Shown here piece by piece: positions 1 through 64,000 of a stretch of 64,000 nt of DNA. Origin of the DNA: Tumebacillus sp. BK434 (lineage in GTDB: Bacteria; Bacillota; Bacilli; Tumebacillales; Tumebacillaceae); the NCBI RefSeq assembly GCF_004340785.1, contig NZ_SLXS01000007.1, positions 1-64,000 of the forward strand, given 5' to 3'. Below the pieces are notes generated by a model. It was given only the letters and a program-made list of their open reading frames with translations, did no database searches and was not told the origin of the DNA. Position numbers and translations under genes: made by a program. Each line of letters begins with the position of its first letter. Positions within the stretch are counted from its first letter, which is position 1.

Positions 1-8
1 CTAAATTA

Positions 9-47
9 AGCGAGCGCTCCCCCGTTGAGTACCGGAAAGCGCTCGCT
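9..47. repeat. perfect 10-bp inverted repeat
   Basis: AGCGAGCGCT at 9-18 is repeated as its exact reverse complement at 38-47, with a 19-nt loop. No T-run follows on either strand, so a standard intrinsic terminator is not clear. It may be a transcript-end hairpin of the gene entering from the left, or an operator. Confidence 0.4.
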
Positions 48-113
48 GCATAATACGTGTCCTTTATTACTGTCTACTTGACGGGGCTACGACCAGGCTG
101 CCTTGGCTTTTTC

Positions 114-938
114 TTACAGTCGGTTGTGGTTCTTCAAGGTGAGCAGGATCAGGGTCGACATGTACGGTTGCCAGTACATCAGGTCGTGTTCATCGTTCCA
201 GCCGCCGTCCTCGCGTTGCGTGCCCTCGAGGTGAGTGAGCAGTTTCTCAAGCAGTGCGGGCGGAAGGGCGCGGGTCAGCTCAGAATTCGGATCGTACGCA
301 TAGTGACAGAGCGTGAAGAAGCTCTTCTCCGGTGCGTTTTCCGCGAGGCGGATGATCGTGGCGATCGTCGCTTCCCGCAGCGGGCGCGTCTCCGGCGTGT
401 CTTCAAGCGTCAGGTAGTAATCGTAGGCGTGGTAGGCCATGAACAGCCAGTCGGTGGCTCGGATTTTCTCCACGCTCAAGTGCTCCGCCGCCCATTTCGC
501 GGTCGATGCTTCCAGCGACGGAGTGACAAGGCCGAGGCGGCGCAAGTTGCCGACCGTAGAGGCGGGAATGGTCTGGCCGCCTTGGCTCCACCACGGAGCG
601 TACGGGTAGTTGTGCAGGGTGGGCGGGTTGGTCAGCGATCCGTCATCGGCGAGGTATTGCTCGACCCAGGTGGCGGTGCCATCGAACAGGTTGCCGGCCG
701 GGATGCCCGTTTCGCGGACGACGGTCAGCAGAAATTCCAGTGCCAGCGGGTTGGAGTCCGGACACTTGATGTCATGCTCCATGCCGTGGCCGAAGCCGCC
801 GTCCGCATTTTTATACGCGAGCAGGCACTGCTGCAAGTGGTCGAGCGAACCGCCGTCAAAGAGATAGGCGAACAGGCTGCGCTCCCACAGAGCGCCGTGT
901 TTGTAGACGAACTCTCTTGCTTTGTCGATCGAGGCCAT
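114..938 (-). CDS. toroid-fold (prenyltransferase/squalene-oxidase-like repeat) protein
   Basis: The protein has 274 residues. Two segments look like the QW-type repeats of alpha/alpha-toroid proteins: NADGGFGHG near residue 45 and REDGGWNDEHDL near 250. Short helical stretches lie between them. This fold is shared by terpene cyclases and prenyltransferase beta subunits, but I see no DxDD cyclase motif or other catalytic signature, so no reaction is assigned. No signal peptide is visible, so it is probably cytoplasmic. The start is chosen because AGGAGG lies 10 nt upstream of the ATG. It stands alone and divergently from the sensor gene to its right. Confidence 0.6.
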   Translation of the reverse strand: MASIDKAREFVYKHGALWERSLFAYLFDGGSLDHLQQCLLAYKNADGGFGHGMEHDIKCPDSNPLALEFLLTVVRETGIPAGNLFDGTATWVEQYLADDGSLTNPPTLHNYPYAPWWSQGGQTIPASTVGNLRRLGLVTPSLEASTAKWAAEHLSVEKIRATDWLFMAYHAYDYYLTLEDTPETRPLREATIATIIRLAENAPEKSFFTLCHYAYDPNSELTRALPPALLEKLLTHLEGTQREDGGWNDEHDLMYWQPYMSTLILLTLKNHNRL

Positions 939-1024
939 GCTCTCAAATCCTCCTGTATTTCCCAGATCTTGTGACTATTCGCGACCGGCTGTGTGAGTTC
1001 CTGCTACGAGTCTCCTGCTTTCAA

Positions 1025-1033
1025 TGTTATAAT
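1025..1033 (+). promoter_or_regulatory. extended -10 promoter of the globin sensor gene
   Basis: TGTTATAAT (TG-N-TATAAT) lies 33 nt upstream of the ATG at 1066. No good -35 is seen at the right distance, as expected for an extended -10 promoter. Confidence 0.55.
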
Positions 1034-1065
1034 TAATCGTATGAAAGAGAGAGAAGAAGGGACGG

Positions 1066-2052
1066 ATGGGTTTGGCGGTTCAATTGAGTCAGCAATGGGC
1101 AAAGGTGTGGAAATACAGCGGCCTGCGCGAAGCAGATCTGCAGGTGCTGGCATCGCATCGTCAATTGTTTGAGGCGAGCAAACGTGAGGTGGTCGACCGC
1201 TTCTATGAGGAGCTGGAAAAGCATCCTGCGCTGCAGGAGATCGTGCACGATCACAGCACGATCGATCGCTTGAAGGGAACGCAGATCGACTACTATCTCT
1301 CGCTGGCCGGCGGCGTGATTGACGATGCCTATGTGGCGACGCGGGAACGGATCGGTCTGGTGCATGCGCGCATCGGACTGACGCCGGACTGGTTCATGAG
1401 TGCAACCAACGTGTATGTGAGCCTGTTCTCTGAGCTGGTGGAAGGGCATGACGAGGAGGTCGCCTTGCTGCGGGCGTTTACGAAGCGTCTGCTGTTCGAT
1501 TCCTCGATCATCTTGCAGCAGTACGACAACACGTACCGTCAGAACATGGAGCAGATCTCCAATGATATCGAGACGTCGATGCGCCATGTGTCGACGATTG
1601 CGACGCATTATGCGGTATCGGCGGAGTCGCTGTCCCATGCGCAGGAGAACATCGCGGAGTCGATGAAGAATCTCACCGGCTACAGCAAGGAGATCGAGTC
1701 GGTGATCCGCTTGGTCATGGGCATCGCCAACCAGACGCACCTGCTGGGTCTGAACGCGCAGATCGAGTCGGTGCGCGCCGGAGAGCACGGGCGCGGGTTT
1801 GGCGTGGTCGCCAACGAAGTGCGCAAGCTGTCCGAAGAGGTCAAGCGCTCTTCGAAAGACATCCAGAGCTCGGTCGAGCGCATCATCAAGCAGGTGGCGG
1901 AGATGAACGATCAGACCGCTTCGACTCTGTCGATCGCCACCGATCAGGCGGCGTACGCGCAGGAGCTGAATGCCTTGATCGAAGAGGTGGAAGCGGCAAC
2001 GAACGAATGGAATCAGCGTGCCCGCTCGAAACAGCAAGCACAGATGAAATAA
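1066..2052 (+). CDS. globin-coupled sensor / soluble methyl-accepting-type signal transducer (HemAT-like)
   Basis: The protein has 328 residues. Residues 1-165 form a protoglobin domain. The motif [15 protein letters not shown] contains His100, the expected proximal haem ligand. Residues about 175-310 form an MCP signalling hairpin, with the tip [16 protein letters not shown] followed by [18 protein letters not shown]. There is no transmembrane segment or HAMP domain, so it should be a cytoplasmic oxygen or gas sensor signalling to CheA/CheW, as HemAT does. It is about 100 residues shorter than the Bacillus HemAT I know of, mainly through a short hairpin. The start has GAAGGGA as SD. Confidence 0.88.
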
Positions 2053-2055
2053 CCT

Positions 2056-2091
2056 AAAAAGCAGATTGGCCGGATGGCCGATCTGCTTTTT
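2056..2091. terminator. bidirectional intrinsic terminator
   Basis: AAAAAGCAGAT-TGGCC, GGAT loop, GGCCGATCTGCTTTTT. T-runs occur on both strands. It serves the sensor gene on the plus strand and the CotF-like gene on the minus strand. Confidence 0.85.
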
Positions 2092-2105
2092 AAGTGTTTC
2101 GGTGT

Positions 2106-2645
2106 TTAGCGCGTTTGGTAGGTGTGCAAAAACGTCTTCGCCGTGTGATCGCTCATCGTCGGCACTTGGTACATCCCGCGCGCGTTCAGATATTCGAACA
2201 CCTCATAAGCATGGTAGTTACAGGCGTTGGCGCCGTTGAGCAGCATCTGGCGAATGTACGGGTCGGCGCATTCCAGCGAAGCGGACAGCTGGTTTTTCGC
2301 CGAGTTTTTGTGGGCGAGCAACAGTGAGCGCGCGATCTGCGCATCGTAGAACTGGTCGAGCCCCATCGGAGCGACCGGAGCCGGATTGTGCAGCCCGTAC
2401 TGAATGTTGCGCGGCGACGTGACTTGGGAGAACTGCACCTCGTTCGGCACGGCGGCGCGGTAGTCGTGCGTGTAGGCGGCCAGTTGATTGTAATGAGTCA
2501 GCGCGTGGGTTCGGTGACGGTGCACCAGTTGCAACAGTGCCGGGTCGCTGCACATCTCCGCATACATCGCGAGGTGGTCGATCAGGCAGATCTGTTCATT
2601 TAGCACCTCGTGGACTTCCATCGTTTCATGAGCTCCAAATGGCAT
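2106..2645 (-). CDS. CotF-like spore coat protein
   Basis: The protein has 179 residues and is helical, beginning MPFGAHETMEVHEVLNEQIC, with a four-helix-bundle pattern (YAEMCSDPALLQLVHRH, LLNGANACNYHAYEVFEYLN). This matches the CotF family of spore coat proteins made late in sporulation. The ATG at 2645 has GGAGG at 8-nt spacing. A GTG nine bases upstream overlaps that SD and is rejected. It lies downstream of the small gene at 2678-2950 on the same strand, 32 nt apart, so the two probably form one sporulation operon. Confidence 0.78.
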   Translation of the reverse strand: MPFGAHETMEVHEVLNEQICLIDHLAMYAEMCSDPALLQLVHRHRTHALTHYNQLAAYTHDYRAAVPNEVQFSQVTSPRNIQYGLHNPAPVAPMGLDQFYDAQIARSLLLAHKNSAKNQLSASLECADPYIRQMLLNGANACNYHAYEVFEYLNARGMYQVPTMSDHTAKTFLHTYQTR

Positions 2646-2677
2646 GGGGAGCACCTCCTTCGTTTTTTAGATCAGGC

Positions 2678-2950
2678 TTAGCGGCCGAAGTTGGAAAACG
2701 GCAAGTTGACATTATTGAAGCTGCTGAGCGGATTGTAGGAAGCTGCGTTGGTTTGCAGCAGCGACTGTTCGATGCGGTTGCACAGGCTGACGCAGTTTTG
2801 CAGTTGGTTGGCCGCGAAGTTTTCGCGCTGGGCGATCGCTTGCATGCCCGGATTTTGAGCGAACATTTGCGCGTTTTGCCGCTCATTTTGCGACAGTTGC
2901 TGGCAGATGGAGCGGATTTGCTGGAGATCTTGCATCAGTTGTTGGTTCAT
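2678..2950 (-). CDS. small glutamine/asparagine-rich protein, probable spore component
   Basis: The protein has 90 residues and is rich in Gln and Asn (MNQQLMQDLQQIRS, NERQNAQMFAQNPGMQ). It has an N-terminal coiled-coil-like part, two Cys (VSLCNR and SICQQL) and an NPLSSFNNVNLPFSNFGR tail. I do not recognise a named family. Its place directly before a cotF-like gene and its composition suggest a spore coat or coat-associated protein. The ATG at 2950 has GAGGAGGT at 9 nt. A 22-residue N-terminal extension is possible but has no SD. Confidence 0.6.
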   Translation of the reverse strand: MNQQLMQDLQQIRSICQQLSQNERQNAQMFAQNPGMQAIAQRENFAANQLQNCVSLCNRIEQSLLQTNAASYNPLSSFNNVNLPFSNFGR

Positions 2951-3069
2951 AGTTTGCGTACCTCCTCTATGCAAGCACTGCATTTCACCGGACATAGTCT
3001 GTGGTTTCAACGTCACGGCTATGCGCTCGTTTTATGGTTAATGTTATCCAGCCGGGGAATACTGCCTGC

Positions 3070-3246
3070 ATGAGCGAAATGACCATGTGGGCGCTTTCCA
3101 TTCATTATTGCCCGTACATCGAAAATAATGCTGTCACCGACGCAACCATCAATCTGATCAAAAAAGAGGGCACATGGGTCATCGCCAATGATAACGATGC
3201 GATGGCCAACGCCGTGCTCGGCAATGTTGAACAAGCGTTCCAGTAA
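3070..3246 (+). pseudogene. possible C-terminal remnant of a SnoaL/NTF2-like protein
   Basis: The frame encodes 58 residues from the ATG. The stretch NLIKKEGTWVIANDNDAM resembles the last strands of NTF2/SnoaL-like domains, where a K-x-G-x-W-x-I motif is common. No full domain precedes it and the SD is poor. It is followed closely by a terminator, as the end of a real gene would be. I read it as the surviving tail of a decayed gene. A real small gene cannot be excluded. Confidence 0.3.
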
Positions 3247-3258
3247 GAGGGGGATGAG

Positions 3259-3287
3259 CGTCACCGGGAGGCCGGTGACGTTTTTTG
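3259..3287 (+). terminator. intrinsic terminator
   Basis: CGTCACCGG, short GAGG loop, CCGGTGACG followed by TTTTTT. Confidence 0.85.
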
Positions 3288-3329
3288 TTTCTTCCGGAAG
3301 GGAACTATGTTAGTGGTAGAAGTGAGGAG

Positions 3330-3516
3330 ATGATGGAGAACCTTCAAGATCACTTGAATGATTTATGGGCAGGCATGATTAAGAAACGTTGCGGAGCATC
3401 ACCTGAAATTCATCAATGTACTATTCCATGATGTTTTGGACTATCTCAATGCACTAAAAATAAATATGATAAATAACAGTGGTGAAGGCGTTGATGGATT
3501 TGCTATCCAATGTTGA
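3330..3516 (+). pseudogene. frameshifted small gene of the accessory island
   Basis: After GAGGAG, an ATG at 3330 opens a frame for 33 codons (MMENLQDHLNDLWAGMIKK and on) that stops at 3431. A second frame then carries on as HHLKFINVLFHDVLDYLNAL down to a TGA at 3514-3516. The two halves join naturally near 3387, as if one base had been gained or lost. The second half ends in the SD of the next gene. Together they would make a protein of about 60 residues. Function unknown; composition is AT-rich like the rest of the island. Confidence 0.35.
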
Positions 3517-3525
3517 GGTGGATCG

Positions 3526-3894
3526 ATGACGATCAAACACGTACTTTTAGAATTACTATGCTCCAAAAATTCGAATGAGGATGGTGTGCCCGCATACTGC
3601 AGAAACGGATTTGGTGAGCCGGGTTACCACTGTTTAGAGAACAATTGTAAGCATGTTAGCTTTACTTATGCCCCGCATGAAATTGCATATTCAGCAGAGT
3701 ACGGTGAAGTGCCGGATTCCGATGCTTGGATCGGGTTTGGTGGTGAAATGGTTCCACAAGATATTGGTGATACCAAAATCACAGAGTTTAAAAAATTTGG
3801 GAAGAGGTATGTCGGAAAAAGATTGATGAGGCCTATGATGAATATTTTAGGAGAACAGGTGTCGAGAAATGAGTTTTTAACCTTGAAAGGGTAA
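3526..3894 (+). CDS. hypothetical protein of the accessory island
   Basis: The protein has 122 residues and no family I recognise. It contains YCRNGFGEPGYHC followed by ENNCKHVSF, so four Cys/His pairs could bind a metal, though this is only a pattern. No signal peptide or membrane segment is seen. The ATG has GAGGTGG at 4-5 nt, overlapping the stop of the broken gene upstream, so the two were probably co-transcribed. Codon use is AT-rich compared with the flanks, which suggests transfer. It could be an orphan immunity or accessory protein of the polymorphic-toxin locus, but nothing in the sequence proves that. Confidence 0.5.
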   Translation: MTIKHVLLELLCSKNSNEDGVPAYCRNGFGEPGYHCLENNCKHVSFTYAPHEIAYSAEYGEVPDSDAWIGFGGEMVPQDIGDTKITEFKKFGKRYVGKRLMRPMMNILGEQVSRNEFLTLKG

Positions 3895-3976
3895 TTTGTT
3901 GTGCAGACTCCGAAACCAGCTGGCGAACAATACCAACTTGCATTGGAATATCGATATTGTGAAACATTTGTTTATG

Positions 3977-4038
3977 CAAACAAATCGAGGTATTCGGCAC
4001 TTGATTCCAACTTGGAATGAAGGTCAGGATGTTTTTTC
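3977..4038 (-). pseudogene. fragment of a VOC/glyoxalase-like gene
   Basis: About 60 bases here are close to 12258-12320 inside the intact VOC gene, in the same orientation. Shared blocks include AATCGAGGT, CTTGATTCCA and TGAAGGTCAGGATGTTTTT, with a few substitutions and one missing base. The translated trace AEYLDLF matches AEHLDSF of the intact protein. This is a decayed copy, and it lies on the opposite side of the RHS toxin locus from the intact gene. Confidence 0.65.
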
Positions 4039-4056
4039 AAATAACCAAATATGAGA

Positions 4057-4099
4057 GCACGTGACCTTGTAGGCAAATGCCTACAAGGTCTTTTCGTGC
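4057..4099. terminator. strong hairpin, terminator-like
   Basis: GACCTTGTAGGC, AAAT loop, GCCTACAAGGTC, then TTTT. Outside it GCACG (4057-4061) can pair with CGTGC (4095-4099). The 12-bp stem with a T-run looks like an intrinsic terminator for genes at 3330-3894. Confidence 0.6.
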
Positions 4100-4336
4100 G
4101 CAACAATTTCCCGGCGCTGTGGCGGAATGAATTTGCAACTTTTCCGATGTGCTCCACTTGAATAACAGGAGTTGATGATAGTTTTTTATAGGATTTCCCA
4201 ATGTGTATAAACAATAGCATTATACCAATTTCACCTAATAAACCCATTTTTCACTCATCTGAATTCTTCACAGATTCAGCTATTATGGTAGAGCTATGTT
4301 ACAACTTTGTGAAGACAGCATGAGAGGGGAATGTAA

Positions 4337-7300
4337 GTGTTTAGGAAATCTGGATTCCGCTCAGCAATGAGCATTTTATTATCCGCAGCGCTTCTGCTGG
4401 GGACCCTGCAGGGGACTACAATCACCGCGCAGGCGACAGAAGAGTTGCCGAAGCTTGGTAAAGATGTTTCGTTTTCCGAGCCGCCAACAGAACCGGTCGA
4501 ACTGGTCGAAGAGCGGACGGAGAACTCCAAAAGCTTTCGCAACCCGGATGGAAGCACGACCGTCAAAGTGTATGGGCAAAGGATTCATTACAAAGACCCG
4601 AACACCGATCGTTGGCTTCCGATCGACTCCAATTTGGAGGTCAAAGCGAACGGTCACTTGCGAAACAAAGCAAACCGATTTTCCGTCGAGTTAAAAAACC
4701 GGGCAAACGCAGGTTTTGTTGATTTTACCTACGAAGGGACGGGGCTGTCTTTTCGCCCACTCTTTGCAAGAGCAGTCAATGCTGCTGTCGAAGGAAATGA
4801 ACTGACCTATGAAAATGTAGCGCCCAATTCTGATCTGACCTACGATGTGACAGCAAACGGATTAAAAGAAACGATCATCCTCAAGGACGCATCCGCACCT
4901 GCTGTCTATTCGTTTGAAATGAAATCATCCAATCTTTCGTATCAAGAGAACGAGGACGGCTCCGTCTCTTTCTTTAAAAAAGGAGAGAGCGTCCCAACGC
5001 TGAATTTGCAAACACCGTTTATGGTGGATGCCAATAAGAACATTTCGTACGATGTCGATTATCAATTTCACACCGATGAAGGAACAGGAACCACGTATCT
5101 GGACGTTGTGGCCGATTCCGCATGGTTGCAAGATCCAGAACGTGCATATCCGGTTCAAATCGACCCTACGATCGAAGCTGAATATAACGCGCAAGTGAAA
5201 GACACAACGGTTGAGTCATTCAGTCCGAATTCTGCATGCAGAAATGAAAATGGAACCTGTGTGAAATTCACCGATTGGGATCACACGCTGATCGGCTACG
5301 GTGTTGACCACGGGTATACACGTTCGCTCTATCAGTTTCAATTGCCTAAATTACCAAACGGTGCAGTGGTTAGCAACGCCTACTTTGCTGTACAAAATGA
5401 CACCACTTGGGTAACAAATGAAACACCGGTTGTCGAAGCACGGCGTATCAAACAACCGTGGGTGCATGATACGGTGACCTGGAATCAGGCCAATACAGCA
5501 GGCTTTGTTGATGATGTGAACAAGGCTTCTTATACCGCCAAAGCAACCCCGGGTGACTGGTGGTATTTCGATGTCACCAAGATCGCAAAAGATTGGTACG
5601 ATCTGAAACAGCCGAATTACGGTATGGAATTGCGCTATCAGAACGAATCGCTCGTCTTGCGACAACTGATCGCTTCCTATGCAAACAATGGCACACATTA
5701 CGGGCCGGCCTTGGAAATCACGTATGTTTCTGATCCTTTGGGCGGTCAGTCCTATTGGACGTTTGACGGCCCGGTGAATATGGCCAACCGCAATCTCTAC
5801 TTGTCCGGCACCGACATTTCCTATCCGGGAGTCGGGGTTGATCTCAATCTCTACCGTGCCTACAACAGCAGATCCACGGAGTCTGGTGTCTTCGGTTACG
5901 GGTGGAGTTCACCGCTGGATGTTCAACTTCAAAAGTTGGATGATGGCTCGTTCAGGCTGAAGGAAGCGGACGGTACGATTCATTTCTTTGAGCAGAATGC
6001 GGCGAAGACAGGCTATCAGCCGCTGCCTGGATTGTACTGGACGCTGGAGAAATCGGGCACGAACTGGCTGATCAAGACCCCGCAGAAAACGACTTACACA
6101 TTTGTCGACGAATGGCTGACCGAAATCCGTGACGCTGCAGACAACACCGTCACCTATGTGCGAGATGCTAACAAAAAGGTCAGCAGCATCAAAGACAAAA
6201 AAGGCAACGCCATCACCTTGACCTACGGTACCAACGGCAAGGTAGCGGCTGCGACCGATCCGGCGGCGAAACAGTGGTCGTATTTCTATGACGGTTCCGG
6301 CAACCTGACCAAGGTGACCGAGCCGGCGGCGGCGCCTGTGGGCGGTGATTTCGTTTATCGCTATGACAGTGACCGCAGGCTGGTCGCGTCGGTGACTCCG
6401 GAAGGAAAGGCCACGTATTATCAGTACGCAGACGAGAACGTCATTACTGCGATCAACCCTGCAAACGGCATGACGAACAGCAACTTCGAAGTTGATTCGG
6501 ACGGCGACCAGATCCCGGATCATTTGATCAGAAGCGAGGGGCAGCCGACAGGGCTTAAAGATACAACTGCAGGTTCGCCTTATGGTCAAGCGATAAAAGT
6601 CAACGTTGCTACAGGTTCGAGCACGCCATATTCGGTCTACCTTTCGGAAAAAATCTCGGTCAACCCGGCGCAACCGCATACGCTCAGCGGATATGTAAAA
6701 GCTACTCAATCCTCGGGTGCCCACTATACGATCTTGTCTTTGCTCGCATACAACGCAAGCGGAACGTTGATCGGAGAGGTTGAGCAGGCCGCGCGCCCTA
6801 CGGTTCAAGGGACGGCTGCTTGGAAGCAGATCGCGAAGACGTACACGTCGCTGCCGGCGGGAACCGCATTTGTCAGCGTGAAAATGGCTGCCACAAATGG
6901 AACGGGAGCCGGGACGAGCTGGTTTGATGCCATCCAGTTCGAACAGTCTTCTGAGGCAGGCGAATTCGTCTCCGGGGCACAGTACACCGCCTACGCGCCG
7001 ACGAAGCAAGCTGCAAGCTATGACGGCGAAGGCAAGAAAAACTTGTACCAATACAATGAAAACATGAATATGGAGATGCTGCAGCGCGATCCGTCAGGTA
7101 TGAAACTAACCGACAAATACAGCTGGAGCTCGAATGAAAGAACGTCCCATACCGACCCGATGGGACGCGTATGGACCTATCAGTACAATGATCAGGGCAG
7201 TCTGACCTACAGCAAAGATCCGCTCAGCCATGAAGAATGGAACTCTTACGACGCGGCTCAAAACCTTGTCGCCCACCAAGGTCCGCGCGGCAGTAATGAA

Positions 7301-10300
7301 AAGTTCTATTACACGTATGACAGCGGGAAAAATCAAAAGACGTCCCGTGACCCGTATTACACGAGCCAAGCCAAAGAGCACAATGCGGACGGCAATCCGA
7401 CCAGTGAAACCAACTTCCTCGGCTGGGCGGATAATCTCGTCGACAACAGCAGTTTTGAAAACGCGCCAAACGCTGACGGAACTCCGGCTCATTTCAGCTT
7501 TAACGCAGGGCAGAAAGAGATGTGGTCACATGAGGCGGATGCTTTTGTAGGCAAACAAGCAATCCGTTTGTCTGCAGCGAATAGCAATTCCCTTGGCTAC
7601 ACGGTGCTACAGTCAGATCTTGTAACCGTAAATCCTGCAACGGAATATGTTCTTGCAGGCTATCTGAAGGCAACCCAGCAGTCGGGCACGCAGAACACTG
7701 TACTGTCCGTGATGGTCTACAGCAGCAGCGATGTGTACCTTGGCGAAGTCGGCAAGCTCAGCCTAAACGGATCGTTTGGGTGGCAGCGCTGGAACACGGC
7801 GATTCGGCCAGGCGACTTCCCGGCGAATACGGCAAAAGTGCGCGTGAAGCTGGCCAATGCAAACAGTACGGGTGCAGGCAGTTCTTATTTTGATGCCGTC
7901 CAGTTGCAGCAAAATCCGGTGGACACTGCCTACAACCTGCTCGATAATTCCAGTTTCGAGCGCAAAGCGGCAGGTGTGGAACTCCCGGAATCTTGGGAAC
8001 CAACCGCACTCAGTGGAGACTATAAATGGGTGACTGCCGTACCGGGCGTGGGAACGAATGTATACGCGGGCAGTCGCGCCTTGTCTGTTGCGACCACAAG
8101 TGATACAACAGGTTCGACGGGGTATAACTATGCGCAGATGATCCCGTATGAATCTGACAAGGCGTACAACTTCAGCGCTTTTGCCAAAACCGTGAGCGGC
8201 GCAACCGCAACCCTTAAAATTGCAATGTTTGATGCAAATGGCACCTTGCTGGAAGCTGTCTCGAACAGCCAGTATGGCACGAGTGACTGGAAGCGTTTAG
8301 CGGTAGAGTTGCCGAAAGGGCAGGCAGTAGCGGGTACAGTAACTCTCAAACCGCTGCTTCGAACAGGGACTGCGACAGGAACCGTCTATTTTGACAATGT
8401 GCGCCTGCAGTCAGAAAGCGTGACGACCCGTTATGAATACAAGACGGGCACCGGTTGGATCAGCAAAGCGACCAACGCGAACGGGAACGGCATCACGTAC
8501 GACTATGATGCTTCGGGCAATCCGAAAGTGATCACCAGTCCGAAAGGGTATGTCACGAACCAAAGCTACGATGTTCTGAATCGATTGTCCGAGGTAACGC
8601 TTCCGGGAGGTGCCTTGACTACTCGATACTCCTACGACCGAGACGGACAACTGCTCTCGATCAAAGATCAGGCGGTGTCCGGCGAGAGCAGAGAGACGAA
8701 ATTCAAGTACAACGTACTTGATCAAATCGCTGAAACGATCGATCCGCTTGGGAATTCCATCAAGTACTCCTACACGTCTAATGGGAATTTGAAACAAACG
8801 AATCTGCCTACCGGGCAGACCGTTTCCTATGCGTACGACAAAGCGGACCGCATGACCGATGTTTTGCATAACGGCACAAAGCGTTATCAGTACTCAAACA
8901 TCGATGCGAACGGGAACATCAAAGAGGTCAAAGACCTGGGTCTGGCCTTCTCCTGGTTGGCAAACTATGACGAATTGAACCGCATGACACTCTGGAAAGA
9001 CAACCAGGCACAAGTCTCCTATTCGTATGATCAGGTTGGCAATGTCACGCAAAAAACCTTCACCCCCCTTGGCAGCACCAGCGGGAAGACAGAATGGTTC
9101 TCCTATAATCTGGTCGATCAGCCAATCGCGATGACCGATGCGGATGGCAAAAAGATCCGCTTCCTGTTTAACGAGCACGACCAGCTTTCCACGCTGCAAA
9201 AGGGCAACAACACGATCATGCGCGCGGAGTATGACAATCTGGGGCAAGTTACTGAGTTGCGCAACCAGACGAATTCTGGCGCTTTGTTATCTTCGTTTGC
9301 GTACCAGTATGATGAAGAGAGCAACCTCACCTCGATCCAAGATCAGAGCGGTAAGACGTTGAACTTCGTGTATACGCCGACAGGGGAACTTGAGAAAGAG
9401 GTCAGCTCGACCGGCAATGAAGTGTCCTACACGTACGATGCATTTGGGAACCGGGAACAGCGGGTTCAAAAACTGGCTGACGGTACGGAGACGATCACAA
9501 CGTATCAATATGATCCGACCCACACTCAGTTGGTCAAAGTCAATGATACTGCGTGGTCGTACGATGCAGCCGGCCGTCTCAAGTCGAACGGAAAATTCCT
9601 CTTCGACTGGGATGCAGAAGACCGTCTCACAGCGATTAAACTCGCAGCAGATAACTCGGCTGTAGCCTCGTACGAGTATGACCACTTGGGCCGCCGTGTG
9701 GTGGAACGAATCCGGGAGCATACCACTCAGTTTTTATACAACGGCAACAGCAACCGTGTTGTAGCCGAGTTTTCCGGCGGTGTTCTGCAGAAGTACTACA
9801 CATGGAGTCCTACGGGACAACTGTTGAGCATTACGGACAGCTATGGCGGCGGCGCTACCTACTACACCGTTCATAATCACCGCGGGGATGTCATTAATCT
9901 GACAGATGCGGAAGGCAATATTGCGGCAACGTACGAGTATGATACGTGGGGCGTGCTCCTATCCGAGTCAGGGGCTGCTGCGAAGCTCAATCCGTATTTG
10001 TATGCGGGGTATCGGTATGATCGGGAAACAGGGCTGTATTACCTAAATGCTAGATATTACGATCCAACAGCGGTACGTTTGCTTAGTAAAGATCCTTTGT
10101 CTCAAATGCCAGAGTATGTGTATGTGCACAACAATCCAGTAACCATTGTTGACCCAACCGGGCTTGCAGACCAAGAGCCAGGTCAATACGGTGGGTCAGG
10201 TGGCGGTAACTCGTCTGTTGGTTATGGGCTGGCATATGGGTTGGAAAAAGCATTCGGGTATTTGGGAAATAAAATAAAGCAAGGGGTTACTAAGGCAAAG

Positions 10301-11074
10301 AAGTGGGTGGACGATCTTTTTGAGGGAGTAGGGAAAAAGGGCTGCAATTGCTTTACCGCCGGCACCAAGGTTCTCACTAATGTGGGGGAGAGGCCTATCG
10401 AGGATATTCAAGTAGGTGATCTTGTACTTGCCAAAAACGATGTCTCAGGCGAGATGGCCTTTAAGGAGGTTGAATGGCTATTCAAACGAAATGTTGAAGA
10501 AACATATAATGTTTTTGTGGGTAACGAGGTTCTTACAACAACTGACGAGCATCCATTCTGGATTGTTGGGAAGGGTTGGGTGGAAGCTAAGCACCTTGAA
10601 GTTGGGGATGTACTAACCACATCTAAGGGACTGGAGTTATCCATTAGAAAACTTGTGATTAGAAAAGAACACAAGACCGTGTACAATTTTATGGTGAAGG
10701 ACTTCCATTCGTACTTTGTTTCGAATCTAGGAATATGGACGCATAATAGTTGTAAGTATCAGCCAAGTTCTGTAACTGGGACAGGGGACCACTTAAGACG
10801 ATCATTTGAAATCGAAGGGAACAGTGTCCGAATAAATAGCGGACATGGGTACAATCGAAGTCATAGATCTGGTAGCGTACAGGGAATTGGCACCATGGAT
10901 GAAATTGAAGGAGCTATATTAAGTGATGTAACAACATTGATTACATCAAGGGTAGCATTACCCACGAAAAACACATTACAAAGAACTATATCGGTAAATG
11001 GAAGTAACGTAGGATACGATCTTATGAAAATAAAAGATGGGATAGTTAGTATTTCCACATACTATCCTAAGTGA
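4337..11074 (+). CDS. secreted YD/RHS-repeat polymorphic toxin with Hint domain
   Basis: The protein has 2245 residues. Order: signal peptide (1-33, ending AQA); N-terminal beta-rich part; DNRLRE-type domain (about 285-460); YD/RHS repeats; three jelly-roll carbohydrate-binding-like modules (about 714-875, 1032-1193 and 1201-1358; the second and third begin D-NSSFE) between YD blocks; a long YD array (to about 1870); RHS core (RYYDPTAVRLLSKDP, NNPVTIVDPTGL near 1900-1945); Hint domain (CNCFTAGTKVL at about 2002 to WTHNSC at about 2140); toxin tip of about 105 residues. Both Hint ends (Cys, and His-Asn before Ser) are intact, so self-cleavage and tip release are expected. The tip (HGYNR, then GIVSISTYYPK at the end) has the feel of BECR-fold RNases, but that is inference. 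Start GTG with GAGGGGA. Base composition drops sharply after about 10,030. Confidence 0.9.
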   Translation: MFRKSGFRSAMSILLSAALLLGTLQGTTITAQATEELPKLGKDVSFSEPPTEPVELVEERTENSKSFRNPDGSTTVKVYGQRIHYKDPNTDRWLPIDSNLEVKANGHLRNKANRFSVELKNRANAGFVDFTYEGTGLSFRPLFARAVNAAVEGNELTYENVAPNSDLTYDVTANGLKETIILKDASAPAVYSFEMKSSNLSYQENEDGSVSFFKKGESVPTLNLQTPFMVDANKNISYDVDYQFHTDEGTGTTYLDVVADSAWLQDPERAYPVQIDPTIEAEYNAQVKDTTVESFSPNSACRNENGTCVKFTDWDHTLIGYGVDHGYTRSLYQFQLPKLPNGAVVSNAYFAVQNDTTWVTNETPVVEARRIKQPWVHDTVTWNQANTAGFVDDVNKASYTAKATPGDWWYFDVTKIAKDWYDLKQPNYGMELRYQNESLVLRQLIASYANNGTHYGPALEITYVSDPLGGQSYWTFDGPVNMANRNLYLSGTDISYPGVGVDLNLYRAYNSRSTESGVFGYGWSSPLDVQLQKLDDGSFRLKEADGTIHFFEQNAAKTGYQPLPGLYWTLEKSGTNWLIKTPQKTTYTFVDEWLTEIRDAADNTVTYVRDANKKVSSIKDKKGNAITLTYGTNGKVAAATDPAAKQWSYFYDGSGNLTKVTEPAAAPVGGDFVYRYDSDRRLVASVTPEGKATYYQYADENVITAINPANGMTNSNFEVDSDGDQIPDHLIRSEGQPTGLKDTTAGSPYGQAIKVNVATGSSTPYSVYLSEKISVNPAQPHTLSGYVKATQSSGAHYTILSLLAYNASGTLIGEVEQAARPTVQGTAAWKQIAKTYTSLPAGTAFVSVKMAATNGTGAGTSWFDAIQFEQSSEAGEFVSGAQYTAYAPTKQAASYDGEGKKNLYQYNENMNMEMLQRDPSGMKLTDKYSWSSNERTSHTDPMGRVWTYQYNDQGSLTYSKDPLSHEEWNSYDAAQNLVAHQGPRGSNEKFYYTYDSGKNQKTSRDPYYTSQAKEHNADGNPTSETNFLGWADNLVDNSSFENAPNADGTPAHFSFNAGQKEMWSHEADAFVGKQAIRLSAANSNSLGYTVLQSDLVTVNPATEYVLAGYLKATQQSGTQNTVLSVMVYSSSDVYLGEVGKLSLNGSFGWQRWNTAIRPGDFPANTAKVRVKLANANSTGAGSSYFDAVQLQQNPVDTAYNLLDNSSFERKAAGVELPESWEPTALSGDYKWVTAVPGVGTNVYAGSRALSVATTSDTTGSTGYNYAQMIPYESDKAYNFSAFAKTVSGATATLKIAMFDANGTLLEAVSNSQYGTSDWKRLAVELPKGQAVAGTVTLKPLLRTGTATGTVYFDNVRLQSESVTTRYEYKTGTGWISKATNANGNGITYDYDASGNPKVITSPKGYVTNQSYDVLNRLSEVTLPGGALTTRYSYDRDGQLLSIKDQAVSGESRETKFKYNVLDQIAETIDPLGNSIKYSYTSNGNLKQTNLPTGQTVSYAYDKADRMTDVLHNGTKRYQYSNIDANGNIKEVKDLGLAFSWLANYDELNRMTLWKDNQAQVSYSYDQVGNVTQKTFTPLGSTSGKTEWFSYNLVDQPIAMTDADGKKIRFLFNEHDQLSTLQKGNNTIMRAEYDNLGQVTELRNQTNSGALLSSFAYQYDEESNLTSIQDQSGKTLNFVYTPTGELEKEVSSTGNEVSYTYDAFGNREQRVQKLADGTETITTYQYDPTHTQLVKVNDTAWSYDAAGRLKSNGKFLFDWDAEDRLTAIKLAADNSAVASYEYDHLGRRVVERIREHTTQFLYNGNSNRVVAEFSGGVLQKYYTWSPTGQLLSITDSYGGGATYYTVHNHRGDVINLTDAEGNIAATYEYDTWGVLLSESGAAAKLNPYLYAGYRYDRETGLYYLNARYYDPTAVRLLSKDPLSQMPEYVYVHNNPVTIVDPTGLADQEPGQYGGSGGGNSSVGYGLAYGLEKAFGYLGNKIKQGVTKAKKWVDDLFEGVGKKGCNCFTAGTKVLTNVGERPIEDIQVGDLVLAKNDVSGEMAFKEVEWLFKRNVEETYNVFVGNEVLTTTDEHPFWIVGKGWVEAKHLEVGDVLTTSKGLELSIRKLVIRKEHKTVYNFMVKDFHSYFVSNLGIWTHNSCKYQPSSVTGTGDHLRRSFEIEGNSVRINSGHGYNRSHRSGSVQGIGTMDEIEGAILSDVTTLITSRVALPTKNTLQRTISVNGSNVGYDLMKIKDGIVSISTYYPK

Positions 11075-11084
11075 GGTGATATCT

Positions 11085-11489
11085 TTGTTGTTGAAACACA
11101 TCGACAATTTGCAGTTGTTTCAAAAGATTGACTGGTCTCGTCTTAGTGAAATGGAACTCATGAAGATAGAGGCAGAATTTAACCGAGTTTTAAGTGATAT
11201 TGAGATTGAACTGAATGCGTGTCAGGTACCGTCTATCATTAAAGAAATTATTTCTCGAAATGAAGAACAAGATTTTTTACCGGTTCATTTAGGATTCTTA
11301 GTTTATCAAAGATTGGTACAGCTAGAAGAAAACAAGGTTTTGGCTTTACAGTCATTCTCGGATTACTTACTACTTTATGGTCCAGATTGGCAAGATGAAG
11401 CAGACCAAATGGCTGTAGCACTTAATAACAATGACCTAGAAAGAGCTGTTCATATTGCACTGAAAGTAGATTATGATAAATATCAGTAG
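11085..11489 (+). CDS. probable cognate immunity protein
   Basis: The protein is 134 residues, mostly helical, and not a family I can name. It starts right behind the toxin stop codon: GAGGTGAT, which overlaps the toxin TGA, is the SD and favours a TTG start at 11085 (TTG at 11088 and GTG at 11076 are alternatives; the GTG overlaps the SD). Immediate downstream position, small size, lack of a signal peptide and AT-rich composition are what is expected of the antidote for the RHS toxin tip. Function is therefore inferred from position only. Confidence 0.6.
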   Translation: MLLKHIDNLQLFQKIDWSRLSEMELMKIEAEFNRVLSDIEIELNACQVPSIIKEIISRNEEQDFLPVHLGFLVYQRLVQLEENKVLALQSFSDYLLLYGPDWQDEADQMAVALNNNDLERAVHIALKVDYDKYQ

Positions 11490-11503
11490 TAAATTACTGC
11501 AAG

Positions 11504-11528
11504 CCCGGGTGTATTTCACTCGGGTTTT
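11504..11528 (+). terminator. intrinsic terminator after the toxin-immunity pair
   Basis: CCCGGGTG, TATTT loop, CACTCGGG, then TTTT. One G-T pair. Confidence 0.6.
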
Positions 11529-11572
11529 CTGATGCACTCAGCATATGAGGTGAAATTTTGGGGGATATTTGA

Positions 11573-11695
11573 AGTGGAATTGGCCGAAGTGATGTAATAT
11601 ATGAGGCTATCAAAAATTTTAATAAACATGGTAAGGATGTAGGGGGAGAGGATGTGGCACAAAGAAGTTTTATCAATAATATCGGACATGCATAA
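11573..11695 (+). pseudogene. displaced (orphan) toxin C-terminal fragment
   Basis: One frame stays open from 11573 to a TAA at 11693-11695 and encodes SGIGRSDVIYEAIKNFNKHG plus about 20 more residues ending INNIGHA. It has no start codon or SD, is cut by a TGA just upstream, and its end overlaps the start of the next gene. A start-less coding scrap followed directly by a small gene is the signature of an orphan toxin-tip/immunity cassette left behind when an RHS toxin tip is exchanged. Confidence 0.4.
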
Positions 11696-12035
11696 ATTCA
11701 TCATGGTGAATCCTTTTCCATATGAGGGGACGAGTAAAATAAAGGTTGATTTTGAAAGAGATTTTGCATTGCTTGAAGATGAAAGTTTGAACGCTGACTT
11801 TAATGAATATTGCGCTGTGATTGTTGGAACGACGAGTTATCTTCTGAAGGGTAATGGTGACAAAATCCCAAATCGGCAAATTGAATTGTTGAGTAAGGGT
11901 TTTTTTGAACGGTTTCCTCAGTATCATTTTATTGAATCAAATCTGGAGAAGTATCCCGACTTTCAAAATGAAAACAACAATCATGAGAGGTTAAGGAGGG
12001 TAATAATTTACTTCGGCACCGTTCAAAGAGGCTGA
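11688..12035 (+). CDS. probable orphan immunity protein
   Basis: The protein is 115 residues from the ATG at 11688 (MHKFIMVNPFPYEGTSKIKV). An ATG at 11652 would add 12 residues. It has the size and acidic, mixed alpha/beta look of many immunity proteins (FERDFALLEDESLNADFNEY, RQIELLSKGFFERFPQYHFI), but I do not recognise a family. It overlaps the end of the orphan toxin-tip fragment, as immunity genes commonly do with their toxins. Composition is AT-rich. Probably a second, older immunity gene kept for protection against kin cells. Confidence 0.5.
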   Translation: MHKFIMVNPFPYEGTSKIKVDFERDFALLEDESLNADFNEYCAVIVGTTSYLLKGNGDKIPNRQIELLSKGFFERFPQYHFIESNLEKYPDFQNENNNHERLRRVIIYFGTVQRG

Positions 12036-12065
12036 AGGCAACTCTGATGATTAAAGTAAATGAGA

Positions 12066-12113
12066 AAAGGGAAGGGATTTGTGCTACATAGCATTAATCC
12101 CTTCCCTTTGTTT
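12066..12113. terminator. bidirectional intrinsic terminator
   Basis: AAGGGAAGGGATT pairs with AATCCCTTCCCTT across a 16-nt loop. T-rich sequence follows on both strands. It separates the island from the VOC gene. Confidence 0.75.
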
Positions 12114-12115
12114 GT

Positions 12116-12487
12116 TTATCTGTGCTGATCGATCAGAATCTGATTACCGTCAGGATCTTCAAGTGTCAAATATGCCGGTCCTGTAGTTGATTCGTCTGCT
12201 TCAGTTTGAAGATTTATGCCTTGTTCTTTCAGCTGATTTTGAAGTTCACGAACGTCCGTAAACGAATCGAGGTGTTCGGCATCTTGATTCCACCCTGGAT
12301 TGAAGGTCAGGATGTTTTTGTCAAACATGCCTTGGAAGAGGCCGATCACACAATTTTCATTTTTCATAACCAGCCAATTTTGAGTAATATCGCCACCTCG
12401 GGCGTGAAAACCTAGTTTTTCGTAAAAGGCTTTTGAGCGGTGAATGTCTTTGACAGTTAAACTTACGCAAAATGCACCTAGCTTCAT
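12116..12487 (-). CDS. VOC (glyoxalase/bleomycin-resistance) family protein
   Basis: The protein has 123 residues, the usual length of a single VOC domain pair. It starts MKLGAFCVSLTVKDIHRSKA and has FYEKLGF near residue 21, then LTLEDPDGNQILIDQ near the C-terminus, where the glutamate or aspartate ligands of the family sit. VOC proteins bind a metal and act as glyoxalases, dioxygenases or antibiotic-binding proteins; the substrate here cannot be told. A related gene fragment lies 8 kb away on the other side of the RHS toxin. Confidence 0.85.
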   Translation of the reverse strand: MKLGAFCVSLTVKDIHRSKAFYEKLGFHARGGDITQNWLVMKNENCVIGLFQGMFDKNILTFNPGWNQDAEHLDSFTDVRELQNQLKEQGINLQTEADESTTGPAYLTLEDPDGNQILIDQHR

Positions 12488-12639
12488 GGTTCTACCACCT
12501 TTTCCGAAAATTCATACCGTGGTATCGTCATAACAAGAACAGTTCCGATACGACATCTAACCTAACATGAGTGCACGAAAGATTGCAACATAAATTATGG
12601 AAAAAGCATTCAGGATCGGAACACGAAGGAGAAGATAGC

Positions 12640-13449
12640 ATGAGCGAACAAAATACAATCGACGTAGTTACAATGCCACGCACGCGGCAGAGTCTGGCAG
12701 ACGACCTGCGGGCTTTGGGCTTGAAGGAAGGGATGACTGTAATCGTCCACTCCTCGCTCTCCTCGCTGGGTTGGGTCTGCGGGGGCGCGGTCGCCGTCGT
12801 GCAGGCTTTGATGGATGTGCTGACCGAGGAAGGGACGCTGGTCATGCCAACTCATTCGTCGGAGTTCTCCGACCCGGCCTTGTGGCAGAATCCGCCGGTG
12901 CCGAAGGAGTGGCATGAGATCATTCGCGAGACGATGCCGGCGTTCGACCCGCTGTTCACGCCGACCCGGAACATGGGCAAGATTGTCGATACGTTCCGCA
13001 CCTTCCCCGGTGTGCTCCGCTCCAATCACCCGCATGTTTCGTTTGCGGCATGGGGCAAGCACAAGGAACTGGTGACGGACAACCATTCGCTCGACTATGG
13101 GCTCGGCGATCGGTCGCCGCTCGCCCGCATCTATGATCTGGACGGCTATGTGCTGCTGTTGGGGGTCGGACACGACCGCAACACGTCGCTGCATCTGTCG
13201 GAAAACCGTGCGCCGGGCACCGTCAAGGAGATGCTCGGCTCGCCGATTATCAGGGACGGTCAGCGCGTCTGGGCGACGTTTGCAGAAATTGAGATCGATT
13301 CTGACCAATTCCCAGAAGCGGGCGAACAGTTCGAAGCGGCTCACCCGATCCAGTCTGGTAAGGTCGGCTCGGCAGACGCCAAGCTAATCGGGCAGCGGGC
13401 GTTGGTCGATTTCGGCACAGCGTATTTTGCGAAGAAGCGGGGCTTCTAA
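12640..13449 (+). CDS. AAC(3)-family acetyl-CoA-dependent N-acetyltransferase
   Basis: The protein has 269 residues, the usual length of the aminoglycoside 3-N-acetyltransferase fold. Marks are VIVHSSLSSLGWVCGGAVAV near residue 40, the NHPHVSFAAWG block near 128 and LLLGVGHDRNTSLHLSE near 187, where the catalytic His of the family lies. Chromosomal members of this family in Bacillales (YokD-like) often do not confer resistance, so the substrate is open. The ATG has GGAG at 9-10 nt. An upstream in-frame start lacks an SD. It is monocistronic. Confidence 0.85.
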   Translation: MSEQNTIDVVTMPRTRQSLADDLRALGLKEGMTVIVHSSLSSLGWVCGGAVAVVQALMDVLTEEGTLVMPTHSSEFSDPALWQNPPVPKEWHEIIRETMPAFDPLFTPTRNMGKIVDTFRTFPGVLRSNHPHVSFAAWGKHKELVTDNHSLDYGLGDRSPLARIYDLDGYVLLLGVGHDRNTSLHLSENRAPGTVKEMLGSPIIRDGQRVWATFAEIEIDSDQFPEAGEQFEAAHPIQSGKVGSADAKLIGQRALVDFGTAYFAKKRGF

Positions 13450-13481
13450 ACGAATTTACAGCGAAACGGACGAGGAAAACA

Positions 13482-13521
13482 AAAACACCTCTGCTCTTTT
13501 TGAAAAAGGCAGAGGTGTTTT
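13482..13521. terminator. bidirectional intrinsic terminator
   Basis: AAAACACCTCTGC pairs with GCAGAGGTGTTTT between two convergent genes. Confidence 0.85.
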
Positions 13522-13522
13522 G

Positions 13523-14725
13523 CTAGTTCCCAAACAGCGCTACCACCGCATCGGCAAACGTTTCGCGCCAGCAGACCCAGTCGTGGCCGCCTTTGAATTC
13601 GGCGTAGTGGACGCGGGCTCCTTTTTGGCGGAGCTGGTCGCGGATGGCGTGGTTGGCTTCAAAAATGTCCGGCTGCTCACAGGTGCCGACATCCATGTAG
13701 ACGCGCAGATGCACCTGCTCGGCTTTCTCCAGCTGATGCATGAACCACTCCGGCTCGCCATCGTAGCCCCAGGCAAACGAGCCGGACTGGGACAGGACGT
13801 TGCCGTAGATGTCCGGATGCTGCATCGCGACGATCAGGCCCATCAGGCCGCCGTTGGAGCAGCCGCCGATCGCCGCGCGCTCCGGGTCGGTGCTGACGTT
13901 GTAGTGTTCGCGCACAAACGAGGTGACCTCTTCGGCTGCAAACTGCGCAAACATCGCCGTGCCGCGCATCTCTTCGTTGCGGCGGTCGTTGGCGTTGACG
14001 AAAACGGTGACGACCGGCGAAATTTTTCCATCGGCCAGCAGATTATCTAAGATCGTCGGCGCCGTGACGATCTTGTCGTACTCGAAGCCGTCAAACAGCA
14101 CCAGCACGCTGTACGGCTCGCCATCGGCCGTATAGCCCGGCGGCGTGTAGACCCAGACGCTGCGCTCATTTTCCAAGATCTCGCTCTTCAGGCGGTGCTG
14201 CGTGATCTCGCCATGCGGTGCATGCTGGCGCACGGCGCGGTACGGGTTCGGCTCGAAGCCCGGATAGACCAGCACGGCGGTCGTCGTATCTTGGGTCGCC
14301 GGCTTGTCCGGGTTGGCCGGATGGACGAGAAAATGGAGGTTCAGCGGGTCCTCCTGCAAGTTCTGCAGGCGCGCCGACCAGTCGTCGCCAAAGGTGTCGT
14401 GCGGAGATACATAGTATTCGGCGACCGAGCGCAGCGGGGTGCGCAAGGTGCGGTAATAGACATTGGTATCGAGCAGCTGCACCAGCTTGGCTTCTTCCAA
14501 CTTCCAGCCGGCCGGGCCGCCGAGGATATACACGTTTTCGTCCGCCTCAGCTTCTGCCTGCCACAGGAAGGTCAACAAGACTTCATCTTCATTTTCGGTC
14601 TCTTCGATCAAGGGAGCGCCTTCTTTTGCGATGTAGTCCCAGAATGCGGTCAGCGCTTCTGCATGCCCGTTTTTCAACTGCTGTTCCAGGTGGGCGAGCG
14701 CAGGGCTTGCTTGGATTTCTGCCAT
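13523..14725 (-). CDS. enterochelin esterase-like (Fes/esterase D family) hydrolase
   Basis: The protein has 400 residues. The N-terminal 170 residues resemble the Ig-like domain before Fes esterases (AEYYVSPHDTFGDDW, VYILGGPAGWKLEEAKL). The C-terminal alpha/beta hydrolase has LVLFDGFEY, the nucleophile elbow GGCSNGG near residue 290, and a C-terminal GGHDW carrying the catalytic His. Such enzymes cut ferric-siderophore esters in the cytoplasm or act as general esterases. There is no signal peptide. No siderophore transport genes lie nearby, so the role is only suggested by family. Confidence 0.82.
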   Translation of the reverse strand: MAEIQASPALAHLEQQLKNGHAEALTAFWDYIAKEGAPLIEETENEDEVLLTFLWQAEAEADENVYILGGPAGWKLEEAKLVQLLDTNVYYRTLRTPLRSVAEYYVSPHDTFGDDWSARLQNLQEDPLNLHFLVHPANPDKPATQDTTTAVLVYPGFEPNPYRAVRQHAPHGEITQHRLKSEILENERSVWVYTPPGYTADGEPYSVLVLFDGFEYDKIVTAPTILDNLLADGKISPVVTVFVNANDRRNEEMRGTAMFAQFAAEEVTSFVREHYNVSTDPERAAIGGCSNGGLMGLIVAMQHPDIYGNVLSQSGSFAWGYDGEPEWFMHQLEKAEQVHLRVYMDVGTCEQPDIFEANHAIRDQLRQKGARVHYAEFKGGHDWVCWRETFADAVVALFGN

Positions 14726-14891
14726 GTGGTTTGGACCCCCATTGCGACGTGAATTTATCTTCTTGAAGCTAAATTCAATTTTACTTTCGAAATTCCTTCA
14801 TTTTCAGGAAAACTTTCTTCACAACTTCTTGACATCTTCTTGAAACGATGTGGAAACCGGTTTTTTATGATCGTGACAGGAGGGATGACAG

Positions 14892-15659
14892 ATGAAAACA
14901 GTGCTGGAAGTTCGAGACGTGAAAAAGGTGTTTGGCGAAGGTCAGGCCCAAGTCACCGCTTTGCATGGCGTGGATCTGACGCTTGAGTATGGGGAGTTTG
15001 TGGTGATCATGGGCGCGAGCGGCTCGGGCAAGTCGACCTTTTTGCATATATTGGGCGGGCTGGAGAGCCCGACGAGCGGCGAGATTCTGCTCAGCGGCGC
15101 ACGGGAGCAAAAATTTGACCGGGAGCCGTATGCGACGCAGTACCGGCGGGAGAAGATCGGCTTCGTGTTTCAGTTTTTCAACCTGCTCTCCGCATTGACG
15201 GCGGAGGAAAATGTCGCCTTGCCGCTGCTTTTGGCCGGGGCGTCGAAAAAGGAGCTTCGCGAACGTGCGCAGGAAATGCTGCGGCGGGTCGGGCTGTCTG
15301 AGCGGCGCACGCATCGCCCGAGCGAGATGTCGGGCGGCCAGCAGCAGCGGGTGGCGCTGGCTCGTGCGCTCGTGCATCGTCCGCAGGTGCTGCTCGCCGA
15401 TGAACCGACGGGTAATCTCGATTCGCAGACCTCGGCGGAAATGCTGGAGCTGCTGCTCAACATGCGCGCAGAGCTCGGGCAGTCGATCGTGCTGGTGACG
15501 CATGATCCGATGGTGGCGACGTATGGCGACCGGGTGCTGTTCTTCCGCGACGGCAAGATCGTTCGCGAACATCGCAACGGTGCCGAACTCTCGCAGCGGG
15601 AAAAAGCGTTCGCGCTGATGGACCAGTTGCGCGACGTGACGGAGGTGGGGGCAGGATGA
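14892..15659 (+). CDS. ABC transporter ATP-binding protein (MacB/LolD type)
   Basis: The protein has 255 residues: Walker A GASGSGKST near 43, Q-loop FVFQFFNL near 95, signature MSGGQQQRVALARAL near 147, Walker B VLLADEPTGNLD near 168 and the H-loop VTHD. MacB/LolD-type ATPases pair with FtsX-like permeases and drive mechanotransmission or export of lipoproteins or antimicrobial peptides. The next gene, overlapping by 4 bases, is such a permease. The start has GGAGGGATGACAG. Confidence 0.93.
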   Translation: MKTVLEVRDVKKVFGEGQAQVTALHGVDLTLEYGEFVVIMGASGSGKSTFLHILGGLESPTSGEILLSGAREQKFDREPYATQYRREKIGFVFQFFNLLSALTAEENVALPLLLAGASKKELRERAQEMLRRVGLSERRTHRPSEMSGGQQQRVALARALVHRPQVLLADEPTGNLDSQTSAEMLELLLNMRAELGQSIVLVTHDPMVATYGDRVLFFRDGKIVREHRNGAELSQREKAFALMDQLRDVTEVGAG

Positions 15660-18238
15660 GGGCAAACATGACAGGGCTGGCCCTGAACATTCTCAAGGCG
15701 AAAAAAGGCCGCACGCTCTTCTCGGTGCTCGGCGCGATGTTTGGCGTGGGCCTGCTCGCCGCGATGCTCGTGTTGTACGGCAAGATGGACGCGGCGCTGG
15801 CACAGCAGTTTGTCGAGCGCTATGGTGACTCCGACCTGATGGCCGGGTATCGGCATGAGCGGAAGATCATGAGCCCGGAACTGGTCGAAACGGTGACCGG
15901 CACAGCCGGGGTGGCCGAGCATGGCGTGATCCTGGTCAACCCGCAGCAGTACAGCAGCGACTATGACGGCCGCGCGAACGGGATGTACTATGTCGGCGCG
16001 GACAACTCGGCGCAGGCGAAGCGGTTTTACAAGTTTACGCAAGACCTCGGCGCAGGCGAAGCGGCGCTTTCGCAAAAGCTGGCCAAGCGGCTCGGCGTCG
16101 GGGTTGGCGACACGGCGCAAATCCCTTTTCCGAGCGGCAAGACGCAGGCTTGGAAAGTGGCCGAACTGCTGCCGGAGCGCGCCGCCGCCTCAGGAGCGGT
16201 GCCAGAGATGGTGCTCTTCAATCTGACGAGTTTGCAGGAGCGGTTCGCCTTGCCGGGGCAGGCCAATCTGGTGTTGCTCAAGTTGGAGCCGGACATGCAC
16301 AAAAACGCGGCGTACACGCTGCTGAAGACGGCAGCGAACGACCTCGACATCGATCTGATGGAAGGGCTGGACGAAGCGAAAGAGCTGATCGTGTTCCTCA
16401 AAGGGATCGGGTATTCGCTCGGCGTGCTGGCGCTGCTGGCGTCCGCTTTGTTCGTGCTCAGCAATTTTCAGCTCGCGGTGCAGGAACGTGTGCGCGAGCT
16501 GGCGGCGCTCCGGGCGATCGGCGGGAGTCGCGGGCAGGTGTTCCGTCTAGTGCTGACCGAAGCGACGCTGATCGGCGGTGTCGGTGCAGGGCTCGGTCTC
16601 GGGCTTGGTGTGCTGCTCGCAACAATGTCCAGCGCATGGATCGCCGGTCTGTTGGACGTGCAGATGGCCGAGGCGCCGCTGCCGTGGACGTTTCTGCTGG
16701 CGACTGCGGCGGCGGGCTGGGCGTTTTATGTGCTTCTGGCGCTGCTGCCCGCGCGCAAGGCGGTGAAGGTCTTGCCGATTCAAGCCGCGCGGGAAAGCGC
16801 GCTGGCAGGGGACGGCAAAGGCGGAAACGTCGCCAGCATCGCGTTGCTGCTCGTGTTTGCAGCGGCGAGCGCTGCTTGTTTTGTCACCGGACAACGAGCG
16901 GAGGATGGCAGCGGTGAGCGGGCTTTGCTCAGTGTGCTCGGCGGTTTGAGCGGCGTGATCGGGGTGTTTGCAGGCGTACCTTTCCTGGCTCCTTTTCTGC
17001 TCAACGTACTGTCCGTACCGGCGGAGTGGCTGGGCGGCCGGGAGTCGTTTGTCGCGGTGAAAAACCTGATCGCCGAGCGTAAGAAAAGCACGCTGACCAT
17101 TCTCGTCGTGGCGATCGGGATCACGCTGGCGCTCTCGGTGACGACGGTGCTGAATGTGCTGTACGAGAGCACAATGGACAACTTGCGCCAGACCTATGTG
17201 ACCGATTTTGTAGTCAGCAGCAGCAAGTCGGTCAACTCTGAACTTTCGCTTGCGGTGACAGAGGAGATCAAACAGATCCCCGGCGTGCAGTGGGCAACCG
17301 GCATTTCGCTCAGCGGCAGCGGGGCGACGCTTGCCCAGTACGACTATTCCCGCAGCTTGCCGGAATGGAAAGAGGAAAACGGAGGACCGTCGCCGTTTGC
17401 CAATGTGCCGCGCTATCAGACGATCGGCTACAACAAAGTTGATTTGAAAGAAATGGAAAATGTTGGCCTGCTGCCGAAACTGCAAGGTACGTTGGCAGAG
17501 ACTGTCGTATTTCCCCGGAAATATGCGGAGGGTCTGGGCGTGCAAGTCGGAGATCGGCTGCAAGTGAACAGCGGTCGGTCGTACACGGTTACGGTCGGCG
17601 CAATCGTGGACACGTTGCCGGGACAGCCGTATCAGGAACTGGGGGTCTATCTGGACCAGAGCCATCCGATCCAGCCGGGGCCGGGGTTTACGATCGATCT
17701 CGACAACGCCTTGGCGATCTTGGTGGAGATCGACCCGGTGAAGCGGGTCGAGGTGCTCGCGGGCTTCAGCGCGCTGGAAGGGAAATATGCGGAGTTGCGC
17801 TATACCGATTTGCAGACGGAAATGAACAAGCAGGAGCAGGGATTTGCGCTGGAACGATCGATCTTGTGGTCGGTGGTCTGCACGGTGATGCTGGTCGGCG
17901 TGCTGGGGATGATCAACACGCTGGCGGCCAGCATTCAGGCGAAGCGGCGGGAATATGCGATCTTGCGGGCGATTTCTGTGACGCCCCGGCAGTTGGTAAA
18001 GATGGTGCTGACGCAAAGCGGGCTGTATGTGACGCTCGCCGTTCTGGTCGGACTTGGTGGCGCCGCACTGATGGTGGCCGGATTTACGCAGGCGCTGGGG
18101 ATCGAGACGTTGCGGCCGCCTTGGGGTACGATTGGGCTGGTCGTAGATGCCGTCTATCTGGTGACGCTGCTGGTTTCCTTGCCGATGGCATGGAAGATGG
18201 GGCGTGAGACGGTGACACGAGCGCTGGCGATGGAATAG
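15656..18238 (+). CDS. FtsX-like ABC transporter permease
   Basis: The protein has 860 residues: an N-terminal membrane segment (TLFSVLGAMFGVGLLAAMLV), a first extracytoplasmic domain, three membrane segments with RVRELAALRAIGGSRGQV (the FtsX cytoplasmic loop), then a second copy of the same arrangement ending with REYAILRAISVTPRQLV and two final membrane segments. The two-FtsX-domain layout is typical of Gram-positive MacB-like exporters and of lipoprotein or peptide-detoxification systems. It overlaps the ATPase gene by ATGA and forms one transporter with it. No two-component system is adjacent, so the substrate is unknown. Confidence 0.9.
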   Translation: MRANMTGLALNILKAKKGRTLFSVLGAMFGVGLLAAMLVLYGKMDAALAQQFVERYGDSDLMAGYRHERKIMSPELVETVTGTAGVAEHGVILVNPQQYSSDYDGRANGMYYVGADNSAQAKRFYKFTQDLGAGEAALSQKLAKRLGVGVGDTAQIPFPSGKTQAWKVAELLPERAAASGAVPEMVLFNLTSLQERFALPGQANLVLLKLEPDMHKNAAYTLLKTAANDLDIDLMEGLDEAKELIVFLKGIGYSLGVLALLASALFVLSNFQLAVQERVRELAALRAIGGSRGQVFRLVLTEATLIGGVGAGLGLGLGVLLATMSSAWIAGLLDVQMAEAPLPWTFLLATAAAGWAFYVLLALLPARKAVKVLPIQAARESALAGDGKGGNVASIALLLVFAAASAACFVTGQRAEDGSGERALLSVLGGLSGVIGVFAGVPFLAPFLLNVLSVPAEWLGGRESFVAVKNLIAERKKSTLTILVVAIGITLALSVTTVLNVLYESTMDNLRQTYVTDFVVSSSKSVNSELSLAVTEEIKQIPGVQWATGISLSGSGATLAQYDYSRSLPEWKEENGGPSPFANVPRYQTIGYNKVDLKEMENVGLLPKLQGTLAETVVFPRKYAEGLGVQVGDRLQVNSGRSYTVTVGAIVDTLPGQPYQELGVYLDQSHPIQPGPGFTIDLDNALAILVEIDPVKRVEVLAGFSALEGKYAELRYTDLQTEMNKQEQGFALERSILWSVVCTVMLVGVLGMINTLAASIQAKRREYAILRAISVTPRQLVKMVLTQSGLYVTLAVLVGLGGAALMVAGFTQALGIETLRPPWGTIGLVVDAVYLVTLLVSLPMAWKMGRETVTRALAME

Positions 18239-18321
18239 GCGTTCGGCTCGGGGAGGCTTGCAATCTGTCCGTTTCTATCCTCATAATGAGGGAAAGAAAA
18301 GGAAAGCGGGCGTTGCCGGAA

Positions 18322-18948
18322 ATGGGTTCGAGAATCATGCATGTGTTGATCGCTGCTGAGACAGGGCGCAGGCTCGGTGTGGCCGACCTGCCGCGCTTTT
18401 TGCTGGGCGGCATCGCGCCGGATGCACACCATTTGATGCGGGAACCGAAAGACTTGTCTCATTTTTTATCGTGGGATGAAGAGAAAGAGCGGAAGTATGT
18501 GGATGTCGAGCGGTTTGCTGCGAAGTATGCGGACGCTGGCGGGGATGATTTCTACAGGGGTTATCTGACGCATCTGATCGCGGATGATGTCTGGCTGACG
18601 ACCGTGTTTGAGCGGCACATTCTGTTCGCCGGCCAGGAGGAACGGGCGCGCATTCTGCCTGCGTATTATTCAGATTTCCGCACGCTGAACGGCCAGTTGA
18701 TCGAGCGGTATGGTGCACAGGATGTGCTCGCCGAACTGCTCCGCGCGGACGGCGGGACCGAACTGGAAGAGGTGGCGTTCGAGGCGGTGTTGCGCCTGAA
18801 GGAGGAGGTCCGGCAAGACTATGCCTATCAGCCTGACACGCTGGAGGCGCCGCTGCAGCTCTTCTCTTGGCAAGAGATTCACGAATATCTGCAGACGTCG
18901 ATCGAACGGGCAGTTGCCCGATTGACAACGGTAAGTCCCGTTCGGTAG
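18322..18948 (+). CDS. zinc-dependent phospholipase C-like protein
   Basis: The protein has 208 residues from MGSRIMHVLIAAETGRRLGV. The order MGSRIMH, LLGGIAPDAHH, LSHFL and YRGYLTHLIADDVW supplies His and Asp residues in the pattern of the Zn-dependent PLC/S1-P1 nuclease-like family. Bacterial cytoplasmic members are uncharacterised, so the reaction is open. The start at 18322 fits family N-termini, but its SD is weak; an ATG at 18286 in frame is possible. The coding end runs into a terminator hairpin. Confidence 0.7.
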   Translation: MGSRIMHVLIAAETGRRLGVADLPRFLLGGIAPDAHHLMREPKDLSHFLSWDEEKERKYVDVERFAAKYADAGGDDFYRGYLTHLIADDVWLTTVFERHILFAGQEERARILPAYYSDFRTLNGQLIERYGAQDVLAELLRADGGTELEEVAFEAVLRLKEEVRQDYAYQPDTLEAPLQLFSWQEIHEYLQTSIERAVARLTTVSPVR

Positions 18949-18963
18949 AGCGGGGCTTTTTTG
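18934..18963 (+). terminator. intrinsic terminator overlapping the stop codon
   Basis: AGTCCCG pairs with CGGGGCT, then TTTTTT. The left arm lies inside the last codons of the preceding gene. Confidence 0.7.
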
Positions 18964-19066
18964 TATTTTAGACAATTTGACAAAGTTTTCTGCCTTCCGG
19001 CTCTGTTGTGTTTTAGGATGTCGTGGGATAATAAAGGCACCACAGAAACGGGAAGGGGGCACGGGG

Positions 19067-19462
19067 ATGGACATCGGGAAGATCATCCGCGACAACCTGA
19101 TCGATTATGCGCTGCAGAAACGGGACTTCGCCTTTTTGCAAGGCGTGCTGGCCGAGGATTTTCAGAAGGACGCAGCTGAGCATGAGGAGAACCGGTTTCA
19201 GTTTGAAGTGGTTGCCATCGAAGAGATCGACCGCCTCGCAGCGGCCGGCTGTGCCCTGGTCTTTGATGGACTGGAGCTTGCCGGAGAGGATGACGCCTAT
19301 TACCTTGGCTTCATCGATGATGAACATACAGGCTTGGGCCTGCTCGTGCCGGCCAAGGAGTATACAGAATACAGCCGCACCGCGAAACGGCGCGTGATCA
19401 ACCGCCGCAAGCTGCACGAACTGTGCGCGTTTTCCAAGCAGTGCGGGTTGCATAAGTGGTAA
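19067..19462 (+). CDS. hypothetical protein
   Basis: The protein has 131 residues and is acidic in the first two thirds (LAEDFQKDAAEHEENRFQFE, GLELAGEDDAYYLGFIDDEH) with a basic end (KRRVINRRKLHELCAFSKQC). No family is recognised and there is no signal or membrane segment. The ATG follows a G-rich SD-like stretch (GAAGGGGGCACGGGG). It lies 18 nt upstream of the acetyltransferase gene, so the two may be co-transcribed. Confidence 0.6.
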   Translation: MDIGKIIRDNLIDYALQKRDFAFLQGVLAEDFQKDAAEHEENRFQFEVVAIEEIDRLAAAGCALVFDGLELAGEDDAYYLGFIDDEHTGLGLLVPAKEYTEYSRTAKRRVINRRKLHELCAFSKQCGLHKW

Positions 19463-19480
19463 CAGGAAAAGGAGTTGTCG

Positions 19481-20662
19481 TTGCTGGCGATGAAGATTCG
19501 TTCGATTGAAAAGGGGGAGTTTCCCCGTCTGCTGGACCTGATCCGGGAGGCATTTACGCATTATGGCAAAGAACCTGTGCCAGAATACGGCAAGTTGCAT
19601 GAGGAAACATTTCACGAGGTATACGCGCGGACCGACCTCGATCCTGAGCTGATCATCGTCGCCGAGGACGACGGGCGCTTCGTCTCGATGTGCAGTTTGC
19701 TCCCGAAACGGCTGCGCTTTGCCGGTAAGGAGCTGATGACGGCGGTGTTGTCACCGGTCGGCACGCTGCCGGGATATCGCGGCCAAGGTCTGGCCGAGCA
19801 GGTGATATCGTTCGCGCTGGAGCGGGCGAAGGAAAAAGGATACGCGCTGTCGCACGTCTTGGGGCATCCGACCTATTATCCGCGCGTCGGCTATGTGCCG
19901 GTGTTTCCTTTTCATGATGTCGAGATGACAGCGGGGACGGCAGACGGGTCGCGGGCCGCTTCTTCCCGGCTCGCCGCTGCGAGCGATTTGCCCCAACTGA
20001 TGGCCTTGTATGAAGGGGAGCATCGCCGCCATCTGATGAACCCGGTGCGCACGATCGAGTGGTGGCAGCGGGAACTGCTGCCCACAGTGGGCACCCGGCA
20101 TAGTTTTGCGGTCAAAGATCCGGCCGATTTTCGCGTGTTTACGGTGGGCGAGGCGGTCATCGGCTATGCGAATCTCGCCGAGGGACAGGACGCTTTGCTC
20201 CTCTCCGAGTGCAGCCTGGCCGCATCTGAACACGCAGAAGCCGTCTGGCATGCGCTGCTGCTGGAAGCGGAGCGCCGCCAGAAGCCGACACTCAAAGGCC
20301 CGTACAAGAATCTGCCCCGCCTCGCCGCCTATCTGCGTCTGCGAGGTGCGAAGGAGATCTCCTTCGCACCGTCCGCCTGGATGATGCAGGTGCTCGATTG
20401 GGAAACCGTGCTGACCGCGTTCGCCAGCCATGCATGTCTGGCAAGCGTGAGCGGTGTGCCGCTGCAACTGGCCTACAAGGACGGCGCTCTGCATGCTGTG
20501 TGGGGCGATCGGGTGTCGCAGACGGCGATGTCGCCGGCAGTGCTCACGCAGCTGATGATGGGGACGTTCGCCCCGGAGGAGTTGGTGAAAGCGGATGAGT
20601 TGTTGGCGTTGATCTTTAAGAAGGATCTGCCGTATTTTAATCATAACGAGACGCTGCAATAA
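19481..20662 (+). CDS. two-domain GNAT N-acetyltransferase (Eis-like)
   Basis: The protein has 393 residues. Residues about 5-150 are a GNAT domain with the acetyl-CoA loop GTLPGYRGQGLAEQ near 93 and HPTYYPRVGYVPVFPF, a hallmark of the YhbS/Eis branch. A second, degenerate GNAT-like half and an SCP2-like C-terminus (VSGVPLQLAYKDGALHAVWG, FAPEELVKADELL) follow. Proteins of this layout acetylate small amines or aminoglycosides, or are uncharacterised. GGAG at 6 nt favours the TTG at 19481; the ATG at 19490 is the alternative. Confidence 0.82.
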   Translation: MLAMKIRSIEKGEFPRLLDLIREAFTHYGKEPVPEYGKLHEETFHEVYARTDLDPELIIVAEDDGRFVSMCSLLPKRLRFAGKELMTAVLSPVGTLPGYRGQGLAEQVISFALERAKEKGYALSHVLGHPTYYPRVGYVPVFPFHDVEMTAGTADGSRAASSRLAAASDLPQLMALYEGEHRRHLMNPVRTIEWWQRELLPTVGTRHSFAVKDPADFRVFTVGEAVIGYANLAEGQDALLLSECSLAASEHAEAVWHALLLEAERRQKPTLKGPYKNLPRLAAYLRLRGAKEISFAPSAWMMQVLDWETVLTAFASHACLASVSGVPLQLAYKDGALHAVWGDRVSQTAMSPAVLTQLMMGTFAPEELVKADELLALIFKKDLPYFNHNETLQ

Positions 20663-20697
20663 AAAAAAACACCTGCCATCAGCGGCAGGTGTTTTTT
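20662..20697. terminator. bidirectional intrinsic terminator
   Basis: AACACCTGCC, ATCAGC loop, GGCAGGTGTT with A-run before and T-run after. It serves the acetyltransferase and the small gene on the minus strand. Confidence 0.88.
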
Positions 20698-20705
20698 CGT
20701 CCATG

Positions 20706-20822
20706 TTAGATGGAACGGCGGCGGCAACGTACGATAAACGTGCGGCGACCGCAGCGGATGGTGATCGATTGCCCTTCCCGCAGGTTGATCACGGTCACCC
20801 GGCGACGACGTCCTACAATCAT
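20706..20822 (-). CDS. tiny arginine-rich protein
   Basis: The protein has only 38 residues: MIVGRRRRVTVINLREGQSI, then TIRCGRRTFIVRCRRRSI. Eleven of them are Arg. The ATG has GGAGGG at about 8 nt and the gene ends at a terminator, so it is very likely real. The alternation of beta-type residues (VTVINL, TFIVRC) with Arg clusters suggests a small beta protein binding nucleic acid or a polyanion. Upstream on its strand, CATACGAT resembles the -10 of sporulation factors sigma E/K, which would fit a spore component; that is a guess. Confidence 0.65.
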   Translation of the reverse strand: MIVGRRRRVTVINLREGQSITIRCGRRTFIVRCRRRSI

Positions 20823-21026
20823 CAGCTTTCCCTCCCTTCGCTGCTTTCTTGCATCGTATGCACAAGGCTGTCCAAGGGCAAGGGACAAAGGGCATCCGAA
20901 AAACAACCATTTTCCCACCCGTAAAACGATACGTTGTGTCCTTGGTCTCAATTTGCGGTACGGACGCAACTTCTCGGTGCGGTTTCTCGTCTTACAGGTA
21001 CACAATCGGATTGGAGATGATCAGCT

Positions 21027-21551
21027 TTGAACAAACGCATGCTCTTGGGAGCGATCTTGATCGGTGCAAGTCTTATGGTGACGGCGTGCGGCTCGTCGCA
21101 ACAGCCGTCTTCCGGGTCACAGACGCAGCCCTCGTCGAACCGTGGTGAAAGTCCGGATGCCAGCCAGATCGAAGTCACCGTCTATCGCGGCAACCAGGAT
21201 GCCTCGGCGGTCGTCAAGGAAAAAGCGAAGGTCTCCAAAGTCGAGGACACGGAGAAGAAGATGCTCGTTCTGTTCGGCCTGCTCAAGGAGAAAGGCAAAG
21301 ACACCGTTCCGTCCGTCCCGGAGAAAGTATCGCTGAACAGCGTCAAGCTCGCAGGCGGCGTGCTGACGCTCGACGTCAGCCAAAACGTGCAAAGCATGAG
21401 CTCGGCTGAGGAGCTGATGTTCGTCGAAGCGCTGCCTTCGACCGTCTTTGACAATTTCCCGGAGGTGACGACCGTCAAATTCACGATCGATGGCAAGCCG
21501 GCCGAAGCGCTGAGCCAGACGGACGTCTCGAAAGGCATCAGCAGACCGTAA
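21027..21551 (+). CDS. GerMN-domain lipoprotein
   Basis: The protein has 174 residues. It has a lipoprotein signal peptide with lipobox MVTAC (Cys21), a Ser/Gln-rich linker to about 45, then a GerMN (sporulation/germination) domain: IEVTVYRGNQD, KEKGKDTVPSVPEKVSLNSV, LTLDVSQN and FPEVTTVKFTIDGKP. GerM-type proteins sit on the outer face of a membrane and work in spore formation and germination or cell-wall complexes. The start is a TTG with GGAGATGATC 3-4 nt upstream. Confidence 0.85.
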   Translation: MNKRMLLGAILIGASLMVTACGSSQQPSSGSQTQPSSNRGESPDASQIEVTVYRGNQDASAVVKEKAKVSKVEDTEKKMLVLFGLLKEKGKDTVPSVPEKVSLNSVKLAGGVLTLDVSQNVQSMSSAEELMFVEALPSTVFDNFPEVTTVKFTIDGKPAEALSQTDVSKGISRP

Positions 21552-21561
21552 GGCAAGCGTG

Positions 21562-21593
21562 AAAAAAGAGACCTCATCGGAGGTCTCTTTTTT
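21562..21593. terminator. bidirectional intrinsic terminator
   Basis: AAAAAAGAGACCTC, ATCG, GAGGTCTCTTTTTT. The stop codon of the minus-strand acyltransferase lies inside it. Confidence 0.88.
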
Positions 21594-22629
21594 GTGTCTT
21601 ACGCATGTACACTCCGCCAAAATAGGTGGTCAGCGGGATGCGCGAACCGATCCAGGTCAGCCCGCAGGTGAGCAACGTGATCACGACGTACAGAGCGATC
21701 ATGCCGAAGTTTCCTTCGAACAGGCCGCCGTATCCGTATTTTTTCAACTGGTTGCCCAGCAGGTTGAGCACCAGCGGGTGCAGCAGGAAGATGAGGAAGG
21801 ACTGTGCGGACAGCCAGTCGAGCCATTTCCCGAGGCGGCTCTTTGTTTCGGTAAAGCGCAGCGCCGCGACGTAGAAGAACAGGAAGGACAGGATCGTGTA
21901 CAGCATGACGCTGGGCTTGATCGAGTAGGCCCACTTGTTGGTCAAAGAGCCGTCGAGGAACAAGACGGCCAGCGACCCGAGCCAGAGGAGGGCGACCCAG
22001 CCGCTTTTGCGTTGCAGCTGCGGCTTCCAGTCGGCTTGGCGCTTGGCGAAATACATGCCGAACACGAAGTAGAAGACCCAGAACGGGAAGGACGTGAAGC
22101 GCCAGCCGGTGTCCCAGCCCATGTACAGCGACGTTTGCGCATATAAGGTGAGCAGGAACGTGCCGCTGAGCAGCCACATGGGTTTGCGGTTCATCGCGTC
22201 GCGCAGCAGCGGGTAGAGCAGGTAGAGCTGGAAGGTGATGATCAGGAAATACAGGTGGTAAAACGCCGTCCCGTACCACAGATGGTCCAGCGTCGGCCCC
22301 CACAGTTTCGGGATGCCTTCGACGCCGTTGTCGCGCAGGAACTGGCGAGCGATGTACAAGACGTACAAGAGCGTCCAGAGCAGATACGGGATCAGCACTT
22401 TGCCGATCCGCTTGCGCTGAAATTGCAGGTAGGACAGGCGTGGACGGCCCAGTTCGATGTTGTAGAGGACGAATCCGGATAAGATGATAAAGAGCGGCAC
22501 CGCATACCGCATGATCTCATTCCACGCCCGCCCGAGCGCCGTGTCGGTCACGTAGCTGGCCGTGATGTGGATGGCGATCACCGAAAGCGCGGCGATGGCG
22601 CGGATGAAGTCGATTTCCCGCAAGCGCAT
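21574..22629 (-). CDS. membrane acyltransferase (acyltransferase-3 family)
   Basis: The protein has 351 residues with about ten membrane segments. It opens REIDFIRAIAALSVIAIHIT, whose RxxxxxRAxAxxxVxxxH pattern with the His is the catalytic mark of acyltransferase-3 enzymes, followed by PLFIILSGFVLYN. These enzymes move acetyl or other acyl groups onto surface polysaccharides, peptidoglycan or lipids. The ATG at 22629 has AGGTGA at 11 nt; a longer frame upstream has no SD. It is next to a surface-layer-type protein gene on the same strand. Confidence 0.88.
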   Translation of the reverse strand: MRLREIDFIRAIAALSVIAIHITASYVTDTALGRAWNEIMRYAVPLFIILSGFVLYNIELGRPRLSYLQFQRKRIGKVLIPYLLWTLLYVLYIARQFLRDNGVEGIPKLWGPTLDHLWYGTAFYHLYFLIITFQLYLLYPLLRDAMNRKPMWLLSGTFLLTLYAQTSLYMGWDTGWRFTSFPFWVFYFVFGMYFAKRQADWKPQLQRKSGWVALLWLGSLAVLFLDGSLTNKWAYSIKPSVMLYTILSFLFFYVAALRFTETKSRLGKWLDWLSAQSFLIFLLHPLVLNLLGNQLKKYGYGGLFEGNFGMIALYVVITLLTCGLTWIGSRIPLTTYFGGVYMRKTQKRDLR

Positions 22630-22690
22630 AGAGTTGTCGTCACCTTTCCCAGGAAAAGAATCGCATCTATTATACCAGCAAATCACAGAA

Positions 22691-22715
22691 ACAGGGCTGG
22701 CAGCACCAGCCCTGT
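22691..22715. terminator. hairpin after the SLH gene
   Basis: ACAGGGCTGG pairs perfectly with CCAGCCCTGT across 5 nt. The minus-strand T-run is weak, so termination may be partial and the acyltransferase could be read from the SLH gene. Confidence 0.6.
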
Positions 22716-22729
22716 TCCACATTTTAACA

Positions 22730-24877
22730 TCAATTGATAAAGTTGGCCGTCTTCAACATACGGTACAGCATGTCGGCCGCCATCGCGCGGTCGGCCGGCT
22801 TGGTCGCCTTGAAACTGTTGAAAGTCGGGCCAGTCAGAATCCCCTCATCGATGCACAAGGCGAGCGGGGCGCGGGCGTAGGCGAACAAGCCCGTGGTATT
22901 GGCCAAGGTGACCAGGCGGTTGGAGATCTGCTCCTCATCGAGCGTCTTGGAGAACTCCGCGTAGCGCAGCGCAGTGGTGACCATCGTCGCCATCTCTTGC
23001 GCGGTGATCAGGTCTTCCGGGGCAAAGATGCCGTTGCCGCGCCCGGTGAGCAGTTTCGCTTGGAACGCGGTGTTGACGACACTGCTGTACCATTTGCCAG
23101 CTGCGACATCGGTGAAGACGGAGACGGCCGAGGTGTCCTCTTTGATCCCCAGCGCTTTGACCAGCATCGCGGCAAACTGCGCACGGGTCACCGTCTGCTG
23201 CGGGCGGAAGGTGCCATCTTCGAAGCCGGCGATGATCGATCTGGCAGCCAGCGATTCGATCGAGTCTTTGGCATAGTGCGACGACAGCACGTCCGGGAAG
23301 CTCACCGCCTTTTTCTTCACGGCGAACGTCGCCGTCCCCCGGTAGCGGAACTCGGCGGAAACGCTGCCGTCCGCGCCGGTGCGAAACACGGTCGGCACAG
23401 GCTCAAACGTCTCGGTCAACCGCACGCCGGACAGTGACTTCATGTCGGCCGACTTGGCGTTTGGCACCGGCAGGGTGAGCGTCAGATAGGTCTTGCTGTC
23501 GGTGACCGCCGTCTCCTGCTTGTTGGCGTCGACGAGCTTGACAGCGAGGTTCAAGGGGATCGTCTCATAGTCGGACGGTCGTGCCGCCGCCAGCTGTTTC
23601 AAGTCAAATTGCACCGTGTAGTCGGCGAGATTGATCCCTTTGGTGTGTGCCATGTCGGCGATCTCCTGCACCGGCAGGGCGAGCTGGCCGAGCGCGGTGT
23701 GCAGGCGCAGTTTCGCCTGTGCCGAGTTGGCGAGGAGCTGCAGGGCGATCTTGCCTTGGATCTGTACCGACAGATCGGCGCTGTCCGCCTTGACCGGCAC
23801 GAGCATGTGGTGCAGGGTCTTGTCGGCGTTAAGCTCGGCCAGCACAGCGTTGCTTTGCACCTGCACGTCGGTATGTACCGCATAATCGGTGGTCACGGTG
23901 GTCGCAGTCAGGTTGTCCTGCGGGACGACATAGAGGTTCGGTTCGATAAAATAGTCTTTGGCGACCGACTGCACCGAGTCGTCGGAGGAGTTGTTGTTCG
24001 CGCCGAGCGCCTGCACGCGGATGTAGTAGGAGCCGGTAGCATGAATCAGCGGGCTCACGTCGAGCTGCGTGCTGTCTTTCGGCGCCTGCAGGAAACCGAC
24101 GACCGCATGGGTGCCCGCCCGGTAGACGGAGACGCGGTAGCCGTTGTTGCCTTCGACGCCGCTCCAGGTCGCGAGGCGTTTCTCGGTCAGTTCCAGCGTC
24201 GTCGGCGCGGTCAACCGCAGGGCCGGCTGCAGCTCCTGCGTGCCGGAAGCGCCAGACTCCGGAGAGTCTTCCATCGTCATGCCGTCGCCTTTGGCGATCA
24301 GCTTGACATAGTAGCTGCCGCGGGCGGGGATCAGGCTGGTCACTTCGGCGGTCACCGCGTCCTTGCTGAGCGGCTTGCTGCCGACGAGCGTGTTGCTCGG
24401 CGAGTGGTAGACGTTCAGCACATAACCGTTGTTCGTGCCGGCCGTCCACGAGACGAGCCCGGTGCCGGACAAAGCGGGCAGCGCCGGAGCGGGCAGCGTC
24501 ATTTTAACGGAGACGGTCAGCGTGTTTGAGCGCGCCGATTCGTCGGAGTTGGTGTAGCTGTAAGCGTTGCCAACCGCCGTGACGCGGGCATAGTAGGTGC
24601 CGTTTTGCAGGAGCAGGTCGCTCAAGGCGTACTTGGTCGTGCCGTACCCGGCATGGCGTTCAGCGATCAATTTGTCGGCTGCATCATATACTTTTACGGT
24701 GTATCCGGATGAATTTTCCACCGCTTTCCAAGTGACGGTGCGGTCGGGTTGCAACAGGACGTCGGTCGGGGCCGCGAGCTTTGTCGCCGCATAGGCGGAG
24801 TCGGCAGCAGCAAACGGTGTGGCGGGAGCTGCCAGCAACAGCGCGGCGAGCAGAGCGGAGAGCTTTTTCTGTTTCAT
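22730..24877 (-). CDS. SLH-domain surface protein
   Basis: The protein has 715 residues: signal peptide MKQKKLSALLAALLLAAPA to about residue 30, then three fibronectin-like repeats of about 95 residues with the same frame (VSWTAGTNNGYVLNVY, ATWSGVEGNNGYRVSVY and similar), a middle beta-rich domain, and three SLH motifs from about 525 (FPDVLSSHYAKDSIESLAAR, then VFTDVAAGKWYSSVV, then a degenerate third). SLH domains bind pyruvylated secondary cell-wall polymer. The protein is therefore displayed at the surface. GGAGG lies 12 nt before the ATG. Confidence 0.9.
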   Translation of the reverse strand: MKQKKLSALLAALLLAAPATPFAAADSAYAATKLAAPTDVLLQPDRTVTWKAVENSSGYTVKVYDAADKLIAERHAGYGTTKYALSDLLLQNGTYYARVTAVGNAYSYTNSDESARSNTLTVSVKMTLPAPALPALSGTGLVSWTAGTNNGYVLNVYHSPSNTLVGSKPLSKDAVTAEVTSLIPARGSYYVKLIAKGDGMTMEDSPESGASGTQELQPALRLTAPTTLELTEKRLATWSGVEGNNGYRVSVYRAGTHAVVGFLQAPKDSTQLDVSPLIHATGSYYIRVQALGANNNSSDDSVQSVAKDYFIEPNLYVVPQDNLTATTVTTDYAVHTDVQVQSNAVLAELNADKTLHHMLVPVKADSADLSVQIQGKIALQLLANSAQAKLRLHTALGQLALPVQEIADMAHTKGINLADYTVQFDLKQLAAARPSDYETIPLNLAVKLVDANKQETAVTDSKTYLTLTLPVPNAKSADMKSLSGVRLTETFEPVPTVFRTGADGSVSAEFRYRGTATFAVKKKAVSFPDVLSSHYAKDSIESLAARSIIAGFEDGTFRPQQTVTRAQFAAMLVKALGIKEDTSAVSVFTDVAAGKWYSSVVNTAFQAKLLTGRGNGIFAPEDLITAQEMATMVTTALRYAEFSKTLDEEQISNRLVTLANTTGLFAYARAPLALCIDEGILTGPTFNSFKATKPADRAMAADMLYRMLKTANFIN

Positions 24878-24917
24878 AGGTATCCAATTCCTCCATATCC
24901 TTTTCTGCCCAGTACGC

Positions 24918-24950
24918 TTTCGACAACTAGGTCGAAAATCCTGCTATAAT
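24918..24950 (+). promoter_or_regulatory. promoter with overlapping inverted repeat
   Basis: TATAAT is at 24945-24950. TTTCGAC (24918-24924) and its reverse complement GTCGAAA (24931-24937) lie across the -35 region, spaced 6 nt, which is the position of a repressor operator. The -35 itself is poor. Confidence 0.45.
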
Positions 24951-24983
24951 GGAACTATCGAAACTGCCAAGAGGAGACACGAG

Positions 24984-25457
24984 ATGAGCCTGTTATCGCA
25001 AGTGATCGAGTCGTTTAAGTCGCAGTCCCTAAAGGGGATTTTACATAAGATGCTGCAATCTCAGGACTGCCAATTCGAGCAGGACAAACGGCTGGGCGAG
25101 GCCGGAGGGAAAGCCGATCTGTTTATCGAGTCTGACGAAGTGATCTATCTGGTCAAGACGGTCGAAGCGTTTCAGGTGCAGGCGCTCGGCGCGGACGTGG
25201 TGGCAGAAGCGGCGTTGGCGCGCAAGCATCTGTTGACCCACACTTACAAGCGCGTCGTCCCGGTGCTGATCATCGGGCAAAATGCGCAGAGCCGCGCCTT
25301 TATGGAAGCCGCCTATAAGAACCAGGCCCTGATCGTGCACGGGCCGATCGAAGAATGCGCCCACCAGCTGGAATTTCTGCTCCAGCATCAGGTGATCCCG
25401 ACCTACCAGCTGTCTGCAAGAAGCAAAGAGTCGGAGCTGAAGTTTTTCGGAATCTAA
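24984..25457 (+). CDS. hypothetical protein, possibly endonuclease-like fold
   Basis: The protein has 157 residues. GGKADLFIESDEVIYLVKTV near residue 45 has the spacing of a PD-(D/E)xK-like core (D, then a strand with K), but the acid in the second strand is not clear, so nuclease activity is doubtful. No signal or membrane segment is seen. The ATG has GAGGAG at 7-8 nt. It is 13 nt from the hydrolase gene downstream, and the two likely form an operon. Confidence 0.55.
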   Translation: MSLLSQVIESFKSQSLKGILHKMLQSQDCQFEQDKRLGEAGGKADLFIESDEVIYLVKTVEAFQVQALGADVVAEAALARKHLLTHTYKRVVPVLIIGQNAQSRAFMEAAYKNQALIVHGPIEECAHQLEFLLQHQVIPTYQLSARSKESELKFFGI

Positions 25458-25470
25458 AGGAGGTCTTGAG

Positions 25471-26229
25471 ATGCAGAAAGCGATTGAACTGGAATATGAC
25501 GGCCAGATTTTGCGCGGCATGGAGCACGTGCCGGAGCCCAACGAAGGCGGGCGGCTGCCGGCGGTGATCTTGTACCACGGATTCACCGGCGACAAGTTGG
25601 AGCCGCACCGGATGTTTCTGAAAATCTGCCGTGCGCTGGAAGCGATGGGCATCGCCTGCTTCCGCTTTGATTTCCTCGGCAGCGGGGAGAGCGACGGGAA
25701 TTTCGAAGCAATGACGGTCAGCGGCGAGATCGCCGAAGCGGGCGCGATCCTCGACATGGTGAAACAGGACCCGCGCATCGACCCGGAGCGGGTGACGCTG
25801 CTCGGGATGAGCATGGGCGGGCTGGTCGCATCGGTGCTCGCCGGCGAGCGCGCACAAGACGTGCACAAGCTGGTGCTGCTCTGTCCGGCCGGCGAGATGT
25901 ATCTGCTGGTCAAAGACCTGATCGACAGCGTGCTGGCCGTACCCGACTTGCAGGTCTACGATTACAACGGCGACCTGATCGGGCGGGCGTTTGCGGAAGA
26001 CTTGAAGACGCTGCAAGTTTTGGAGCGGGCGAAAGGGTACAAGGGCGACGTGATGCTGATCCACGGGACCAAAGATCCGACCGTGCCGTACCAAGTGTCG
26101 CTTGCTTATCAGGCGCAGTCGTATGAAGGGCGCGCGCAGGTGCACCTGATCGAAGACGCCGACCACACCTTTAACAAAACTTCGTGGGAGCGCGAAGTGA
26201 TCGGGAAAATCTGCGACTTCCTGCGCTAG
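25471..26229 (+). CDS. alpha/beta hydrolase (feruloyl/cinnamoyl esterase-like)
   Basis: The protein has 252 residues. It shows the oxyanion stretch ILYHGFTGDKLEPHR near 33, GSGESDG, the nucleophile elbow GMSMGG near 113 (Ser), the acid in HGTKDPTVPY near 195 and the catalytic His in EDADHTF near 228. This layout is that of cinnamoyl/feruloyl esterases and related short-acyl esterases. There is no signal peptide. AAGGAGG precedes the ATG at normal spacing. Confidence 0.87.
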   Translation: MQKAIELEYDGQILRGMEHVPEPNEGGRLPAVILYHGFTGDKLEPHRMFLKICRALEAMGIACFRFDFLGSGESDGNFEAMTVSGEIAEAGAILDMVKQDPRIDPERVTLLGMSMGGLVASVLAGERAQDVHKLVLLCPAGEMYLLVKDLIDSVLAVPDLQVYDYNGDLIGRAFAEDLKTLQVLERAKGYKGDVMLIHGTKDPTVPYQVSLAYQAQSYEGRAQVHLIEDADHTFNKTSWEREVIGKICDFLR

Positions 26230-26235
26230 GTCTTC

Positions 26236-26265
26236 TTGACAATGCCGAGCCGCGTTTTGTATGAT
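26236..26265 (+). promoter_or_regulatory. promoter of the trpG-trpE operon
   Basis: TTGACA at 26236-26241 and TATGAT at 26260-26265 with an 18-nt spacer. The transcript would start near 26272, leaving a 240-nt leader before trpG. Confidence 0.75.
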
Positions 26266-26344
26266 GAGGGTGAGCGTAAATTAGTGGTATTGAAGTTTTT
26301 AGTAGAGAGTTTTAGCTGAGAGCGATTCAAAACAGTGACATCCA

Positions 26345-26400
26345 GAGTGAGAGCAGAGTGCAGCAGTGAGCAGAGACGAGCGGAGGCCAGTGGAGCGGAG
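26345..26400 (+). promoter_or_regulatory. eleven NAG triplets: probable TRAP binding site in the trp leader
   Basis: NAG triplets start at 26345, 26351, 26356, 26361 (CAG), 26368, 26373, 26378, 26383, 26388 (CAG), 26393 and 26398. Nine are GAG. Spacers are 3, 2, 2, 4, then 2 throughout. TRAP (MtrB) binds eleven (G/U)AG repeats spaced by 2-3 nt. More TAG/GAG triplets occur just upstream (26300-26320). A terminator follows 36 nt later. mtrB itself is not in the window. Confidence 0.7.
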
Positions 26401-26408
26401 ACGGGTGT

Positions 26409-26424
26409 CGTATGTCTACATACG
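26409..26424 (+). promoter_or_regulatory. small leader hairpin
   Basis: CGTATG, TCTA, CATACG: perfect 6-bp stem with a tetraloop between the triplet array and the terminator. Its role is not clear. Confidence 0.5.
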
Positions 26425-26435
26425 GGAACCTGCAG

Positions 26436-26466
26436 CCGGGTGCGCCTTTCGCGTGCCCGGTTTTTT
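26436..26466 (+). terminator. attenuator terminator in the trp leader
   Basis: CCGGGTGCGC pairs with GCGTGCCCGG (two G-T pairs), then TTTTTT, 48 nt before the trpG start. A terminator between a promoter and its first gene points to transcription attenuation. Confidence 0.82.
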
Positions 26467-26471
26467 ATGTT

Positions 26472-26513
26472 GAGCTGAGCCAAGTAGCGAAGAGACAGAG
26501 GAGCTGAGTTGAG
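26472..26513 (+). promoter_or_regulatory. second NAG-triplet array over the trpG ribosome-binding site
   Basis: GAG at 26472 and 26477, AAG at 26482, then triplets near 26485-26500, and GAG at 26501, 26506 and 26511, again about every 5 nt. The array covers the SD (AGAGGAG) and ends at the ATG. This is how TRAP blocks translation of trpG (pabA) in B. subtilis. Confidence 0.6.
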
Positions 26514-27095
26514 ATGATCATCGTGATCGACAACTATGATTCGTTTACGTACAACATCGTGCAATATTTGCGGGAACTGGGAGCTGACGTGCTGGTCAAG
26601 CGCAATGACGAGATCAGTTTGGAGGAGATCGAACGGCTGAAACCGACGCATCTTTTGATCTCGCCGGGGCCGTGCACCCCGAATGAAGCGGGGATTTCGC
26701 TGGCGGCGATCCGCCATTTTGCCGGCAAGATTCCGGTGCTTGGCGTCTGCCTTGGACACCAGTCGATCGGTCAGGTATTTGGCGGCAAGGTCGTCAAGGC
26801 GCAAAAGATGATGCACGGCAAAACGTCGCGCGTCTCGCACCAGGGCGCGGGCATTCTGGACGGCGTGCCGAACCCGTTCACGGCGACCCGCTATCATTCG
26901 CTGGTCGTCGAAAAACTGTCCTTCCCCGACGAGCTGGAAGTGATCGCCCAATCGGAAGACGGCGAGATCATGGCGCTGCGCCACCGCGAGCTGGATGTGA
27001 CCGGCCTGCAGTTCCACCCCGAGTCGATCCTGACCGAAGGCGGCATGCGCATGCTGCAAAACTTCGTCACCGGCAGAACGGGGGTGTCGGCATGA
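26514..27095 (+). CDS. trpG: anthranilate synthase component II (glutamine amidotransferase)
   Basis: The protein has 193 residues, the family length. It supplies ammonia from glutamine to component I. It starts [19 protein letters not shown], has the nucleophile Cys79 in [10 protein letters not shown], the [12 protein letters not shown] loop, and the His/Glu pair in LQFHPES near 168. The same subunit may also serve PabB, as in Bacillus. It overlaps the next gene by 4 bases (ATGA), so the two are translationally coupled. The upstream triplet arrays suggest tryptophan control. Confidence 0.92.
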
Positions 27096-28567
27096 CCCGC
27101 AAGATCGGCGTGCAGACCCGGCAGAAAAGCTACCCGCGGATCTGCGAATCGTTTGAAGTGTTTCAAAAGCTGACCGCAACGTACGGTGCAGAACGTGCCT
27201 TTCTGCTCGATTCGGTCAAAGACATCTATTCCCGTTACTGCCAGTCCAGCATCGCCTTGTTCCCGGTGCTGACCGTGCGCGTCAAAGGCCGCCGCTTCTC
27301 CCTCGAAGGCGAACCGGCGCTGACCGCAGCAGTCACGGCGAATCTGGTGCAGGACGGCACCGATCTGAGCGCTTTTACGGGAAAGGTTTCCCGGTTGCTC
27401 GACGGCGTGGTGCAATCGTTTGAGCTGCATGACCGCGAGACGATGAGCAAATATGCGTTCGGCTTCGTCGGCCATCTGTCTTATGATGCGATCCGCTATT
27501 TTGAAAACATCCCCAAGACGACCGTGGATGACCGCGGTCTTGATGACATCCGCCTGCAGGTGCATCAGGTGGTGCTGCAGTTTGAGCGCGATGTGATCCA
27601 TGTGCACATCAACGAGATCGAAGGGCTGCAGACTCCGAGTTTTGCGGAGATCGAAGCGTTTCTGCGGGTCTATCCCGAGCCGGAGTTTGCCGGGTATGAC
27701 CCAAGGCAGCTTTGCGTAGAGGAAGACGTGAAGGAAGCGGACTTCCTGCAGCGGGTAGAGCGGTGCAAAGCGTACATCGAGGAAGGCGACATCTTCCAAG
27801 TGGTGATCTCCAAGCGCAACCGCGTGATCGGGCCGATCGATTCAATGCAGGTCTACCACCGTCTGAAACAGGTCAATCCGTCGCCGTATATGTATTACGC
27901 CGATTACGGGGACTACAAGATCTACGGCACGTCGCCGGAGCTGCAGATCCGCCTTGAGGACGGTGTGGCGCAGATGCGGCCGATCGCCGGCACCTCGAAA
28001 GGCAAAGGCAAGCGCCCCGAGGAAAACGTGCAGTTGATCGAACGCCTGCGCAACGATGAAAAGGAGCGCGCTGAGCACCTGATGCTGATCGACCTTTGCC
28101 GCAATGACCTCGGTCGCTTTTGTGAACCGGGTTCGATCTATGTGAAAGATTTTATGGTCGTCGAAGAGTATTCGCACGTCTACCATATGGTCTCGACGGT
28201 GGAAGGGCAGGTCGATCCGAGCCGCAACGTGTTTGACATGTTCCTCGCCACTTTTCCGGCCGGGACGCTTAGCGGGACACCGAAAGTGCGGGCGATGGAA
28301 GTGATCGACGAGCTGGAGGAGTTCGACCGCGGGGCGTACGGCGGAGTGATCGGGTTTATCGATTTCCTGGGCAATATGAACACGGCGATCGTGATCCGCA
28401 CGATCATCCAGCAAGGAGATGTCGCCTATTTTCAAGCCGGAGCGGGCATCGTCGCCGACTCGAACCCAGAGCAGGAATGGGCGGAGTGCGACCACAAGCT
28501 GCGCGCTTTGACCAACACCTTGTTGCAACTGGAAGAAACACCCGTCCGCAAAGTCACATTGAGCTAG
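27092..28567 (+). CDS. trpE: anthranilate synthase component I
   Basis: The protein has 491 residues. It makes anthranilate from chorismate and ammonia, the first step of tryptophan synthesis. The chorismate-binding domain holds [18 protein letters not shown] near 297; the Ala in PIAGT marks anthranilate synthases, whereas PabB proteins usually have Lys there. Also seen: [27 protein letters not shown] and [15 protein letters not shown] near residue 38 corresponds to the LLES feedback-binding motif. The N-terminal part is divergent. No other trp gene lies in the window. Confidence 0.88.
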
Positions 28568-28629
28568 CAAAACAGCACATAAAAGGAAAACCGATCGGGA
28601 AGCGTATGCACACAGGGGGTGAGAGACGG

Positions 28630-29082
28630 ATGAATCTCCGAAGTGCATTCCTGGTCGGTTTCTTTTTGCTGGCCAATGTGGCGAGCCTTCCCGTGAGTGA
28701 TTCCTACATTAAAATCGACAAATCGGATAATAAGCTGACCTACTATTTTTATAACGTGCCGATCCGTTCGTTTTCCGTTGCTACCGGCATCCTGCCTGAA
28801 GACACGCCGACCGGCACCTATGGCGTGGTGATGATGGTGAAGAACCCGTGGTATCTCAAAAAAAACATCCCCGGCGGCGATCCGGAGAATCCGCTTGGCG
28901 TGCGCTGGATCGGGCTGGATGTCCCCGGCACCGACGGTTCCAAATACGGCATTCACGGCACCAACCGGCCGGAATTGATCGGCACGCGTGCGTCGGCCGG
29001 CTGTGTGCGCATGAAAAACGCTGATGTCACGTGGCTCTATGAGCATGTGCATCCGGGCACCTTGGTGGAAATCGTGGATTGA
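28630..29082 (+). CDS. L,D-transpeptidase (YkuD/ErfK family)
   Basis: The protein has 150 residues: a hydrophobic N-terminus (SAFLVGFFLLANVASLPVS) acting as signal or anchor, then a YkuD domain with IHGTN (His109) and the catalytic Cys125 in TRASAGCVRM. The enzymes form 3-3 cross-links in peptidoglycan or attach proteins to it, and in spore formers often act on the spore cortex. The ATG has GGGGGTGAG as SD. It stands alone between trpE and a possible riboregulatory hairpin. Confidence 0.88.
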   Translation: MNLRSAFLVGFFLLANVASLPVSDSYIKIDKSDNKLTYYFYNVPIRSFSVATGILPEDTPTGTYGVVMMVKNPWYLKKNIPGGDPENPLGVRWIGLDVPGTDGSKYGIHGTNRPELIGTRASAGCVRMKNADVTWLYEHVHPGTLVEIVD

Positions 29083-29107
29083 ACTTCTGGTAGACAACGA
29101 GGAGGTT

Positions 29108-29159
29108 CTTTCGCTAAAGTAGTAGAGAAACACAGCTCTTAGCGAAAGAGCTCTTTTTT
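29108..29159 (+). terminator. terminator with a competing upstream hairpin
   Basis: AGCTCTT (29134-29140) pairs with AAGAGCT (29146-29152) before a T-run: an intrinsic terminator. CTTTCGCTAA (29108-29117) pairs perfectly with TTAGCGAAAG (29139-29148), which would consume both arms of the terminator. The two structures exclude each other. Confidence 0.65.
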
Positions 29160-29200
29160 ATCGTTGTACGAGTTTTGTAACAACTGATGCGAGATTGGTA

Positions 29201-29209
29201 TGTTATAAT
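29201..29209 (+). promoter_or_regulatory. extended -10 promoter of the LCP gene
   Basis: TGTTATAAT (TG-N-TATAAT), identical to the element before the globin sensor, 55 nt upstream of the LCP start. Confidence 0.55.
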
Positions 29210-29263
29210 CTTTGCATTCTTGCTACTTTTTACAATTCGCAGACTAGAAGGGTTTGGATATAG

Positions 29264-30853
29264 ATGGAGAGCAGAAAAGACAAGCATCAGAAGCCGAAGA
29301 AAAGTGCCAAGTCGACCGATCTTACCAAATCTCCCGCATCTCAGAGCGGTAAGAAGCGATGGTGGAAGACGAAAGGATTCAAGTGGACCGTTGGAGTGAT
29401 CGCCATTCTGATCGTGGCGATCATCGGATTCTACGCCTACTACATCGGCAGCTTTCTTAACGACATCCAGCAAGGTAAAAAAGACCCCAATCAGACTTTG
29501 GTCGAAGTGGAAAAGTGGAGCGGTACCGACCCGGTGAATATCGTGCTGCTCGGGGTGGACAACCGGGACAATGATGAGCATCCGCGCTCCGACAGCATCG
29601 TGGTCGTCTCGATCAACCCGAAGACGAAGAAAGCGAAAGTCATGTCGGTCATGCGCGACCTCTGGTACAAAATCCCGGACGATTACGGGTATGAGAAGAT
29701 CAATGCGGCACATGCGCTGGGCGGTCCGGACCTGACGATCCGGACGCTGAAAGATTTGCTGCAGATCCCGATCCACTATTACGCGAAGACCGACTTCCAA
29801 GGGTTCATCGGGATCGTCGACGCGGTCGGCGGCGTCGAGGTCGATGTCGAGAAGCCGCTGCACTATGCGGATGACGGCGTCTATGACATCAATCTTGAGC
29901 AGGGCCTGCAGATGCTGGACGGCAAAAAAGCGCTGATGTACGTGCGCTTCCGCCATGATGCATTGTCCGACTTCGCCCGCACGGAACGTCAGCGCAAGTT
30001 CATGGTCGCGCTGGCCGACAAGATGGCAACGCCGACGGCGCTGGTCAAACTGCCGAAGATTCTCGATGCGATCAAGCCGTATCTGGAGACGAACATCACC
30101 TCCGGCGACATGCTGAAGCTGGGCAGTCTGGCACTGGAAGTGGACTCCTCGAACATCGAGACGCTGCAGGTGCCGCCGCCCGATACGTTCAAGAGCGGCT
30201 GGGCAGGCGGCGGGCAGTCGGTGCTGCTGCCGAACGTCTATGAAGTGCGCAAGGCGGTGTACGAGTTCCTTGGCCTCGATGTATCGAAGATCGTCGAGGA
30301 CGAGGAAGATCAACCGCAGGAATACTACCAGCCGGACCCGGTGGTGCCGGCCAACCCGAACGTAGATCCGGAGCCGAACCAGCCGGCGGTCGACCCGGAT
30401 GATGTCAACCCGCTGCCAAACGGCGGCACCGCACCGGGCGGTGGGACGACGACGCCGGGTGGAGGCACGACCACGCCGGGCGGCGGAACGACCACACCGG
30501 GCGGAGGCACGACCACACCGGGTGGCGGAACGACGACGCCGGGTGGAGGCACGACCACGCCGGGTGGCGGAACGACCACACCGGGCGGAGGCACGACCAC
30601 ACCGGGCGGAGGCACGACGACACCGGGTGGCGGAACGACCACACCGGGCGGCGGAACGACGACGCCGGGCGGAGGCACAACCACGCCGGGCGGAGGCACG
30701 ACGACACCGGGCGGCGGAACGACGACGCCGGGTGGAGGCACAACCACGCCGGGCGGCGGAACGACAGCGCCGGGCACGGGCACATCGTCCGGCCAGGCGC
30801 TGCCAGGTACGGTGTTGCCGGGCGGTACGGGCGTGACGATCCCCGCTTCGTAA
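29264..30853 (+). CDS. LytR-CpsA-Psr (LCP) family cell-wall glycopolymer ligase
   Basis: The protein has 529 residues: a basic, Lys-rich cytoplasmic head, one membrane segment near 46-65 (WTVGVIAILIVAIIGFYAYY), an LCP domain (NIVLLGVDNRD near 88, RSDSIVVVSINPKTKKAKVM, VMRDLWYKIP, GGVEVDV, RFRHDALSDFARTERQRKF) and a tail made of some 16 repeats of the heptad GGGTTTP. LCP enzymes transfer teichoic-acid-type polymers from lipid carriers onto peptidoglycan. The repeat tail is unusual and probably lies within the cell wall. Confidence 0.9.
   Translation: MESRKDKHQKPKKSAKSTDLTKSPASQSGKKRWWKTKGFKWTVGVIAILIVAIIGFYAYYIGSFLNDIQQGKKDPNQTLVEVEKWSGTDPVNIVLLGVDNRDNDEHPRSDSIVVVSINPKTKKAKVMSVMRDLWYKIPDDYGYEKINAAHALGGPDLTIRTLKDLLQIPIHYYAKTDFQGFIGIVDAVGGVEVDVEKPLHYADDGVYDINLEQGLQMLDGKKALMYVRFRHDALSDFARTERQRKFMVALADKMATPTALVKLPKILDAIKPYLETNITSGDMLKLGSLALEVDSSNIETLQVPPPDTFKSGWAGGGQSVLLPNVYEVRKAVYEFLGLDVSKIVEDEEDQPQEYYQPDPVVPANPNVDPEPNQPAVDPDDVNPLPNGGTAPGGGTTTPGGGTTTPGGGTTTPGGGTTTPGGGTTTPGGGTTTPGGGTTTPGGGTTTPGGGTTTPGGGTTTPGGGTTTPGGGTTTPGGGTTTPGGGTTTPGGGTTTPGGGTTAPGTGTSSGQALPGTVLPGGTGVTIPAS
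30435..30775 (+). repeat. 21-bp tandem repeats in the LCP gene
   Basis: About 16 units of 21 bp encode GGGTTTP. Units differ mostly at silent positions (GGT/GGC/GGA, ACG/ACC/ACA), so the protein repeat is better kept than the DNA. Copy number is likely to vary between strains. Confidence 0.92.
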
Positions 30854-30872
30854 GTTTCATACATCATCGGAC

Positions 30873-30906
30873 AAGACCCCCTCGGGAGCAGAGGGGGTCT
30901 TTTTTG
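30873..30906 (+). terminator. intrinsic terminator
   Basis: AAGACCCCCTC, 7-nt loop, GAGGGGGTCTTTTTT. Confidence 0.9.
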
Positions 30907-30956
30907 CTGTGCGGATTCATACAATTTCGCATCAAACGAACGGGGGAGGAAGGGGA

Positions 30957-31361
30957 ATGGATGACCTGCTACGTTTTCTCGGTGTGATGGCCGCTTTATC
31001 CGCTTCGGCGCAGACGATGACACAACAGTTGCGCAGGCGCTTCAATTGGTTTGAAGCTAAGCCATGCGATCAGGAGCTCGACGGGCAACTGCTTGCCCTC
31101 GCGGAAGGCAAACTGCACGCCAACGTGCATCTGGTCTGCGGCATCAACGGCTTCATCCTCGCTGCGATGGCAAATATTCATCCGCTTTCCTACTTGGGAT
31201 TGACGCCGATCTGGTCGATGAGCGTCTCGCCGTGGATCTCCTACACGATGGACTACATCTGCGCCGGCGTGCTGGTCGCGTACGGCGGGCCATGGTTTCA
31301 TGAAATCCTGGGGATTTTGCGCGAATACAAGTTATCTTTGAAAGGAGGAAAAAACGCTTGA
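30957..31361 (+). CDS. small membrane protein, unknown
   Basis: The protein has 134 residues: a first hydrophobic stretch (FLGVMAALSASAQ), a basic part (LRRRFNWFEAK), a second (LVCGINGFILAAM) and a third (YICAGVLVAYGGPWF). I recognise no family; the layout recalls holin-like or phage-derived proteins, but only loosely. GGAGGAAGGGG precedes the ATG. It is separated by a terminator from the redox-peptide cluster downstream, so it is probably not part of it. Confidence 0.6.
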   Translation: MDDLLRFLGVMAALSASAQTMTQQLRRRFNWFEAKPCDQELDGQLLALAEGKLHANVHLVCGINGFILAAMANIHPLSYLGLTPIWSMSVSPWISYTMDYICAGVLVAYGGPWFHEILGILREYKLSLKGGKNA

Positions 31362-31477
31362 TACTCGAAGCCGATCTCGTCAGGCTTGAGTATGTGTAAC
31401 CTCTCAATCTGCAAGCGGAACACCGACCGTGGATGCTACTCTGTATTCGTCAAAAAGCAACATACCTGAATCCTCCG

Positions 31478-31507
31478 ACCCTATGATTCGAATAGGGTTT
31501 CTTTTTT
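31478..31507 (+). terminator. intrinsic terminator
   Basis: ACCCTAT, GATTCGA, ATAGGGT, then TTCTTTTTT. It insulates the cluster that follows. Confidence 0.8.
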
Positions 31508-31549
31508 GTTCAATATTTTAGAAATATTTTCAAATAAAAGAAGGAAATG

Positions 31550-31578
31550 TTGATTTCGTTTCGAAATATACAAATAAT
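31550..31578 (+). promoter_or_regulatory. probable promoter of the redox/Cys-peptide cluster
   Basis: TTGATT at 31550-31555, a 17-nt spacer and AATAAT at 31573-31578 in an AT-rich stretch. ATTTCG-TTT-CGAAAT (31553-31567) is a perfect inverted repeat over the -35 and spacer, a possible operator. Two AATATTTT copies lie further upstream (31512-31531). Confidence 0.55.
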
Positions 31579-31604
31579 TAATAAATTAAAAGAGGTACTG
31601 TTGA

Positions 31605-32129
31605 GTGGTGAATGCTCTCTTGATCTGGTTATCAGTCTTTGTACCTTCATGTGTTGCAGCTTTGTGGATCGTGTTTCGTTTGTATCGCCAAGCGCGAGCG
31701 GAGATCAATGAATTGCCGCCGGCCGGGCAGTATGGCGGCCCGAAGCATGCGATGCTTGGCGCTTCGCTCAAGTCGGCGATCACTCTGCCTGATTCGGTGC
31801 AGGGAGTAGCGGCGATCGTGCAATTTGCCGCTCCGGGCTGTCCGCTTTGCTCTGAGGAACTGGCGTATTTGGAACGATCCCATCGGAAGCAGCCCTTTCC
31901 GTATGTGTGTTTGTATGAATCGGATCTGGAAGAGCATGCGCAGAAGTTTCTCGCCGATTTTGGACATTTGCACATTCAGCCGATCACTAAGGAGACGATG
32001 CAACTGCTGGGCGTTGTTGCCACACCGCTGGTGGTGATGATCGATGCGGACGGAGTCGTCCGGCAGGTCGAGATCCAAATGGCCAAGATCTTGCCATCGA
32101 TTCAGTCCGCCAAGAGGAGGGCTGGTTGA
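31605..32129 (+). CDS. membrane-anchored thioredoxin-fold protein of the Cys-peptide cluster
   Basis: The protein has 174 residues. One N-terminal membrane segment (ALLIWLSVFVPSCVAALWIV) anchors a periplasm-side thioredoxin-like domain with the redox pair Cys79-Pro-Leu-Cys82 and a Thr140-Pro141 cis-proline site. This is the form of TlpA/MauD-type thiol-disulfide oxidoreductases. The GTG at 31605 has AGAGG at 9-10 nt. Its stop overlaps the start of the MauE-like gene (TGATG), so they are coupled. With two similar proteins it probably oxidises or isomerises the Cys-rich peptide encoded downstream. Confidence 0.82.
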   Translation: MVNALLIWLSVFVPSCVAALWIVFRLYRQARAEINELPPAGQYGGPKHAMLGASLKSAITLPDSVQGVAAIVQFAAPGCPLCSEELAYLERSHRKQPFPYVCLYESDLEEHAQKFLADFGHLHIQPITKETMQLLGVVATPLVVMIDADGVVRQVEIQMAKILPSIQSAKRRAG

Positions 32130-32704
32130 TGGACGATTTGGCGGTGTGGTTTCGCTTCGTGCTCGCGTTTTTATTCCTCTCGACCGCATGGTCGAAGCAC
32201 AAAACGATGGGTGAGCATATCGGTGTTGTCCGCGACTATCAACTCTTGCCCGAGCGGCTGACCGAGCCGTTTGCCAAGGCAGAGACATATGTGGAACTCT
32301 TGCTCGGCTTGTTGCTGCTGCTCGGGCTGTTTCAACCCTATGCAGCCGCAGGGAGTGTGGTGATGCTGCTCATTTATACGGGCGCCATCACGGTCAATCT
32401 TTGGCGCGGCCGCACCGAGATGTCCTGCGGCTGCGGCGGGGTGGCCGGACTGCACCGGATCTCATGGAAGCTGGTGCTGCGCAATCTCTCTCTCGCTTGC
32501 GCCGGAGCCTGGGTTGGCGCTCAGAACATTCCACAGGGGACGATCGATGCGCTTCTTGCAGGTGTAGCCTGGGAAAGTGCGTTTGATCTGCGTTTTGCTG
32601 TCATCTTCGGGTGTTCTGTGCTGACGATGCTGGCATGGACGATCGCAAACGAATTGGGTTCGATTCAGGAAGAGTTCCGAACCTTGCTGGAAGGGAAGTC
32701 GTGA
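32129..32704 (+). CDS. MauE/DoxX-type redox membrane protein
   Basis: The protein has 191 residues with four or more membrane segments. RGRTEMSCGCGG (Cys100, Cys102) is the conserved signature of MauE-like proteins. In methylamine utilisation MauE works with the thioredoxin-like MauD to form the six disulfides of the MauA subunit, probably passing electrons between MauD and the membrane. Here it is flanked by two MauD/TlpA-like genes and followed by a six-Cys peptide, the same logic with another client. AGGAGG lies 8 nt before the ATG. Confidence 0.85.
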   Translation: MDDLAVWFRFVLAFLFLSTAWSKHKTMGEHIGVVRDYQLLPERLTEPFAKAETYVELLLGLLLLLGLFQPYAAAGSVVMLLIYTGAITVNLWRGRTEMSCGCGGVAGLHRISWKLVLRNLSLACAGAWVGAQNIPQGTIDALLAGVAWESAFDLRFAVIFGCSVLTMLAWTIANELGSIQEEFRTLLEGKS

Positions 32705-32705
32705 C

Positions 32706-33311
32706 ATGGATGTGTTGGCACTCGTCTCGAATGTGCTCTTATGGTGCATGTTTCTGATTCAAATGATTTTGTTTTTTGTCGTGACCCGTTCGGTGTCAGA
32801 ATTCATCAAACGATTTAAGATGAACGCCCCGAGCGGCACTGCGAACAGGCCGTCGATCGTGCTGGGCCAAAAAGCGCCGCTGTTCGGCGAACAGGATCAT
32901 CGCGGGGAGATCATCACGTTGAAAAGAGGAGTAGAACATCGCACCTTGCTGCTGTTCACGCTGGATACCTGCGTGGTCTGCCAGAAACTGATCCCGGAGC
33001 TGTCGAGGCTGACGGCCCGCGAGCCGTCACTGCGCGTCGCAGCAGTGGCGCAAGAGGATCTGTCCGCACCGGACAAGCAGGTGCCAGAGGGCGTCGCCCT
33101 GATTCGGAGCAATCTGCTGATCGAGCTGTACGAAGTGAAGCAGGTTCCATATTTTGTGCTGATCAACGGGGAAGGCTTCATCACGGGCATGGGGCTTGCC
33201 TCGACGATCGAACAATTGCTGGAACAGGCCGAATTGAAAGGAGGTGATCGACATGTTGGCGAAAATGATGCAACTGCTGGGCGTTTCGTCGGAGCAAGCG
33301 GTACAGCCTGA
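32706..33311 (+). CDS. MauD-like membrane-anchored thioredoxin-fold protein
   Basis: The protein has 201 residues: N-terminal membrane anchor (LLWCMFLIQMILFFVV), thioredoxin-like domain with Cys89-Val-Val-Cys92 and cis-Pro148 (VKQVPYF). The stretch LIRSNLLIELYEVKQVP is closely matched by FVRSNEIRKEYLITYVP in the protein at 35328-35858, so the two are paralogues. The gene begins one base after the stop of the MauE-like gene. Its last 59 bases overlap, in another frame, the start of the Cys-rich peptide gene. Confidence 0.82.
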   Translation: MDVLALVSNVLLWCMFLIQMILFFVVTRSVSEFIKRFKMNAPSGTANRPSIVLGQKAPLFGEQDHRGEIITLKRGVEHRTLLLFTLDTCVVCQKLIPELSRLTAREPSLRVAAVAQEDLSAPDKQVPEGVALIRSNLLIELYEVKQVPYFVLINGEGFITGMGLASTIEQLLEQAELKGGDRHVGENDATAGRFVGASGTA

Positions 33312-33423
33312 ATCGTACCAATGTTTTGAGGACCATTGCAGTTCCAGGACCCCGTACCGTCAGTTTTCCTGCTCCAGCGGGAATCCCTACTACTGTGACG
33401 TTCCGACTCCGAACTGCTGCTAA
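33253..33423 (+). CDS. six-cysteine small peptide, probable disulfide-rich product of the cluster
   Basis: The peptide has 56 residues. A leader-like first part (MLAKMMQLLGVSSEQAVQPE) is followed by a Cys-rich part with Cys at 24, 29, 40, 48, 55 and 56, ending PTPNCC, with many Ser, Tyr and Pro. The SD AAAGGAGGTGATC is the longest possible match to the 16S 3' end, so very high expression is expected. It overlaps the MauD-like gene and is followed by a terminator, then by an ABC exporter. There is no classical signal peptide, which fits export by the ABC transporter. I infer a secreted disulfide-rich bacteriocin or signal peptide; a metal-binding protein is an alternative. Confidence 0.7.
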   Translation: MLAKMMQLLGVSSEQAVQPESYQCFEDHCSSRTPYRQFSCSSGNPYYCDVPTPNCC

Positions 33424-33459
33424 GGCTTGATACTAATCTTGTTCGAGAAGACGCAACAG

Positions 33460-33498
33460 GCAGACCGCGGGAGCTGATTCCGGCGGTCTGCTTGTTTC
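33460..33498 (+). terminator. terminator between the peptide and exporter genes
   Basis: GCAGACCGC, 14-nt loop, GCGGTCTGC, then TTGTTTCT. Partial termination here would give more peptide than exporter mRNA. Confidence 0.7.
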
Positions 33499-33530
33499 TA
33501 ACTGCAGATCCCGTGGGAGCTGGTAAGTGA

Positions 33531-35315
33531 ATGAAAAACAACGAACTGCTTCAGGCGATTCGATATATTTGGCAAGGCCACCGCACTTGGGTGATCGTAA
33601 CAGCGGTGATCAGCCTCTTGCTTGGGCTGGCTCCGATAGTGAACTTGTGGGTGGCAAAAGAACTGATCAATCAGGTCGCCGATCTATTCAGCGGCGCCCA
33701 CGATGACTATGTGGCAGCGTTTCAATTGTTGCTGCTGCAGTTTCTGGTCTTATTGGCTGCTCCGCTGCTCGGCAAAGGACAGGAACTTTTGGATAAGCAG
33801 ACCGATCTGCGGCTGGATCACGACCTGCAACGCACCATCTTGGAAAAAACGACGAGGGTGCCGCTTGAACTCTATGACCGGCCGGATTTTCAGCATGCGA
33901 TCGAGCGCGTGTACGGCGGTCAGGCGCAGCGGTTTCTCACGCCGATCAAGCAGTCGATGGACATCGCGCGCAACTTGATCACCTTGTTCTCCTTTCTTGT
34001 TTATCTGCTCAGCGTGCATTGGTCGCTCGCTTTGATCAGCGTTGTCGCAGCATTTCCGCTGCTGCTGGTGCTGCGCATCTTTGGGAGCCTGCGTTTTGCG
34101 CTGATGAAGGCGCAGACTCCGCTAGCACGTGAGGCGAATTATTTGAAGCAGTTGATGATGGAGCGTCAGGCGGCCAAGGAAGTCCGGCTGTTTCAATTGC
34201 GCAACTTTCTGCTGGGAGAGTGGTCGGAGCGTTTTCAGCACAATCAGCAGGAGCAGTTGCGGCTATTCAAACGCGAAAAAGGCATGCTGGCGCTGACCGA
34301 TGCACTCACCGCTTTGTTCTATGTTGGTGCTGCAGGCTTGATCATTTGGGTGGCGCGCACCACGATGATCACGATCGGGGATTTTGTCGCGCTGGGGCAG
34401 GCGGTGCAAGGTACGCAGAGCGCGATCAATCAGATCTCCGTGCAGGTGGCCAGACTCTATGAGTCGAGGCTGTATCTGGCCGATTTTTTTAAATTTGCGG
34501 ATGAATCGGTGTTCAGAAATCAACCGGTGCGGGGAACAGCACCGTTTCCTGTTCCCATGCGGCAGGGCGTCTCGATCGAAAATCTCTCCTTCCGCTATCC
34601 GGGAAGCGAACGCAACGCCTTGCGCAATGTCTCTTTGCACATTTCACCAGGGCAGCGCATCGCGATCGTCGGCGAGAACGGATCGGGTAAAACGACGCTT
34701 GTTAAATGCCTGATGGGTCTGTACCCGGTACAGGAAGGATGGATTCGCATTGACGGCGTGCCGATGCAGGAGATTGCCGAAACGGAATGGTTTCACAATC
34801 TCACCGTGATCTTTCAGGATTTCAAACGCTATGATTTCACGGTGCGTCAGAACATCGTCATCGGGCAACTGGCAGCTGCGGCCGATGGCGAGCGGCTGGA
34901 AACGGTGGCGGAGGATACTGGGGTCAAGACGTTTGTCTCCCGCTTTTCAGCAGGCTATGATACGTTTCTCGGGCGCAGCTTTCGGGAGGGAGAGGATCTC
35001 TCCGGCGGACAATGGCAAAAGATCGCATTGGCGCGCGCGCTTTTTTCGGAGGGTCAGCTGCTGATCCTCGATGAGCCGACCGCAGCTCTCGACCCGCAAG
35101 CCGAGCGGGAGGTGTTCGAGCAGTTCGATCACTTGACGCGGGGAAAAACGGCAGTTTTTATCTCGCACCGAATGGCGGCTGCCCGGATGGCAGACCGGAT
35201 CATCGTGATGCGGGACGGAGCGGTCTGCGAGGCGGGCTCGCATGACGAGCTGATCGCTTTGGACGGCGAGTACAAACGCCTCTTCATGATGCAGGCAGAG
35301 TGGTACCACGAGTAA
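33531..35315 (+). CDS. ABC exporter (fused membrane and ATPase domains) of the Cys-peptide cluster
   Basis: The protein has 594 residues: six-helix exporter domain (about 15-320), then an ATPase with Walker A GENGSGKTT near 381, Q-loop FQDF, signature LSGGQWQKIALARA near 490, Walker B LLILDEPTAALD near 511 and H-loop SHR. There is no N-terminal C39 peptidase, so a leader, if removed, is cut by another protease. The form resembles exporters in lanthipeptide and lasso-peptide clusters. It is 107 nt downstream of the peptide gene and 12 nt upstream of a further thioredoxin-like gene. Confidence 0.9.
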   Translation: MKNNELLQAIRYIWQGHRTWVIVTAVISLLLGLAPIVNLWVAKELINQVADLFSGAHDDYVAAFQLLLLQFLVLLAAPLLGKGQELLDKQTDLRLDHDLQRTILEKTTRVPLELYDRPDFQHAIERVYGGQAQRFLTPIKQSMDIARNLITLFSFLVYLLSVHWSLALISVVAAFPLLLVLRIFGSLRFALMKAQTPLAREANYLKQLMMERQAAKEVRLFQLRNFLLGEWSERFQHNQQEQLRLFKREKGMLALTDALTALFYVGAAGLIIWVARTTMITIGDFVALGQAVQGTQSAINQISVQVARLYESRLYLADFFKFADESVFRNQPVRGTAPFPVPMRQGVSIENLSFRYPGSERNALRNVSLHISPGQRIAIVGENGSGKTTLVKCLMGLYPVQEGWIRIDGVPMQEIAETEWFHNLTVIFQDFKRYDFTVRQNIVIGQLAAAADGERLETVAEDTGVKTFVSRFSAGYDTFLGRSFREGEDLSGGQWQKIALARALFSEGQLLILDEPTAALDPQAEREVFEQFDHLTRGKTAVFISHRMAAARMADRIIVMRDGAVCEAGSHDELIALDGEYKRLFMMQAEWYHE

Positions 35316-35327
35316 AAGGAGCCGGTT

Positions 35328-35858
35328 ATGGAACAAACATGGACGCTGTCTCAAGTTGGACTGTGGTGTTTTGCGTTGGTGCAATTCATCCTGTATGGAG
35401 TTTTTCTGCGCATGATCGGTCAATTTTTGAAACGGGTACGCCTGCAGCCCGTCACGGTGCGGCGCGCAGCGCTGGCGCCGGGCGAGACCGCACCGCCGAT
35501 CCGGGCGTCCGATCAACAGGGCCGCAAGGTTGAACTCGCAGCAGGACAGTTGACGCTTTGCCTGTTCGTCTTACATACCTGCGAGATCTGCCACTCGATC
35601 CTGCCACGCCTTTCTGATATCGGAGCGCAGTACCCTGAGATGAAGATCATCGTGATCGCCTCCGAGGACGGAGTGGGCGAAGATGCAGGTCTTCCCGAGC
35701 GTGTGTCGTTCGTGCGCTCGAATGAGATACGCAAGGAGTATTTGATCACCTACGTCCCGGCGATGGTCATGGTGAGCGGAGCCGGGCGCGTGCTGGGGGC
35801 GGCGCGGGTGATGAGCGCAGACGATTTTGAAAAACGGCTGGAACTATACAAAATGTAA
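35328..35858 (+). CDS. MauD-like membrane-anchored thioredoxin-fold protein (second copy)
   Basis: The protein has 176 residues: membrane anchor (VGLWCFALVQFILYGVFL), thioredoxin-like domain with Cys85-Glu-Ile-Cys88 and cis-Pro144 (ITYVPAMV). It is a paralogue of the protein at 32706-33311. Having CPLC, CVVC and CEIC pairs in one cluster suggests separate oxidation and isomerisation steps, or different redox potentials. It is the last gene of the cluster, ended by a terminator. Confidence 0.82.
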   Translation: MEQTWTLSQVGLWCFALVQFILYGVFLRMIGQFLKRVRLQPVTVRRAALAPGETAPPIRASDQQGRKVELAAGQLTLCLFVLHTCEICHSILPRLSDIGAQYPEMKIIVIASEDGVGEDAGLPERVSFVRSNEIRKEYLITYVPAMVMVSGAGRVLGAARVMSADDFEKRLELYKM

Positions 35859-35889
35859 GATCCTTGGATCAAACGGCCAAGAAAAGCTT

Positions 35890-35930
35890 GCGAGGCGCGC
35901 CCTGAGCGGTACCCTCGCTTCTTTTTTTTT
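35890..35930 (+). terminator. terminator of the Cys-peptide cluster
   Basis: GCGAGG pairs with CCTCGC across a 17-nt loop, followed by a run of nine Ts. Confidence 0.72.
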
Positions 35931-35981
35931 CAGGATAACAGGTGTATCATGTAGGGATGAAAGATGATAGGAGGAATCGAT

Positions 35982-37370
35982 TTGTACGGCCTACGGTTCC
36001 AAGCGGCAGTTCTCGCCGCGAAGATGACGAAAAAATTACTTACGCTCACGGGCCGCAAAGGGACGACCCTGCCAGGGCAGATCGCCTTGCGCATCTGTCC
36101 CGATCTGCTCGCCGTCTACGGCAAGCTGCTCGGCCAGCGCACCGTCTTTATCACCGGCACCAACGGCAAGACGACGACGAGCAACCTGCTCGTACACTTC
36201 TTGCGCCAGGACGGTCGGAACGTGATCTCCAATAGCTTAGGCGCCAACCTGATCCAAGGCATCGCCACCACGCTGATCGAAGGCGTCAACTTCGCCCGCC
36301 ATCAGGATCAGGCGGTCGTGCTGGAAGTCGACGAAGCGACGATCGGCAATGTGATCGGCCACCTGCAGCCGAAAGCGGTGGTGGTGACCAACTTCTTCCG
36401 CGACCAGATGGACCGCTACGGCGAGTTGGACACGGTGGTCGACATGGTCGGACGAGCGCTTAAGAAAGCGCCGAACAACACGACGGTGATCCTGAACGCC
36501 GACGATCCGCTGGTGACGTCGATCGCCCCGGAAGGCAAAACGGTGGTCTACTACGGCATCGAGTCCAGCCAGTTTGACTCCGAGTCGCACTCCGAAGTGC
36601 GTGACGGCAAGTTCTGCCGCCAATGCGGGGGCAACTTGCAATACAGTTTGTACCACTACGGACAGCTCGGATTCTATGACTGCCCGGACTGCGACTTCAC
36701 CCGTCCGATCCCATCGGTGGTGGCGGAAGACGTCGCCCTGCACGCGGAAGGCATCCGTTTCCAAGTCGGCTCGGTGACCGGCTTCATCAACTCTCCGGCG
36801 CTCTACAACGTCTACAACGCGCTGGCGGCGATCACCGCCTCCACCGTGTTTGGTGTGCAGGACGAAGTGCTGGTCCGCGAGATGGGCTATATGAAAACGC
36901 AGCTCGGCCGCATGGAGCGACTGACCTCGGCCGGCGGGCGCAACCTGATGCTGACCTTGGTCAAGAACCCGACTGGTTTCAACGAAGTGTTGAAAGTGGT
37001 CGAGCATGAGCAGCGTCCGGTGGAGCTGGTGATCATCCTGAACGACCGCTATGCGGACGGCACCGACGTGTCGTGGATCTGGGACACGAACATCGAGCGC
37101 CTGCACCAGTTCGCCGACCTGCGCCGCATCTACTGCGCCGGGACGCGGGCGGAAGACTTTGCGATCCGCCTGCGCTATGCGGACCTCGGCAGCATCACCG
37201 AGATCGTCGAGCCTGACATCGCTTGTGTCGAACAAGCTCTGCGCGACCTGCCGGACGGGCACATGCTGTACATTCTGTCCACCTATACCTCGCTCTACAA
37301 CATTCGCGACCATCTGCTGAACCAAGGAGGGAAGGAACTTGCACCTGAAAATCGCGCATCTGTATCCTGA
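35982..37370 (+). CDS. murT: lipid II isoglutaminyl synthase, Mur ligase subunit
   Basis: The protein has 462 residues. Together with GatD it amidates the alpha-carboxyl of D-Glu in lipid II at the membrane. It has the ATP loop TGTNGKTTTSNLL near 60, NFFRDQMDRYGEL, a Cys4 zinc ribbon (CRQCGG and CPDC) inside the central domain as in all MurT proteins, and the C-terminal domain with DVSWIWD. AGGAGG at 7 nt selects the TTG at 35982. An ATG 18 nt upstream contains that SD and is rejected. It overlaps gatD by 32 bases. Confidence 0.93.
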   Translation: MYGLRFQAAVLAAKMTKKLLTLTGRKGTTLPGQIALRICPDLLAVYGKLLGQRTVFITGTNGKTTTSNLLVHFLRQDGRNVISNSLGANLIQGIATTLIEGVNFARHQDQAVVLEVDEATIGNVIGHLQPKAVVVTNFFRDQMDRYGELDTVVDMVGRALKKAPNNTTVILNADDPLVTSIAPEGKTVVYYGIESSQFDSESHSEVRDGKFCRQCGGNLQYSLYHYGQLGFYDCPDCDFTRPIPSVVAEDVALHAEGIRFQVGSVTGFINSPALYNVYNALAAITASTVFGVQDEVLVREMGYMKTQLGRMERLTSAGGRNLMLTLVKNPTGFNEVLKVVEHEQRPVELVIILNDRYADGTDVSWIWDTNIERLHQFADLRRIYCAGTRAEDFAIRLRYADLGSITEIVEPDIACVEQALRDLPDGHMLYILSTYTSLYNIRDHLLNQGGKELAPENRASVS

Positions 37371-38073
37371 TCTGCTCGACCTGTACAGCGACCGCGGCAA
37401 CGTGATCATTCTGCAAAAGCGCGCCGAATGGCGCGGCTTGCGCGCCACCGTCGACGAGATCACCGTCGGCCATGAGCCGGACTTGTCCGAATACGACATC
37501 CTCGTCATGGGCGGGGGCATGGACCGTGAGCAGGGCATCGTGGCGGGCGACTTGCAAAAGCGGCGCGAGAACCTGCAGCACGCCGTGGACAAGGGCACGG
37601 TGATCGTCGCGATCTGCGGCGGCTACCAGCTGCTCGGCAACTATTTCGAAACGAGCGGCGGGCAGCGCATCCCGGGCATCGGCCTGCTCGACATCGAAAC
37701 GGTCGGCGCGAAGGTGCGCATGGTCGGCAACGTTGTCGCTGAGATGGAGATCGACGGCGTGAAGACGAACATCATCGGCTACGAAAACCATTCCGGCAAA
37801 ACGTACCTCGGCAAAGGCGTGCAGCCGATGATGAAAGTGATCAAAGGCTATGGCAACAGCGGCGAGGACAAGTTCGAAGGCGTGCGCCAAGGCACCGTGT
37901 TTGGCACCTACCTGCATGGCCCGCTCTTGGCGAAGAACCCGGCGCTGGCCGACCACATGATCTCCTTGGCGCTGAAGCGCAAAGACCTGTCGGTGCAGTT
38001 GGAAGGGCTCAACGACGAACTGGAAGCGCGGACGCAGCAGAAGCTGTACAAGCGACTCGTCGAATCCCGTTAA
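37339..38073 (+). CDS. gatD: lipid II isoglutaminyl synthase, glutamine amidotransferase subunit
   Basis: The protein has 244 residues and is a CobB/CobQ-type class I amidotransferase. The nucleophile Cys is in VAICGGYQLLG near 94, the catalytic His in TYLHGPLL near 193. It gives ammonia to MurT. The TTG start has GGAGGGAAG, and the gene overlaps murT, the usual arrangement in Firmicutes. Confidence 0.93.
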   Translation: MHLKIAHLYPDLLDLYSDRGNVIILQKRAEWRGLRATVDEITVGHEPDLSEYDILVMGGGMDREQGIVAGDLQKRRENLQHAVDKGTVIVAICGGYQLLGNYFETSGGQRIPGIGLLDIETVGAKVRMVGNVVAEMEIDGVKTNIIGYENHSGKTYLGKGVQPMMKVIKGYGNSGEDKFEGVRQGTVFGTYLHGPLLAKNPALADHMISLALKRKDLSVQLEGLNDELEARTQQKLYKRLVESR

Positions 38074-38079
38074 GATCAC

Positions 38080-38114
38080 AGCCGTCCGGGCAAGCTGCCC
38101 GGGCGGCTTTTTTT
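38080..38114 (+). terminator. intrinsic terminator after murT-gatD
   Basis: AGCCGTCCGGGCA, AGC, TGCCCGGGCGGCT, then Ts. Confidence 0.9.
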
Positions 38115-38139
38115 GCTTCCCAAAGATTGGGCAGTGCCT

Positions 38140-38145
38140 TATAAT
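38140..38145 (+). promoter_or_regulatory. -10 element before the leader peptide of the MFS gene
   Basis: TATAAT lies 34 nt before the leader ATG. The -35 is weak (TTCCCA at 16 nt). Confidence 0.5.
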
Positions 38146-38178
38146 GGAATTTAATCAGACAGAAGGAGGAGTTTTCAT

Positions 38179-38220
38179 ATGACAATCATCAATCCGGTAT
38201 CTGAGGTAGCAGGCAAGTAA
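38179..38220 (+). CDS. 13-residue leader peptide of the MFS transporter gene
   Basis: ATG to TAA encodes MTIINPVSEVAGK. AAGGAGGA lies at about 8 nt, a full-strength SD. The stop codon is directly followed by the left arm of a stem-loop, and the transporter gene begins 98 nt later. Small peptides of this kind before efflux or resistance genes act by ribosome stalling (attenuation), so I read it as regulatory and not as a product in itself. Confidence 0.62.
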   Translation: MTIINPVSEVAGK

Positions 38221-38276
38221 CCTCCGAAAAACAGGATTTGATCGACTAGGTAAAATCGTGTCCTGCGCTTCGGAGG
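38221..38276 (+). promoter_or_regulatory. stem-loop between leader peptide and MFS gene
   Basis: CCTCCGAA at 38221-38228 pairs perfectly with TTCGGAGG at 38269-38276. Inside it CAGGA (38232-38236) pairs with TCCTG (38261-38265). CCTCC is also complementary to the leader SD and to the AGGAGG of the transporter (38303-38308), so alternative pairings could switch translation. Confidence 0.6.
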
Positions 38277-38318
38277 GATGGATGAAAATCGTTCCGAACA
38301 CAGGAGGAAATAATAAGT

Positions 38319-39566
38319 ATGAAGCAATTACAGATGCAATCGCGCGCCGATCATAACATTCGGATCTTGTTTTGGGCCACGCTGTTTGGCAGCGTCAATT
38401 TTCTGGAACCGATCTTGACTTTGTTTTATTTTGAGCGGGGGCTCTCGGAAGCCGGCGTGTTGTGGATGACGCTGTGCTGGTGCATGGCTGTTTTGGTGTT
38501 TGAAGTGCCGACGGGGGCGTTTGCCGACCGCTTCGGCGCGAAAGCTTCGTTTCTCGTCGGCAGCTTGGTCGGCATGCTGAGCACGGCAGTGTTGTTTTTT
38601 GCGGACAGCCTGCTCTTGTTCTGTCTGTCCAACGTGCTGAGCGGCATGGCGGTGACGTTCTTTTCCGGCTCGGAAGAAGCGCTGATCTATGAATCGCTGA
38701 AAGAAGAGCAGCGCGAAGACGAGATGAGCGGCGTGATGGGCAAGATCCAGTCGGCGATCTATGTGCCGGCGATCGCCGCGACGCTGTTTGGCGCTTTCTG
38801 GGCGCGCGACTTGGCGGAAGACCAGTTCCGCCTGCTGATCCTGTTCGGGCTCTTGGCGCAGTTGGTGCGCCTCGTGCTGGTGTTTCGCGTGGCCAATCCG
38901 AAGCAGGAGGACAGCTTCCGCGACAACCCGTTCCAGCATGTCAAAAACGGCATGTATGTGATCAAAAAGACGCCCGACCTGATCAAGTTGTTCCTGAACT
39001 TCACCATTGTCTTCATCCCGGCGGTGGCGGTGTTTGGCAAGTTTGAGCAGCCGTATCTCAACCTGTCCGGGCTGCCGGTCGAGTGGCTGGGCGTGCTGTA
39101 TGCGACCGGTTCGGCGGTGGCGCTGTTGATCGCGCGCAAGCTGGACTGGCTGACCGGGCGCTTCTCTCGCGTGACCTTGATGCAGGTGACGGGGATCGCC
39201 ACGTTCCTGATGGTGCTGACCGCGACGTTGATCCAGAACTCGCTGGCGGTGGCGCTGACCGTCTACTTCGTGCTCCGCATCTCGCGCACGATCCGCTATC
39301 CGCTGTACTCGCATCTGGCCAACGGCTACATCCCGTCCGGCAGCCGGGCGACGACGCTGTCGCTTTTGTCGATCGCCGATTCGCTGTTCGATCTGCTGAT
39401 CATCGGCGGCGTCGCGCTGATCAGTACGCTGGGACTGGGTGCCGCGCAGTACTCGTCGATGACGGTGATCTTCGGGGTCTGCGCCCTGATCATCCTGCTT
39501 GGCAACCTTGCGCCGATTCGCGTGGCGAAAGAGGCGACCAAACTGCAAGAGCTGAAGCACCAATAG
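38319..39566 (+). CDS. MFS transporter, probable drug efflux
   Basis: The protein has 415 residues and twelve predicted membrane segments. FEVPTGAFADRFGAKASFLV near 65 is the MFS motif between helices 2 and 3. The central loop (KEEQREDEMSGVMGKIQS) and symmetric halves fit the family of DHA-type exporters. The ATG has AGGAGG at 10 nt. The leader peptide and stem-loop upstream suggest induction by a ribosome-targeting compound, which supports a drug-efflux role by inference. Confidence 0.85.
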   Translation: MKQLQMQSRADHNIRILFWATLFGSVNFLEPILTLFYFERGLSEAGVLWMTLCWCMAVLVFEVPTGAFADRFGAKASFLVGSLVGMLSTAVLFFADSLLLFCLSNVLSGMAVTFFSGSEEALIYESLKEEQREDEMSGVMGKIQSAIYVPAIAATLFGAFWARDLAEDQFRLLILFGLLAQLVRLVLVFRVANPKQEDSFRDNPFQHVKNGMYVIKKTPDLIKLFLNFTIVFIPAVAVFGKFEQPYLNLSGLPVEWLGVLYATGSAVALLIARKLDWLTGRFSRVTLMQVTGIATFLMVLTATLIQNSLAVALTVYFVLRISRTIRYPLYSHLANGYIPSGSRATTLSLLSIADSLFDLLIIGGVALISTLGLGAAQYSSMTVIFGVCALIILLGNLAPIRVAKEATKLQELKHQ

Positions 39567-39574
39567 AGACGCGC

Positions 39575-39608
39575 AAAAAGCCCTGTTCCTCAGCGAACAG
39601 GGCTTTTT
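39575..39608. terminator. bidirectional intrinsic terminator
   Basis: AAAAAGCCCTGTTC, CTCAGC, GAACAGGGCTTTTT between convergent genes. Confidence 0.9.
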
Positions 39609-39612
39609 ATTG

Positions 39613-40863
39613 TCAATGCAGTTCAGCAGCGCTTTTGCCTGCGACGTAGCCGGTGGAGAAGGCGACGGTGATGTTGAAGCCGCCGGTGTAGCCGTGCAGA
39701 TCGAGCACTTCTCCGGAGAAAAACAGTCCTGGCATCAGTTTCGACTGCATGGTGCTCGGCGTGATCTCTTTCAGATGCACGCCGCCGCCGGTGATGAACG
39801 CTTCTTCGATCGACAAGGTGCCGGTCGCCGTGATCGGCAGAGCTTTGAGCAGCGCGGCCAGCTCGGCGAGCGGTTTTTTCGGCAGGTTGGCGAAAGTGGT
39901 GTCTTCCGGCAGGCCGGCTTGGCTCAGGCAAAGCGGGATCATCCGCTCCGGGATGTAGCCTTTGATCACGTTTTTGAACGCTTTTTTCGGCTCCTGTTCG
40001 GCGAGCTTGAACAGCTCGCTGTGCACGTCTTCCGGCCGTTTGTCCGGGAACAGGTCGAGCAGCATCTGCACGGAGCTGCCGCCTTTTTTCAGCTCCTTGA
40101 CGACAAATTGGGAGCAGCGCAGCACGGCCGGGCCGGAGATGCCGAAGTGGGTGAAGATCATGTCGCCTTCGTGCTCGATCACTTTCTTGCCTTTGGCGTT
40201 CAGCACGGTCAGGACGATGTGGCGCAGGGACAAGCCTTGCAGGTCGCGAACCCACTGCGTATTCGACCGGACCGGGACCTCGGTCGGGTAGAGCTCGGTG
40301 ATCGTGTGGCCGGCCGCGCGCGCCCAGGCATAGCCGTCACCGGTCGAGCCGGTCTTCGGCACCGACATGCCGCCGACGGCGATGATCACCGTCCGGCTGT
40401 CGAAGCTCCCGCCGCCGCGCAGTTTGACGCCGGCCACTTGGCCGTCTTCATAGCGGACATGGGCGACCGGCGTGTTCGTTTTGATCGTGATGTCGAGCTC
40501 GTCCATCTTGCGCAGCAAGGCGTCGAGCACCGACTTGGCCTTGTCGGTGACCGGGAACATCCGGCCGCGGTCTTCTTCTTTCAGCTTGATGCCGAGGTCT
40601 TCGAAAAAGCGGACGATGTCGCGATTGTTGAACACAGAAAACGGCCCGTGCATGAAGCGGCCGTTGCCAGGGATATGCTTGATCAGCTCATCGATGTCTT
40701 TGTTGTTCGTCACGTTGCAGCGGCCGCCGCCGGAGATCAGCAGCTTGCGGCCGAGCTTGTCCCCTTTTTCGAGGAGCAGCACCTTGGCTCCGTGCAGGCC
40801 TGCGGAGATCGCCGCCATCAGGCCGGACGGTCCGCCGCCGATGACGATGCAGTCGTACTTCAT
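39613..40863 (-). CDS. NAD(P)/FAD-dependent oxidoreductase (HI0933/YtfP-BaiN family)
   Basis: The protein has 416 residues. IVIGGGPSGLMAAISAGLHG at the start is the FAD-binding Rossmann motif. KLLISGGGRCNVTN near 43, IIAVGGMSVPKTGSTGDGY near 160 and the final GEVLDLHGYTGGFNI are the blocks of the HI0933/BaiN-like flavoprotein family. The reaction is not established for most members; a role in reducing unsaturated substrates has been proposed. GGAGGT lies 8 nt before the ATG. Confidence 0.88.
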   Translation of the reverse strand: MKYDCIVIGGGPSGLMAAISAGLHGAKVLLLEKGDKLGRKLLISGGGRCNVTNNKDIDELIKHIPGNGRFMHGPFSVFNNRDIVRFFEDLGIKLKEEDRGRMFPVTDKAKSVLDALLRKMDELDITIKTNTPVAHVRYEDGQVAGVKLRGGGSFDSRTVIIAVGGMSVPKTGSTGDGYAWARAAGHTITELYPTEVPVRSNTQWVRDLQGLSLRHIVLTVLNAKGKKVIEHEGDMIFTHFGISGPAVLRCSQFVVKELKKGGSSVQMLLDLFPDKRPEDVHSELFKLAEQEPKKAFKNVIKGYIPERMIPLCLSQAGLPEDTTFANLPKKPLAELAALLKALPITATGTLSIEEAFITGGGVHLKEITPSTMQSKLMPGLFFSGEVLDLHGYTGGFNITVAFSTGYVAGKSAAELH

Positions 40864-40896
40864 GAAAGGTACCTCCAAAGGCGTTTGATGATATGA

Positions 40897-40926
40897 AAAA
40901 GCCACTGTCCGAAAACAGTGGCATTT
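40897..40926 (-). terminator. terminator of the DUF1292 gene
   Basis: On the minus strand GCCACTGT, 6-nt loop, ACAGTGGC, then TTTTTC. Confidence 0.8.
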
Positions 40927-40937
40927 CAATTCAGCGA

Positions 40938-41234
40938 CTACTCAGCGTCAGCCATCTTTTCGTAAGCAGCGACTACGCGGTTCCACTCTTGCTCATCTTC
41001 GATGTCGATGAGGTATTCTTCGCCCTCTTCGTCTTCTTCGATGCGCATGATGAAACCATCGTCTTCGGTACCGTCTGCAGCGACGAGGATCGCATAGTGC
41101 TGTTCTTCCACTTGCATGGTCTCAACGATGATAAACTCACGCTCGTTGCCCTCGTCATCGGTCAGGATAACGACTTCTTCATGCTCGTGGTCGTGGTTGC
41201 AGTTCTCGTCATGTACATGGTTATGATCGGACAT
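40938..41234 (-). CDS. DUF1292 family protein (YrzB-like)
   Basis: The protein has 98 residues and is very acidic. The first 20 residues are His-rich (MSDHNHVHDENCNHDHEHE), a possible metal-binding head. The rest (VILTDDEGNEREFIIVET, EYLIDIEDEQEWNRVVAAYE) is a DUF1292 domain as in YrzB of Bacillus, of unknown function. It is followed by its own terminator. A second DUF1292-like protein occurs at 42637-43086. Confidence 0.85.
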   Translation of the reverse strand: MSDHNHVHDENCNHDHEHEEVVILTDDEGNEREFIIVETMQVEEQHYAILVAADGTEDDGFIMRIEEDEEGEEYLIDIEDEQEWNRVVAAYEKMADAE

Positions 41235-41321
41235 GAGGTGATCCCTCTCTTCCTTAGGTAAAAGTCTTGGATAATAATAGCATGCTCGTTTTTCGCCGTC
41301 AAATACAGGAAGATTCAGGGG

Positions 41322-41681
41322 CTACGCTTCCGGCGTTGCGGCGATCGTCGAGGCGATTTTTTCGGTGACCGCCTGCAGCAGCTCATCCACTTTTTGCATC
41401 GCTTCTTTGTACGCTTTCACTTCCGGATAGCTGTCCAGCTCCGCCTGCAACTGCTTCATGTCCTGGCGCAGGCCGTCGAGGTGCGGGCCTTGCGAGTATT
41501 CGGCGAGGCGGTCGTAGTTCTCCTGCAGCTCTTTGAACTTGGAGACTTTGGCGGCAAGCTCCGCGTTGGCCAGCATCTGCTCTTCGCATTTTTTATAATG
41601 ATCGACTTCAGGCGTGCGCAGAATCATCTCCCCGAGTTCAAACGCCTGTGCCCAGATTTCGTTGCGGTCGAGTGTGCTCAT
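41322..41681 (-). CDS. YlbF/YmcA-family regulator
   Basis: The protein has 119 residues and is all helical: MSTLDRNEIWAQAFELGEMI, then a coiled coil (SKFKELQENYDRLAEY) and KAYKEAMQKVDELLQAVTEK. This is the Com_YlbF domain. YlbF, YmcA and YaaT form a complex that steers RNase Y and affects biofilm, competence and sporulation in Bacillus. Which paralogue this is cannot be said. AGGAGGG at 9 nt picks the ATG at 41681. Confidence 0.82.
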   Translation of the reverse strand: MSTLDRNEIWAQAFELGEMILRTPEVDHYKKCEEQMLANAELAAKVSKFKELQENYDRLAEYSQGPHLDGLRQDMKQLQAELDSYPEVKAYKEAMQKVDELLQAVTEKIASTIAATPEA

Positions 41682-41741
41682 AAGTAAAACCCTCCTGACT
41701 GAAAGAATCCACACCCCAAGGCGGGATGTGGATGTGATCAT

Positions 41742-41939
41742 TTAGTGCTTGTATTGATGGTTTGCGTTCAAATGTTTGAACTTCTCGTCGCGCTTATTGT
41801 CGTAAAGTTCAGTGATGAAACCGACTGCGATCCCGGCAACAACGGAGAGGCCCAAGAGTGCGTATGAATGCGAAAGTATCCCGACGACGACCAGCACGAA
41901 GCAGACCGCGTAGAAAAAGTAACGATTGAGCATCGACAT
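41742..41939 (-). CDS. small membrane protein
   Basis: The protein has 65 residues with two membrane segments (YFFYAVCFVLVVVGILSH and LLGLSVVAGIAVGFITEL) and a charged tail (DNKRDEKFKHLNANHQYKH). Family not recognised. GGAGGT lies 8 nt upstream of the ATG at 41939. It lies between YlbF and the small gene at 42016 on the same strand. Confidence 0.65.
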   Translation of the reverse strand: MSMLNRYFFYAVCFVLVVVGILSHSYALLGLSVVAGIAVGFITELYDNKRDEKFKHLNANHQYKH

Positions 41940-41982
41940 GGGACAAGACCTCCTTTTCTTCCTCTTCCCATTATAGACGAAA

Positions 41983-42006
41983 CCCCACATCGGTCGCAAT
42001 GTGGGG
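41983..42006 (-). terminator. terminator
   Basis: CCCCACAT pairs with ATGTGGGG; on the minus strand TTTCG follows. The T-run is short. Confidence 0.55.
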
Positions 42007-42015
42007 CGCTTGGAT

Positions 42016-42294
42016 TTAATCGGCGTTGTTCAGAAATCCCCACGATTCCACATGGCCGTGCGGCCATTTGGTCTCGGCGATATGGGCGAGCGGCGAGAGG
42101 CTCTCTGCGGGCGAGCCGGGCATGTAGATGCCTTCGAGCACGTATTTGGCCGTCTCCAGGCAGCGGCGGGCATTGTGCAGCGCGTCGGGCAGGCTCGGGT
42201 CACTCATGTAAAACAAGGCGGAGTTGATCAGTCCGCGCGTAGACTGTTCGACGTTGCCGACTTTGGTCTGATAGGTGTGCTGGAAGTTGTCCAT
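42016..42294 (-). CDS. conserved small helical protein, unknown
   Basis: The protein has 92 residues (MDNFQHTYQTKVGNVEQSTR, then ALHNARRCLETAKYVLEG). It is helical with one Cys and a Trp-rich end (KWPHGHVESWGFLNNAD). No family is recognised. AAGGAGGG precedes the ATG at 42294. An upstream in-frame start has no SD. Confidence 0.6.
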   Translation of the reverse strand: MDNFQHTYQTKVGNVEQSTRGLINSALFYMSDPSLPDALHNARRCLETAKYVLEGIYMPGSPAESLSPLAHIAETKWPHGHVESWGFLNNAD

Positions 42295-42450
42295 GTGTAC
42301 CCTCCTTTGCTTGTCGCAGCTAGTTTCTGCCGAGTCGTTCAAGAGATATTCACTTGACGTTCATGGATGGTACTTTTATTCTAAAAGGGGTATATGTATA
42401 GCGCTTTTTTGTAAAGGGTATATGAAAGACTGGAAAGGGGGCGACGCGCA

Positions 42451-42570
42451 ATGATCGGAACGCTCGCTGCCGTAGCCGCAGTTTTGGGCTTGCTCTTCAT
42501 GTGTGCTTCGATTACGAAGGAAAACACCGAGAAGGCAGTTCGAAAGCAATACGAATCCTGGGAAAATTAA
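42451..42570 (+). CDS. 39-residue single-span membrane protein
   Basis: The ATG, with AAAGGGGGC about 9 nt upstream, encodes MIGTLAAVAAVLGLLFMCAS followed by ITKENTEKAVRKQYESWEN. One membrane helix and a charged tail. It ends just before a strong terminator, which supports it being a real gene. Function unknown. Confidence 0.55.
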   Translation: MIGTLAAVAAVLGLLFMCASITKENTEKAVRKQYESWEN

Positions 42571-42582
42571 TCCCAACCTCTG

Positions 42583-42616
42583 ACAGCAGGGCCGTGCGAA
42601 CAGCCCTGCTGTTTTT
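42583..42616 (+). terminator. intrinsic terminator
   Basis: ACAGCAGGGC, 10-nt loop, GCCCTGCTGT, then TTTT. Confidence 0.85.
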
Positions 42617-42636
42617 CCGAAAAAGGAGTGACACGT

Positions 42637-43086
42637 GTGGAACACCACAAGTTTCGGTTCATAAAAGGCCGTGAGTATGCGTTTTTCCATGAAGACGTTC
42701 ACTTGCTGATGATCGATTTTGAACGCGACGAGAAAAAGGAAATCTACCGCATCGACGATCAGGAAGCGGATGGCACATACATATTAGAGTATCCGGGCGA
42801 GTTGTACATCGAGCAGATCAAAGAGATCATCACGTCGATCTTCTTCGTGCAGGTCAGTGAAGAGCACCGCGAAGGACGCTATGCGCTGGGGGCGTATTTC
42901 ACCTGTCAGCGCAAGGAGTACGCTTTGTTCTATGACCGTGAGAACCTCGAGAATGCCGAGCTGATCTTCTTCCGCGCCGTCGCGACCGGCACCGGCGATT
43001 ACGAGCTGTCCAACATCACCGACGAGGACGAGTACCGCGAAGTGGTCGAACACATTCAGGAGCGCTACGGGCACATCTTCTCGTAA
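42637..43086 (+). CDS. DUF1292-like protein
   Basis: The protein has 149 residues and is acidic. The C-terminal half (YFTCQRKEYALFYDRENLEN, AELIFFRAVATGTGDYELSN, DEDEYREVVEHIQERYG) follows the DUF1292 pattern. The N-terminal half is of unknown type. AAGGAG at 8 nt selects the GTG at 42637 over the GTG at 42628. Confidence 0.68.
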   Translation: MEHHKFRFIKGREYAFFHEDVHLLMIDFERDEKKEIYRIDDQEADGTYILEYPGELYIEQIKEIITSIFFVQVSEEHREGRYALGAYFTCQRKEYALFYDRENLENAELIFFRAVATGTGDYELSNITDEDEYREVVEHIQERYGHIFS

Positions 43087-43089
43087 CAG

Positions 43090-43135
43090 AAAAAAGGCAT
43101 GTCGTTTCGTAGCTCGCACGAAAGACATGCCTTTT
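43090..43135. terminator. long bidirectional terminator
   Basis: AAAAGGCATGTC pairs with GACATGCCTTTT, and inside it TTTCGT pairs with ACGAAA. T-runs occur on both strands. Confidence 0.88.
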
Positions 43136-43137
43136 GC

Positions 43138-43410
43138 TTATTTCGGGAGGTTGCCGAGCAAAAATTCGGCCAACTCCTCGGTCTCTTCCTGGTCGGTCAG
43201 TCCGAACTGCGCGGCGAGGATGTGCAGCTTATCCTCTTCGAGGTCCTCTTTGTCGAGGATGGCGCTGCGGCCGGACTGGATGTTGGTGACGATGCTTTTC
43301 CCGTAAAATTGCTTGGTTTGGGTGATCGCCAGGTCCCAGCGGTGGTTGCCGACGAAACCGACGAAACGAGTGATCGTTTCTTCCTGATCGTCATACATGT
43401 TGATATACAT
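43138..43410 (-). CDS. DUF3055-like protein
   Basis: The protein has 90 residues. TRFVGFVGNHRWDLAITQTK, then QFYGKSIVTNIQSGRSAIL, resembles the DUF3055 family of small Bacillales proteins of unknown function. The C-terminus is acidic (DQEETEELAEFLLGNLPK). No signal peptide or membrane segment. GAGGTGTTCC precedes the ATG. Confidence 0.65.
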   Translation of the reverse strand: MYINMYDDQEETITRFVGFVGNHRWDLAITQTKQFYGKSIVTNIQSGRSAILDKEDLEEDKLHILAAQFGLTDQEETEELAEFLLGNLPK

Positions 43411-43547
43411 AGAAGGAACACCTCTTTTTTCAGATCTGATATGTACTCATCCTATAGTACGATTTTCAATGTGCTTCTACAAGTCCTGCGCGTCAGGGTT
43501 TATAATGGGAGCAAACAGAACTGCCAGAAGGGAAGGGGAATCCGGGG

Positions 43548-44189
43548 ATGTCGACGTTTCGCTTACAGCTGTTTCCGCTGCATGCGGTGCTCTACCCGCA
43601 TGGACTGTTGCCGCTGCATATTTTTGAACCGCGTTACCGCACGATGATCGAGATGTGCGTCGAGCATGACGTGCCGTTTGGGGTCGTGCAGATTCTCTCC
43701 GGCCTCGAGGCGGGCGGCAGGGCCAAGACGGCCGACGTGGGTACGGTCGCCCGCATCCAGAGTCTGACGCGCCTCGAAGACGGGCGCATGCTGATCACCA
43801 CCCGCGGCGAAGGGCGCTTCAAGATCCTCTCGTCCGCCTATGACGGAGAGTGTCTGACCGCCGAGGTGGAGCCGCTGGAAGACCGTCCGACACCGGAGCT
43901 CACGTTGGCGTCGGCCATCAAGGAGAACGCCGATCTGCCGGAGCTGTTCGACCGCTACCACCGGCTGTTGTCGCACTCCTTGAACGCGGTGTACGAGAAG
44001 CTCAACCTGCCGAACGACCCGGAGCTCCTGTCGTGGATGATCCCGGCGTTTTTGCACGTGCCGCCGGAGCTGAAGCAGGCGGTGCTGAGCAACACTTCGC
44101 TCCCGCAGCGCTTGGAGCTGGTGCGGGAACTGCTCGAAGAAGAGGCGGAGAAGCTCGAAGAGATGATCCGGGAAGCGCGCGGAGAGTAG
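43548..44189 (+). CDS. LON substrate-binding domain protein
   Basis: The protein has 213 residues. FRLQLFPLHAVLYPHGLLPL and HIFEPRYRTMIEMCVEHDVP are the opening of the LON N-terminal (LonB/PUA-like) domain; GTVARIQSLTRLEDGRMLIT and GEGRFKILS follow. The ATPase and protease parts of Lon are absent, as in stand-alone LON-domain proteins, so it probably binds proteins without cutting them. The end is a helical bundle. The SD is GAAGGGGA. Confidence 0.87.
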   Translation: MSTFRLQLFPLHAVLYPHGLLPLHIFEPRYRTMIEMCVEHDVPFGVVQILSGLEAGGRAKTADVGTVARIQSLTRLEDGRMLITTRGEGRFKILSSAYDGECLTAEVEPLEDRPTPELTLASAIKENADLPELFDRYHRLLSHSLNAVYEKLNLPNDPELLSWMIPAFLHVPPELKQAVLSNTSLPQRLELVRELLEEEAEKLEEMIREARGE

Positions 44190-44192
44190 TTA

Positions 44193-44201
44193 TGCTATAA
44201 T
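44193..44201 (+). promoter_or_regulatory. extended -10 promoter
   Basis: TGCTATAAT (TG-N-TATAAT) just behind the stop of the LON-domain gene, 50 nt before the next start. Confidence 0.5.
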
Positions 44202-44250
44202 AGTTTTCGATCTGTTGGGAAACGATAGAACACAGGAGGGAAACGTGCAG

Positions 44251-44514
44251 ATGGCAGATACCAAAGCGCAGCTCCTTAAGCTGATCGAGTCGATGGATGA
44301 ATACATCGGGCAAGCCAAAGCAGGCATGAAGAAGAACTATGACCAGATCGAAGGCATGCGAGCGGAACTGACCGAGCGCGGCTTCGGCGAAGCGCTGGAA
44401 GAAGTGGAAGGCGTGGTGGAGATCACCGGGCACCACGGACAGGCGCTGGGCCGTCTGACGATGGCCGGGATGGTGCGAGGCGAGCTTCAGAAGATTCTGG
44501 ACGGGCTGGAATAG
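44251..44514 (+). CDS. small helical protein, unknown
   Basis: The protein has 87 residues (MADTKAQLLKLIESMDEYIG, then QAKAGMKKNYDQIEGMRAEL). It is helical and acidic, with no family recognised. AGGAGG lies 11 nt before the ATG and only 5 nt before a GTG at 44245, so the start may be 6 bases earlier. Confidence 0.6.
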   Translation: MADTKAQLLKLIESMDEYIGQAKAGMKKNYDQIEGMRAELTERGFGEALEEVEGVVEITGHHGQALGRLTMAGMVRGELQKILDGLE

Positions 44515-44617
44515 ACAAAATAACGTCAAACACTGTTTGGAAACTCTAATTTACAACTTATTGCTTCTTTGTTACCATAGAAACGACTATGAATGGCTGG
44601 AAAGGTGAGGGTCGATC

Positions 44618-45082
44618 ATGAAAAAAGCTCTGTTGATCACCGATATTCAATCTGATTTTCTCGGCAACATGGATTACATATATCCGCTCTGTCAAGAATA
44701 CCTCGACAAGTCCGGCGACCAGTATGACCTGATCGTACTGACGCATTGGAAGCACGAGGAGAACCACAACGAGAACACCTTGATGCTCAAGCATCCGAAG
44801 GCGCACATCGTCGAGAAGCGCGGCTATTCCGCGTACAACGACGAGATGAAGCAGCTGTTGGCAGACAACAAGATCGACACCGTGCATCTGGCCGGCATCG
44901 ACTCCGACATGACCGTTCTGGCGACCATGTACAACCTGCTCGACGCAGGCTTCAAAGTACAGGTGCTCGAACGCCTCTTGGCATCCTTCTCCACCCGCGG
45001 CTGGGAATCGACCACGATCATGCGCTTCGTTCTGGGCGATGAAAACGTGCTGTCCCTCGGCGGCGGCCGCGTTTGGGTCTAA
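44618..45082 (+). CDS. isochorismatase-fold protein lacking the catalytic cysteine
   Basis: The protein has 154 residues with the isochorismatase/nicotinamidase fold. Asp9 (LITDIQSDF) and Lys67 (VEKRGYSAY) of the catalytic triad are present. At the nucleophile elbow GIDSDMTVLATM the family Cys is replaced by Met98. The usual cis-peptide neighbourhood is kept. So it should bind a ligand but not hydrolyse amides by the family mechanism. Probably a diverged or regulatory member. Confidence 0.78.
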   Translation: MKKALLITDIQSDFLGNMDYIYPLCQEYLDKSGDQYDLIVLTHWKHEENHNENTLMLKHPKAHIVEKRGYSAYNDEMKQLLADNKIDTVHLAGIDSDMTVLATMYNLLDAGFKVQVLERLLASFSTRGWESTTIMRFVLGDENVLSLGGGRVWV

Positions 45083-45097
45083 TTTCAGCTGTGTGCG

Positions 45098-45129
45098 AAC
45101 CTGCCCGCCGGTAGCCGGGCAGGTTTTTT
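45098..45129 (+). terminator. intrinsic terminator
   Basis: AACCTGCCCG, 8-nt loop, CGGGCAGGTT then TTTT. Confidence 0.87.
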
Positions 45130-45194
45130 CTGTCAGGGTTAGCCCCCTCTCCTCGCGGTAACACTAAGCTCAAATTCGAAGCGAGGTGAGGAGC

Positions 45195-45356
45195 TTGTCT
45201 TGGGTCTATTGGGCAGGATTGTATGACAGCAAGTTCGAGGCCTATTGTGCCGTGATGTGGGTAGAAGGCGACAAGCGGATCTATGGGCAGCAGCCTCCGC
45301 AAGAAGTGGAATTATACCGTACCAATCGCGGCAAATTCGGAGTACGTTTCAAATAA
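45195..45356 (+). CDS. 53-residue protein, unknown
   Basis: A TTG start with GAGGTGAGGAG just upstream encodes MSWVYWAGLYDSKFEAYCAV, then MWVEGDKRIYGQQPPQEVEL, and a basic end YRTNRGKFGVRFK. It is rich in aromatic residues. No family recognised. Its good SD and lack of overlap with another gene make it likely real. Confidence 0.5.
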   Translation: MSWVYWAGLYDSKFEAYCAVMWVEGDKRIYGQQPPQEVELYRTNRGKFGVRFK

Positions 45357-45401
45357 GCAGTTTAAAGCAGCACCGGACAGGCTAAACTGAATCTGTAACT
45401 C

Positions 45402-45441
45402 AAAGCCCGCTTGTGACACTTGGAGTGCACAAGGGGCTTTT
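45402..45441 (+). terminator. terminator before the rhodanese gene
   Basis: AAAGCCCGCTTGTG pairs imperfectly with CACAAGGGGCTTT and is followed by a short T-run. Confidence 0.6.
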
Positions 45442-45462
45442 GTGTGAGAGGAGATCTGTGTC

Positions 45463-45732
45463 ATGAGTGAACAGCCGAAAGTCATCCTCGACATTCGCGG
45501 CGAAGAAGAGTACATAACCGGTCACATTCCGGGCTCGAAAAACATCGGGCTGCAGGAATTGTCGTTTGCGCTGGGTGATGTGGAGCCGGATGAGAAAATA
45601 TTGCTGGTCTGCCGCACCGGAAAGCGTGCAGGGCAGGTAAAGCTGTTATTGGAAGACGAAGGGTATCATAATGTAGAAGTACTGGCGGGCGGCATGGAAG
45701 CGTATAAAGGCGAGATTGAAAAAGGGGAGTAA
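45463..45732 (+). CDS. rhodanese-like domain protein
   Basis: The protein has 89 residues, one rhodanese domain. ILDIRGEEEYITGHIPGSKN opens it, the active Cys50 lies in LLVCRTGKRAG, and the end is VEVLAGGMEAYKG. Such single-domain proteins carry sulfur as persulfide. GAGAGGAG is the SD. A CtsR-type operator array begins 27 nt behind its stop but belongs to clpP. Confidence 0.88.
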   Translation: MSEQPKVILDIRGEEEYITGHIPGSKNIGLQELSFALGDVEPDEKILLVCRTGKRAGQVKLLLEDEGYHNVEVLAGGMEAYKGEIEKGE

Positions 45733-45758
45733 GCAAAAGAGTCAGGTACTTCTCATTT

Positions 45759-45802
45759 TTGACCAAAATTGACCTTTCTTGACCTTCTGACCGTCTTTGA
45801 CC
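45759..45802 (-). promoter_or_regulatory. CtsR-type operator array upstream of clpP
   Basis: On the minus strand five half-sites of the GGTCAAA type occur, with their GACC complements at 45761, 45771, 45781, 45789 and 45799 on the plus strand. The 10-nt steps match the CtsR consensus of two heptads with a 3-nt gap. The last covers the clpP -35. CtsR is the heat-shock repressor of clp genes in Firmicutes. Confidence 0.78.
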
Positions 45803-45824
45803 TTTGGCAAATTATCAGTATACT
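45797..45824 (+). promoter_or_regulatory. clpP promoter
   Basis: TTGACC at 45797-45802, 16-nt spacer, TATACT at 45819-45824. The -35 is part of a CtsR half-site, so bound repressor would block polymerase. Confidence 0.75.
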
Positions 45825-45876
45825 TAGAAGTAAGCAAATCACACCAACACGCACGTTGTAAAAGGAGGATTTTCAG

Positions 45877-46470
45877 ATGAATCTCGTCCCGTATGTAATC
45901 GAACAGACTTCGCGCGGTGAGCGCTCTTACGATATCTACTCCCGCCTGCTGAAAGACCGTATCATCTTCCTCGGTACCGAGGTGAACGACGATGTGGCGA
46001 ACTCGATCGTGGCACAGCTGTTGTTCCTGGCGGCCGATGACCCGGATAAGGATATCCACCTGTACATCAACTCGCCGGGCGGCTCGATCTCCTCAGGCTT
46101 TGCGATCTATGACACCATGCAGTACATCAAGCCGGACGTGTCGACGATCTGCATCGGGATGGCGGCGTCGATGGGTGCGTTCCTGCTGGCAGCAGGCGCG
46201 AAAGGCAAGCGCATCGCACTGCCGAACGCAGAAGTGATGATCCACCAGCCGCTGGGCGGCGCGCGCGGCCAGGCGACCGACATTGAGATTGCGGCGAAGC
46301 GCATTTTGCACACCAAAGCGAAGATCAACCAGATCATCTCCGAGCGCACCGGCCAGCCGATCGAGAAAGTGGCGGCCGACTCCGACCGCGACAGATGGTT
46401 CGATGCTCCGGAAGCGCTGGAGTACGGCCTGATCGACAAAGTGATCGAAAACATCAACGAAGTGAAATAA
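45877..46470 (+). CDS. clpP: ATP-dependent Clp protease proteolytic subunit
   Basis: The protein has 197 residues, the family length. It forms the double-heptamer protease chamber that works with ClpC or ClpX in protein quality control. The catalytic triad is Ser98 (GMAASMGA), His123 (MIHQP) and Asp172. Also seen: [20 protein letters not shown] near 63 and the hydrophobic N-terminus [11 protein letters not shown], which docks with the ATPase. AAAGGAGG precedes the ATG. CtsR-type sites upstream indicate heat-shock control. Confidence 0.97.
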
Positions 46471-46483
46471 AGAGATCTGCAAG

Positions 46484-46512
46484 CGGCAGGGGACCCTTCT
46501 CCTGCCGTTTTT
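46484..46512 (+). terminator. clpP terminator
   Basis: CGGCAGG, 10-nt loop, CCTGCCG, then TTTTT. Confidence 0.83.
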
Positions 46513-46536
46513 GAGTTTGGAAGCGAGGGATGCAAA

Positions 46537-47775
46537 ATGACCGAACTAGGGAAATGGATGGCAGCACAGATCCGCCAAGGCGGCCCGGTGCCGTTCGCAC
46601 AGTTTATGGAGTGGGCGCTGTACCACCCGGAACTGGGCTATTACACCGGCGAGCGCCGCAAATTCGGCAAGGCGGGCGATTTCTATACCAGTCCGGGGAT
46701 CAACCCGGTCTTCGCCGAAGTGCTGGCCGATCAGCTGGCGGAAAAAGCGTCGCTCGTGGCAGCAGAGCCGTTTGTGCTGCTCGAGTTTGGCGCGGGCGAA
46801 GGGATGCTCGCCCGCGACCTCCTGAACCGCTGGCAGGCGGAGCATCCGGCGTTGTACGCGAATGCGGAGTACCGCATCGTGGAGATCTCGCCTGCGCTGC
46901 GGGCACGGCAGGCCGAGCTGACCGGGGCACATCCCGGCAAAGTGGCGTGGATGACGCGCGAAGAGGTGCTGGCTGGCGGCGCGTTTGTCGGGGCGGTGCT
47001 GACCAATGAGTTTGTCGATGCCTTCCCGGTGCACCGGGTGGTGAAGCAGGACGGCGGGCTGGCCGAGCTGTATGTGGATTGGGAAGCGGAGCCAAGGCGG
47101 ACGGACGGGATGTTCGACATGGAAGTTCGCGCGGACATGGCCGCAGGACTTCCGAGGGAGCAGTTGGAGCAGGATAGTTCGGAAGCTGTGCCCGGCAGGA
47201 GTGTACACGATGAGGGTGCCTTCGAGCCGGGGAGATATGTTGTCATTCCCGGTGCGCTTTCTGATGTTCGGATCGAAGAGTACGCTGCCGCCTACGCCGC
47301 TGGGATGATCCGCGGGCAGGTGACCGAAGTGGGGCTGCCGGGGCTGGATTGGTATCAAGAAGTTGCCGGGCTGTTGCAGCAGGGGTGGATTCTGACGATC
47401 GACTATGGCTTCGATGCGGAGATGCTGCATCACAAGAGCCGGATGGACGGCACACTGCGCGGGTTTTATCAGCACACGCTGGTCAGCGATCCGTTTCAGC
47501 ACGTCGGCGAGATGGATCTGACGGCCGATGTCAATTTTACCGCTCTGCAAGCGGTCGGTGAGCAGGCCGGGCTGGTGACCGAGTTTTACGGCTCGCAGGC
47601 GAAATATCTGCTGCAGAGCGGCATCTTGCAGCGCCTGAAAGACGTATTCAGCGCCGACCTGATCAACGACCCGGACATGAAGCGCAACCGGGCGATCAAG
47701 CAGCTGATCATGCCGGGCGGGATCGGCGATCATTTTAAAGTGCTGGTGCAATCGCGAGGCGTCTCTGTGCTATAA
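46537..47775 (+). CDS. MidA/NDUFAF7-type SAM-dependent methyltransferase
   Basis: The protein has 412 residues. IRQGGPVPFAQFMEWALYHP, then GYYTGERRKFGKAGDFYTSP near 35, is the family opening; VLLEFGAGEGMLARDLL near 82 is the SAM-binding motif; TNEFVDAFPVHRV near 152 and LTIDYG near 285 follow. The mitochondrial member methylates an arginine of complex I; the bacterial role is unsettled. The SD is AAGCGAGGG. Confidence 0.86.
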   Translation: MTELGKWMAAQIRQGGPVPFAQFMEWALYHPELGYYTGERRKFGKAGDFYTSPGINPVFAEVLADQLAEKASLVAAEPFVLLEFGAGEGMLARDLLNRWQAEHPALYANAEYRIVEISPALRARQAELTGAHPGKVAWMTREEVLAGGAFVGAVLTNEFVDAFPVHRVVKQDGGLAELYVDWEAEPRRTDGMFDMEVRADMAAGLPREQLEQDSSEAVPGRSVHDEGAFEPGRYVVIPGALSDVRIEEYAAAYAAGMIRGQVTEVGLPGLDWYQEVAGLLQQGWILTIDYGFDAEMLHHKSRMDGTLRGFYQHTLVSDPFQHVGEMDLTADVNFTALQAVGEQAGLVTEFYGSQAKYLLQSGILQRLKDVFSADLINDPDMKRNRAIKQLIMPGGIGDHFKVLVQSRGVSVL

Positions 47776-47776
47776 T
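47768..47776 (+). promoter_or_regulatory. extended -10 promoter at the end of the methyltransferase gene
   Basis: TGCTATAAT (TG-N-TATAAT), overlapping the stop codon, 34 nt before the small gene at 47810. Confidence 0.5.
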
Positions 47777-47809
47777 GGACGGGTATTGCAGTAAAGGGGT
47801 GACAAGCCT

Positions 47810-47908
47810 GTGTTCCTGAAACGTTTGTCCATCGCGCTGTTTGTATTCTGCGTGTTGTTTTTGGCCTTGGGCCTTTGGTTTATGAAAAGCGGTAACATGG
47901 TCGGCTAA
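47810..47908 (+). CDS. 32-residue membrane peptide
   Basis: A GTG start behind AAAGGGGTGAC encodes MFLKRLSIALFVFCVLFLAL followed by GLWFMKSGNMVG. It is a single hydrophobic helix with a basic N-terminus. It has its own promoter element and a terminator, so it is probably expressed. Function unknown. Confidence 0.5.
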   Translation: MFLKRLSIALFVFCVLFLALGLWFMKSGNMVG

Positions 47909-47916
47909 GAATATGC

Positions 47917-47960
47917 AAAAAAGCCACGGAATTCCTTTTGACAGGAGCCGTGGCTTTTTT
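47917..47960. terminator. bidirectional intrinsic terminator
   Basis: AAAAAAGCCACGG pairs with CCGTGGCTTTTTT between convergent genes. Confidence 0.88.
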
Positions 47961-47962
47961 TA

Positions 47963-48805
47963 TTATGATTTGGCTACGTAGAGCAGACCGGTCGTGCCGG
48001 CTCCGACATGCGCGCCGACAACGCCGGAGATCTCGATGAGCGCGGTGTTGGTCACGCCTTGCTCGTGCAGCAGAGCCTGCAGCTCGAGCGCCTGCTCCGG
48101 CGCAGCGACGTGGCCGATGCCGAAGATCAGATCCGGGTCGGGCTGGTGCTCCTGCACATAGCGCAGGATCGTCGCCAGCGCATTTTTCTTGCCGCGCACC
48201 TTGTCGTACTGTTGCACGACACCTTCTCGATCGAGCATCAGGATCGGCTTGATCGCCAGCAGCGAACCGAACAGGAAGGCGAGATTGTTGATCCGCCCCG
48301 ATTTGCGCAAGTTGTCGAGCGTCGCCACGGAAAACACCAATTGAGAGCGCTTTCTTAGATCTTGCAAGCGTGCTGTGATCTCCTCCGCATTCTTGCCGGC
48401 GTGCGCCAGCTTCGCAGCTTCCAGCGCCAAGACGCCTTGGCCAAAGGAAACGTTCAGCGTGTCAAAGATCGTCACGCGATCCGGATCGCTCACCATGTCA
48501 CGCCCGATTCTGGCCGACTGCACGGTGCCGGAGAGGGTGGAGGCGAGGCCGACATAATACACGTCGTCGCCCGCGTCTAAAATCTTCTGGAACCGGTCGC
48601 GCATCAAAGCAGGGCTCGGCTGGGAAGTGGTCGGCAACACTTTCGATGCGGCCATCTTCTCATAAAATTCTGCTTTGCTGATCTCGATTCCGTCGGCATA
48701 TGTTGTACCTTCGAAGATCACATTAAGCGGGACAATGTCGATCCCATACTCTGCGACCATCGAAGAAGTGAGATCTGAAGTGCTGTCCGTTACGATTCGG
48801 AGCAT
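47963..48805 (-). CDS. DegV family fatty-acid-binding protein
   Basis: The protein has 280 residues. IVTDSTSDLTSSMVAEYGID at the start, TTSQPSPALM near 60, STLSGTVQSAR near 87 and the end EISGVVGAHVGAGTTGLLYV are the blocks of DegV/FakB proteins. These bind fatty acids and present them to the kinase FakA for phosphorylation and use in lipid synthesis. The ATG at 48805 lies about 9 nt behind GGAAGG; the ATG at 48811 is too close to it. Confidence 0.9.
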   Translation of the reverse strand: MLRIVTDSTSDLTSSMVAEYGIDIVPLNVIFEGTTYADGIEISKAEFYEKMAASKVLPTTSQPSPALMRDRFQKILDAGDDVYYVGLASTLSGTVQSARIGRDMVSDPDRVTIFDTLNVSFGQGVLALEAAKLAHAGKNAEEITARLQDLRKRSQLVFSVATLDNLRKSGRINNLAFLFGSLLAIKPILMLDREGVVQQYDKVRGKKNALATILRYVQEHQPDPDLIFGIGHVAAPEQALELQALLHEQGVTNTALIEISGVVGAHVGAGTTGLLYVAKS

Positions 48806-48881
48806 AATCATCCGCCTTCCATTCCACAGATTTATAAATTATAACATAGAACTAGTTATTAGGACTAGGTATTTAGATTTT

Positions 48882-48895
48882 TGTCAATTGTGACA
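48882..48895. promoter_or_regulatory. inverted repeat upstream of the GAPDH gene
   Basis: TGTCA-ATTG-TGACA lies about 100 nt before the GAPDH start, in an AT-rich intergenic stretch. It is a possible operator; in Bacillus gapB is repressed by CcpN, whose site I cannot confirm here. Confidence 0.35.
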
Positions 48896-48997
48896 TACTT
48901 TTTCAGAATTTAGACGAATATAGTGTGGATTATTGGCAAGTTGTTGTGTAAAATAGGGTAGAAACTAACGCATCAGTCCGCTGGGAGGTACTAATAG

Positions 48998-50020
48998 ATG
49001 TCTATCAAACTTGCAATTAACGGTTTTGGCCGTATCGGCCGCATGGTGTTCCGTGCAGCAGCACTTGACCCGCAAATCGAGATCGTGGCGATCAACGCAA
49101 CTCATGATGTGAAAGCGCTTGCGCATCTTTTGAAATATGATTCCGTACAGGGCAAATTTAATGCAGAGGTCGAAACGACCGCTGACAGCATCATCGTGAA
49201 CGGCCGTGAGACGAAGATCGTCGGCGACCGCAACCCGTTAAATCTGCCGTGGAAGGAACTCGGCGTTGACATTGTGATCGAAGCGACCGGCAAGTTCCGC
49301 TCCAAAGAGACGGCCGGCCAGCACATCACCGCAGGGGCAAAGAAAGTCATCATCACTGCACCTGGTAAAGATGAAGACGTGACGATCGTCATGGGCGTCA
49401 ACGAAGAGATGTACGATCCTGAAAAGCATGATGTCATCTCCAACGCATCCTGCACCACCAACTGCCTCGCCCCGGTGGCGAAAGTGCTGCATGACAAGTT
49501 CACGATCCTGAACGGGCTGATGACGACGATTCATGCCTACACCAACGATCAGAACAACCTCGACAACCCGCACAAAGACCTGCGCCGCGCCCGCGCTTGC
49601 GCCCAGTCGATCATCCCGACGACGACCGGCGCTGCCAAAGCGGTCGGTCTCGTGCTGCCGGAGCTGAAAGGCAAGTTGAACGGCTTCTCGATGCGCGTCC
49701 CGACCCCGAACGTATCGGTGGTTGACCTTGTGGCGAACGTCGCTCAAGACGTGACGGTCGATGCTGTCAACGCTGCGCTGAAAGAAGCGGCAGCAGGCTC
49801 GCTGAAAGGCATCCTCGGCTACACCGATGAGCCGCTCGTTTCGGTTGACTTTGTCGGCGATGCGCGCTCTTCGATCGTCGACGGTCTGTCCACGATGGTC
49901 GTCGGCGAGAAGACGGTGAAAGTCGTCGCTTGGTACGACAACGAGTGGGGTTACTCCGAGCGCGTGGTCGACCTCGCCCGTCTCGTCGGCAAGAAATTGC
50001 AAGAAAAAGTGTCCTGCTAA
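48998..50020 (+). CDS. gapB: glyceraldehyde-3-phosphate dehydrogenase, gapB-like
   Basis: The protein has 340 residues. Catalytic Cys152 is in [12 protein letters not shown] and the phosphate-site His in [11 protein letters not shown]. At the adenine-ribose position the sequence is [12 protein letters not shown], where NAD-specific GapA enzymes have an Asp (typically VND); B. subtilis GapB has INASY. This, with overall likeness to GapB, points to an NADP-preferring, gluconeogenic enzyme. The upstream gene is a divergent DegV protein, not cggR, which also fits. GGGAGGT is the SD. Confidence 0.82.
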
Positions 50021-50047
50021 GCGAGAATGCAGGGAAAATTGGCAATA

Positions 50048-50074
50048 AGAGTCGCCAGCGGGCGGCTCTTTTTG
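50048..50074 (+). terminator. intrinsic terminator
   Basis: AGAGTCGCC, AGCG, GGCGGCTCTTTTT. TATAAT of the next transcript lies right behind it (50074-50079). Confidence 0.85.
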
Positions 50075-50153
50075 TATAATGGGGAACGGTACATCAGGGA
50101 AGTATAGTAAGCACTATGGGCTGGCAGTGCCCCGAGAGGTGGGGTGTTACGCA

Positions 50154-51308
50154 ATGAAACAAGAGATTTACCTGGACAACAGCGCGACCACCAAGCCGTA
50201 TCCGGAAGTGATCGACAGCATGGTCGCGATGATGGAAGCCAACTACGGGAATCCGTCCTCCTTACATAAAAAAGGCCTGGTCGCCGAAAAAGAAGTCGAC
50301 AAGGCCAGAGAGCGCGTCGCCAAAGCGCTCGGCGTCAAGAAAAATGAGATCGTGTTCACCTCAAGCGGCACGGAAGCGAACCATCTGGCGCTGTTTGGCG
50401 CAGCACTGGCTTACGTCTCGCGGGGCAAGCACATCATCACGACCGGCATCGAGCACGCCTGCGTCTACGATGCGGCCAAGGAATTGGAAGCGCGCGGCTG
50501 GCAAGTGACGTTTGTCAGCGCGGGCCCGGACGGCGTGGTGTCGGTCGAGGACATCAAAGCAGCCTGGCGCGATGACACGGTGCTGGTGTCGGTGATGCAT
50601 GTGAACAACGAGACGGGCGCGTTGCAGCCGATCCAAGCGATCGGCGCATTTCTCAAGGACAAGCACAAAACGCTGTTCCATGTCGATGCGGTGCAGGCGC
50701 TGGGCAAGGTGCCGCTCAAGATCAAGGAAGCGGGCATCGACCTGCTCGCCGTCTCCGCGCACAAGATCCACGGCCCGAAAGGAGTCGGCGCGCTCTATGT
50801 GCGCGACGGGGTAAAACTGACGCCGATGTTTTACGGCGGCGGCCAGGAAAAAGGCTTGCGCTCGGGCACGGAAAACGTGCCGGGCATCGTCGGCTTTGGC
50901 GTGGCGGTCGAACGGACGATGAAAGAGATGCCGCAGGCGGCCGCTGCGATGCGCGAGCTGCGCGGCTATCTGGCCGAGCAGATTGTGGCGACGATCCCCC
51001 AGGTGCGGATCAACACGCCGCAGGACGCGGCGCCGCACGTGCTGAACGTCTCGTTTGAAGGCGTGCGCGGCGAAGTGCTCGTGCACACGCTGGAGACGCA
51101 TGGACTGTTCGTCTCGACCGGCTCGGCCTGTTCGTCGAAGGAAAAGATTTACTCCCGCGTGCTGCAAGTGATGGGGCTGCCGGAGAAGCAGCTCGAAGGC
51201 GCGGTCAGGATTTCGCTCGATGCGGCGAATACCCGCGAGGAAGCGGACTTGCTGCTGCAGGCTTTGAAGTCGAGTGTTGAAGATTTGCGACTGTTTTCAC
51301 GGAGGTAG
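50154..51308 (+). CDS. cysteine desulfurase (NifS/IscS-like, NifZ type)
   Basis: The protein has 384 residues. It takes sulfur from cysteine with PLP. Seen: YLDNSATTKPYPEV at the start, the PLP Lys in SAHKIHGPKGVGALY near 207, and the persulfide Cys in FVSTGSACSSKEK near 325. It lies 4 nt before thiI, as nifZ-thiI in B. subtilis, where the pair makes 4-thiouridine in tRNA. The ATG at 50154 has GAGAGGTGGGG. Confidence 0.92.
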   Translation: MKQEIYLDNSATTKPYPEVIDSMVAMMEANYGNPSSLHKKGLVAEKEVDKARERVAKALGVKKNEIVFTSSGTEANHLALFGAALAYVSRGKHIITTGIEHACVYDAAKELEARGWQVTFVSAGPDGVVSVEDIKAAWRDDTVLVSVMHVNNETGALQPIQAIGAFLKDKHKTLFHVDAVQALGKVPLKIKEAGIDLLAVSAHKIHGPKGVGALYVRDGVKLTPMFYGGGQEKGLRSGTENVPGIVGFGVAVERTMKEMPQAAAAMRELRGYLAEQIVATIPQVRINTPQDAAPHVLNVSFEGVRGEVLVHTLETHGLFVSTGSACSSKEKIYSRVLQVMGLPEKQLEGAVRISLDAANTREEADLLLQALKSSVEDLRLFSRR

Positions 51309-51312
51309 GACT

Positions 51313-52506
51313 ATGTACACAACGTTTATCGTTCGCATGGGCGGCGAGATCGCCATCAAAGGGAAGAACCGCCCGCAATTTGAAAAAGCTTTGCTGGAAA
51401 ACATGCGCCTCTCGGTCAAAGGGATGGGCGTGAAGATCACCCGCACGGGCGGTCGGATCGAAGTCAACGTTGGCGAGGCCGACCCGCAGGAAGTGGCCGA
51501 GCAGCTGACCCAGGTGATGGGCGTCTCCTCGATCTCTCCGGTGGCGGAAGCGAGCCTGGATCTGGACAACATCAAAGAGACTGCGCTGCGCGTCGTGCAG
51601 GATGCGCTGGAGAAGCGCCAGACGCCGGTCACGTTTAAAGTGGAAGCGCGCCGCGCGAACAAGCTGTTCCCGCTGGAATCGCCGCAGATCATGCAGGAAG
51701 TCGGCCGTTACATCCTGTCGAAGATCGGCGACGGCCGTTTGAAAGTGGATGTGCGCAAGCCGGAGCTGACCTTGACGGTGGAAGTGCGCGAGGCGAAAAC
51801 GTACGTCATGTGCGACGTGATCGACGGCCCGGGCGGTTTGCCGGTCGGCACGGCGGGGCGCGTCATGCTGCTGCTCTCCGGCGGCATCGATTCGCCGGTC
51901 GCCGGGTGGCTGGCGATGAAGCGCGGGGCGACGGTGGAGGCGATCCATTTCCACTCCTTCCCGTTCACTTCGGAGCGCTCGCAGGAAAAGGTCAACGACC
52001 TCGCCAAGATCCTTGCCAAACACGGCGCGCGCGTGCGTCTGCACAACGTGCATTTTACGGAGATCCAAAAAGCGATCCGCCAGCATGTGCCGGAAGAGTA
52101 TTCGATCACGATCATGCGCCGCTTCATGATGCGCATCGCGGAGCAGCTCGCCCATCAGCGCAAAGCGCTGGCTCTGGTCACCGGCGAATCGCTGGGTCAG
52201 GTGGCAAGCCAGACTTTGGAAAGCATGTACACGATCAACAACGTGACGAACATGCCGATCCTGCGCCCCTTGGTGGCGATGGACAAGCGCGACATCATGG
52301 AGATCGCCAAGAAGATCGGGACGTACGAGACTTCGATTTTGCCGTATGAAGACTGCTGCACGATCTTCACGCCGAAAAATCCGAAGACGCGCCCCAAACT
52401 GCACGAAGCGGAGCGCGCGGAAGAGAAGCTCGACATCGATGCGCTGATCGCCGAAGCGCTGGAGAAGACCGAGTCGATTTTGTTCACCCGGTACGAAAGC
52501 CTGTAA
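51313..52506 (+). CDS. thiI: tRNA 4-thiouridine sulfurtransferase ThiI
   Basis: The protein has 397 residues: N-terminal ferredoxin-like and THUMP domains (to about 165) that bind tRNA, then the adenylating PP-loop domain with LLSGGIDSPVAGWL near 180. There is no C-terminal rhodanese domain, as in Bacillus ThiI, so sulfur must come directly from the desulfurase encoded upstream. TILPYEDCC-like ILPYEDCCTIF near 347 is the conserved Cys motif. GGAGGT lies 7 nt before the ATG. Confidence 0.94.
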   Translation: MYTTFIVRMGGEIAIKGKNRPQFEKALLENMRLSVKGMGVKITRTGGRIEVNVGEADPQEVAEQLTQVMGVSSISPVAEASLDLDNIKETALRVVQDALEKRQTPVTFKVEARRANKLFPLESPQIMQEVGRYILSKIGDGRLKVDVRKPELTLTVEVREAKTYVMCDVIDGPGGLPVGTAGRVMLLLSGGIDSPVAGWLAMKRGATVEAIHFHSFPFTSERSQEKVNDLAKILAKHGARVRLHNVHFTEIQKAIRQHVPEEYSITIMRRFMMRIAEQLAHQRKALALVTGESLGQVASQTLESMYTINNVTNMPILRPLVAMDKRDIMEIAKKIGTYETSILPYEDCCTIFTPKNPKTRPKLHEAERAEEKLDIDALIAEALEKTESILFTRYESL

Positions 52507-52587
52507 TCCCTCGTCTGCCACATAGTACCGCCAAGCGGCGGACACACTACTCCCAGAACATCATTTTCTTGGGAGGAGTGTGAGACG

Positions 52588-52731
52588 ATGGCTGTAAAAG
52601 TGATGCGTACCTTGCGGATCGTCTCCACGATCGCAGGGGTCGTGGCGGGCGTGATGGAGCTTCGAAACATGTATTTCCGCCGCAAGCGGATGTGGCATGT
52701 GCTGCGTCGTTTGATTCGTCAGGTCGGGTAG
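52588..52731 (+). CDS. 47-residue basic protein
   Basis: GGGAGGAG upstream of an ATG encodes MAVKVMRTLRIVSTIAGVVA, then GVMELRNMYFRRKRMWHVLR and RLIRQVG. It has one weakly hydrophobic helix and a very basic second half, and may be membrane-associated. It ends at a strong terminator. Function unknown. Confidence 0.55.
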   Translation: MAVKVMRTLRIVSTIAGVVAGVMELRNMYFRRKRMWHVLRRLIRQVG

Positions 52732-52736
52732 TGGAC

Positions 52737-52773
52737 ACCACCTCTTTCTATAAATTGGAAAGAGGTGGTTTTT
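52737..52773. terminator. intrinsic terminator
   Basis: ACCACCTCTTTC, 9-nt loop, GAAAGAGGTGGTTTTT. Confidence 0.88.
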
Positions 52774-52867
52774 GCGTTGCGCGCATCTTGAGGTTTAATT
52801 TCGTTGAATTGCATATACATATAGAACCTATACTTTTCAGACAATTCATCTGGCGAAGGAGGGCCCT

Positions 52868-53497
52868 ATGATGAAAAAAGTGCGTCAAGATGCGTGGTCC
52901 CAAGCTGACGACTCCTTGCTCGCTGAGGTCATCTTGCGCCATGTGCGCAGCGGCAGCACGCAATTGGCCGCGTTTCAGGAGGCGAGCAAGTCGCTTGGCC
53001 GGACGGCGGCCGCCACCGGCTACCGCTGGAATGCGAACGTGCGCAAAGAGTATGTGGCGCAGATCGAGATCGCCAAGGCGCAGTGGAAAGAAGTGAAGGG
53101 GCGGGCCGAGGCGGAAGGGACGGCCGTTCCTGAGCCGGCCGGTTGGGAGAGCGCGGCGGAGGGAGCTGTGGCGGCGCTGGATTGGCCGGCGGTGCTAAAG
53201 TTTTTGAAAGGGCAAAAAGGCACGGTCGGACAGCTGCAGACTCGGCTCACCAAACTGGAGCGCGAATTGGCGGTGCAGACGGCCGAAAACGTCCGGCTCA
53301 GCGAGGAGAACCGCAAGCTAAGGGCGGAGTTGAACCGGGTCGGACAGGAGCTGACCCTCGTCAAGGAAGACCACTCCGCCTTGGTCGGCATCATGGAGCG
53401 GGCGCGCAAACTGGCATTCGTCGGCGAGCCGTTGATCGAAGCGAGTCCGGCGGCGTTTGTGATGGAGGAAAACGGGAATCTGGAGCGGATGAAATAG
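52868..53497 (+). CDS. RsfA-family sporulation transcription regulator
   Basis: The protein has 209 residues. An N-terminal Myb/SANT-like domain (RQDAWSQADDSLLAEVILRH, then AFQEASKSLGRTAAATGYRW) matches RsfA and YlbO of Bacillus, made in the prespore under sigma F to tune gene expression. A leucine-zipper-like coiled coil (TRLTKLERELAVQTAENVRL) follows at about 125-175. GGAGG is 9 nt before the first of two ATGs. Confidence 0.85.
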   Translation: MMKKVRQDAWSQADDSLLAEVILRHVRSGSTQLAAFQEASKSLGRTAAATGYRWNANVRKEYVAQIEIAKAQWKEVKGRAEAEGTAVPEPAGWESAAEGAVAALDWPAVLKFLKGQKGTVGQLQTRLTKLERELAVQTAENVRLSEENRKLRAELNRVGQELTLVKEDHSALVGIMERARKLAFVGEPLIEASPAAFVMEENGNLERMK

Positions 53498-53576
53498 GAG
53501 CGGACAGCGTGACGTTCGTCCTGTCGCGTACCAGGTGGCGGAGCTGCACCAGCCGTTTCCGAAAGCGAAAAACAAG

Positions 53577-53610
53577 AAAGTGCGCCGACCTGTGGTCGGC
53601 GCACTTTGTT
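53577..53610. terminator. bidirectional intrinsic terminator
   Basis: AAAGTGCGCCGACC, TGT, GGTCGGCGCACTTT: a very stable 14-bp stem between convergent genes. Confidence 0.85.
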
Positions 53611-53801
53611 TAGTGTTTCGTCGAGCCGTCGTCATCGACAAACTCGATCGCTTCTAATTGGTCGCGGAAGTTCGCGCGGAACACGTTCAGGTACTCTTCG
53701 CGCAGGGCAAGTTGTTCCTTCGCTTCTTCCGGCGTCATCGTGCCAGCCTTCTTCTTGCGGGCGAGCACGTTGATGCGTTCGATCTTATCAGGGGTCAGCA
53801 T
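53610..53801 (-). CDS. DUF896 family protein (YnzC-like)
   Basis: The protein has 63 residues. MLTPDKIERINVLARKKKAG, then TMTPEEAKEQLALREEYLNV and FRANFRDQLEAIEF, is the DUF896 pattern, a helical hairpin of unknown function found across Bacillales. AAGGAGGCAG precedes the ATG. Confidence 0.9.
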   Translation of the reverse strand: MLTPDKIERINVLARKKKAGTMTPEEAKEQLALREEYLNVFRANFRDQLEAIEFVDDDGSTKH

Positions 53802-53896
53802 GTTGCTGCCTCCTTTCTATCGGGCAAAATAATTCCCCGTTAGTTTACAAGAAAAAGAACTGGGCGTCAAAAAGTTGAGCGCCCAGTGGAAGGTGA

Positions 53897-54352
53897 TTAC
53901 GCTTGCGGCTGCCAGACGTACGGGTTCTCCCCGCGGTCGCGCACCGGGTCGTATTTGACAGGTTGAAAGCCGAGTTTCAGGAAGAAATCCTGTGCGCCAA
54001 GCCGGACGTTGGTCTTGACCGGCAGGCCCTGCTCTTTGGCAAACTGAACGAGCATCGCGCCGTAGCCTTTGCCTTTGTAGCCGGGGAGCACTTCCAGCTT
54101 CATCAGTTCGTGGTAGGTGGTAGGCGGATCGAAGTAACGGTCATATTTGTCGAGAATGCGGTAGAGGCTCATGCGGGCGACAAGTTTGCCTTCTTCGTAG
54201 ATCCCGTAAAAGGGCGAGACAGTCTGATCTTCGACCAGGTCTGCTTTTAAATCCTCCATCATCGACAGCTCTTCCAAACCGTTTTCCCGGAATTTGCGGA
54301 ACTCCTCGAGGGTCTTGTAGTTGATCTGCAGCTTTTGCACTTGCGGCGACAT
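53897..54352 (-). CDS. YlbP-like GNAT N-acetyltransferase
   Basis: The protein has 151 residues. PFYGIYEEGKLVARMSLYR near 49, the family block DKYDRYFDPPTTYHELMKLE and the acetyl-CoA loop VLPGYKGKGYGAML near 93 fit YlbP. The substrate is unknown. AGGGAGGG precedes the ATG. Confidence 0.87.
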   Translation of the reverse strand: MSPQVQKLQINYKTLEEFRKFRENGLEELSMMEDLKADLVEDQTVSPFYGIYEEGKLVARMSLYRILDKYDRYFDPPTTYHELMKLEVLPGYKGKGYGAMLVQFAKEQGLPVKTNVRLGAQDFFLKLGFQPVKYDPVRDRGENPYVWQPQA

Positions 54353-54452
54353 AGCTGTCCCTCCCTTCAGCGTTGTTTCTTCCCTTTATTATATCGGAAA
54401 AGAAGAAACATTTGCCACCAATAGTTCGTCAAACTGAAGGAAGGGAGAGCGG

Positions 54453-54872
54453 TTACGCGACGCGAAGTGTCAGGAATGCGCTCATGATCTCGCGCAGCTG
54501 GCCGCTCGGGTTGTCCTGCAGGCGGAAGTGCTCAGCCATCAGTTTGGCGGGCGGAACGTGTCCGCCTGTCGTCAGCACGAGGGTGGGGACGACTGCCGGC
54601 AGAGCCATCGAGATCTCCGGCGGGTTCAAGAGCAGGAGTCCGGCGATGCGACCGGGCAGTCCGGCGGCGACTTCCAAAGCCGGAATGCAGTCGGCATCTG
54701 CCGCGGCGAGGATGACATGCTCCCAGACCAGACCATCGAGGACTTGCACCGCTTCGGCAGACGAGTCGATCGTCAGCACGGCGGCCGCGTAGACCGGGGT
54801 CGGGTCGGCGGAGATCTCTTCCAGCAAGGTGGAGCAGGCGTTTTTTTGCAGAATCAGCACGTGTTTGTACAT
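54453..54872 (-). CDS. hypothetical protein, possibly a reduced alpha/beta hydrolase
   Basis: The protein has 139 residues. GLLLLNPPEISMALPAVVPT, then LVLTTGGHVPP, resembles the later strands of alpha/beta hydrolases, and a similar strand pattern occurs earlier (WEHVILAAADADCIPALEVA). No GxSxG elbow is seen. GGAGG at 8-9 nt before the ATG at 54872 sets the start. Confidence 0.5.
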   Translation of the reverse strand: MYKHVLILQKNACSTLLEEISADPTPVYAAAVLTIDSSAEAVQVLDGLVWEHVILAAADADCIPALEVAAGLPGRIAGLLLLNPPEISMALPAVVPTLVLTTGGHVPPAKLMAEHFRLQDNPSGQLREIMSAFLTLRVA

Positions 54873-54954
54873 GAATACTTCCTCCGTTCCTAGCAAGTGG
54901 TTTACGAGATTGATATGCGGTGCGGGAACGGTTTATGCAAAAGGGGATCGTAAA

Positions 54955-55680
54955 ATGAACGTGGTATTGATCGATTTGGATGAAACGCTGTCCGATCACC
55001 GCCATTCCTCCCAGGCGGGCATCCGCACGCTGTGGCAGGAACATCCGGCATTGCAGCAAAAGACGGTCGAGGCGCTGGAGCATGAATTTTGGATCATGCT
55101 GGACAGCATGCACAGCGAAGTGTTAAAAGGCAATCTGACGCTGGAGCAGGCGCGGGTGGAACGCTTTCGCCGGCTGTTTGCCGGGTGCGGGCAGGAGCTC
55201 GCGGAACGTGAAATAGACGCGTTGACGGAGCGCTACCAAGCCGCGTATCGCCGTTCGCGCCGCGCGGTGCCGGGCGCGCATGAACTCCTGCGCTGGCTGC
55301 GCGAACAGGGGGCGAAGATCGTCGTCGTGACGAATGGATTTACGTCGGTGCAGCAGGGAAAATTGCGAGAGTGTGCGATGGAAGGGCTGGTCGATCATCT
55401 GCTCACCTCAGAGGCGGCCGGCGCGCAGAAGCCGGAGCGGAGCGTTTTTGAAGCGGCGCTGCAACTGGCGGGCGGGACGCCTGAGCGGGCGGTGATGATC
55501 GGCGACTCGTGGCAATCGGACGTGACGGGTGCCGCACAGCTGGGCATCAAAGCGTTCTGGCTGAACCGGCGGGAAGAGACCTGCCCCGACCCGGCGCTTG
55601 CCGTTGAGATCGGCGACCTGTCGCAACTGCCGGAACTTTTGAGCGCGCACTGGCATACCCTCAAAAATGGCTGCGTTTGA
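54955..55680 (+). CDS. HAD-superfamily hydrolase (YjjG/nucleotidase-like)
   Basis: The protein has 241 residues. HAD motif I is LIDLDETL, with both Asp residues; motif II VVVTNGF near 123; the Lys in GAQKPERSVF near 157; motif IV MIGDSWQSDVTGAAQLG near 180. The helical cap fits YjjG/YfnB-type phosphatases acting on nucleotides or similar compounds. AAAGGGGATC precedes the ATG. Confidence 0.87.
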   Translation: MNVVLIDLDETLSDHRHSSQAGIRTLWQEHPALQQKTVEALEHEFWIMLDSMHSEVLKGNLTLEQARVERFRRLFAGCGQELAEREIDALTERYQAAYRRSRRAVPGAHELLRWLREQGAKIVVVTNGFTSVQQGKLRECAMEGLVDHLLTSEAAGAQKPERSVFEAALQLAGGTPERAVMIGDSWQSDVTGAAQLGIKAFWLNRREETCPDPALAVEIGDLSQLPELLSAHWHTLKNGCV

Positions 55681-55706
55681 CGAAGAAGTAAGGAGCGTAT
55701 CGGTTC

Positions 55707-55742
55707 AACGCCAAAGTAACATTTCGGTTACATTCTAGCGTT
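55707..55742. repeat. nested inverted repeat
   Basis: AACGC (55707-55711) pairs with GCGTT (55738-55742), and inside it GTAAC (55716-55720) pairs with GTTAC (55727-55731). No T-run follows. It could end the HAD transcript weakly or bind a regulator of the pseudokinase gene. Confidence 0.35.
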
Positions 55743-55885
55743 TCGCGTCTATCTATCGACGGGAAGGTATAAACTAGTAGAAATGTTACCCGCATAATCC
55801 ACGGTTTTGATACGTATTACGTATATGATGGCCCGCGAAGTTTGTCCGATGGTTGCAGCGCGGGGAATACGACGGGGGGATTGGC

Positions 55886-57379
55886 ATGAACGAGCGAATC
55901 TTGGCAGGCCGGTACCGGCTGCTGGAAGCGATTGGCGGTGCATCCGATCTGTTTTTGGCACACGATGAGTCGCTGATGCGTCAAGTGGCGGTGAAACGCT
56001 TGCCGGGAAACGTGACGGATTCGAACCGTCAACATTGGGAACAGGAAATCGCCAAAGCGGCCGGACTGCATCATCCGCATCTGCTTGGAGTCTATGATGT
56101 GGTCGTCGAAGCGGAAGGCATATATTTGATTACGGAAGATCTGGAAGGGGATACGCTGTCCCGCTGGCTGCGCGTACAAGGCGCAGTCACGGCGGAGACG
56201 GCGATCGACATCGCCCGCCAACTGGCCAGCGCGGTCGTGCAGGCGGAGAAGCACGGGATCTTGCAGATCTCGATCGAGCCGGGCACGGTGCTGATCAATC
56301 AGGACGGCTTTTTGAAAGTGATCGGCTATGGACCGCTCTTGTCCGGGCGGGCGCAGACGGAGCAGGACCTGATCAAGACGATCGGCGTGCTGCTGTGCGA
56401 GATGTTGACCGGCAAGCCGTTTTCGCACCTGGCGCCGGTGCCGCAGGTGGTGCAGGAACTGCATCTGAGCCTGCAGGGGGCGGGCGGCGTGCACAGCTGG
56501 CTGCCGGAACGTCTGGAACGCATCGTGCTTAGGGCGCTCGGATTCGCTTCCCAAGGCAGCTATGGCGGCATCCATGATCTGCATCGCGACGTGAAAGCGG
56601 TGCACCATGCGCTTGGCCAGCAGGTCGACCGCCCGGCCGAGTCGGAAGCGGCAGGTGGCACTTACATCGAGCGGATGAAAGATTCGGTGCTGGAAGCCGC
56701 TCAGGAAGGGATCGAGAAGGTCGCCAAGCTGCGCCACATGGAATTTGCGAAGAAAGTCGCGGAAGAGAGTGCGCCGAAGCGTTTTTCCCTGCTGCCGTAC
56801 ATCGGGGTGCTGCTCGTGGTCGTGCTGGTCATCGGCGGCTTGTGGTGGTCGCTCGGGGATGAGACTTCCACGGCGTCGACCGATGAGCGCCAGCAGGGCG
56901 CGCGGCAGTTTGCGATGCCGAATCTGCTCGGCAAGACGGAACAGGAAGCGGTGCAGGCCCTCGCCGATAACGGCTATCCGAAAGCGAAGATCCAGTGGGT
57001 ATACAGCGTGACGGATGACGGCGAGACCAAAGGCAAGATCTATCGCCAGTCGGTTGACCCGGGCGAGAGCGTGCAGGGTCAGGAAAAGCTGATCATCCTG
57101 ACGGTCAACGGCACGTCCTCACCGGGCGGGAATCCGGGCGAATCTGCGGGCAACCCGGCCGGCGGGGGGACCCAAAAGCCGGTCGCAGAAGGTGAGATTC
57201 CCGACCTGCGCGGCTTGAGCCAGCAGGAAGCGGAGCAGTTGATGCTCAAGCACGGGTACCACTACTCGTTTTACATCAACAAAGGCGACACACCGTCCGG
57301 CACGGTGTACAGCCAGTCTCCGGCAGCCGGCACAAAAGCGTCAAAAGGCGCCGATGTGACGTTTTACGTTTCGCAATAA
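55886..57379 (+). CDS. membrane pseudokinase with two PASTA domains
   Basis: The protein has 497 residues: kinase-like domain (1-260), juxtamembrane helix, one membrane segment near 302-323 (IGVLLVVVLVIGGLWW), and two PASTA domains (about 352-418 and 440-495) outside the cell. Lys37 (VAVKRLP) is kept, but the glycine loop is eroded (IGGASDLFLA), the HRD/catalytic loop reads ISIEPGTVL without Asp or Asn, and KVIGYG replaces DFG. So it should be catalytically dead, sensing muropeptides or lipid II through PASTA and signalling by binding. Confidence 0.85.
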   Translation: MNERILAGRYRLLEAIGGASDLFLAHDESLMRQVAVKRLPGNVTDSNRQHWEQEIAKAAGLHHPHLLGVYDVVVEAEGIYLITEDLEGDTLSRWLRVQGAVTAETAIDIARQLASAVVQAEKHGILQISIEPGTVLINQDGFLKVIGYGPLLSGRAQTEQDLIKTIGVLLCEMLTGKPFSHLAPVPQVVQELHLSLQGAGGVHSWLPERLERIVLRALGFASQGSYGGIHDLHRDVKAVHHALGQQVDRPAESEAAGGTYIERMKDSVLEAAQEGIEKVAKLRHMEFAKKVAEESAPKRFSLLPYIGVLLVVVLVIGGLWWSLGDETSTASTDERQQGARQFAMPNLLGKTEQEAVQALADNGYPKAKIQWVYSVTDDGETKGKIYRQSVDPGESVQGQEKLIILTVNGTSSPGGNPGESAGNPAGGGTQKPVAEGEIPDLRGLSQQEAEQLMLKHGYHYSFYINKGDTPSGTVYSQSPAAGTKASKGADVTFYVSQ

Positions 57380-57392
57380 AAGGTGCAATAAG

Positions 57393-57424
57393 AAAGGCAG
57401 TCTGCGATGTGCAGACTGCCTTTT
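57393..57424. terminator. bidirectional intrinsic terminator
   Basis: AAAGGCAGTCTGC, GATGT, GCAGACTGCCTTTT between convergent genes. Confidence 0.88.
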
Positions 57425-57430
57425 GGTATG

Positions 57431-57676
57431 TTAGAGAATTCGCGGTTTGAGAAGTTCGAGGACTTCGCCGTCTTCCGGGAAGCGGCCGAGTTCCTTTTTG
57501 GAGAAGATCAGCTCTCCGTTGAACGTGACTTCAAAAACGCCACCGCTCGCCGGGACCAGTGTGAATTCACCGATTTTCGTCATAAAATGTCCAAGCAGTT
57601 CGTCCGTCAACCTGACGGCTTTGGGCAAGTAGTTTCACATGTTGCAGTAGGCCAGTGTGATCACCGGTTTTTCCAT
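57431..57676 (-). CDS. SelW/Rdx-family selenoprotein with in-frame UGA (CxxU)
   Basis: Read through one UGA, the gene encodes 81 residues: MEKPVITLAYCNM, then UGA (57635-57637), then NYLPKAVRLTDELLGHFMTK and the family core SGGVFEVTFNGELIFSKKE ending GRFPEDGEVLELL. SelW/SelT/Rdx proteins have a CxxC or CxxU redox motif right after the first strand, followed by (W/Y)LP(R/K)A. Here it is Cys11-Asn-Met-Sec14. The ATG at 57676 has GGGGGAA as SD, while the frame after the UGA has no start with an SD. A hairpin stands at SECIS distance. Alternatives are a nonsense mutation or a base error. Confidence 0.8.
57604..57618 (-). promoter_or_regulatory. bacterial SECIS-like hairpin
   Basis: On the mRNA, CCGTCA-GGT-TGACGG begins 16 nt after the UGA, so the apical loop is about 23 nt from it. 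Bacterial SECIS elements have their loop some 16-37 nt after the UGA and carry G/GU in the loop. This fits. Confidence 0.6.
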
Positions 57677-57799
57677 GTGCAATTCCCCCTTGGAAGGTTG
57701 ATAATGATGCTTATGTGTTATTTTAGCATAGATGAGACTCGCTTTCGACAAACTGCGGATACAAGTGATAAAATTTAGAGAAAGAACGGAGGAATCGAA

Positions 57800-58189
57800 T
57801 TGACGATGGAATCGCTGGAAATGTTTGAACCGGTAAGCGGGCTGGAAGATCTGGTGCAGATCCTCGAGACCTTATTTGCAGATGACCGGGTGAGTGTGCG
57901 TTTGGAGATGCAAGTGGAGCGCGGGGAGTCGGTGACCGAACTCGTGCTGGCCCAGTTTAACGGCAGGCTCGACCTGTGCGATATCGTGATGTCCGAATTG
58001 GAAGAGGAAGTGGCGCTGGAATTTCTGTTTCAGGAGATGAGCGGGCCGGAGGAGGCAGAGGAGCCGAGTGCGGTTACGATGCCGATCGATCCGCAAGATA
58101 CGGAAGTCGATCTGCACGAGCAGAAAGTGACGCTGGAGAGCGGCTCCTTCACGCTGACGCTGACTCGTCTGCCCAAGGACCCGGCATGA
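57800..58189 (+). CDS. hypothetical acidic protein
   Basis: The protein has 129 residues and is strongly acidic (SELEEEVALEFLFQEMSGPE, EEAEEPSAVTMPIDPQDTEV). No family recognised; no signal or membrane segment. The TTG start at 57800 is 7 nt behind GGAGG; an ATG at 57806 is the alternative. It overlaps the Nudix gene by ATGA, so the two are co-translated. Confidence 0.6.
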   Translation: MTMESLEMFEPVSGLEDLVQILETLFADDRVSVRLEMQVERGESVTELVLAQFNGRLDLCDIVMSELEEEVALEFLFQEMSGPEEAEEPSAVTMPIDPQDTEVDLHEQKVTLESGSFTLTLTRLPKDPA

Positions 58190-58575
58190 AACAGCTCGTC
58201 GTCACGGCGGCTGTGATCGAAAAAAACGGGAAGGTGCTGGTCGCCCAGCGCAAACCGGACGCGCATATGGGACTGAAATGGGAATTTCCCGGCGGCAAGC
58301 TTGAGTGGGGTGAAGATCCGCGGGCTGGTTTGGCGCGGGAGATCGCTGAGGAGCTCGGCATCGAGATCGCGGCGGAGGACGTGCTGGAAGTGGTGTCCCA
58401 TGCGTATCAGGACCGCCACATCGTGCTGATCGGCTACCGCTGCCGCTACCTGCGGGGGGAACTGCGCCGGTTGGATGTGCACGATGTGCGCTATGTGCAG
58501 CCGGAGGAGCTCCTGACGCTCGACATGGCGCCGGCCGACTGGCCGATCGTGCATCGGTTGCTCGGCAAGAGTTAG
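58186..58575 (+). CDS. Nudix hydrolase, MutT-like
   Basis: The protein has 129 residues. The Nudix box runs from GGKLEWGEDPRAGLAREIAE to ELGI near 38-60, with all metal-binding glutamates. VTAAVIEKNGKVLVAQRKPD at the start and WEFPGGK are as in MutT, which removes 8-oxo-dGTP, so a clean-up role is likely. It overlaps the upstream acidic-protein gene (ATGA) and meets the opposite-strand gene tail to tail with a 4-base overlap. Confidence 0.9.
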   Translation: MKQLVVTAAVIEKNGKVLVAQRKPDAHMGLKWEFPGGKLEWGEDPRAGLAREIAEELGIEIAAEDVLEVVSHAYQDRHIVLIGYRCRYLRGELRRLDVHDVRYVQPEELLTLDMAPADWPIVHRLLGKS

Positions 58576-58874
58576 AGCTGCGGGTGGCGGGGCGAGTAGA
58601 AGTCGCTGTGCGTGTATTTGCCGGCGAGCTCGGCCAGCGTGAGGTGGCGCAGGTCGTAGAAGATCTCCGGCAGGTCGTCGCCGACGTAAAACAGGGGATT
58701 GGACGCATAGCGCAGGTCGTATTCGCCGGGGGAGCCGGTCGCTTCCACGAGGTGGACTTCAACGTGCCCGTCAAAAAGGGCCAGCGCGGTGTTCGGGGCG
58801 ACCAGGCAGCCGGGGATGCGGAAATGACCGCCCGTCTCTTCGTTTGGCCAGCGGATCAGGATCAGAGATTGCAT
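58572..58874 (-). CDS. hypothetical protein
   Basis: The protein has 100 residues (MQSLILIRWPNEETGGHFRI, then FDGHVEVHLVEATGSPGEYD). It is beta-rich then helical, with no known family, signal or membrane segment. GGGAGGT lies about 9 nt before the ATG. Its stop overlaps the Nudix stop by 4 bases. Confidence 0.6.
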   Translation of the reverse strand: MQSLILIRWPNEETGGHFRIPGCLVAPNTALALFDGHVEVHLVEATGSPGEYDLRYASNPLFYVGDDLPEIFYDLRHLTLAELAGKYTHSDFYSPRHPQL

Positions 58875-59089
58875 GCTCGATACCTCCCTAGCAGGAATGG
58901 GGTGCTCTTGGTATAATGGGTGCCGCAGAGGGTGTTTTTGGTAGTTTTGATTATAGGTTGAAACTATAGTGTGAGTCGAAAGGTTGAGGGGCGAAGGGGA
59001 GCGGAGAGGGGCGATTAGCTCACTCAGGCGCTCTTTTTGCCTGTCAGGTTCGTTTTAGCGTGAGAACGTGTGTTCGGAGGTGCGGGAAC

Positions 59090-59461
59090 ATGTCAGAGCT
59101 GGGCGAGCGCATTCGCCGGGCGCGCCAGAAGCGGAATATCACCGGGGCGCAGCTGGCCGGATGCATCGGCGTGTCGGCTAACTATATCAGCGAACTGGAG
59201 CGCGGGGTCAAGAAGAACCCGTCGATGCAGGTGATCGCCGGTCTGGCAGAAGTGCTGGGCTGTCCGGTCGATTACTTTTTCGGCGTGGAGGAGAAGCGGC
59301 TTCGCGATTACATACCGGAAGATCTGAACGGCTACGTGCGGGAGTCGATCGTCGGGCGGTACGGCGCCGCAGAGCGCGACCTGCAGGAGATCGGCGATGC
59401 GGAGATGATGGAGGCGCTCGTCGAATATCTGCGGGAGATGAAGAACCGGTCGGAAGGGTGA
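59090..59461 (+). CDS. XRE-family transcriptional regulator
   Basis: The protein has 123 residues. An N-terminal HTH_3 domain (ERIRRARQKRNITGAQLAGC, then IGVSANYISELERGVKKNPS and MQVIAGLAEVLGCPVDYFFG) is followed by a helical tail. Such small proteins are SinR- or phage-repressor-like. GGAGGT lies 8 nt before the ATG at 59090. It starts an apparent run of three genes to ogt. Confidence 0.87.
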   Translation: MSELGERIRRARQKRNITGAQLAGCIGVSANYISELERGVKKNPSMQVIAGLAEVLGCPVDYFFGVEEKRLRDYIPEDLNGYVRESIVGRYGAAERDLQEIGDAEMMEALVEYLREMKNRSEG

Positions 59462-59466
59462 GTGCT

Positions 59467-59709
59467 GTGAAGAAGCGATTGTTCTGGAGTGTTGCTCTGG
59501 TGGTGGAAGTTGTGCTGCTCGTCATTCTGTACGGTCAGTACAAAGATGTGGAATGGCGGATTTTCCTCGTGCAGGGTCAGCAGGCGTACCGCTATGCCGA
59601 ATTGCATCAGGAGTGGCTCGCCTACTCGGGCGGCATGGTGCTGATCGGCTTGGCGCTGCCGTTTACCGTCTATTTTCTGATCGGCGCGCTGCGCAGGAAG
59701 AAAGGGTGA
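59467..59709 (+). CDS. small two-span membrane protein
   Basis: The protein has 80 residues with two membrane helices (LFWSVALVVEVVLLVILYG and GGMVLIGLALPFTVYFLIGA) around an outside loop (YKDVEWRIFLVQGQQAYRYA). No family recognised. The GTG at 59467 is favoured by AGGGTGA at 6-8 nt; GTG at 59458 overlaps that SD. It is 5 nt from the XRE gene and may be its partner. Confidence 0.62.
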   Translation: MKKRLFWSVALVVEVVLLVILYGQYKDVEWRIFLVQGQQAYRYAELHQEWLAYSGGMVLIGLALPFTVYFLIGALRRKKG

Positions 59710-59716
59710 GCGAACG

Positions 59717-60211
59717 ATGAAGATCAGCTATGACACGGTCGACACACCGCTTGGCGAGCTCTATGTGGCGGTCGACGAGGCGGGTGTGTGCAAGGTGGCG
59801 CTCAGTGCTGCCGAGTGGGAAGCGTATGCGGCGGAGCGGGGCGGGGTGCCCCGTGACACTGTGCGGTGCAGCGAGGCGGTGTGGCAGCTGCGGGAGTATT
59901 TTCAAGGGGAGCGCCGCGAGTTCGACCTGCCGCTGTCGGTGCACGGCACGCCGTTCCGCCAGCAGGTCTGGGCTGCCCTCTGCGAGATTCCGTACGGTGA
60001 AGTGCGCAGCTACGTACAGATCGCCGAGCGGATCGGCAAACCGAAAGGGCCGCGCGCCATCGGCCAGGCCAACCGCCACAACCCGCTGCCGATCCTGATC
60101 CCCTGTCACCGCGTGATCGGCAAAAACGGCAGTCTCGTCGGCTATGCCGGCCCGCGCACCGACCTGAAAAGCGTGCTCTTGGAGCTGGAAGGCGTTTTGC
60201 CGGCACGATAA
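59717..60211 (+). CDS. ogt: methylated-DNA-protein cysteine methyltransferase
   Basis: The protein has 164 residues. It repairs O6-alkylguanine by taking the alkyl group onto Cys130 in IPCHRVIGKNGSLVGYAG, a suicide reaction. The helix-turn-helix part RQQVWAALCEIPYGEVRSYV and the Arg/Asn finger (RAIGQANRHNPLP) are in place. Its short N-terminal domain is typical for Ogt. AAGGGTGAGCG precedes the ATG. Confidence 0.94.
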   Translation: MKISYDTVDTPLGELYVAVDEAGVCKVALSAAEWEAYAAERGGVPRDTVRCSEAVWQLREYFQGERREFDLPLSVHGTPFRQQVWAALCEIPYGEVRSYVQIAERIGKPKGPRAIGQANRHNPLPILIPCHRVIGKNGSLVGYAGPRTDLKSVLLELEGVLPAR

Positions 60212-60212
60212 G

Positions 60213-60241
60213 GCCTGGGAACTGACCCGGGCTTTTTTTTG
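60213..60241 (+). terminator. ogt terminator
   Basis: GCCTGGG, 6-nt loop, CCCGGGC (one G-T pair), then TTTTTTTT. Confidence 0.82.
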
Positions 60242-60244
60242 TCA

Positions 60245-60269
60245 AACTACCTTGTATAGTGAGGTAGTT
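60245..60269. promoter_or_regulatory. 8-bp inverted repeat, probable PadR operator
   Basis: AACTACCT at 60245-60252 and AGGTAGTT at 60262-60269, spaced 9 nt, around TATAGT, 31 nt before the PadR gene. Its size, position and symmetry suit autorepression by the encoded PadR protein. Confidence 0.6.
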
Positions 60270-60300
60270 CGTTATATGATGGTGATGGGAGGTGGAATTG

Positions 60301-60636
60301 GTGAACTTTGACAAAGAAGTTCTCAAAGGCTACATCGATACGATTCTGCTCAGCATGCTGGCCGACCGCCCCAAATATGGGTTCGAGCTTGCCAAGCAGG
60401 CCCGGGAAACGAGCGGTGGAGACTTTGAGATGAAAGAGGCAACCCTGTACATCGCTTTGAAGAGGTTGGAGAAGCAGGGATATGCCACCTCGTTTTGGGA
60501 CGATGCGGCCAGCGGCGGCGGGCGGCGCAAATATTATCGCTTGACGGAAGACGGCTTGGCGCGCGTGCGCGGCAAGAAACAGGAGTGGGAGTACCTCAAG
60601 GGAATGATCGACCGATTTCTGCAGGAGGTGGAGTAG
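60301..60636 (+). CDS. PadR-family transcriptional regulator
   Basis: The protein has 111 residues. The winged helix begins LKGYIDTILLSMLADRPKYG, then FELAKQARETSGGDFEMKEA and TLYIALKRLEKQGYATSFWD, with YYRLTEDGLARV as the wing. PadR proteins with this short C-terminal helix control drug, cell-wall or membrane genes. GGGAGGT at 7-8 nt picks the GTG at 60301. Its stop overlaps the next gene's start region, so the pair is coupled. Confidence 0.9.
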   Translation: MNFDKEVLKGYIDTILLSMLADRPKYGFELAKQARETSGGDFEMKEATLYIALKRLEKQGYATSFWDDAASGGGRRKYYRLTEDGLARVRGKKQEWEYLKGMIDRFLQEVE

Positions 60637-60638
60637 TG

Positions 60639-61529
60639 ATGTTGCAAGAGCAGAGGCTGAGCCCCAATGCGCTGCAGCGCATCGGACGCCAGGTAGAGGC
60701 GATGTGCCGGCAGTTGGACGAGCCGGAAGCGGTGATCTCCGAATTTCGCGAAGAGATGACCGGACATCTGATCATGAGCGTGGAAGACCTGCTGGGGGCC
60801 GGGCTGCCGGAAGAGGATGCATTGGCAAAGGCGCTGGAGCGATTTGGCGAACCGCAGCGGGTGACGGAGGAACTGGAGAGCCTGTATCGGATTCGCAAGA
60901 CCTATGCGCGGTGGCTGTTCAAGACGGCGCTGGTCTTCGGGCTGCTGGGGATGCTGGTGATTGGAAGTTTTTTCGCCTGGAATGAAGGGCTGCATAACAT
61001 CGTGGTGAAACGGTTGAACCACGAATTGTTCGCAGACGCGGCAGCCGGCAAGATTGGCGCGGAGATCACGCCGGAGCTTCAAGCGAGCTTGCAGGCGGCT
61101 GTGGACGATCATCTGTCCTTGCGCAGCGCATCTGCTGTGATCCGGGATATGAAGGAATGGGTGCCGTATACGTTCACCTACCCCGCCCAGTTGCCGATCG
61201 ATGCAAGCGGCAACGTGCAGCGTGTGGATGGACTCTTATTCTATACGCTCTACACGGGTGCCATGATCCCGGTCGGAGATCAGGGAAAAGCGCTCTCCGT
61301 GACGTTGCAGCAATGGCTGTTCAGCAGTGGATATTTTATGCTTGGTGCTGTGTTCCTGTTCGCGTACTGGGTGCTGTTTGGCGCTTGGGGCATCCTCAAC
61401 GTCTACTCGCGGCGGCCGATCACGGTGTTTTGGGCGCTGATGATCATTTTATTTAACGCGCTTGGGTATTACGCCTATCTGAAACTGCGGCAACTTTCAA
61501 TCTTTCGTCCGGCGCTTGCCAAATCCTGA
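60639..61529 (+). CDS. membrane protein regulated with PadR
   Basis: The protein has 296 residues. The first 85 residues (EFREEMTGHLIMSVEDLLGA, ALAKALERFGEPQRVTEELE) resemble the DUF1700/permease-prefix helical domain. Then come membrane segments near 92-112, 225-250 and 262-282 with an extracellular domain between the first two. PadR-plus-DUF1700 pairs are common in Firmicutes and act at the membrane in ways not yet clear. GGAGGT lies 9 nt before the ATG. Confidence 0.72.
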   Translation: MLQEQRLSPNALQRIGRQVEAMCRQLDEPEAVISEFREEMTGHLIMSVEDLLGAGLPEEDALAKALERFGEPQRVTEELESLYRIRKTYARWLFKTALVFGLLGMLVIGSFFAWNEGLHNIVVKRLNHELFADAAAGKIGAEITPELQASLQAAVDDHLSLRSASAVIRDMKEWVPYTFTYPAQLPIDASGNVQRVDGLLFYTLYTGAMIPVGDQGKALSVTLQQWLFSSGYFMLGAVFLFAYWVLFGAWGILNVYSRRPITVFWALMIILFNALGYYAYLKLRQLSIFRPALAKS

Positions 61530-61599
61530 TTTTTTCTTATCATAAACACAGAAGGCATCACTTCCGTACATACAATGCTCCTAGAAGGAGCGTGGGAGC

Positions 61600-62349
61600 A
61601 TGGGGGAAATGAGCTATCAGGACCTGCTGGCATTATTCGGGATCGGCGGTGCCCATCCGGGCGGGATTGCGCTGACCGAGGAAGTGCTGGCCGGGGAGCG
61701 ATTGCAGCGGACGACGCGGGTGCTCGACGTCGGCTGCGGGACGGGGCAGACGGCCGCTTATCTGGCGCGCACGTACGGGTGCCAAGTGACGGCGGTCGAT
61801 CTGCATCCGCTGATGCGAAAGAAGGCACAGGAACGCTTTGCCAAGGAAAAGCTGCCCGTCAAACTGCTGAAAGGCGACGCCAACAAGCTGCCGTTTCCAA
61901 GCGGCCGCTTCGATCTGGTGCTCATCGAATCGGTGACGGTGTTCACCGATCTGGCCAGATCGCTTCCAGAATACGCGCGGGTGCTGCGCCCGGGCGGGGT
62001 GCTGCTCGATTTGGAGATGACGGCGGAGCGCCCCTTGTCGGCGCAGGAACTGCAGGAGCTGCACGGCGTCTACGGCACAAAAGTGGTGCCGACCGAAGCG
62101 GAATGGATCGGCCGGCTGCAAAAAGCCGGGCTGCGCGAGGTGCGCACCGTCAAAGGCGGCACAGTCGCCTCCGCGCTGCCGGACGAAAAGTCGGGTGCAA
62201 ACGTCTTGCCGGAATTCAACCTGTCGGACGAGATCGACCCCAAGGTCTATCAGATCTGGGAGCAGCATCAGCGGGTGACCGACAGCTTCAAGCACCGCTT
62301 GGGCTATCGCGTCTACCGGGCGAAAAAAGGAAAGCAATCATCAACGTAA
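61600..62349 (+). CDS. class I SAM-dependent methyltransferase
   Basis: The protein has 249 residues. The SAM motif VLDVGCGTGQTAAYLARTYG near 43 is followed by VTAVDLHP, GDANKLPFPSGRFDLVLIES and RVLRPGGVLLDLEM: a UbiE/Methyltransf_11-like domain. The substrate is not known. It lies 41 nt upstream of a haem-oxygenase-like enzyme, and the two may act on the same small molecule. AAGGAG and GGGAG both occur upstream of the ATG. Confidence 0.87.
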   Translation: MGEMSYQDLLALFGIGGAHPGGIALTEEVLAGERLQRTTRVLDVGCGTGQTAAYLARTYGCQVTAVDLHPLMRKKAQERFAKEKLPVKLLKGDANKLPFPSGRFDLVLIESVTVFTDLARSLPEYARVLRPGGVLLDLEMTAERPLSAQELQELHGVYGTKVVPTEAEWIGRLQKAGLREVRTVKGGTVASALPDEKSGANVLPEFNLSDEIDPKVYQIWEQHQRVTDSFKHRLGYRVYRAKKGKQSST

Positions 62350-62390
62350 CTCGCTTTGATTACTCGATTTGAACGAAAGAAGGGCTTCAG

Positions 62391-63143
62391 ATGTCACAAA
62401 CGATGAACGACTGGATGGTACAAGAATTGCCGGCGTTTCAAACCTACAGAGAGGTGGAACAGGCCGTGCTTGCCGAAGTGGAAAAGACGATCCTCGGCGG
62501 CCGCTTTTTGACAACCTTGCACAGCGGTGGTTTTACAGCGGCACAGCTGCGCGAATTTGCGCTGCAATACAGCTATTACAGCCGCAACTTCCCGCGTGTG
62601 CTGGGTGCCGCCGTGGCGGCGGTCGAACCGCTCGACCGCTGGTGGGTGCCGCTCGTCGACAACATGTGGGACGAAGCGGGGCGTGGCAATCCGAAAGGCT
62701 ACCACTCGAAGATGTACCGCACGTTTTTGGAAAGCGTAGCGCCAGATGTCGCGATCAGCGACGAGCACGTGCCGGACTATCCGGTCGGCGGCGCCACCAA
62801 GAAAGCGGTCGAGTCGTTCCTCTCGTTTTTGAAAAACGCGACGACGCTGGAGGCGATGGCGGCTGTCGGGCTCGGCTCGGAGCTGTTTGCCGGGCTGGTG
62901 ATGGGCGAGATCGGGCAGGGACTTCGCCACCCGAACTACAACGAGGAGACTCGGGTCAACGTCGGCTTCTGGATGGCGCACGCCGATACGCACGAGCCGC
63001 GCCACTATCAGCTCTGCAAAGACGTGCTGCTCGACTTCTCTTCGCCGGAGCACCTGCAGACGATCTATCGGGCCGGCGTGACGATCGCGCTGTCGGAAGC
63101 CCGCTTTTACGACGAGCTTTACGTGGAAATGATGGAGAAATAA
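62391..63143 (+). CDS. haem-oxygenase-like iron-containing redox enzyme
   Basis: The protein has 250 residues, all helical. LREFALQYSYYSRNFPRVLG near 55, VDNMWDEAGRGNPKGYHSKM near 89, EMAAVGLGSELF-like and HADTHEPRHYQLC near 203 supply Glu, His and Asp at the ligand positions of haem-oxygenase-like diiron oxygenases (HDO; CADD/UndA/SznF group). These cleave or hydroxylate amino acids, fatty acids and other small molecules. AGAAGGG precedes the ATG. Confidence 0.82.
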   Translation: MSQTMNDWMVQELPAFQTYREVEQAVLAEVEKTILGGRFLTTLHSGGFTAAQLREFALQYSYYSRNFPRVLGAAVAAVEPLDRWWVPLVDNMWDEAGRGNPKGYHSKMYRTFLESVAPDVAISDEHVPDYPVGGATKKAVESFLSFLKNATTLEAMAAVGLGSELFAGLVMGEIGQGLRHPNYNEETRVNVGFWMAHADTHEPRHYQLCKDVLLDFSSPEHLQTIYRAGVTIALSEARFYDELYVEMMEK

Positions 63144-63157
63144 ATAATCTAGCTTGG

Positions 63158-63193
63158 AAAGGTCATCCTAACGAGACATAGGATGGCCTTTTT
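63158..63193 (+). terminator. intrinsic terminator
   Basis: AAAGGTCATCCTA, 8-nt loop, TAGGATGGCCTTTTT (one G-T pair). Confidence 0.87.
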
Positions 63194-63225
63194 GCATGTT
63201 TCTGACCGGGAAGGAGGAACAGGAT

Positions 63226-64000
63226 GTGGTCCGCATCAGACGCAACGGCAACGAGCAGCGCAGGCAACAGATCGATGAGCAGCGCTTCGCAAAGAAGGTT
63301 GAGGCGCTGGACGGTGATGCACTGTCTGCCGCGCTCGATCAAAATATCGCCTGGCTGAAAAAGCATTTGGGCCACAGCGACGATGTGGTGGTCCGCGAGT
63401 TTTGCTATGGCGGGGATCCCCGGTTGCGTGCGGCGATTCTGATGATCGACGGCCTGACCAATTCGAATCGCATCCATGAAGACGTGCTGCGCTCGATGAT
63501 GCTGACCGCGCCGGGCGATGCTCAGGACCCAGCGTTTGCACCGTCCGAAGCGGCGCAATACCTGATGAAAAACACCTTGCCGGTCGGGGAACTGCGTGCG
63601 GTCGTACGATTGCGCGACGTGATCAAAGTGGTGCTCACCGGCGACACAGCGCTCTTGCTGGACGGCTGTCAGGAGGCGCTCGTCATCTCCGCCAAAGGCT
63701 GGGCCAAGCGCAGCGTCGACGAGCCGAAGAGCGAATCGGTCGTGCGCGGCCCCCGCGACGCGTTTGGGGAGACGCTTCGGATCAACACCGCCCTGCTCCG
63801 CCGCCGGATCAAAGACCCCGACCTGCGGATTAAAAATTTCACCGTCGGAGCGCGCAGCAACACCGATGTGGCGGTCGTGTATATCGAAGGTGTGGCGCAG
63901 CAGGGGATCATCGACGAGATCGAGCGAAGGATCACGGAGATCGAACTGGACGGCGTGTTTGAAGGCGGCTACATCGAACAGTTTATCGAGGACAACCACT
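63226..64000 (+). CDS. GerA-family spore germination protein, N-terminal part (cut by window end)
   Basis: The frame is open to the right edge: 258 codons seen. DQNIAWLKKHLGHSDDVVVR near 40, LMIDGLTNSNRIHEDVLRSM near 80, LRDVIKVVLTGDTALLLDGC near 135, VVRGPRDAFGETLRINTALL near 185 and RIKNFTVGARSNTDVAVVYI are the cytoplasmic blocks of GerAA/GerKA receptor subunits. With its partners it would sit in the spore inner membrane and sense germinants. GGAGG at 8 nt supports the GTG at 63226. The membrane part lies outside the window. Confidence 0.9.
   Translation, partial: MVRIRRNGNEQRRQQIDEQRFAKKVEALDGDALSAALDQNIAWLKKHLGHSDDVVVREFCYGGDPRLRAAILMIDGLTNSNRIHEDVLRSMMLTAPGDAQDPAFAPSEAAQYLMKNTLPVGELRAVVRLRDVIKVVLTGDTALLLDGCQEALVISAKGWAKRSVDEPKSESVVRGPRDAFGETLRINTALLRRRIKDPDLRIKNFTVGARSNTDVAVVYIEGVAQQGIIDEIERRITEIELDGVFEGGYIEQFIEDNH

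What the first reader, a model, noticed from the sequence alone, without database searches (positions are those of the whole stretch)
31605..35858. MauE/MauD-type redox cluster around a six-cysteine peptide and an ABC exporter: a candidate new disulfide-peptide pathway
Six genes in one direction: thioredoxin-fold (CPLC), MauE-like (SCGCGG), MauD-like (CVVC), a 56-residue peptide with six Cys, an ABC exporter without peptidase domain, and a second MauD-like protein (CEIC). In methylamine utilisation MauD and MauE are known to help form the disulfides of MauA. Here no methylamine dehydrogenase gene exists; the only Cys-rich client is the small peptide. The setting recalls sublancin-type clusters (peptide, exporter, thiol oxidoreductases) but without a glycosyltransferase. 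I infer export and oxidative folding of a disulfide-rich bacteriocin or signal.
Basis: partly seen in the sequence, partly recalled or inferred. Interest (0 to 1): 0.92.

Follow-up and report, generated by a model that had tools for sequence, protein, structure and literature searches.

The report
Cysteine-rich peptide export and oxidation cluster
This gene cluster of a Tumebacillus-like bacterium looks like a dedicated assembly line that ties a small six-cysteine peptide together with sulfur bridges and exports it; relatives occur in at least ten related genera, with a hint that the bridges may be made on the unexpected, inner side of the membrane.

Summary
In detail: six co-oriented genes (31605-35858) encode a TlpA-like protein (CPLC), MauE, MauD-like (CVVC), a 56-aa six-Cys peptide, an ABC exporter without peptidase domain and a second MauD-like protein (CEIC). 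The peptide looks real: a profile built without this genome finds it (E 1.1e-7), and 33 of 37 examined MauE loci of the class Bacilli hold a Cys-rich short ORF (21 backed by profiles, 12 by looser rules; 6 Cys in 18, 4 in 10, 7-8 in 5). The cluster is an island: in six of six family relatives its flanking genes stand 70-103 bp apart. The genome gives no hit to MADH light chain, DsbB or VKOR. Most likely it makes an exported, disulfide-stabilised bacteriocin- or signal-like peptide with its own thiol-oxidation system. MauE/MauD beside Cys-rich RiPP candidates is precedented in Streptomyces (decRiPPter), DoxX/thioredoxin in lasso clusters, so I file it as a new variant. Surprise: flanking charges put the MauD/TlpA thioredoxin domains and the MauE CGC loop on the cytoplasmic side, suggesting oxidation before export; controls are three for, one against. 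No product, disulfide or activity has been shown.

The parts
31362..35900 (.). Island: stretch absent between the flanking orf (30909-31361) and murT (35964-37370) in relatives
   Evidence: In 6 of 6 other genomes of the family the homologue of orf 30909-31361 ends 70-103 bp before murT, measured between alignment ends; right border only approximate
31605..32129 (+). TlpA/redoxin-like membrane-anchored thioredoxin-fold protein, CPLC
   Evidence: PF08534 E 9.9e-7; N-terminal hydrophobic segment
32129..32704 (+). MauE/DoxX-family membrane protein with SCGCGG
   Evidence: PF07291 E 5e-26; model mean pLDDT 89.5
32706..33311 (+). MauD-like membrane-anchored thioredoxin-fold protein, CVVC
   Evidence: TIGR02661 E 2.9e-16, below its cut-off; profile of its homologues matches ResA, best E 2.3e-9
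33253..33423 (+). 56-aa peptide, Cys at 24, 29, 40, 48, 55, 56; the proposed client and product
   Evidence: Profile without this genome E 1.1e-7; related peptides in sister clusters
33455..33496 (+). Strong hairpin between peptide gene and exporter gene, possible attenuator
   Evidence: Folding z -2.85; hairpins between a peptide gene and the next gene also in L037, L038, L039, L047 and after the last peptide of L046; none in L048 or between the first two peptides of L046 (8 stretches folded). Not reported by the terminator scan; no clear T-run in the window
33531..35315 (+). ABC exporter (membrane domain plus ATPase) without C39 peptidase domain
   Evidence: PF00005 E 4e-32, no peptidase family listed; nearest solved chains are ABCB-type exporters
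35328..35858 (+). Second MauD-like protein, CEIC
   Evidence: TIGR02661 E 1.8e-6, below cut-off
35904..35920 (+). Terminator-like site at the end of the operon
   Evidence: Consensus scan only; 7 sites found in the region against 5.2 expected

Best explanation
The cluster makes and exports a small disulfide-rich peptide. The 56-aa peptide is translated (supported by homology only), and its six cysteines are joined into disulfides by the neighbouring thiol-redox proteins: MauE acts as the membrane oxidase that passes electrons onward, probably to quinone, and the TlpA-like and two MauD-like thioredoxin proteins shuttle disulfides to the peptide (inferred). The ABC exporter then moves the peptide out (inferred); as it has no leader peptidase and some relatives have almost no leader, the N-terminal stretch is either kept or cut by a host protease. 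A hairpin after the peptide gene would keep peptide levels above exporter levels (inferred). The product most likely acts on other bacteria or as a signal; which one is not known. Sub-claim, held less firmly: the redox domains face the cytoplasm, so that oxidation comes before export.
For: 33 of 37 MauE loci of Bacilli carry at least one Cys-rich short ORF in or beside the cluster: 21 by profile at E<=0.01 (15 of these loci gave seeds; L039, L111, L113, L115, L118, L120 did not), 11 by the leader-and-Cys rule, L117 by Cys count and position. In the whole 64 kb window the only profile hit at E<=0.01 is the peptide. Leave-one-genus-out profiles recover Brevibacillus (E 3.7e-8 to 9.7e-5, 3 of 3 seeded), the unnamed genus g19 (7e-7, 9e-7) and Exiguobacterium (2e-6 to 0.009); the window peptide E 1.1e-7. 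Codon changes favour synonymous ones in L114/L115 (6 to 1) and in 11 of 15 pairs of Brevibacillus 4-Cys ORFs. Exporter gene near in 34 of 37 loci. The genome (97.85% complete) has no hit to DsbB (control: 7 of 14 genomes, B. subtilis among them) or VKOR (control: 4 of 14), so MauE is the only candidate membrane oxidase of the families sought. Hairpin after the peptide. Several diverged peptides per locus: T. lacus three plus a 5-Cys ORF, L111 three, L113 three. Island placement and plasmid copies in Priestia and Exiguobacterium fit an accessory function. MauE and a thioredoxin gene also sit in a 4-Cys lasso cluster (L062).
Against: No expression, mass or activity data. 4 of 37 loci show no peptide that I accept: L053 and L107, and L110 and L112, which are cut by a contig end (L112 and L107 do have Cys-rich ORFs that I judged chance or overlap). 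Leaving out Tumebacillus, profile B recovers only L039 (E 0.0035); Fictibacillus 0.21, the Paenibacillaceae MAG 0.89, Priestia not at all; the B. formosus-type 4-Cys peptides are not found by profile. The rule behind the other 12 loci also fires by chance (18 of 42 hits), and many Brevibacillus loci are near copies of each other. Codon test against: 4 of 5 pairs with L100, and L096/L099 (1 to 2). Three of 37 loci lack the exporter nearby, L037 of this genome among them. This genome has another MauE-MauD locus (L041, tatC) without such a peptide. In sviceucin and MS-271 the DoxX/thioredoxin genes are dispensable for disulfides; the sviF mutant lost the peptide from the medium (review PMC9266682). 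No immunity or regulator gene among the six; neighbours were not annotated systematically. Structural matches of MauE to VKOR are weak (Z 4.9-5.6); best is NACHO (Z 11.4, rmsd 2.6, 116 aligned), under the caution level for helical bundles.
Confidence: 0.7

Rival explanations
1. The redox proteins do not make the disulfides; they help the exporter handle an already self-oxidised peptide (chaperone or transport aid).
For: Lasso precedent: a sviF mutant still made disulfide-bonded sviceucin but it stayed with the mycelia; MS-271 was made without mslE or mslF, with lower yield (PMC9266682, passages).
Against: Three CxxC proteins plus a CGC membrane protein is a heavy outfit for a transport aid; CGC is invariant in 14 of 14 aligned MauE proteins.
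Confidence: 0.15
2. The peptide binds metal (copper or zinc) through its cysteines and the cluster is a metal-buffer or metallophore system, as in bufferins with their DoxX-like HvfX.
For: MauE weakly matches the HvfX family model (19.4 bits, cut-off 80); the peptide is Cys-rich.
Against: No MNIO enzyme among the six genes, Cys number varies, and the HvfX match is far under its cut-off.
Confidence: 0.1
3. The peptide is a signal or developmental factor (for example in sporulation) rather than a toxin; the pathway itself is as in the best explanation.
For: Spore-forming genera (recalled); no immunity gene among the six; N-terminal segment better kept than the core within Tumebacillus, by eye.
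Against: Island placement, plasmid copies and several diverged peptides per locus are more usual for accessory weapons.
Confidence: 0.25

Closest known systems
decRiPPter candidate families with MauE (one also MauD) in Streptomyces (PMC7794033; section 7 read, both parts)
   Same: MauE, with MauD in one, beside a predicted precursor rich in Cys; authors suggest precursor modification
   Different: Those precursors have at least 8 Cys, are from Streptomyces, came through a filter that asked for peptidase and regulator genes; no comparison with these peptides was made here. Here three CxxC proteins and a peptidase-less ABC exporter, in Bacilli
Class I lasso clusters (svi, msl, abo) with DoxX protein and thioredoxin-type protein (PMC9266682, PMC6409603; passages read)
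   Same: DoxX-family protein plus CXXC protein, ABC transporters, disulfide peptide
   Different: No lasso cyclase or B proteins among the six window genes; peptide is not a lasso precursor
Sublancin and other glycocins (recalled, and as mentioned in PMC9266682)
   Same: Cys-rich peptide, exporter and thiol oxidoreductases in one operon
   Different: No glycosyltransferase among the six genes, no C39 peptidase domain, no DsbB-type homologue in the genome
MauE/MauD of methylamine utilisation (locus L123)
   Same: MauE with CGC, MauD adjacent downstream, Cys-rich client gene next
   Different: MauD-like proteins match TIGR02661 far under cut-off; no MauA found in the genome; no other mau gene among the six
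TMcin cluster of staphylococci (PMC13252029; abstract and passages read)
   Same: Disulfide needed for activity, thiol oxidase and ABC transporter in the cluster
   Different: DsbA-like TmcD, transmembrane precursor; the term Mau does not occur in its main text

Membership tests
Pfam MauE (PF07291) | Profile match over gathering score | tested here: met
   91.9 bits against 27
Methylamine dehydrogenase maturation MauD (TIGR02661) | Profile match over curated cut-off | tested here: not met
   59.5 and 27.5 bits against 188.6
Methylamine dehydrogenase system | MADH light chain MauA in the genome | tested here: not met
   PF02975: no match at E<=0.1 in G000; control rang in 2 of 14 genomes, none over cut-off; genome 97.85% complete
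Glycocin (sublancin type) | Glycosyltransferase in the cluster | tested here: not met
   None among the six genes
C39-peptidase bacteriocin exporter (PCAT) | N-terminal C39 domain and double-Gly leader | tested here: not met
   No peptidase family listed for the exporter; peptide has no GG site
Lasso peptide cluster | Asn-synthase-like cyclase and B proteins | tested here: not met
   Absent among the six genes; present in L062
RiPP in the wide sense | Ribosomal peptide with enzymatic post-translational modification | not testable with these tools
   Needs mass spectrometry of the product
decRiPPter MauE-type candidate RiPPs | MauE plus Cys-rich predicted precursor plus transporter | tested here: met
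   Gene set in the window
decRiPPter MauE-type candidate RiPPs | Sequence relation of the precursors | not tested
   Streptomyces precursor sequences were not fetched
DsbB/BdbC or VKOR oxidase | Profile match of some protein in the genome | tested here: not met
   PF02600 and PF07884: no match at E<=0.1 in G000; controls rang in 7 and 4 of 14 genomes
VKOR/DsbB-like fold for MauE | Structural match | tested here: inconclusive
   VKOR rows Z 4.9-5.6, many unrelated bundles alike
Bufferin/HvfA-HvfX | HvfX model over cut-off | tested here: not met
   19.4 bits against 80

The most novel reading that the evidence does not exclude
MauE, MauD and the TlpA-like protein form a disulfide-making machine that faces the cytoplasm: it oxidises the peptide at the inner side of the membrane before the ABC exporter takes it out. 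The same arrangement would explain true MauE/MauD, whose client MauA carries a twin-arginine-type signal and is thus likely exported folded. This would break the rule that bacteria keep dedicated disulfide formation to the outside of the membrane. (Odds lowered from 0.4 to 0.35 on checking: one of four control proteins and one choice of start codon go against it.)
Probability: 0.35. Interest if true: 0.88.

Novelty: new variant of a known kind. Interest (0 to 1): 0.66.

Why it matters
It points to a family of genetically encoded 4- to 8-Cys peptides with their own oxidation and export genes in at least ten genera of Bacilli (ten numbered genera whose loci carry a peptide), a tractable source of disulfide-rich peptides with natural client-enzyme pairs. 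It also offers a simple way to test what MauE and MauD do, which a 2020 paper still calls speculative or unclear (PMC7794033). If the topology reading is right, it would be a dedicated cytoplasm-facing disulfide system, useful for making disulfide proteins inside bacteria.

Tried and rejected
Peptide fold: the AlphaFold model of the window peptide has mean pLDDT 48.1, no use. MauE profile against PDB sequences: one chance hit, E 0.62; Foldseek of the MauE model: nothing at E<=0.001. Phages (tblastn) and viral contigs: no MauE relative, so no sign of a phage-borne copy as for sublancin. The window peptide itself finds nothing in plasmids (tblastn E<=1), though plasmid clusters carry related peptides. 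Rfam (gathering scores) and tRNA: nothing in the window.

Considered and dropped: that loci such as L051/L101, L052/L097, L096 and L099 lack a peptide. My first scans looked at the MauE strand only; on the other strand each has a Cys-rich ORF, and L113, L116 and L118 were added later. A guess that the 12-14-Cys protein beside another MauE/MauD pair (L138, L140) is MauA-like: BLASTP gives no match. A guess that laterosporulin clusters are relatives: the one paper opened for this gave nothing on it (PMC9867215, passages).

Rows left out of the count of 37: duplicates L048 (=L102), L051 (=L101), L052 (=L097), L122 (=L116); proteobacterial L055-L061 and L063 (MauE-MauD found, no exporter); lasso locus L062; the weak MauE hits of G000 on C3 and C11. 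One search gave 32 matches in 25 of 398 genomes (a sample of the class; at most 8 candidates per genome were scored, so possibly a lower bound), and all 32 were examined. L053 and L054 come and L119-L121, of whose 10 hits five were opened (H1, H2, H6, H7, and H4 as methylamine reference).
Full report
Observation. Family models support MauE firmly, the TlpA-like protein and the exporter clearly, and the two MauD-like proteins only as distant relatives of MauD, far under its cut-off. The profile of MauD1 homologues matches the ResA/TlpA thioredoxin group among solved structures (best E 2.3e-9). The exporter has no listed peptidase domain and its nearest solved relatives are ABCB-type exporters such as Ste6, P-glycoprotein and MsbA.

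Is the peptide real? Alone, a Cys-rich ORF is weak evidence: a loose rule finds two more elsewhere in the window, and 18 of its 42 hits over 474 kb look unrelated by eye. The comparison carries the case. The genome (G000, 4.65 Mb; same genus as Tumebacillus avium, which I identify with G001 by matching coordinates) has three other MauE loci with strong scores (E<=6e-34), and each holds a Cys-rich peptide in the cluster: L037 (6 Cys), L038 (6), L039 (8). A fourth, more distant MauE-MauD locus (L041) has none that I accept. T. avium has three such loci (L050 with two 4-Cys peptides) and T. lacus one, with three 6-Cys peptides and a 5-Cys ORF without leader. A profile from the T. avium and T. lacus peptides alone finds the window ORF at E 1.1e-7 and L037 at 1.2e-7 among 5295 short ORFs of all loci.

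Spread. A search of 398 genomes of the class with the MauE alignment gave 32 matches in 25 genomes, 11 of 145 genera. I looked at all 32 and at five more loci (L053, L054 from named genomes; L119, L120, L121 from Priestia and Exiguobacterium plasmids): 37 in all. A Cys-rich short ORF lies in or beside the cluster, within about 3.7 kb of mauE, in 33 of 37: 6 Cys in 18 loci, 4 in 10, 7 or 8 in 5. Twenty-one loci are backed by profile A or B at E<=0.01; 15 of these gave seeds to the profiles, six (L039, L111, L113, L115, L118, L120) did not. Eleven rest on the leader-and-Cys rule and L117 on Cys count and position; nine of these twelve are Brevibacillus loci with near-identical peptides (three divergent, six downstream), so they are not independent. 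Four have none that I accept: L053 and L107, and L110 and L112, which are cut by a contig end; in L107 and L112 there are Cys-rich ORFs that I judged overlap or chance. The exporter gene is near in 34 of 37, not in L037, L101 and the truncated L110. Orders vary: TlpA-MauE-MauD-peptide-ABC-MauD2 in the window and T. avium L047; TlpA-peptide-ABC-MauE-MauD in L038, L039, L054; peptide first, or divergent, in Brevibacillus, Exiguobacterium and others.

Peptide family. Profile B peptides often share a core ending like Y-D-T-R-D-G-x-x-C-x(5-7)-C-x-C, seen by eye in the alignment. With one genus left out, profile B still finds that genus for Brevibacillus (3 of 3 seeded peptides, E 3.7e-8 to 9.7e-5; the B. 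formosus-type peptides not), the unnamed genus g19 (2 of 2) and Exiguobacterium (nine ORFs in four loci, one locus a duplicate, E 2e-6 to 0.009), but only L039 of Tumebacillus (E 0.0035), weakly Fictibacillus (0.21) and the MAG (0.89), and not Priestia. So sequence homology is shown for part of the set; for the rest the claim rests on leader, Cys and position. The window peptide belongs to the shorter A group (Tumebacillus) with a leader like M-L-x-x-L-x-K-M-L-G and a C-terminal CC. In A3 (13 peptides) three Cys columns are invariant. Codon changes: L114/L115 six synonymous to one non-synonymous; among 15 pairs of six Brevibacillus 4-Cys ORFs, 11 have more synonymous changes, 4 (all with L100) do not; L096/L099 has one to two. 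No close orthologue of the window peptide exists for such a test.

Genomic setting. In all six other genomes of the family the homologue of the gene before the cluster (30909-31361) stands 70-103 bp before murT, measured between alignment ends; here 4.6 kb with the whole cluster lies between them. The cluster is thus an accessory island. A strong hairpin follows the peptide gene in the window (z -2.85); hairpins also lie between peptide and next gene in L037, L038, L047 (z -3.2 to -5.5; in L037 about 100 nt after the peptide), more weakly in L039 and L046, and not in L048 or between the first two peptides of L046. The consensus terminator scan did not list the window one.

Redox partners. The genome (97.85% complete, 32 contigs) has no match to DsbB or VKOR at E<=0.1, while the same searches rang in 7 and 4 of 14 control genomes, and none to the MADH light chain (control 2 of 14, none over cut-off). 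MauE is therefore the only candidate membrane oxidase among the families I sought. CGC is invariant in 14 of 14 aligned MauE proteins. The MauE model is confident (pLDDT 89.5); its best structural match is NACHO (Z 11.4, rmsd 2.6, 116 aligned), with GGCX (Z up to 6.2) and VKOR (Z up to 5.6) lower; for a helical bundle this is suggestive at most.

Topology, the unexpected point. By the positive-inside rule (established knowledge) the basic flank of a membrane segment stays inside. In 33 of 33 MauD-type N-termini the flank after the segment is more positive than the one before (mean +2.8 against -0.3); for TlpA-type 22 of 30, against 3 the other way and 5 ties. These sequences are related, and N-termini were cut near the start of the profile match, so the result depends on the start chosen: with its longest start the MauD of L039 gives +4/+4. 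Controls from the same genome: three ordinary anchored thioredoxin proteins show the reverse (+3/0, +2/-1, +2/+1), as expected for domains outside, but a fourth anchored protein (L133, SCO-like by eye) gives 0/+2 with its longest start, against the control. In MauE the two loops on the CGC side carry more Lys/Arg than the two opposite loops in 13 of 14 proteins, one tie; the CGC-side stretches counted are longer, and the N-terminus, which should lie opposite, has 3-5 Lys/Arg in 5 of 14, which counts against or reflects wrong starts. Still, both protein types point to the same, cytoplasmic side. The bias is small for true MauD (0/+1) and the MauD of the tatC locus (-1/0). Two side facts fit: true MauA has a twin-arginine-type signal (TSRRGFIG; motif recalled), and another MauE-MauD pair is followed in two loci (L138, L140) by a 12-14-Cys protein with no signal-like hydrophobic stretch. 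A membrane-coupled thiol system facing the reducing cytoplasm would make most sense as an oxidase.

Prior work. decRiPPter listed three Streptomyces candidate families with MauE, one also with MauD, each with a precursor of at least 8 Cys, and proposed precursor modification (PMC7794033, section 7 read). Class I lasso clusters carry a DoxX protein and a CXXC protein; a sviF mutant still made the disulfide peptide but it stayed with the cells (PMC9266682, passages; PMC6409603, passages). TMcin uses a DsbA-like protein and an ABC transporter (PMC13252029, outline, abstract and passages). My searches of the open-licence PMC library (listings only apart from the papers named) showed no paper on this peptide family; most subscription papers were not searchable.

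Verdict. Real, conserved in part by sequence and widely by arrangement, and accessory; most likely a disulfide-peptide export pathway. The idea of MauE with Cys-rich precursors exists; the family in Bacilli, its peptides and the topology hint are what is new here.

Noticed in passing
L062 (Bacillus sp. NTK074B), 5974-11590: MauE and a thioredoxin-fold gene sit in a lasso-peptide cluster (PqqD-like, transglutaminase-like, Asn-synthase-like, ABC) with a 4-Cys precursor.
   Followed up: partly
L041 (G000:C11:60000-69500), 1633-5737: A further MauE-MauD pair lies between two tatC genes, which may tie MauE/MauD to export of folded proteins.
   Followed up: partly
L138 (also L145) and L140 (also L147): MauE-MauD followed by a 12-14-Cys protein of 148-159 aa (the two are 39% identical) without a Pfam match or meaningful NCBIfam match and without an export signal, then a membrane protein.
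   Followed up: partly
window 29264-30853: LytR-like protein (by eye) with a long tail of repeated TTPGGG units.
   Followed up: no
L046 7519-7614 (T. lacus): 31-aa 5-Cys ORF resembling a peptide core without leader, perhaps a decayed copy.
   Followed up: no
L119 10200-13366 (Priestia megaterium plasmid): Three genes annotated as TIR-domain proteins lie downstream of the peptide cluster.
   Followed up: no
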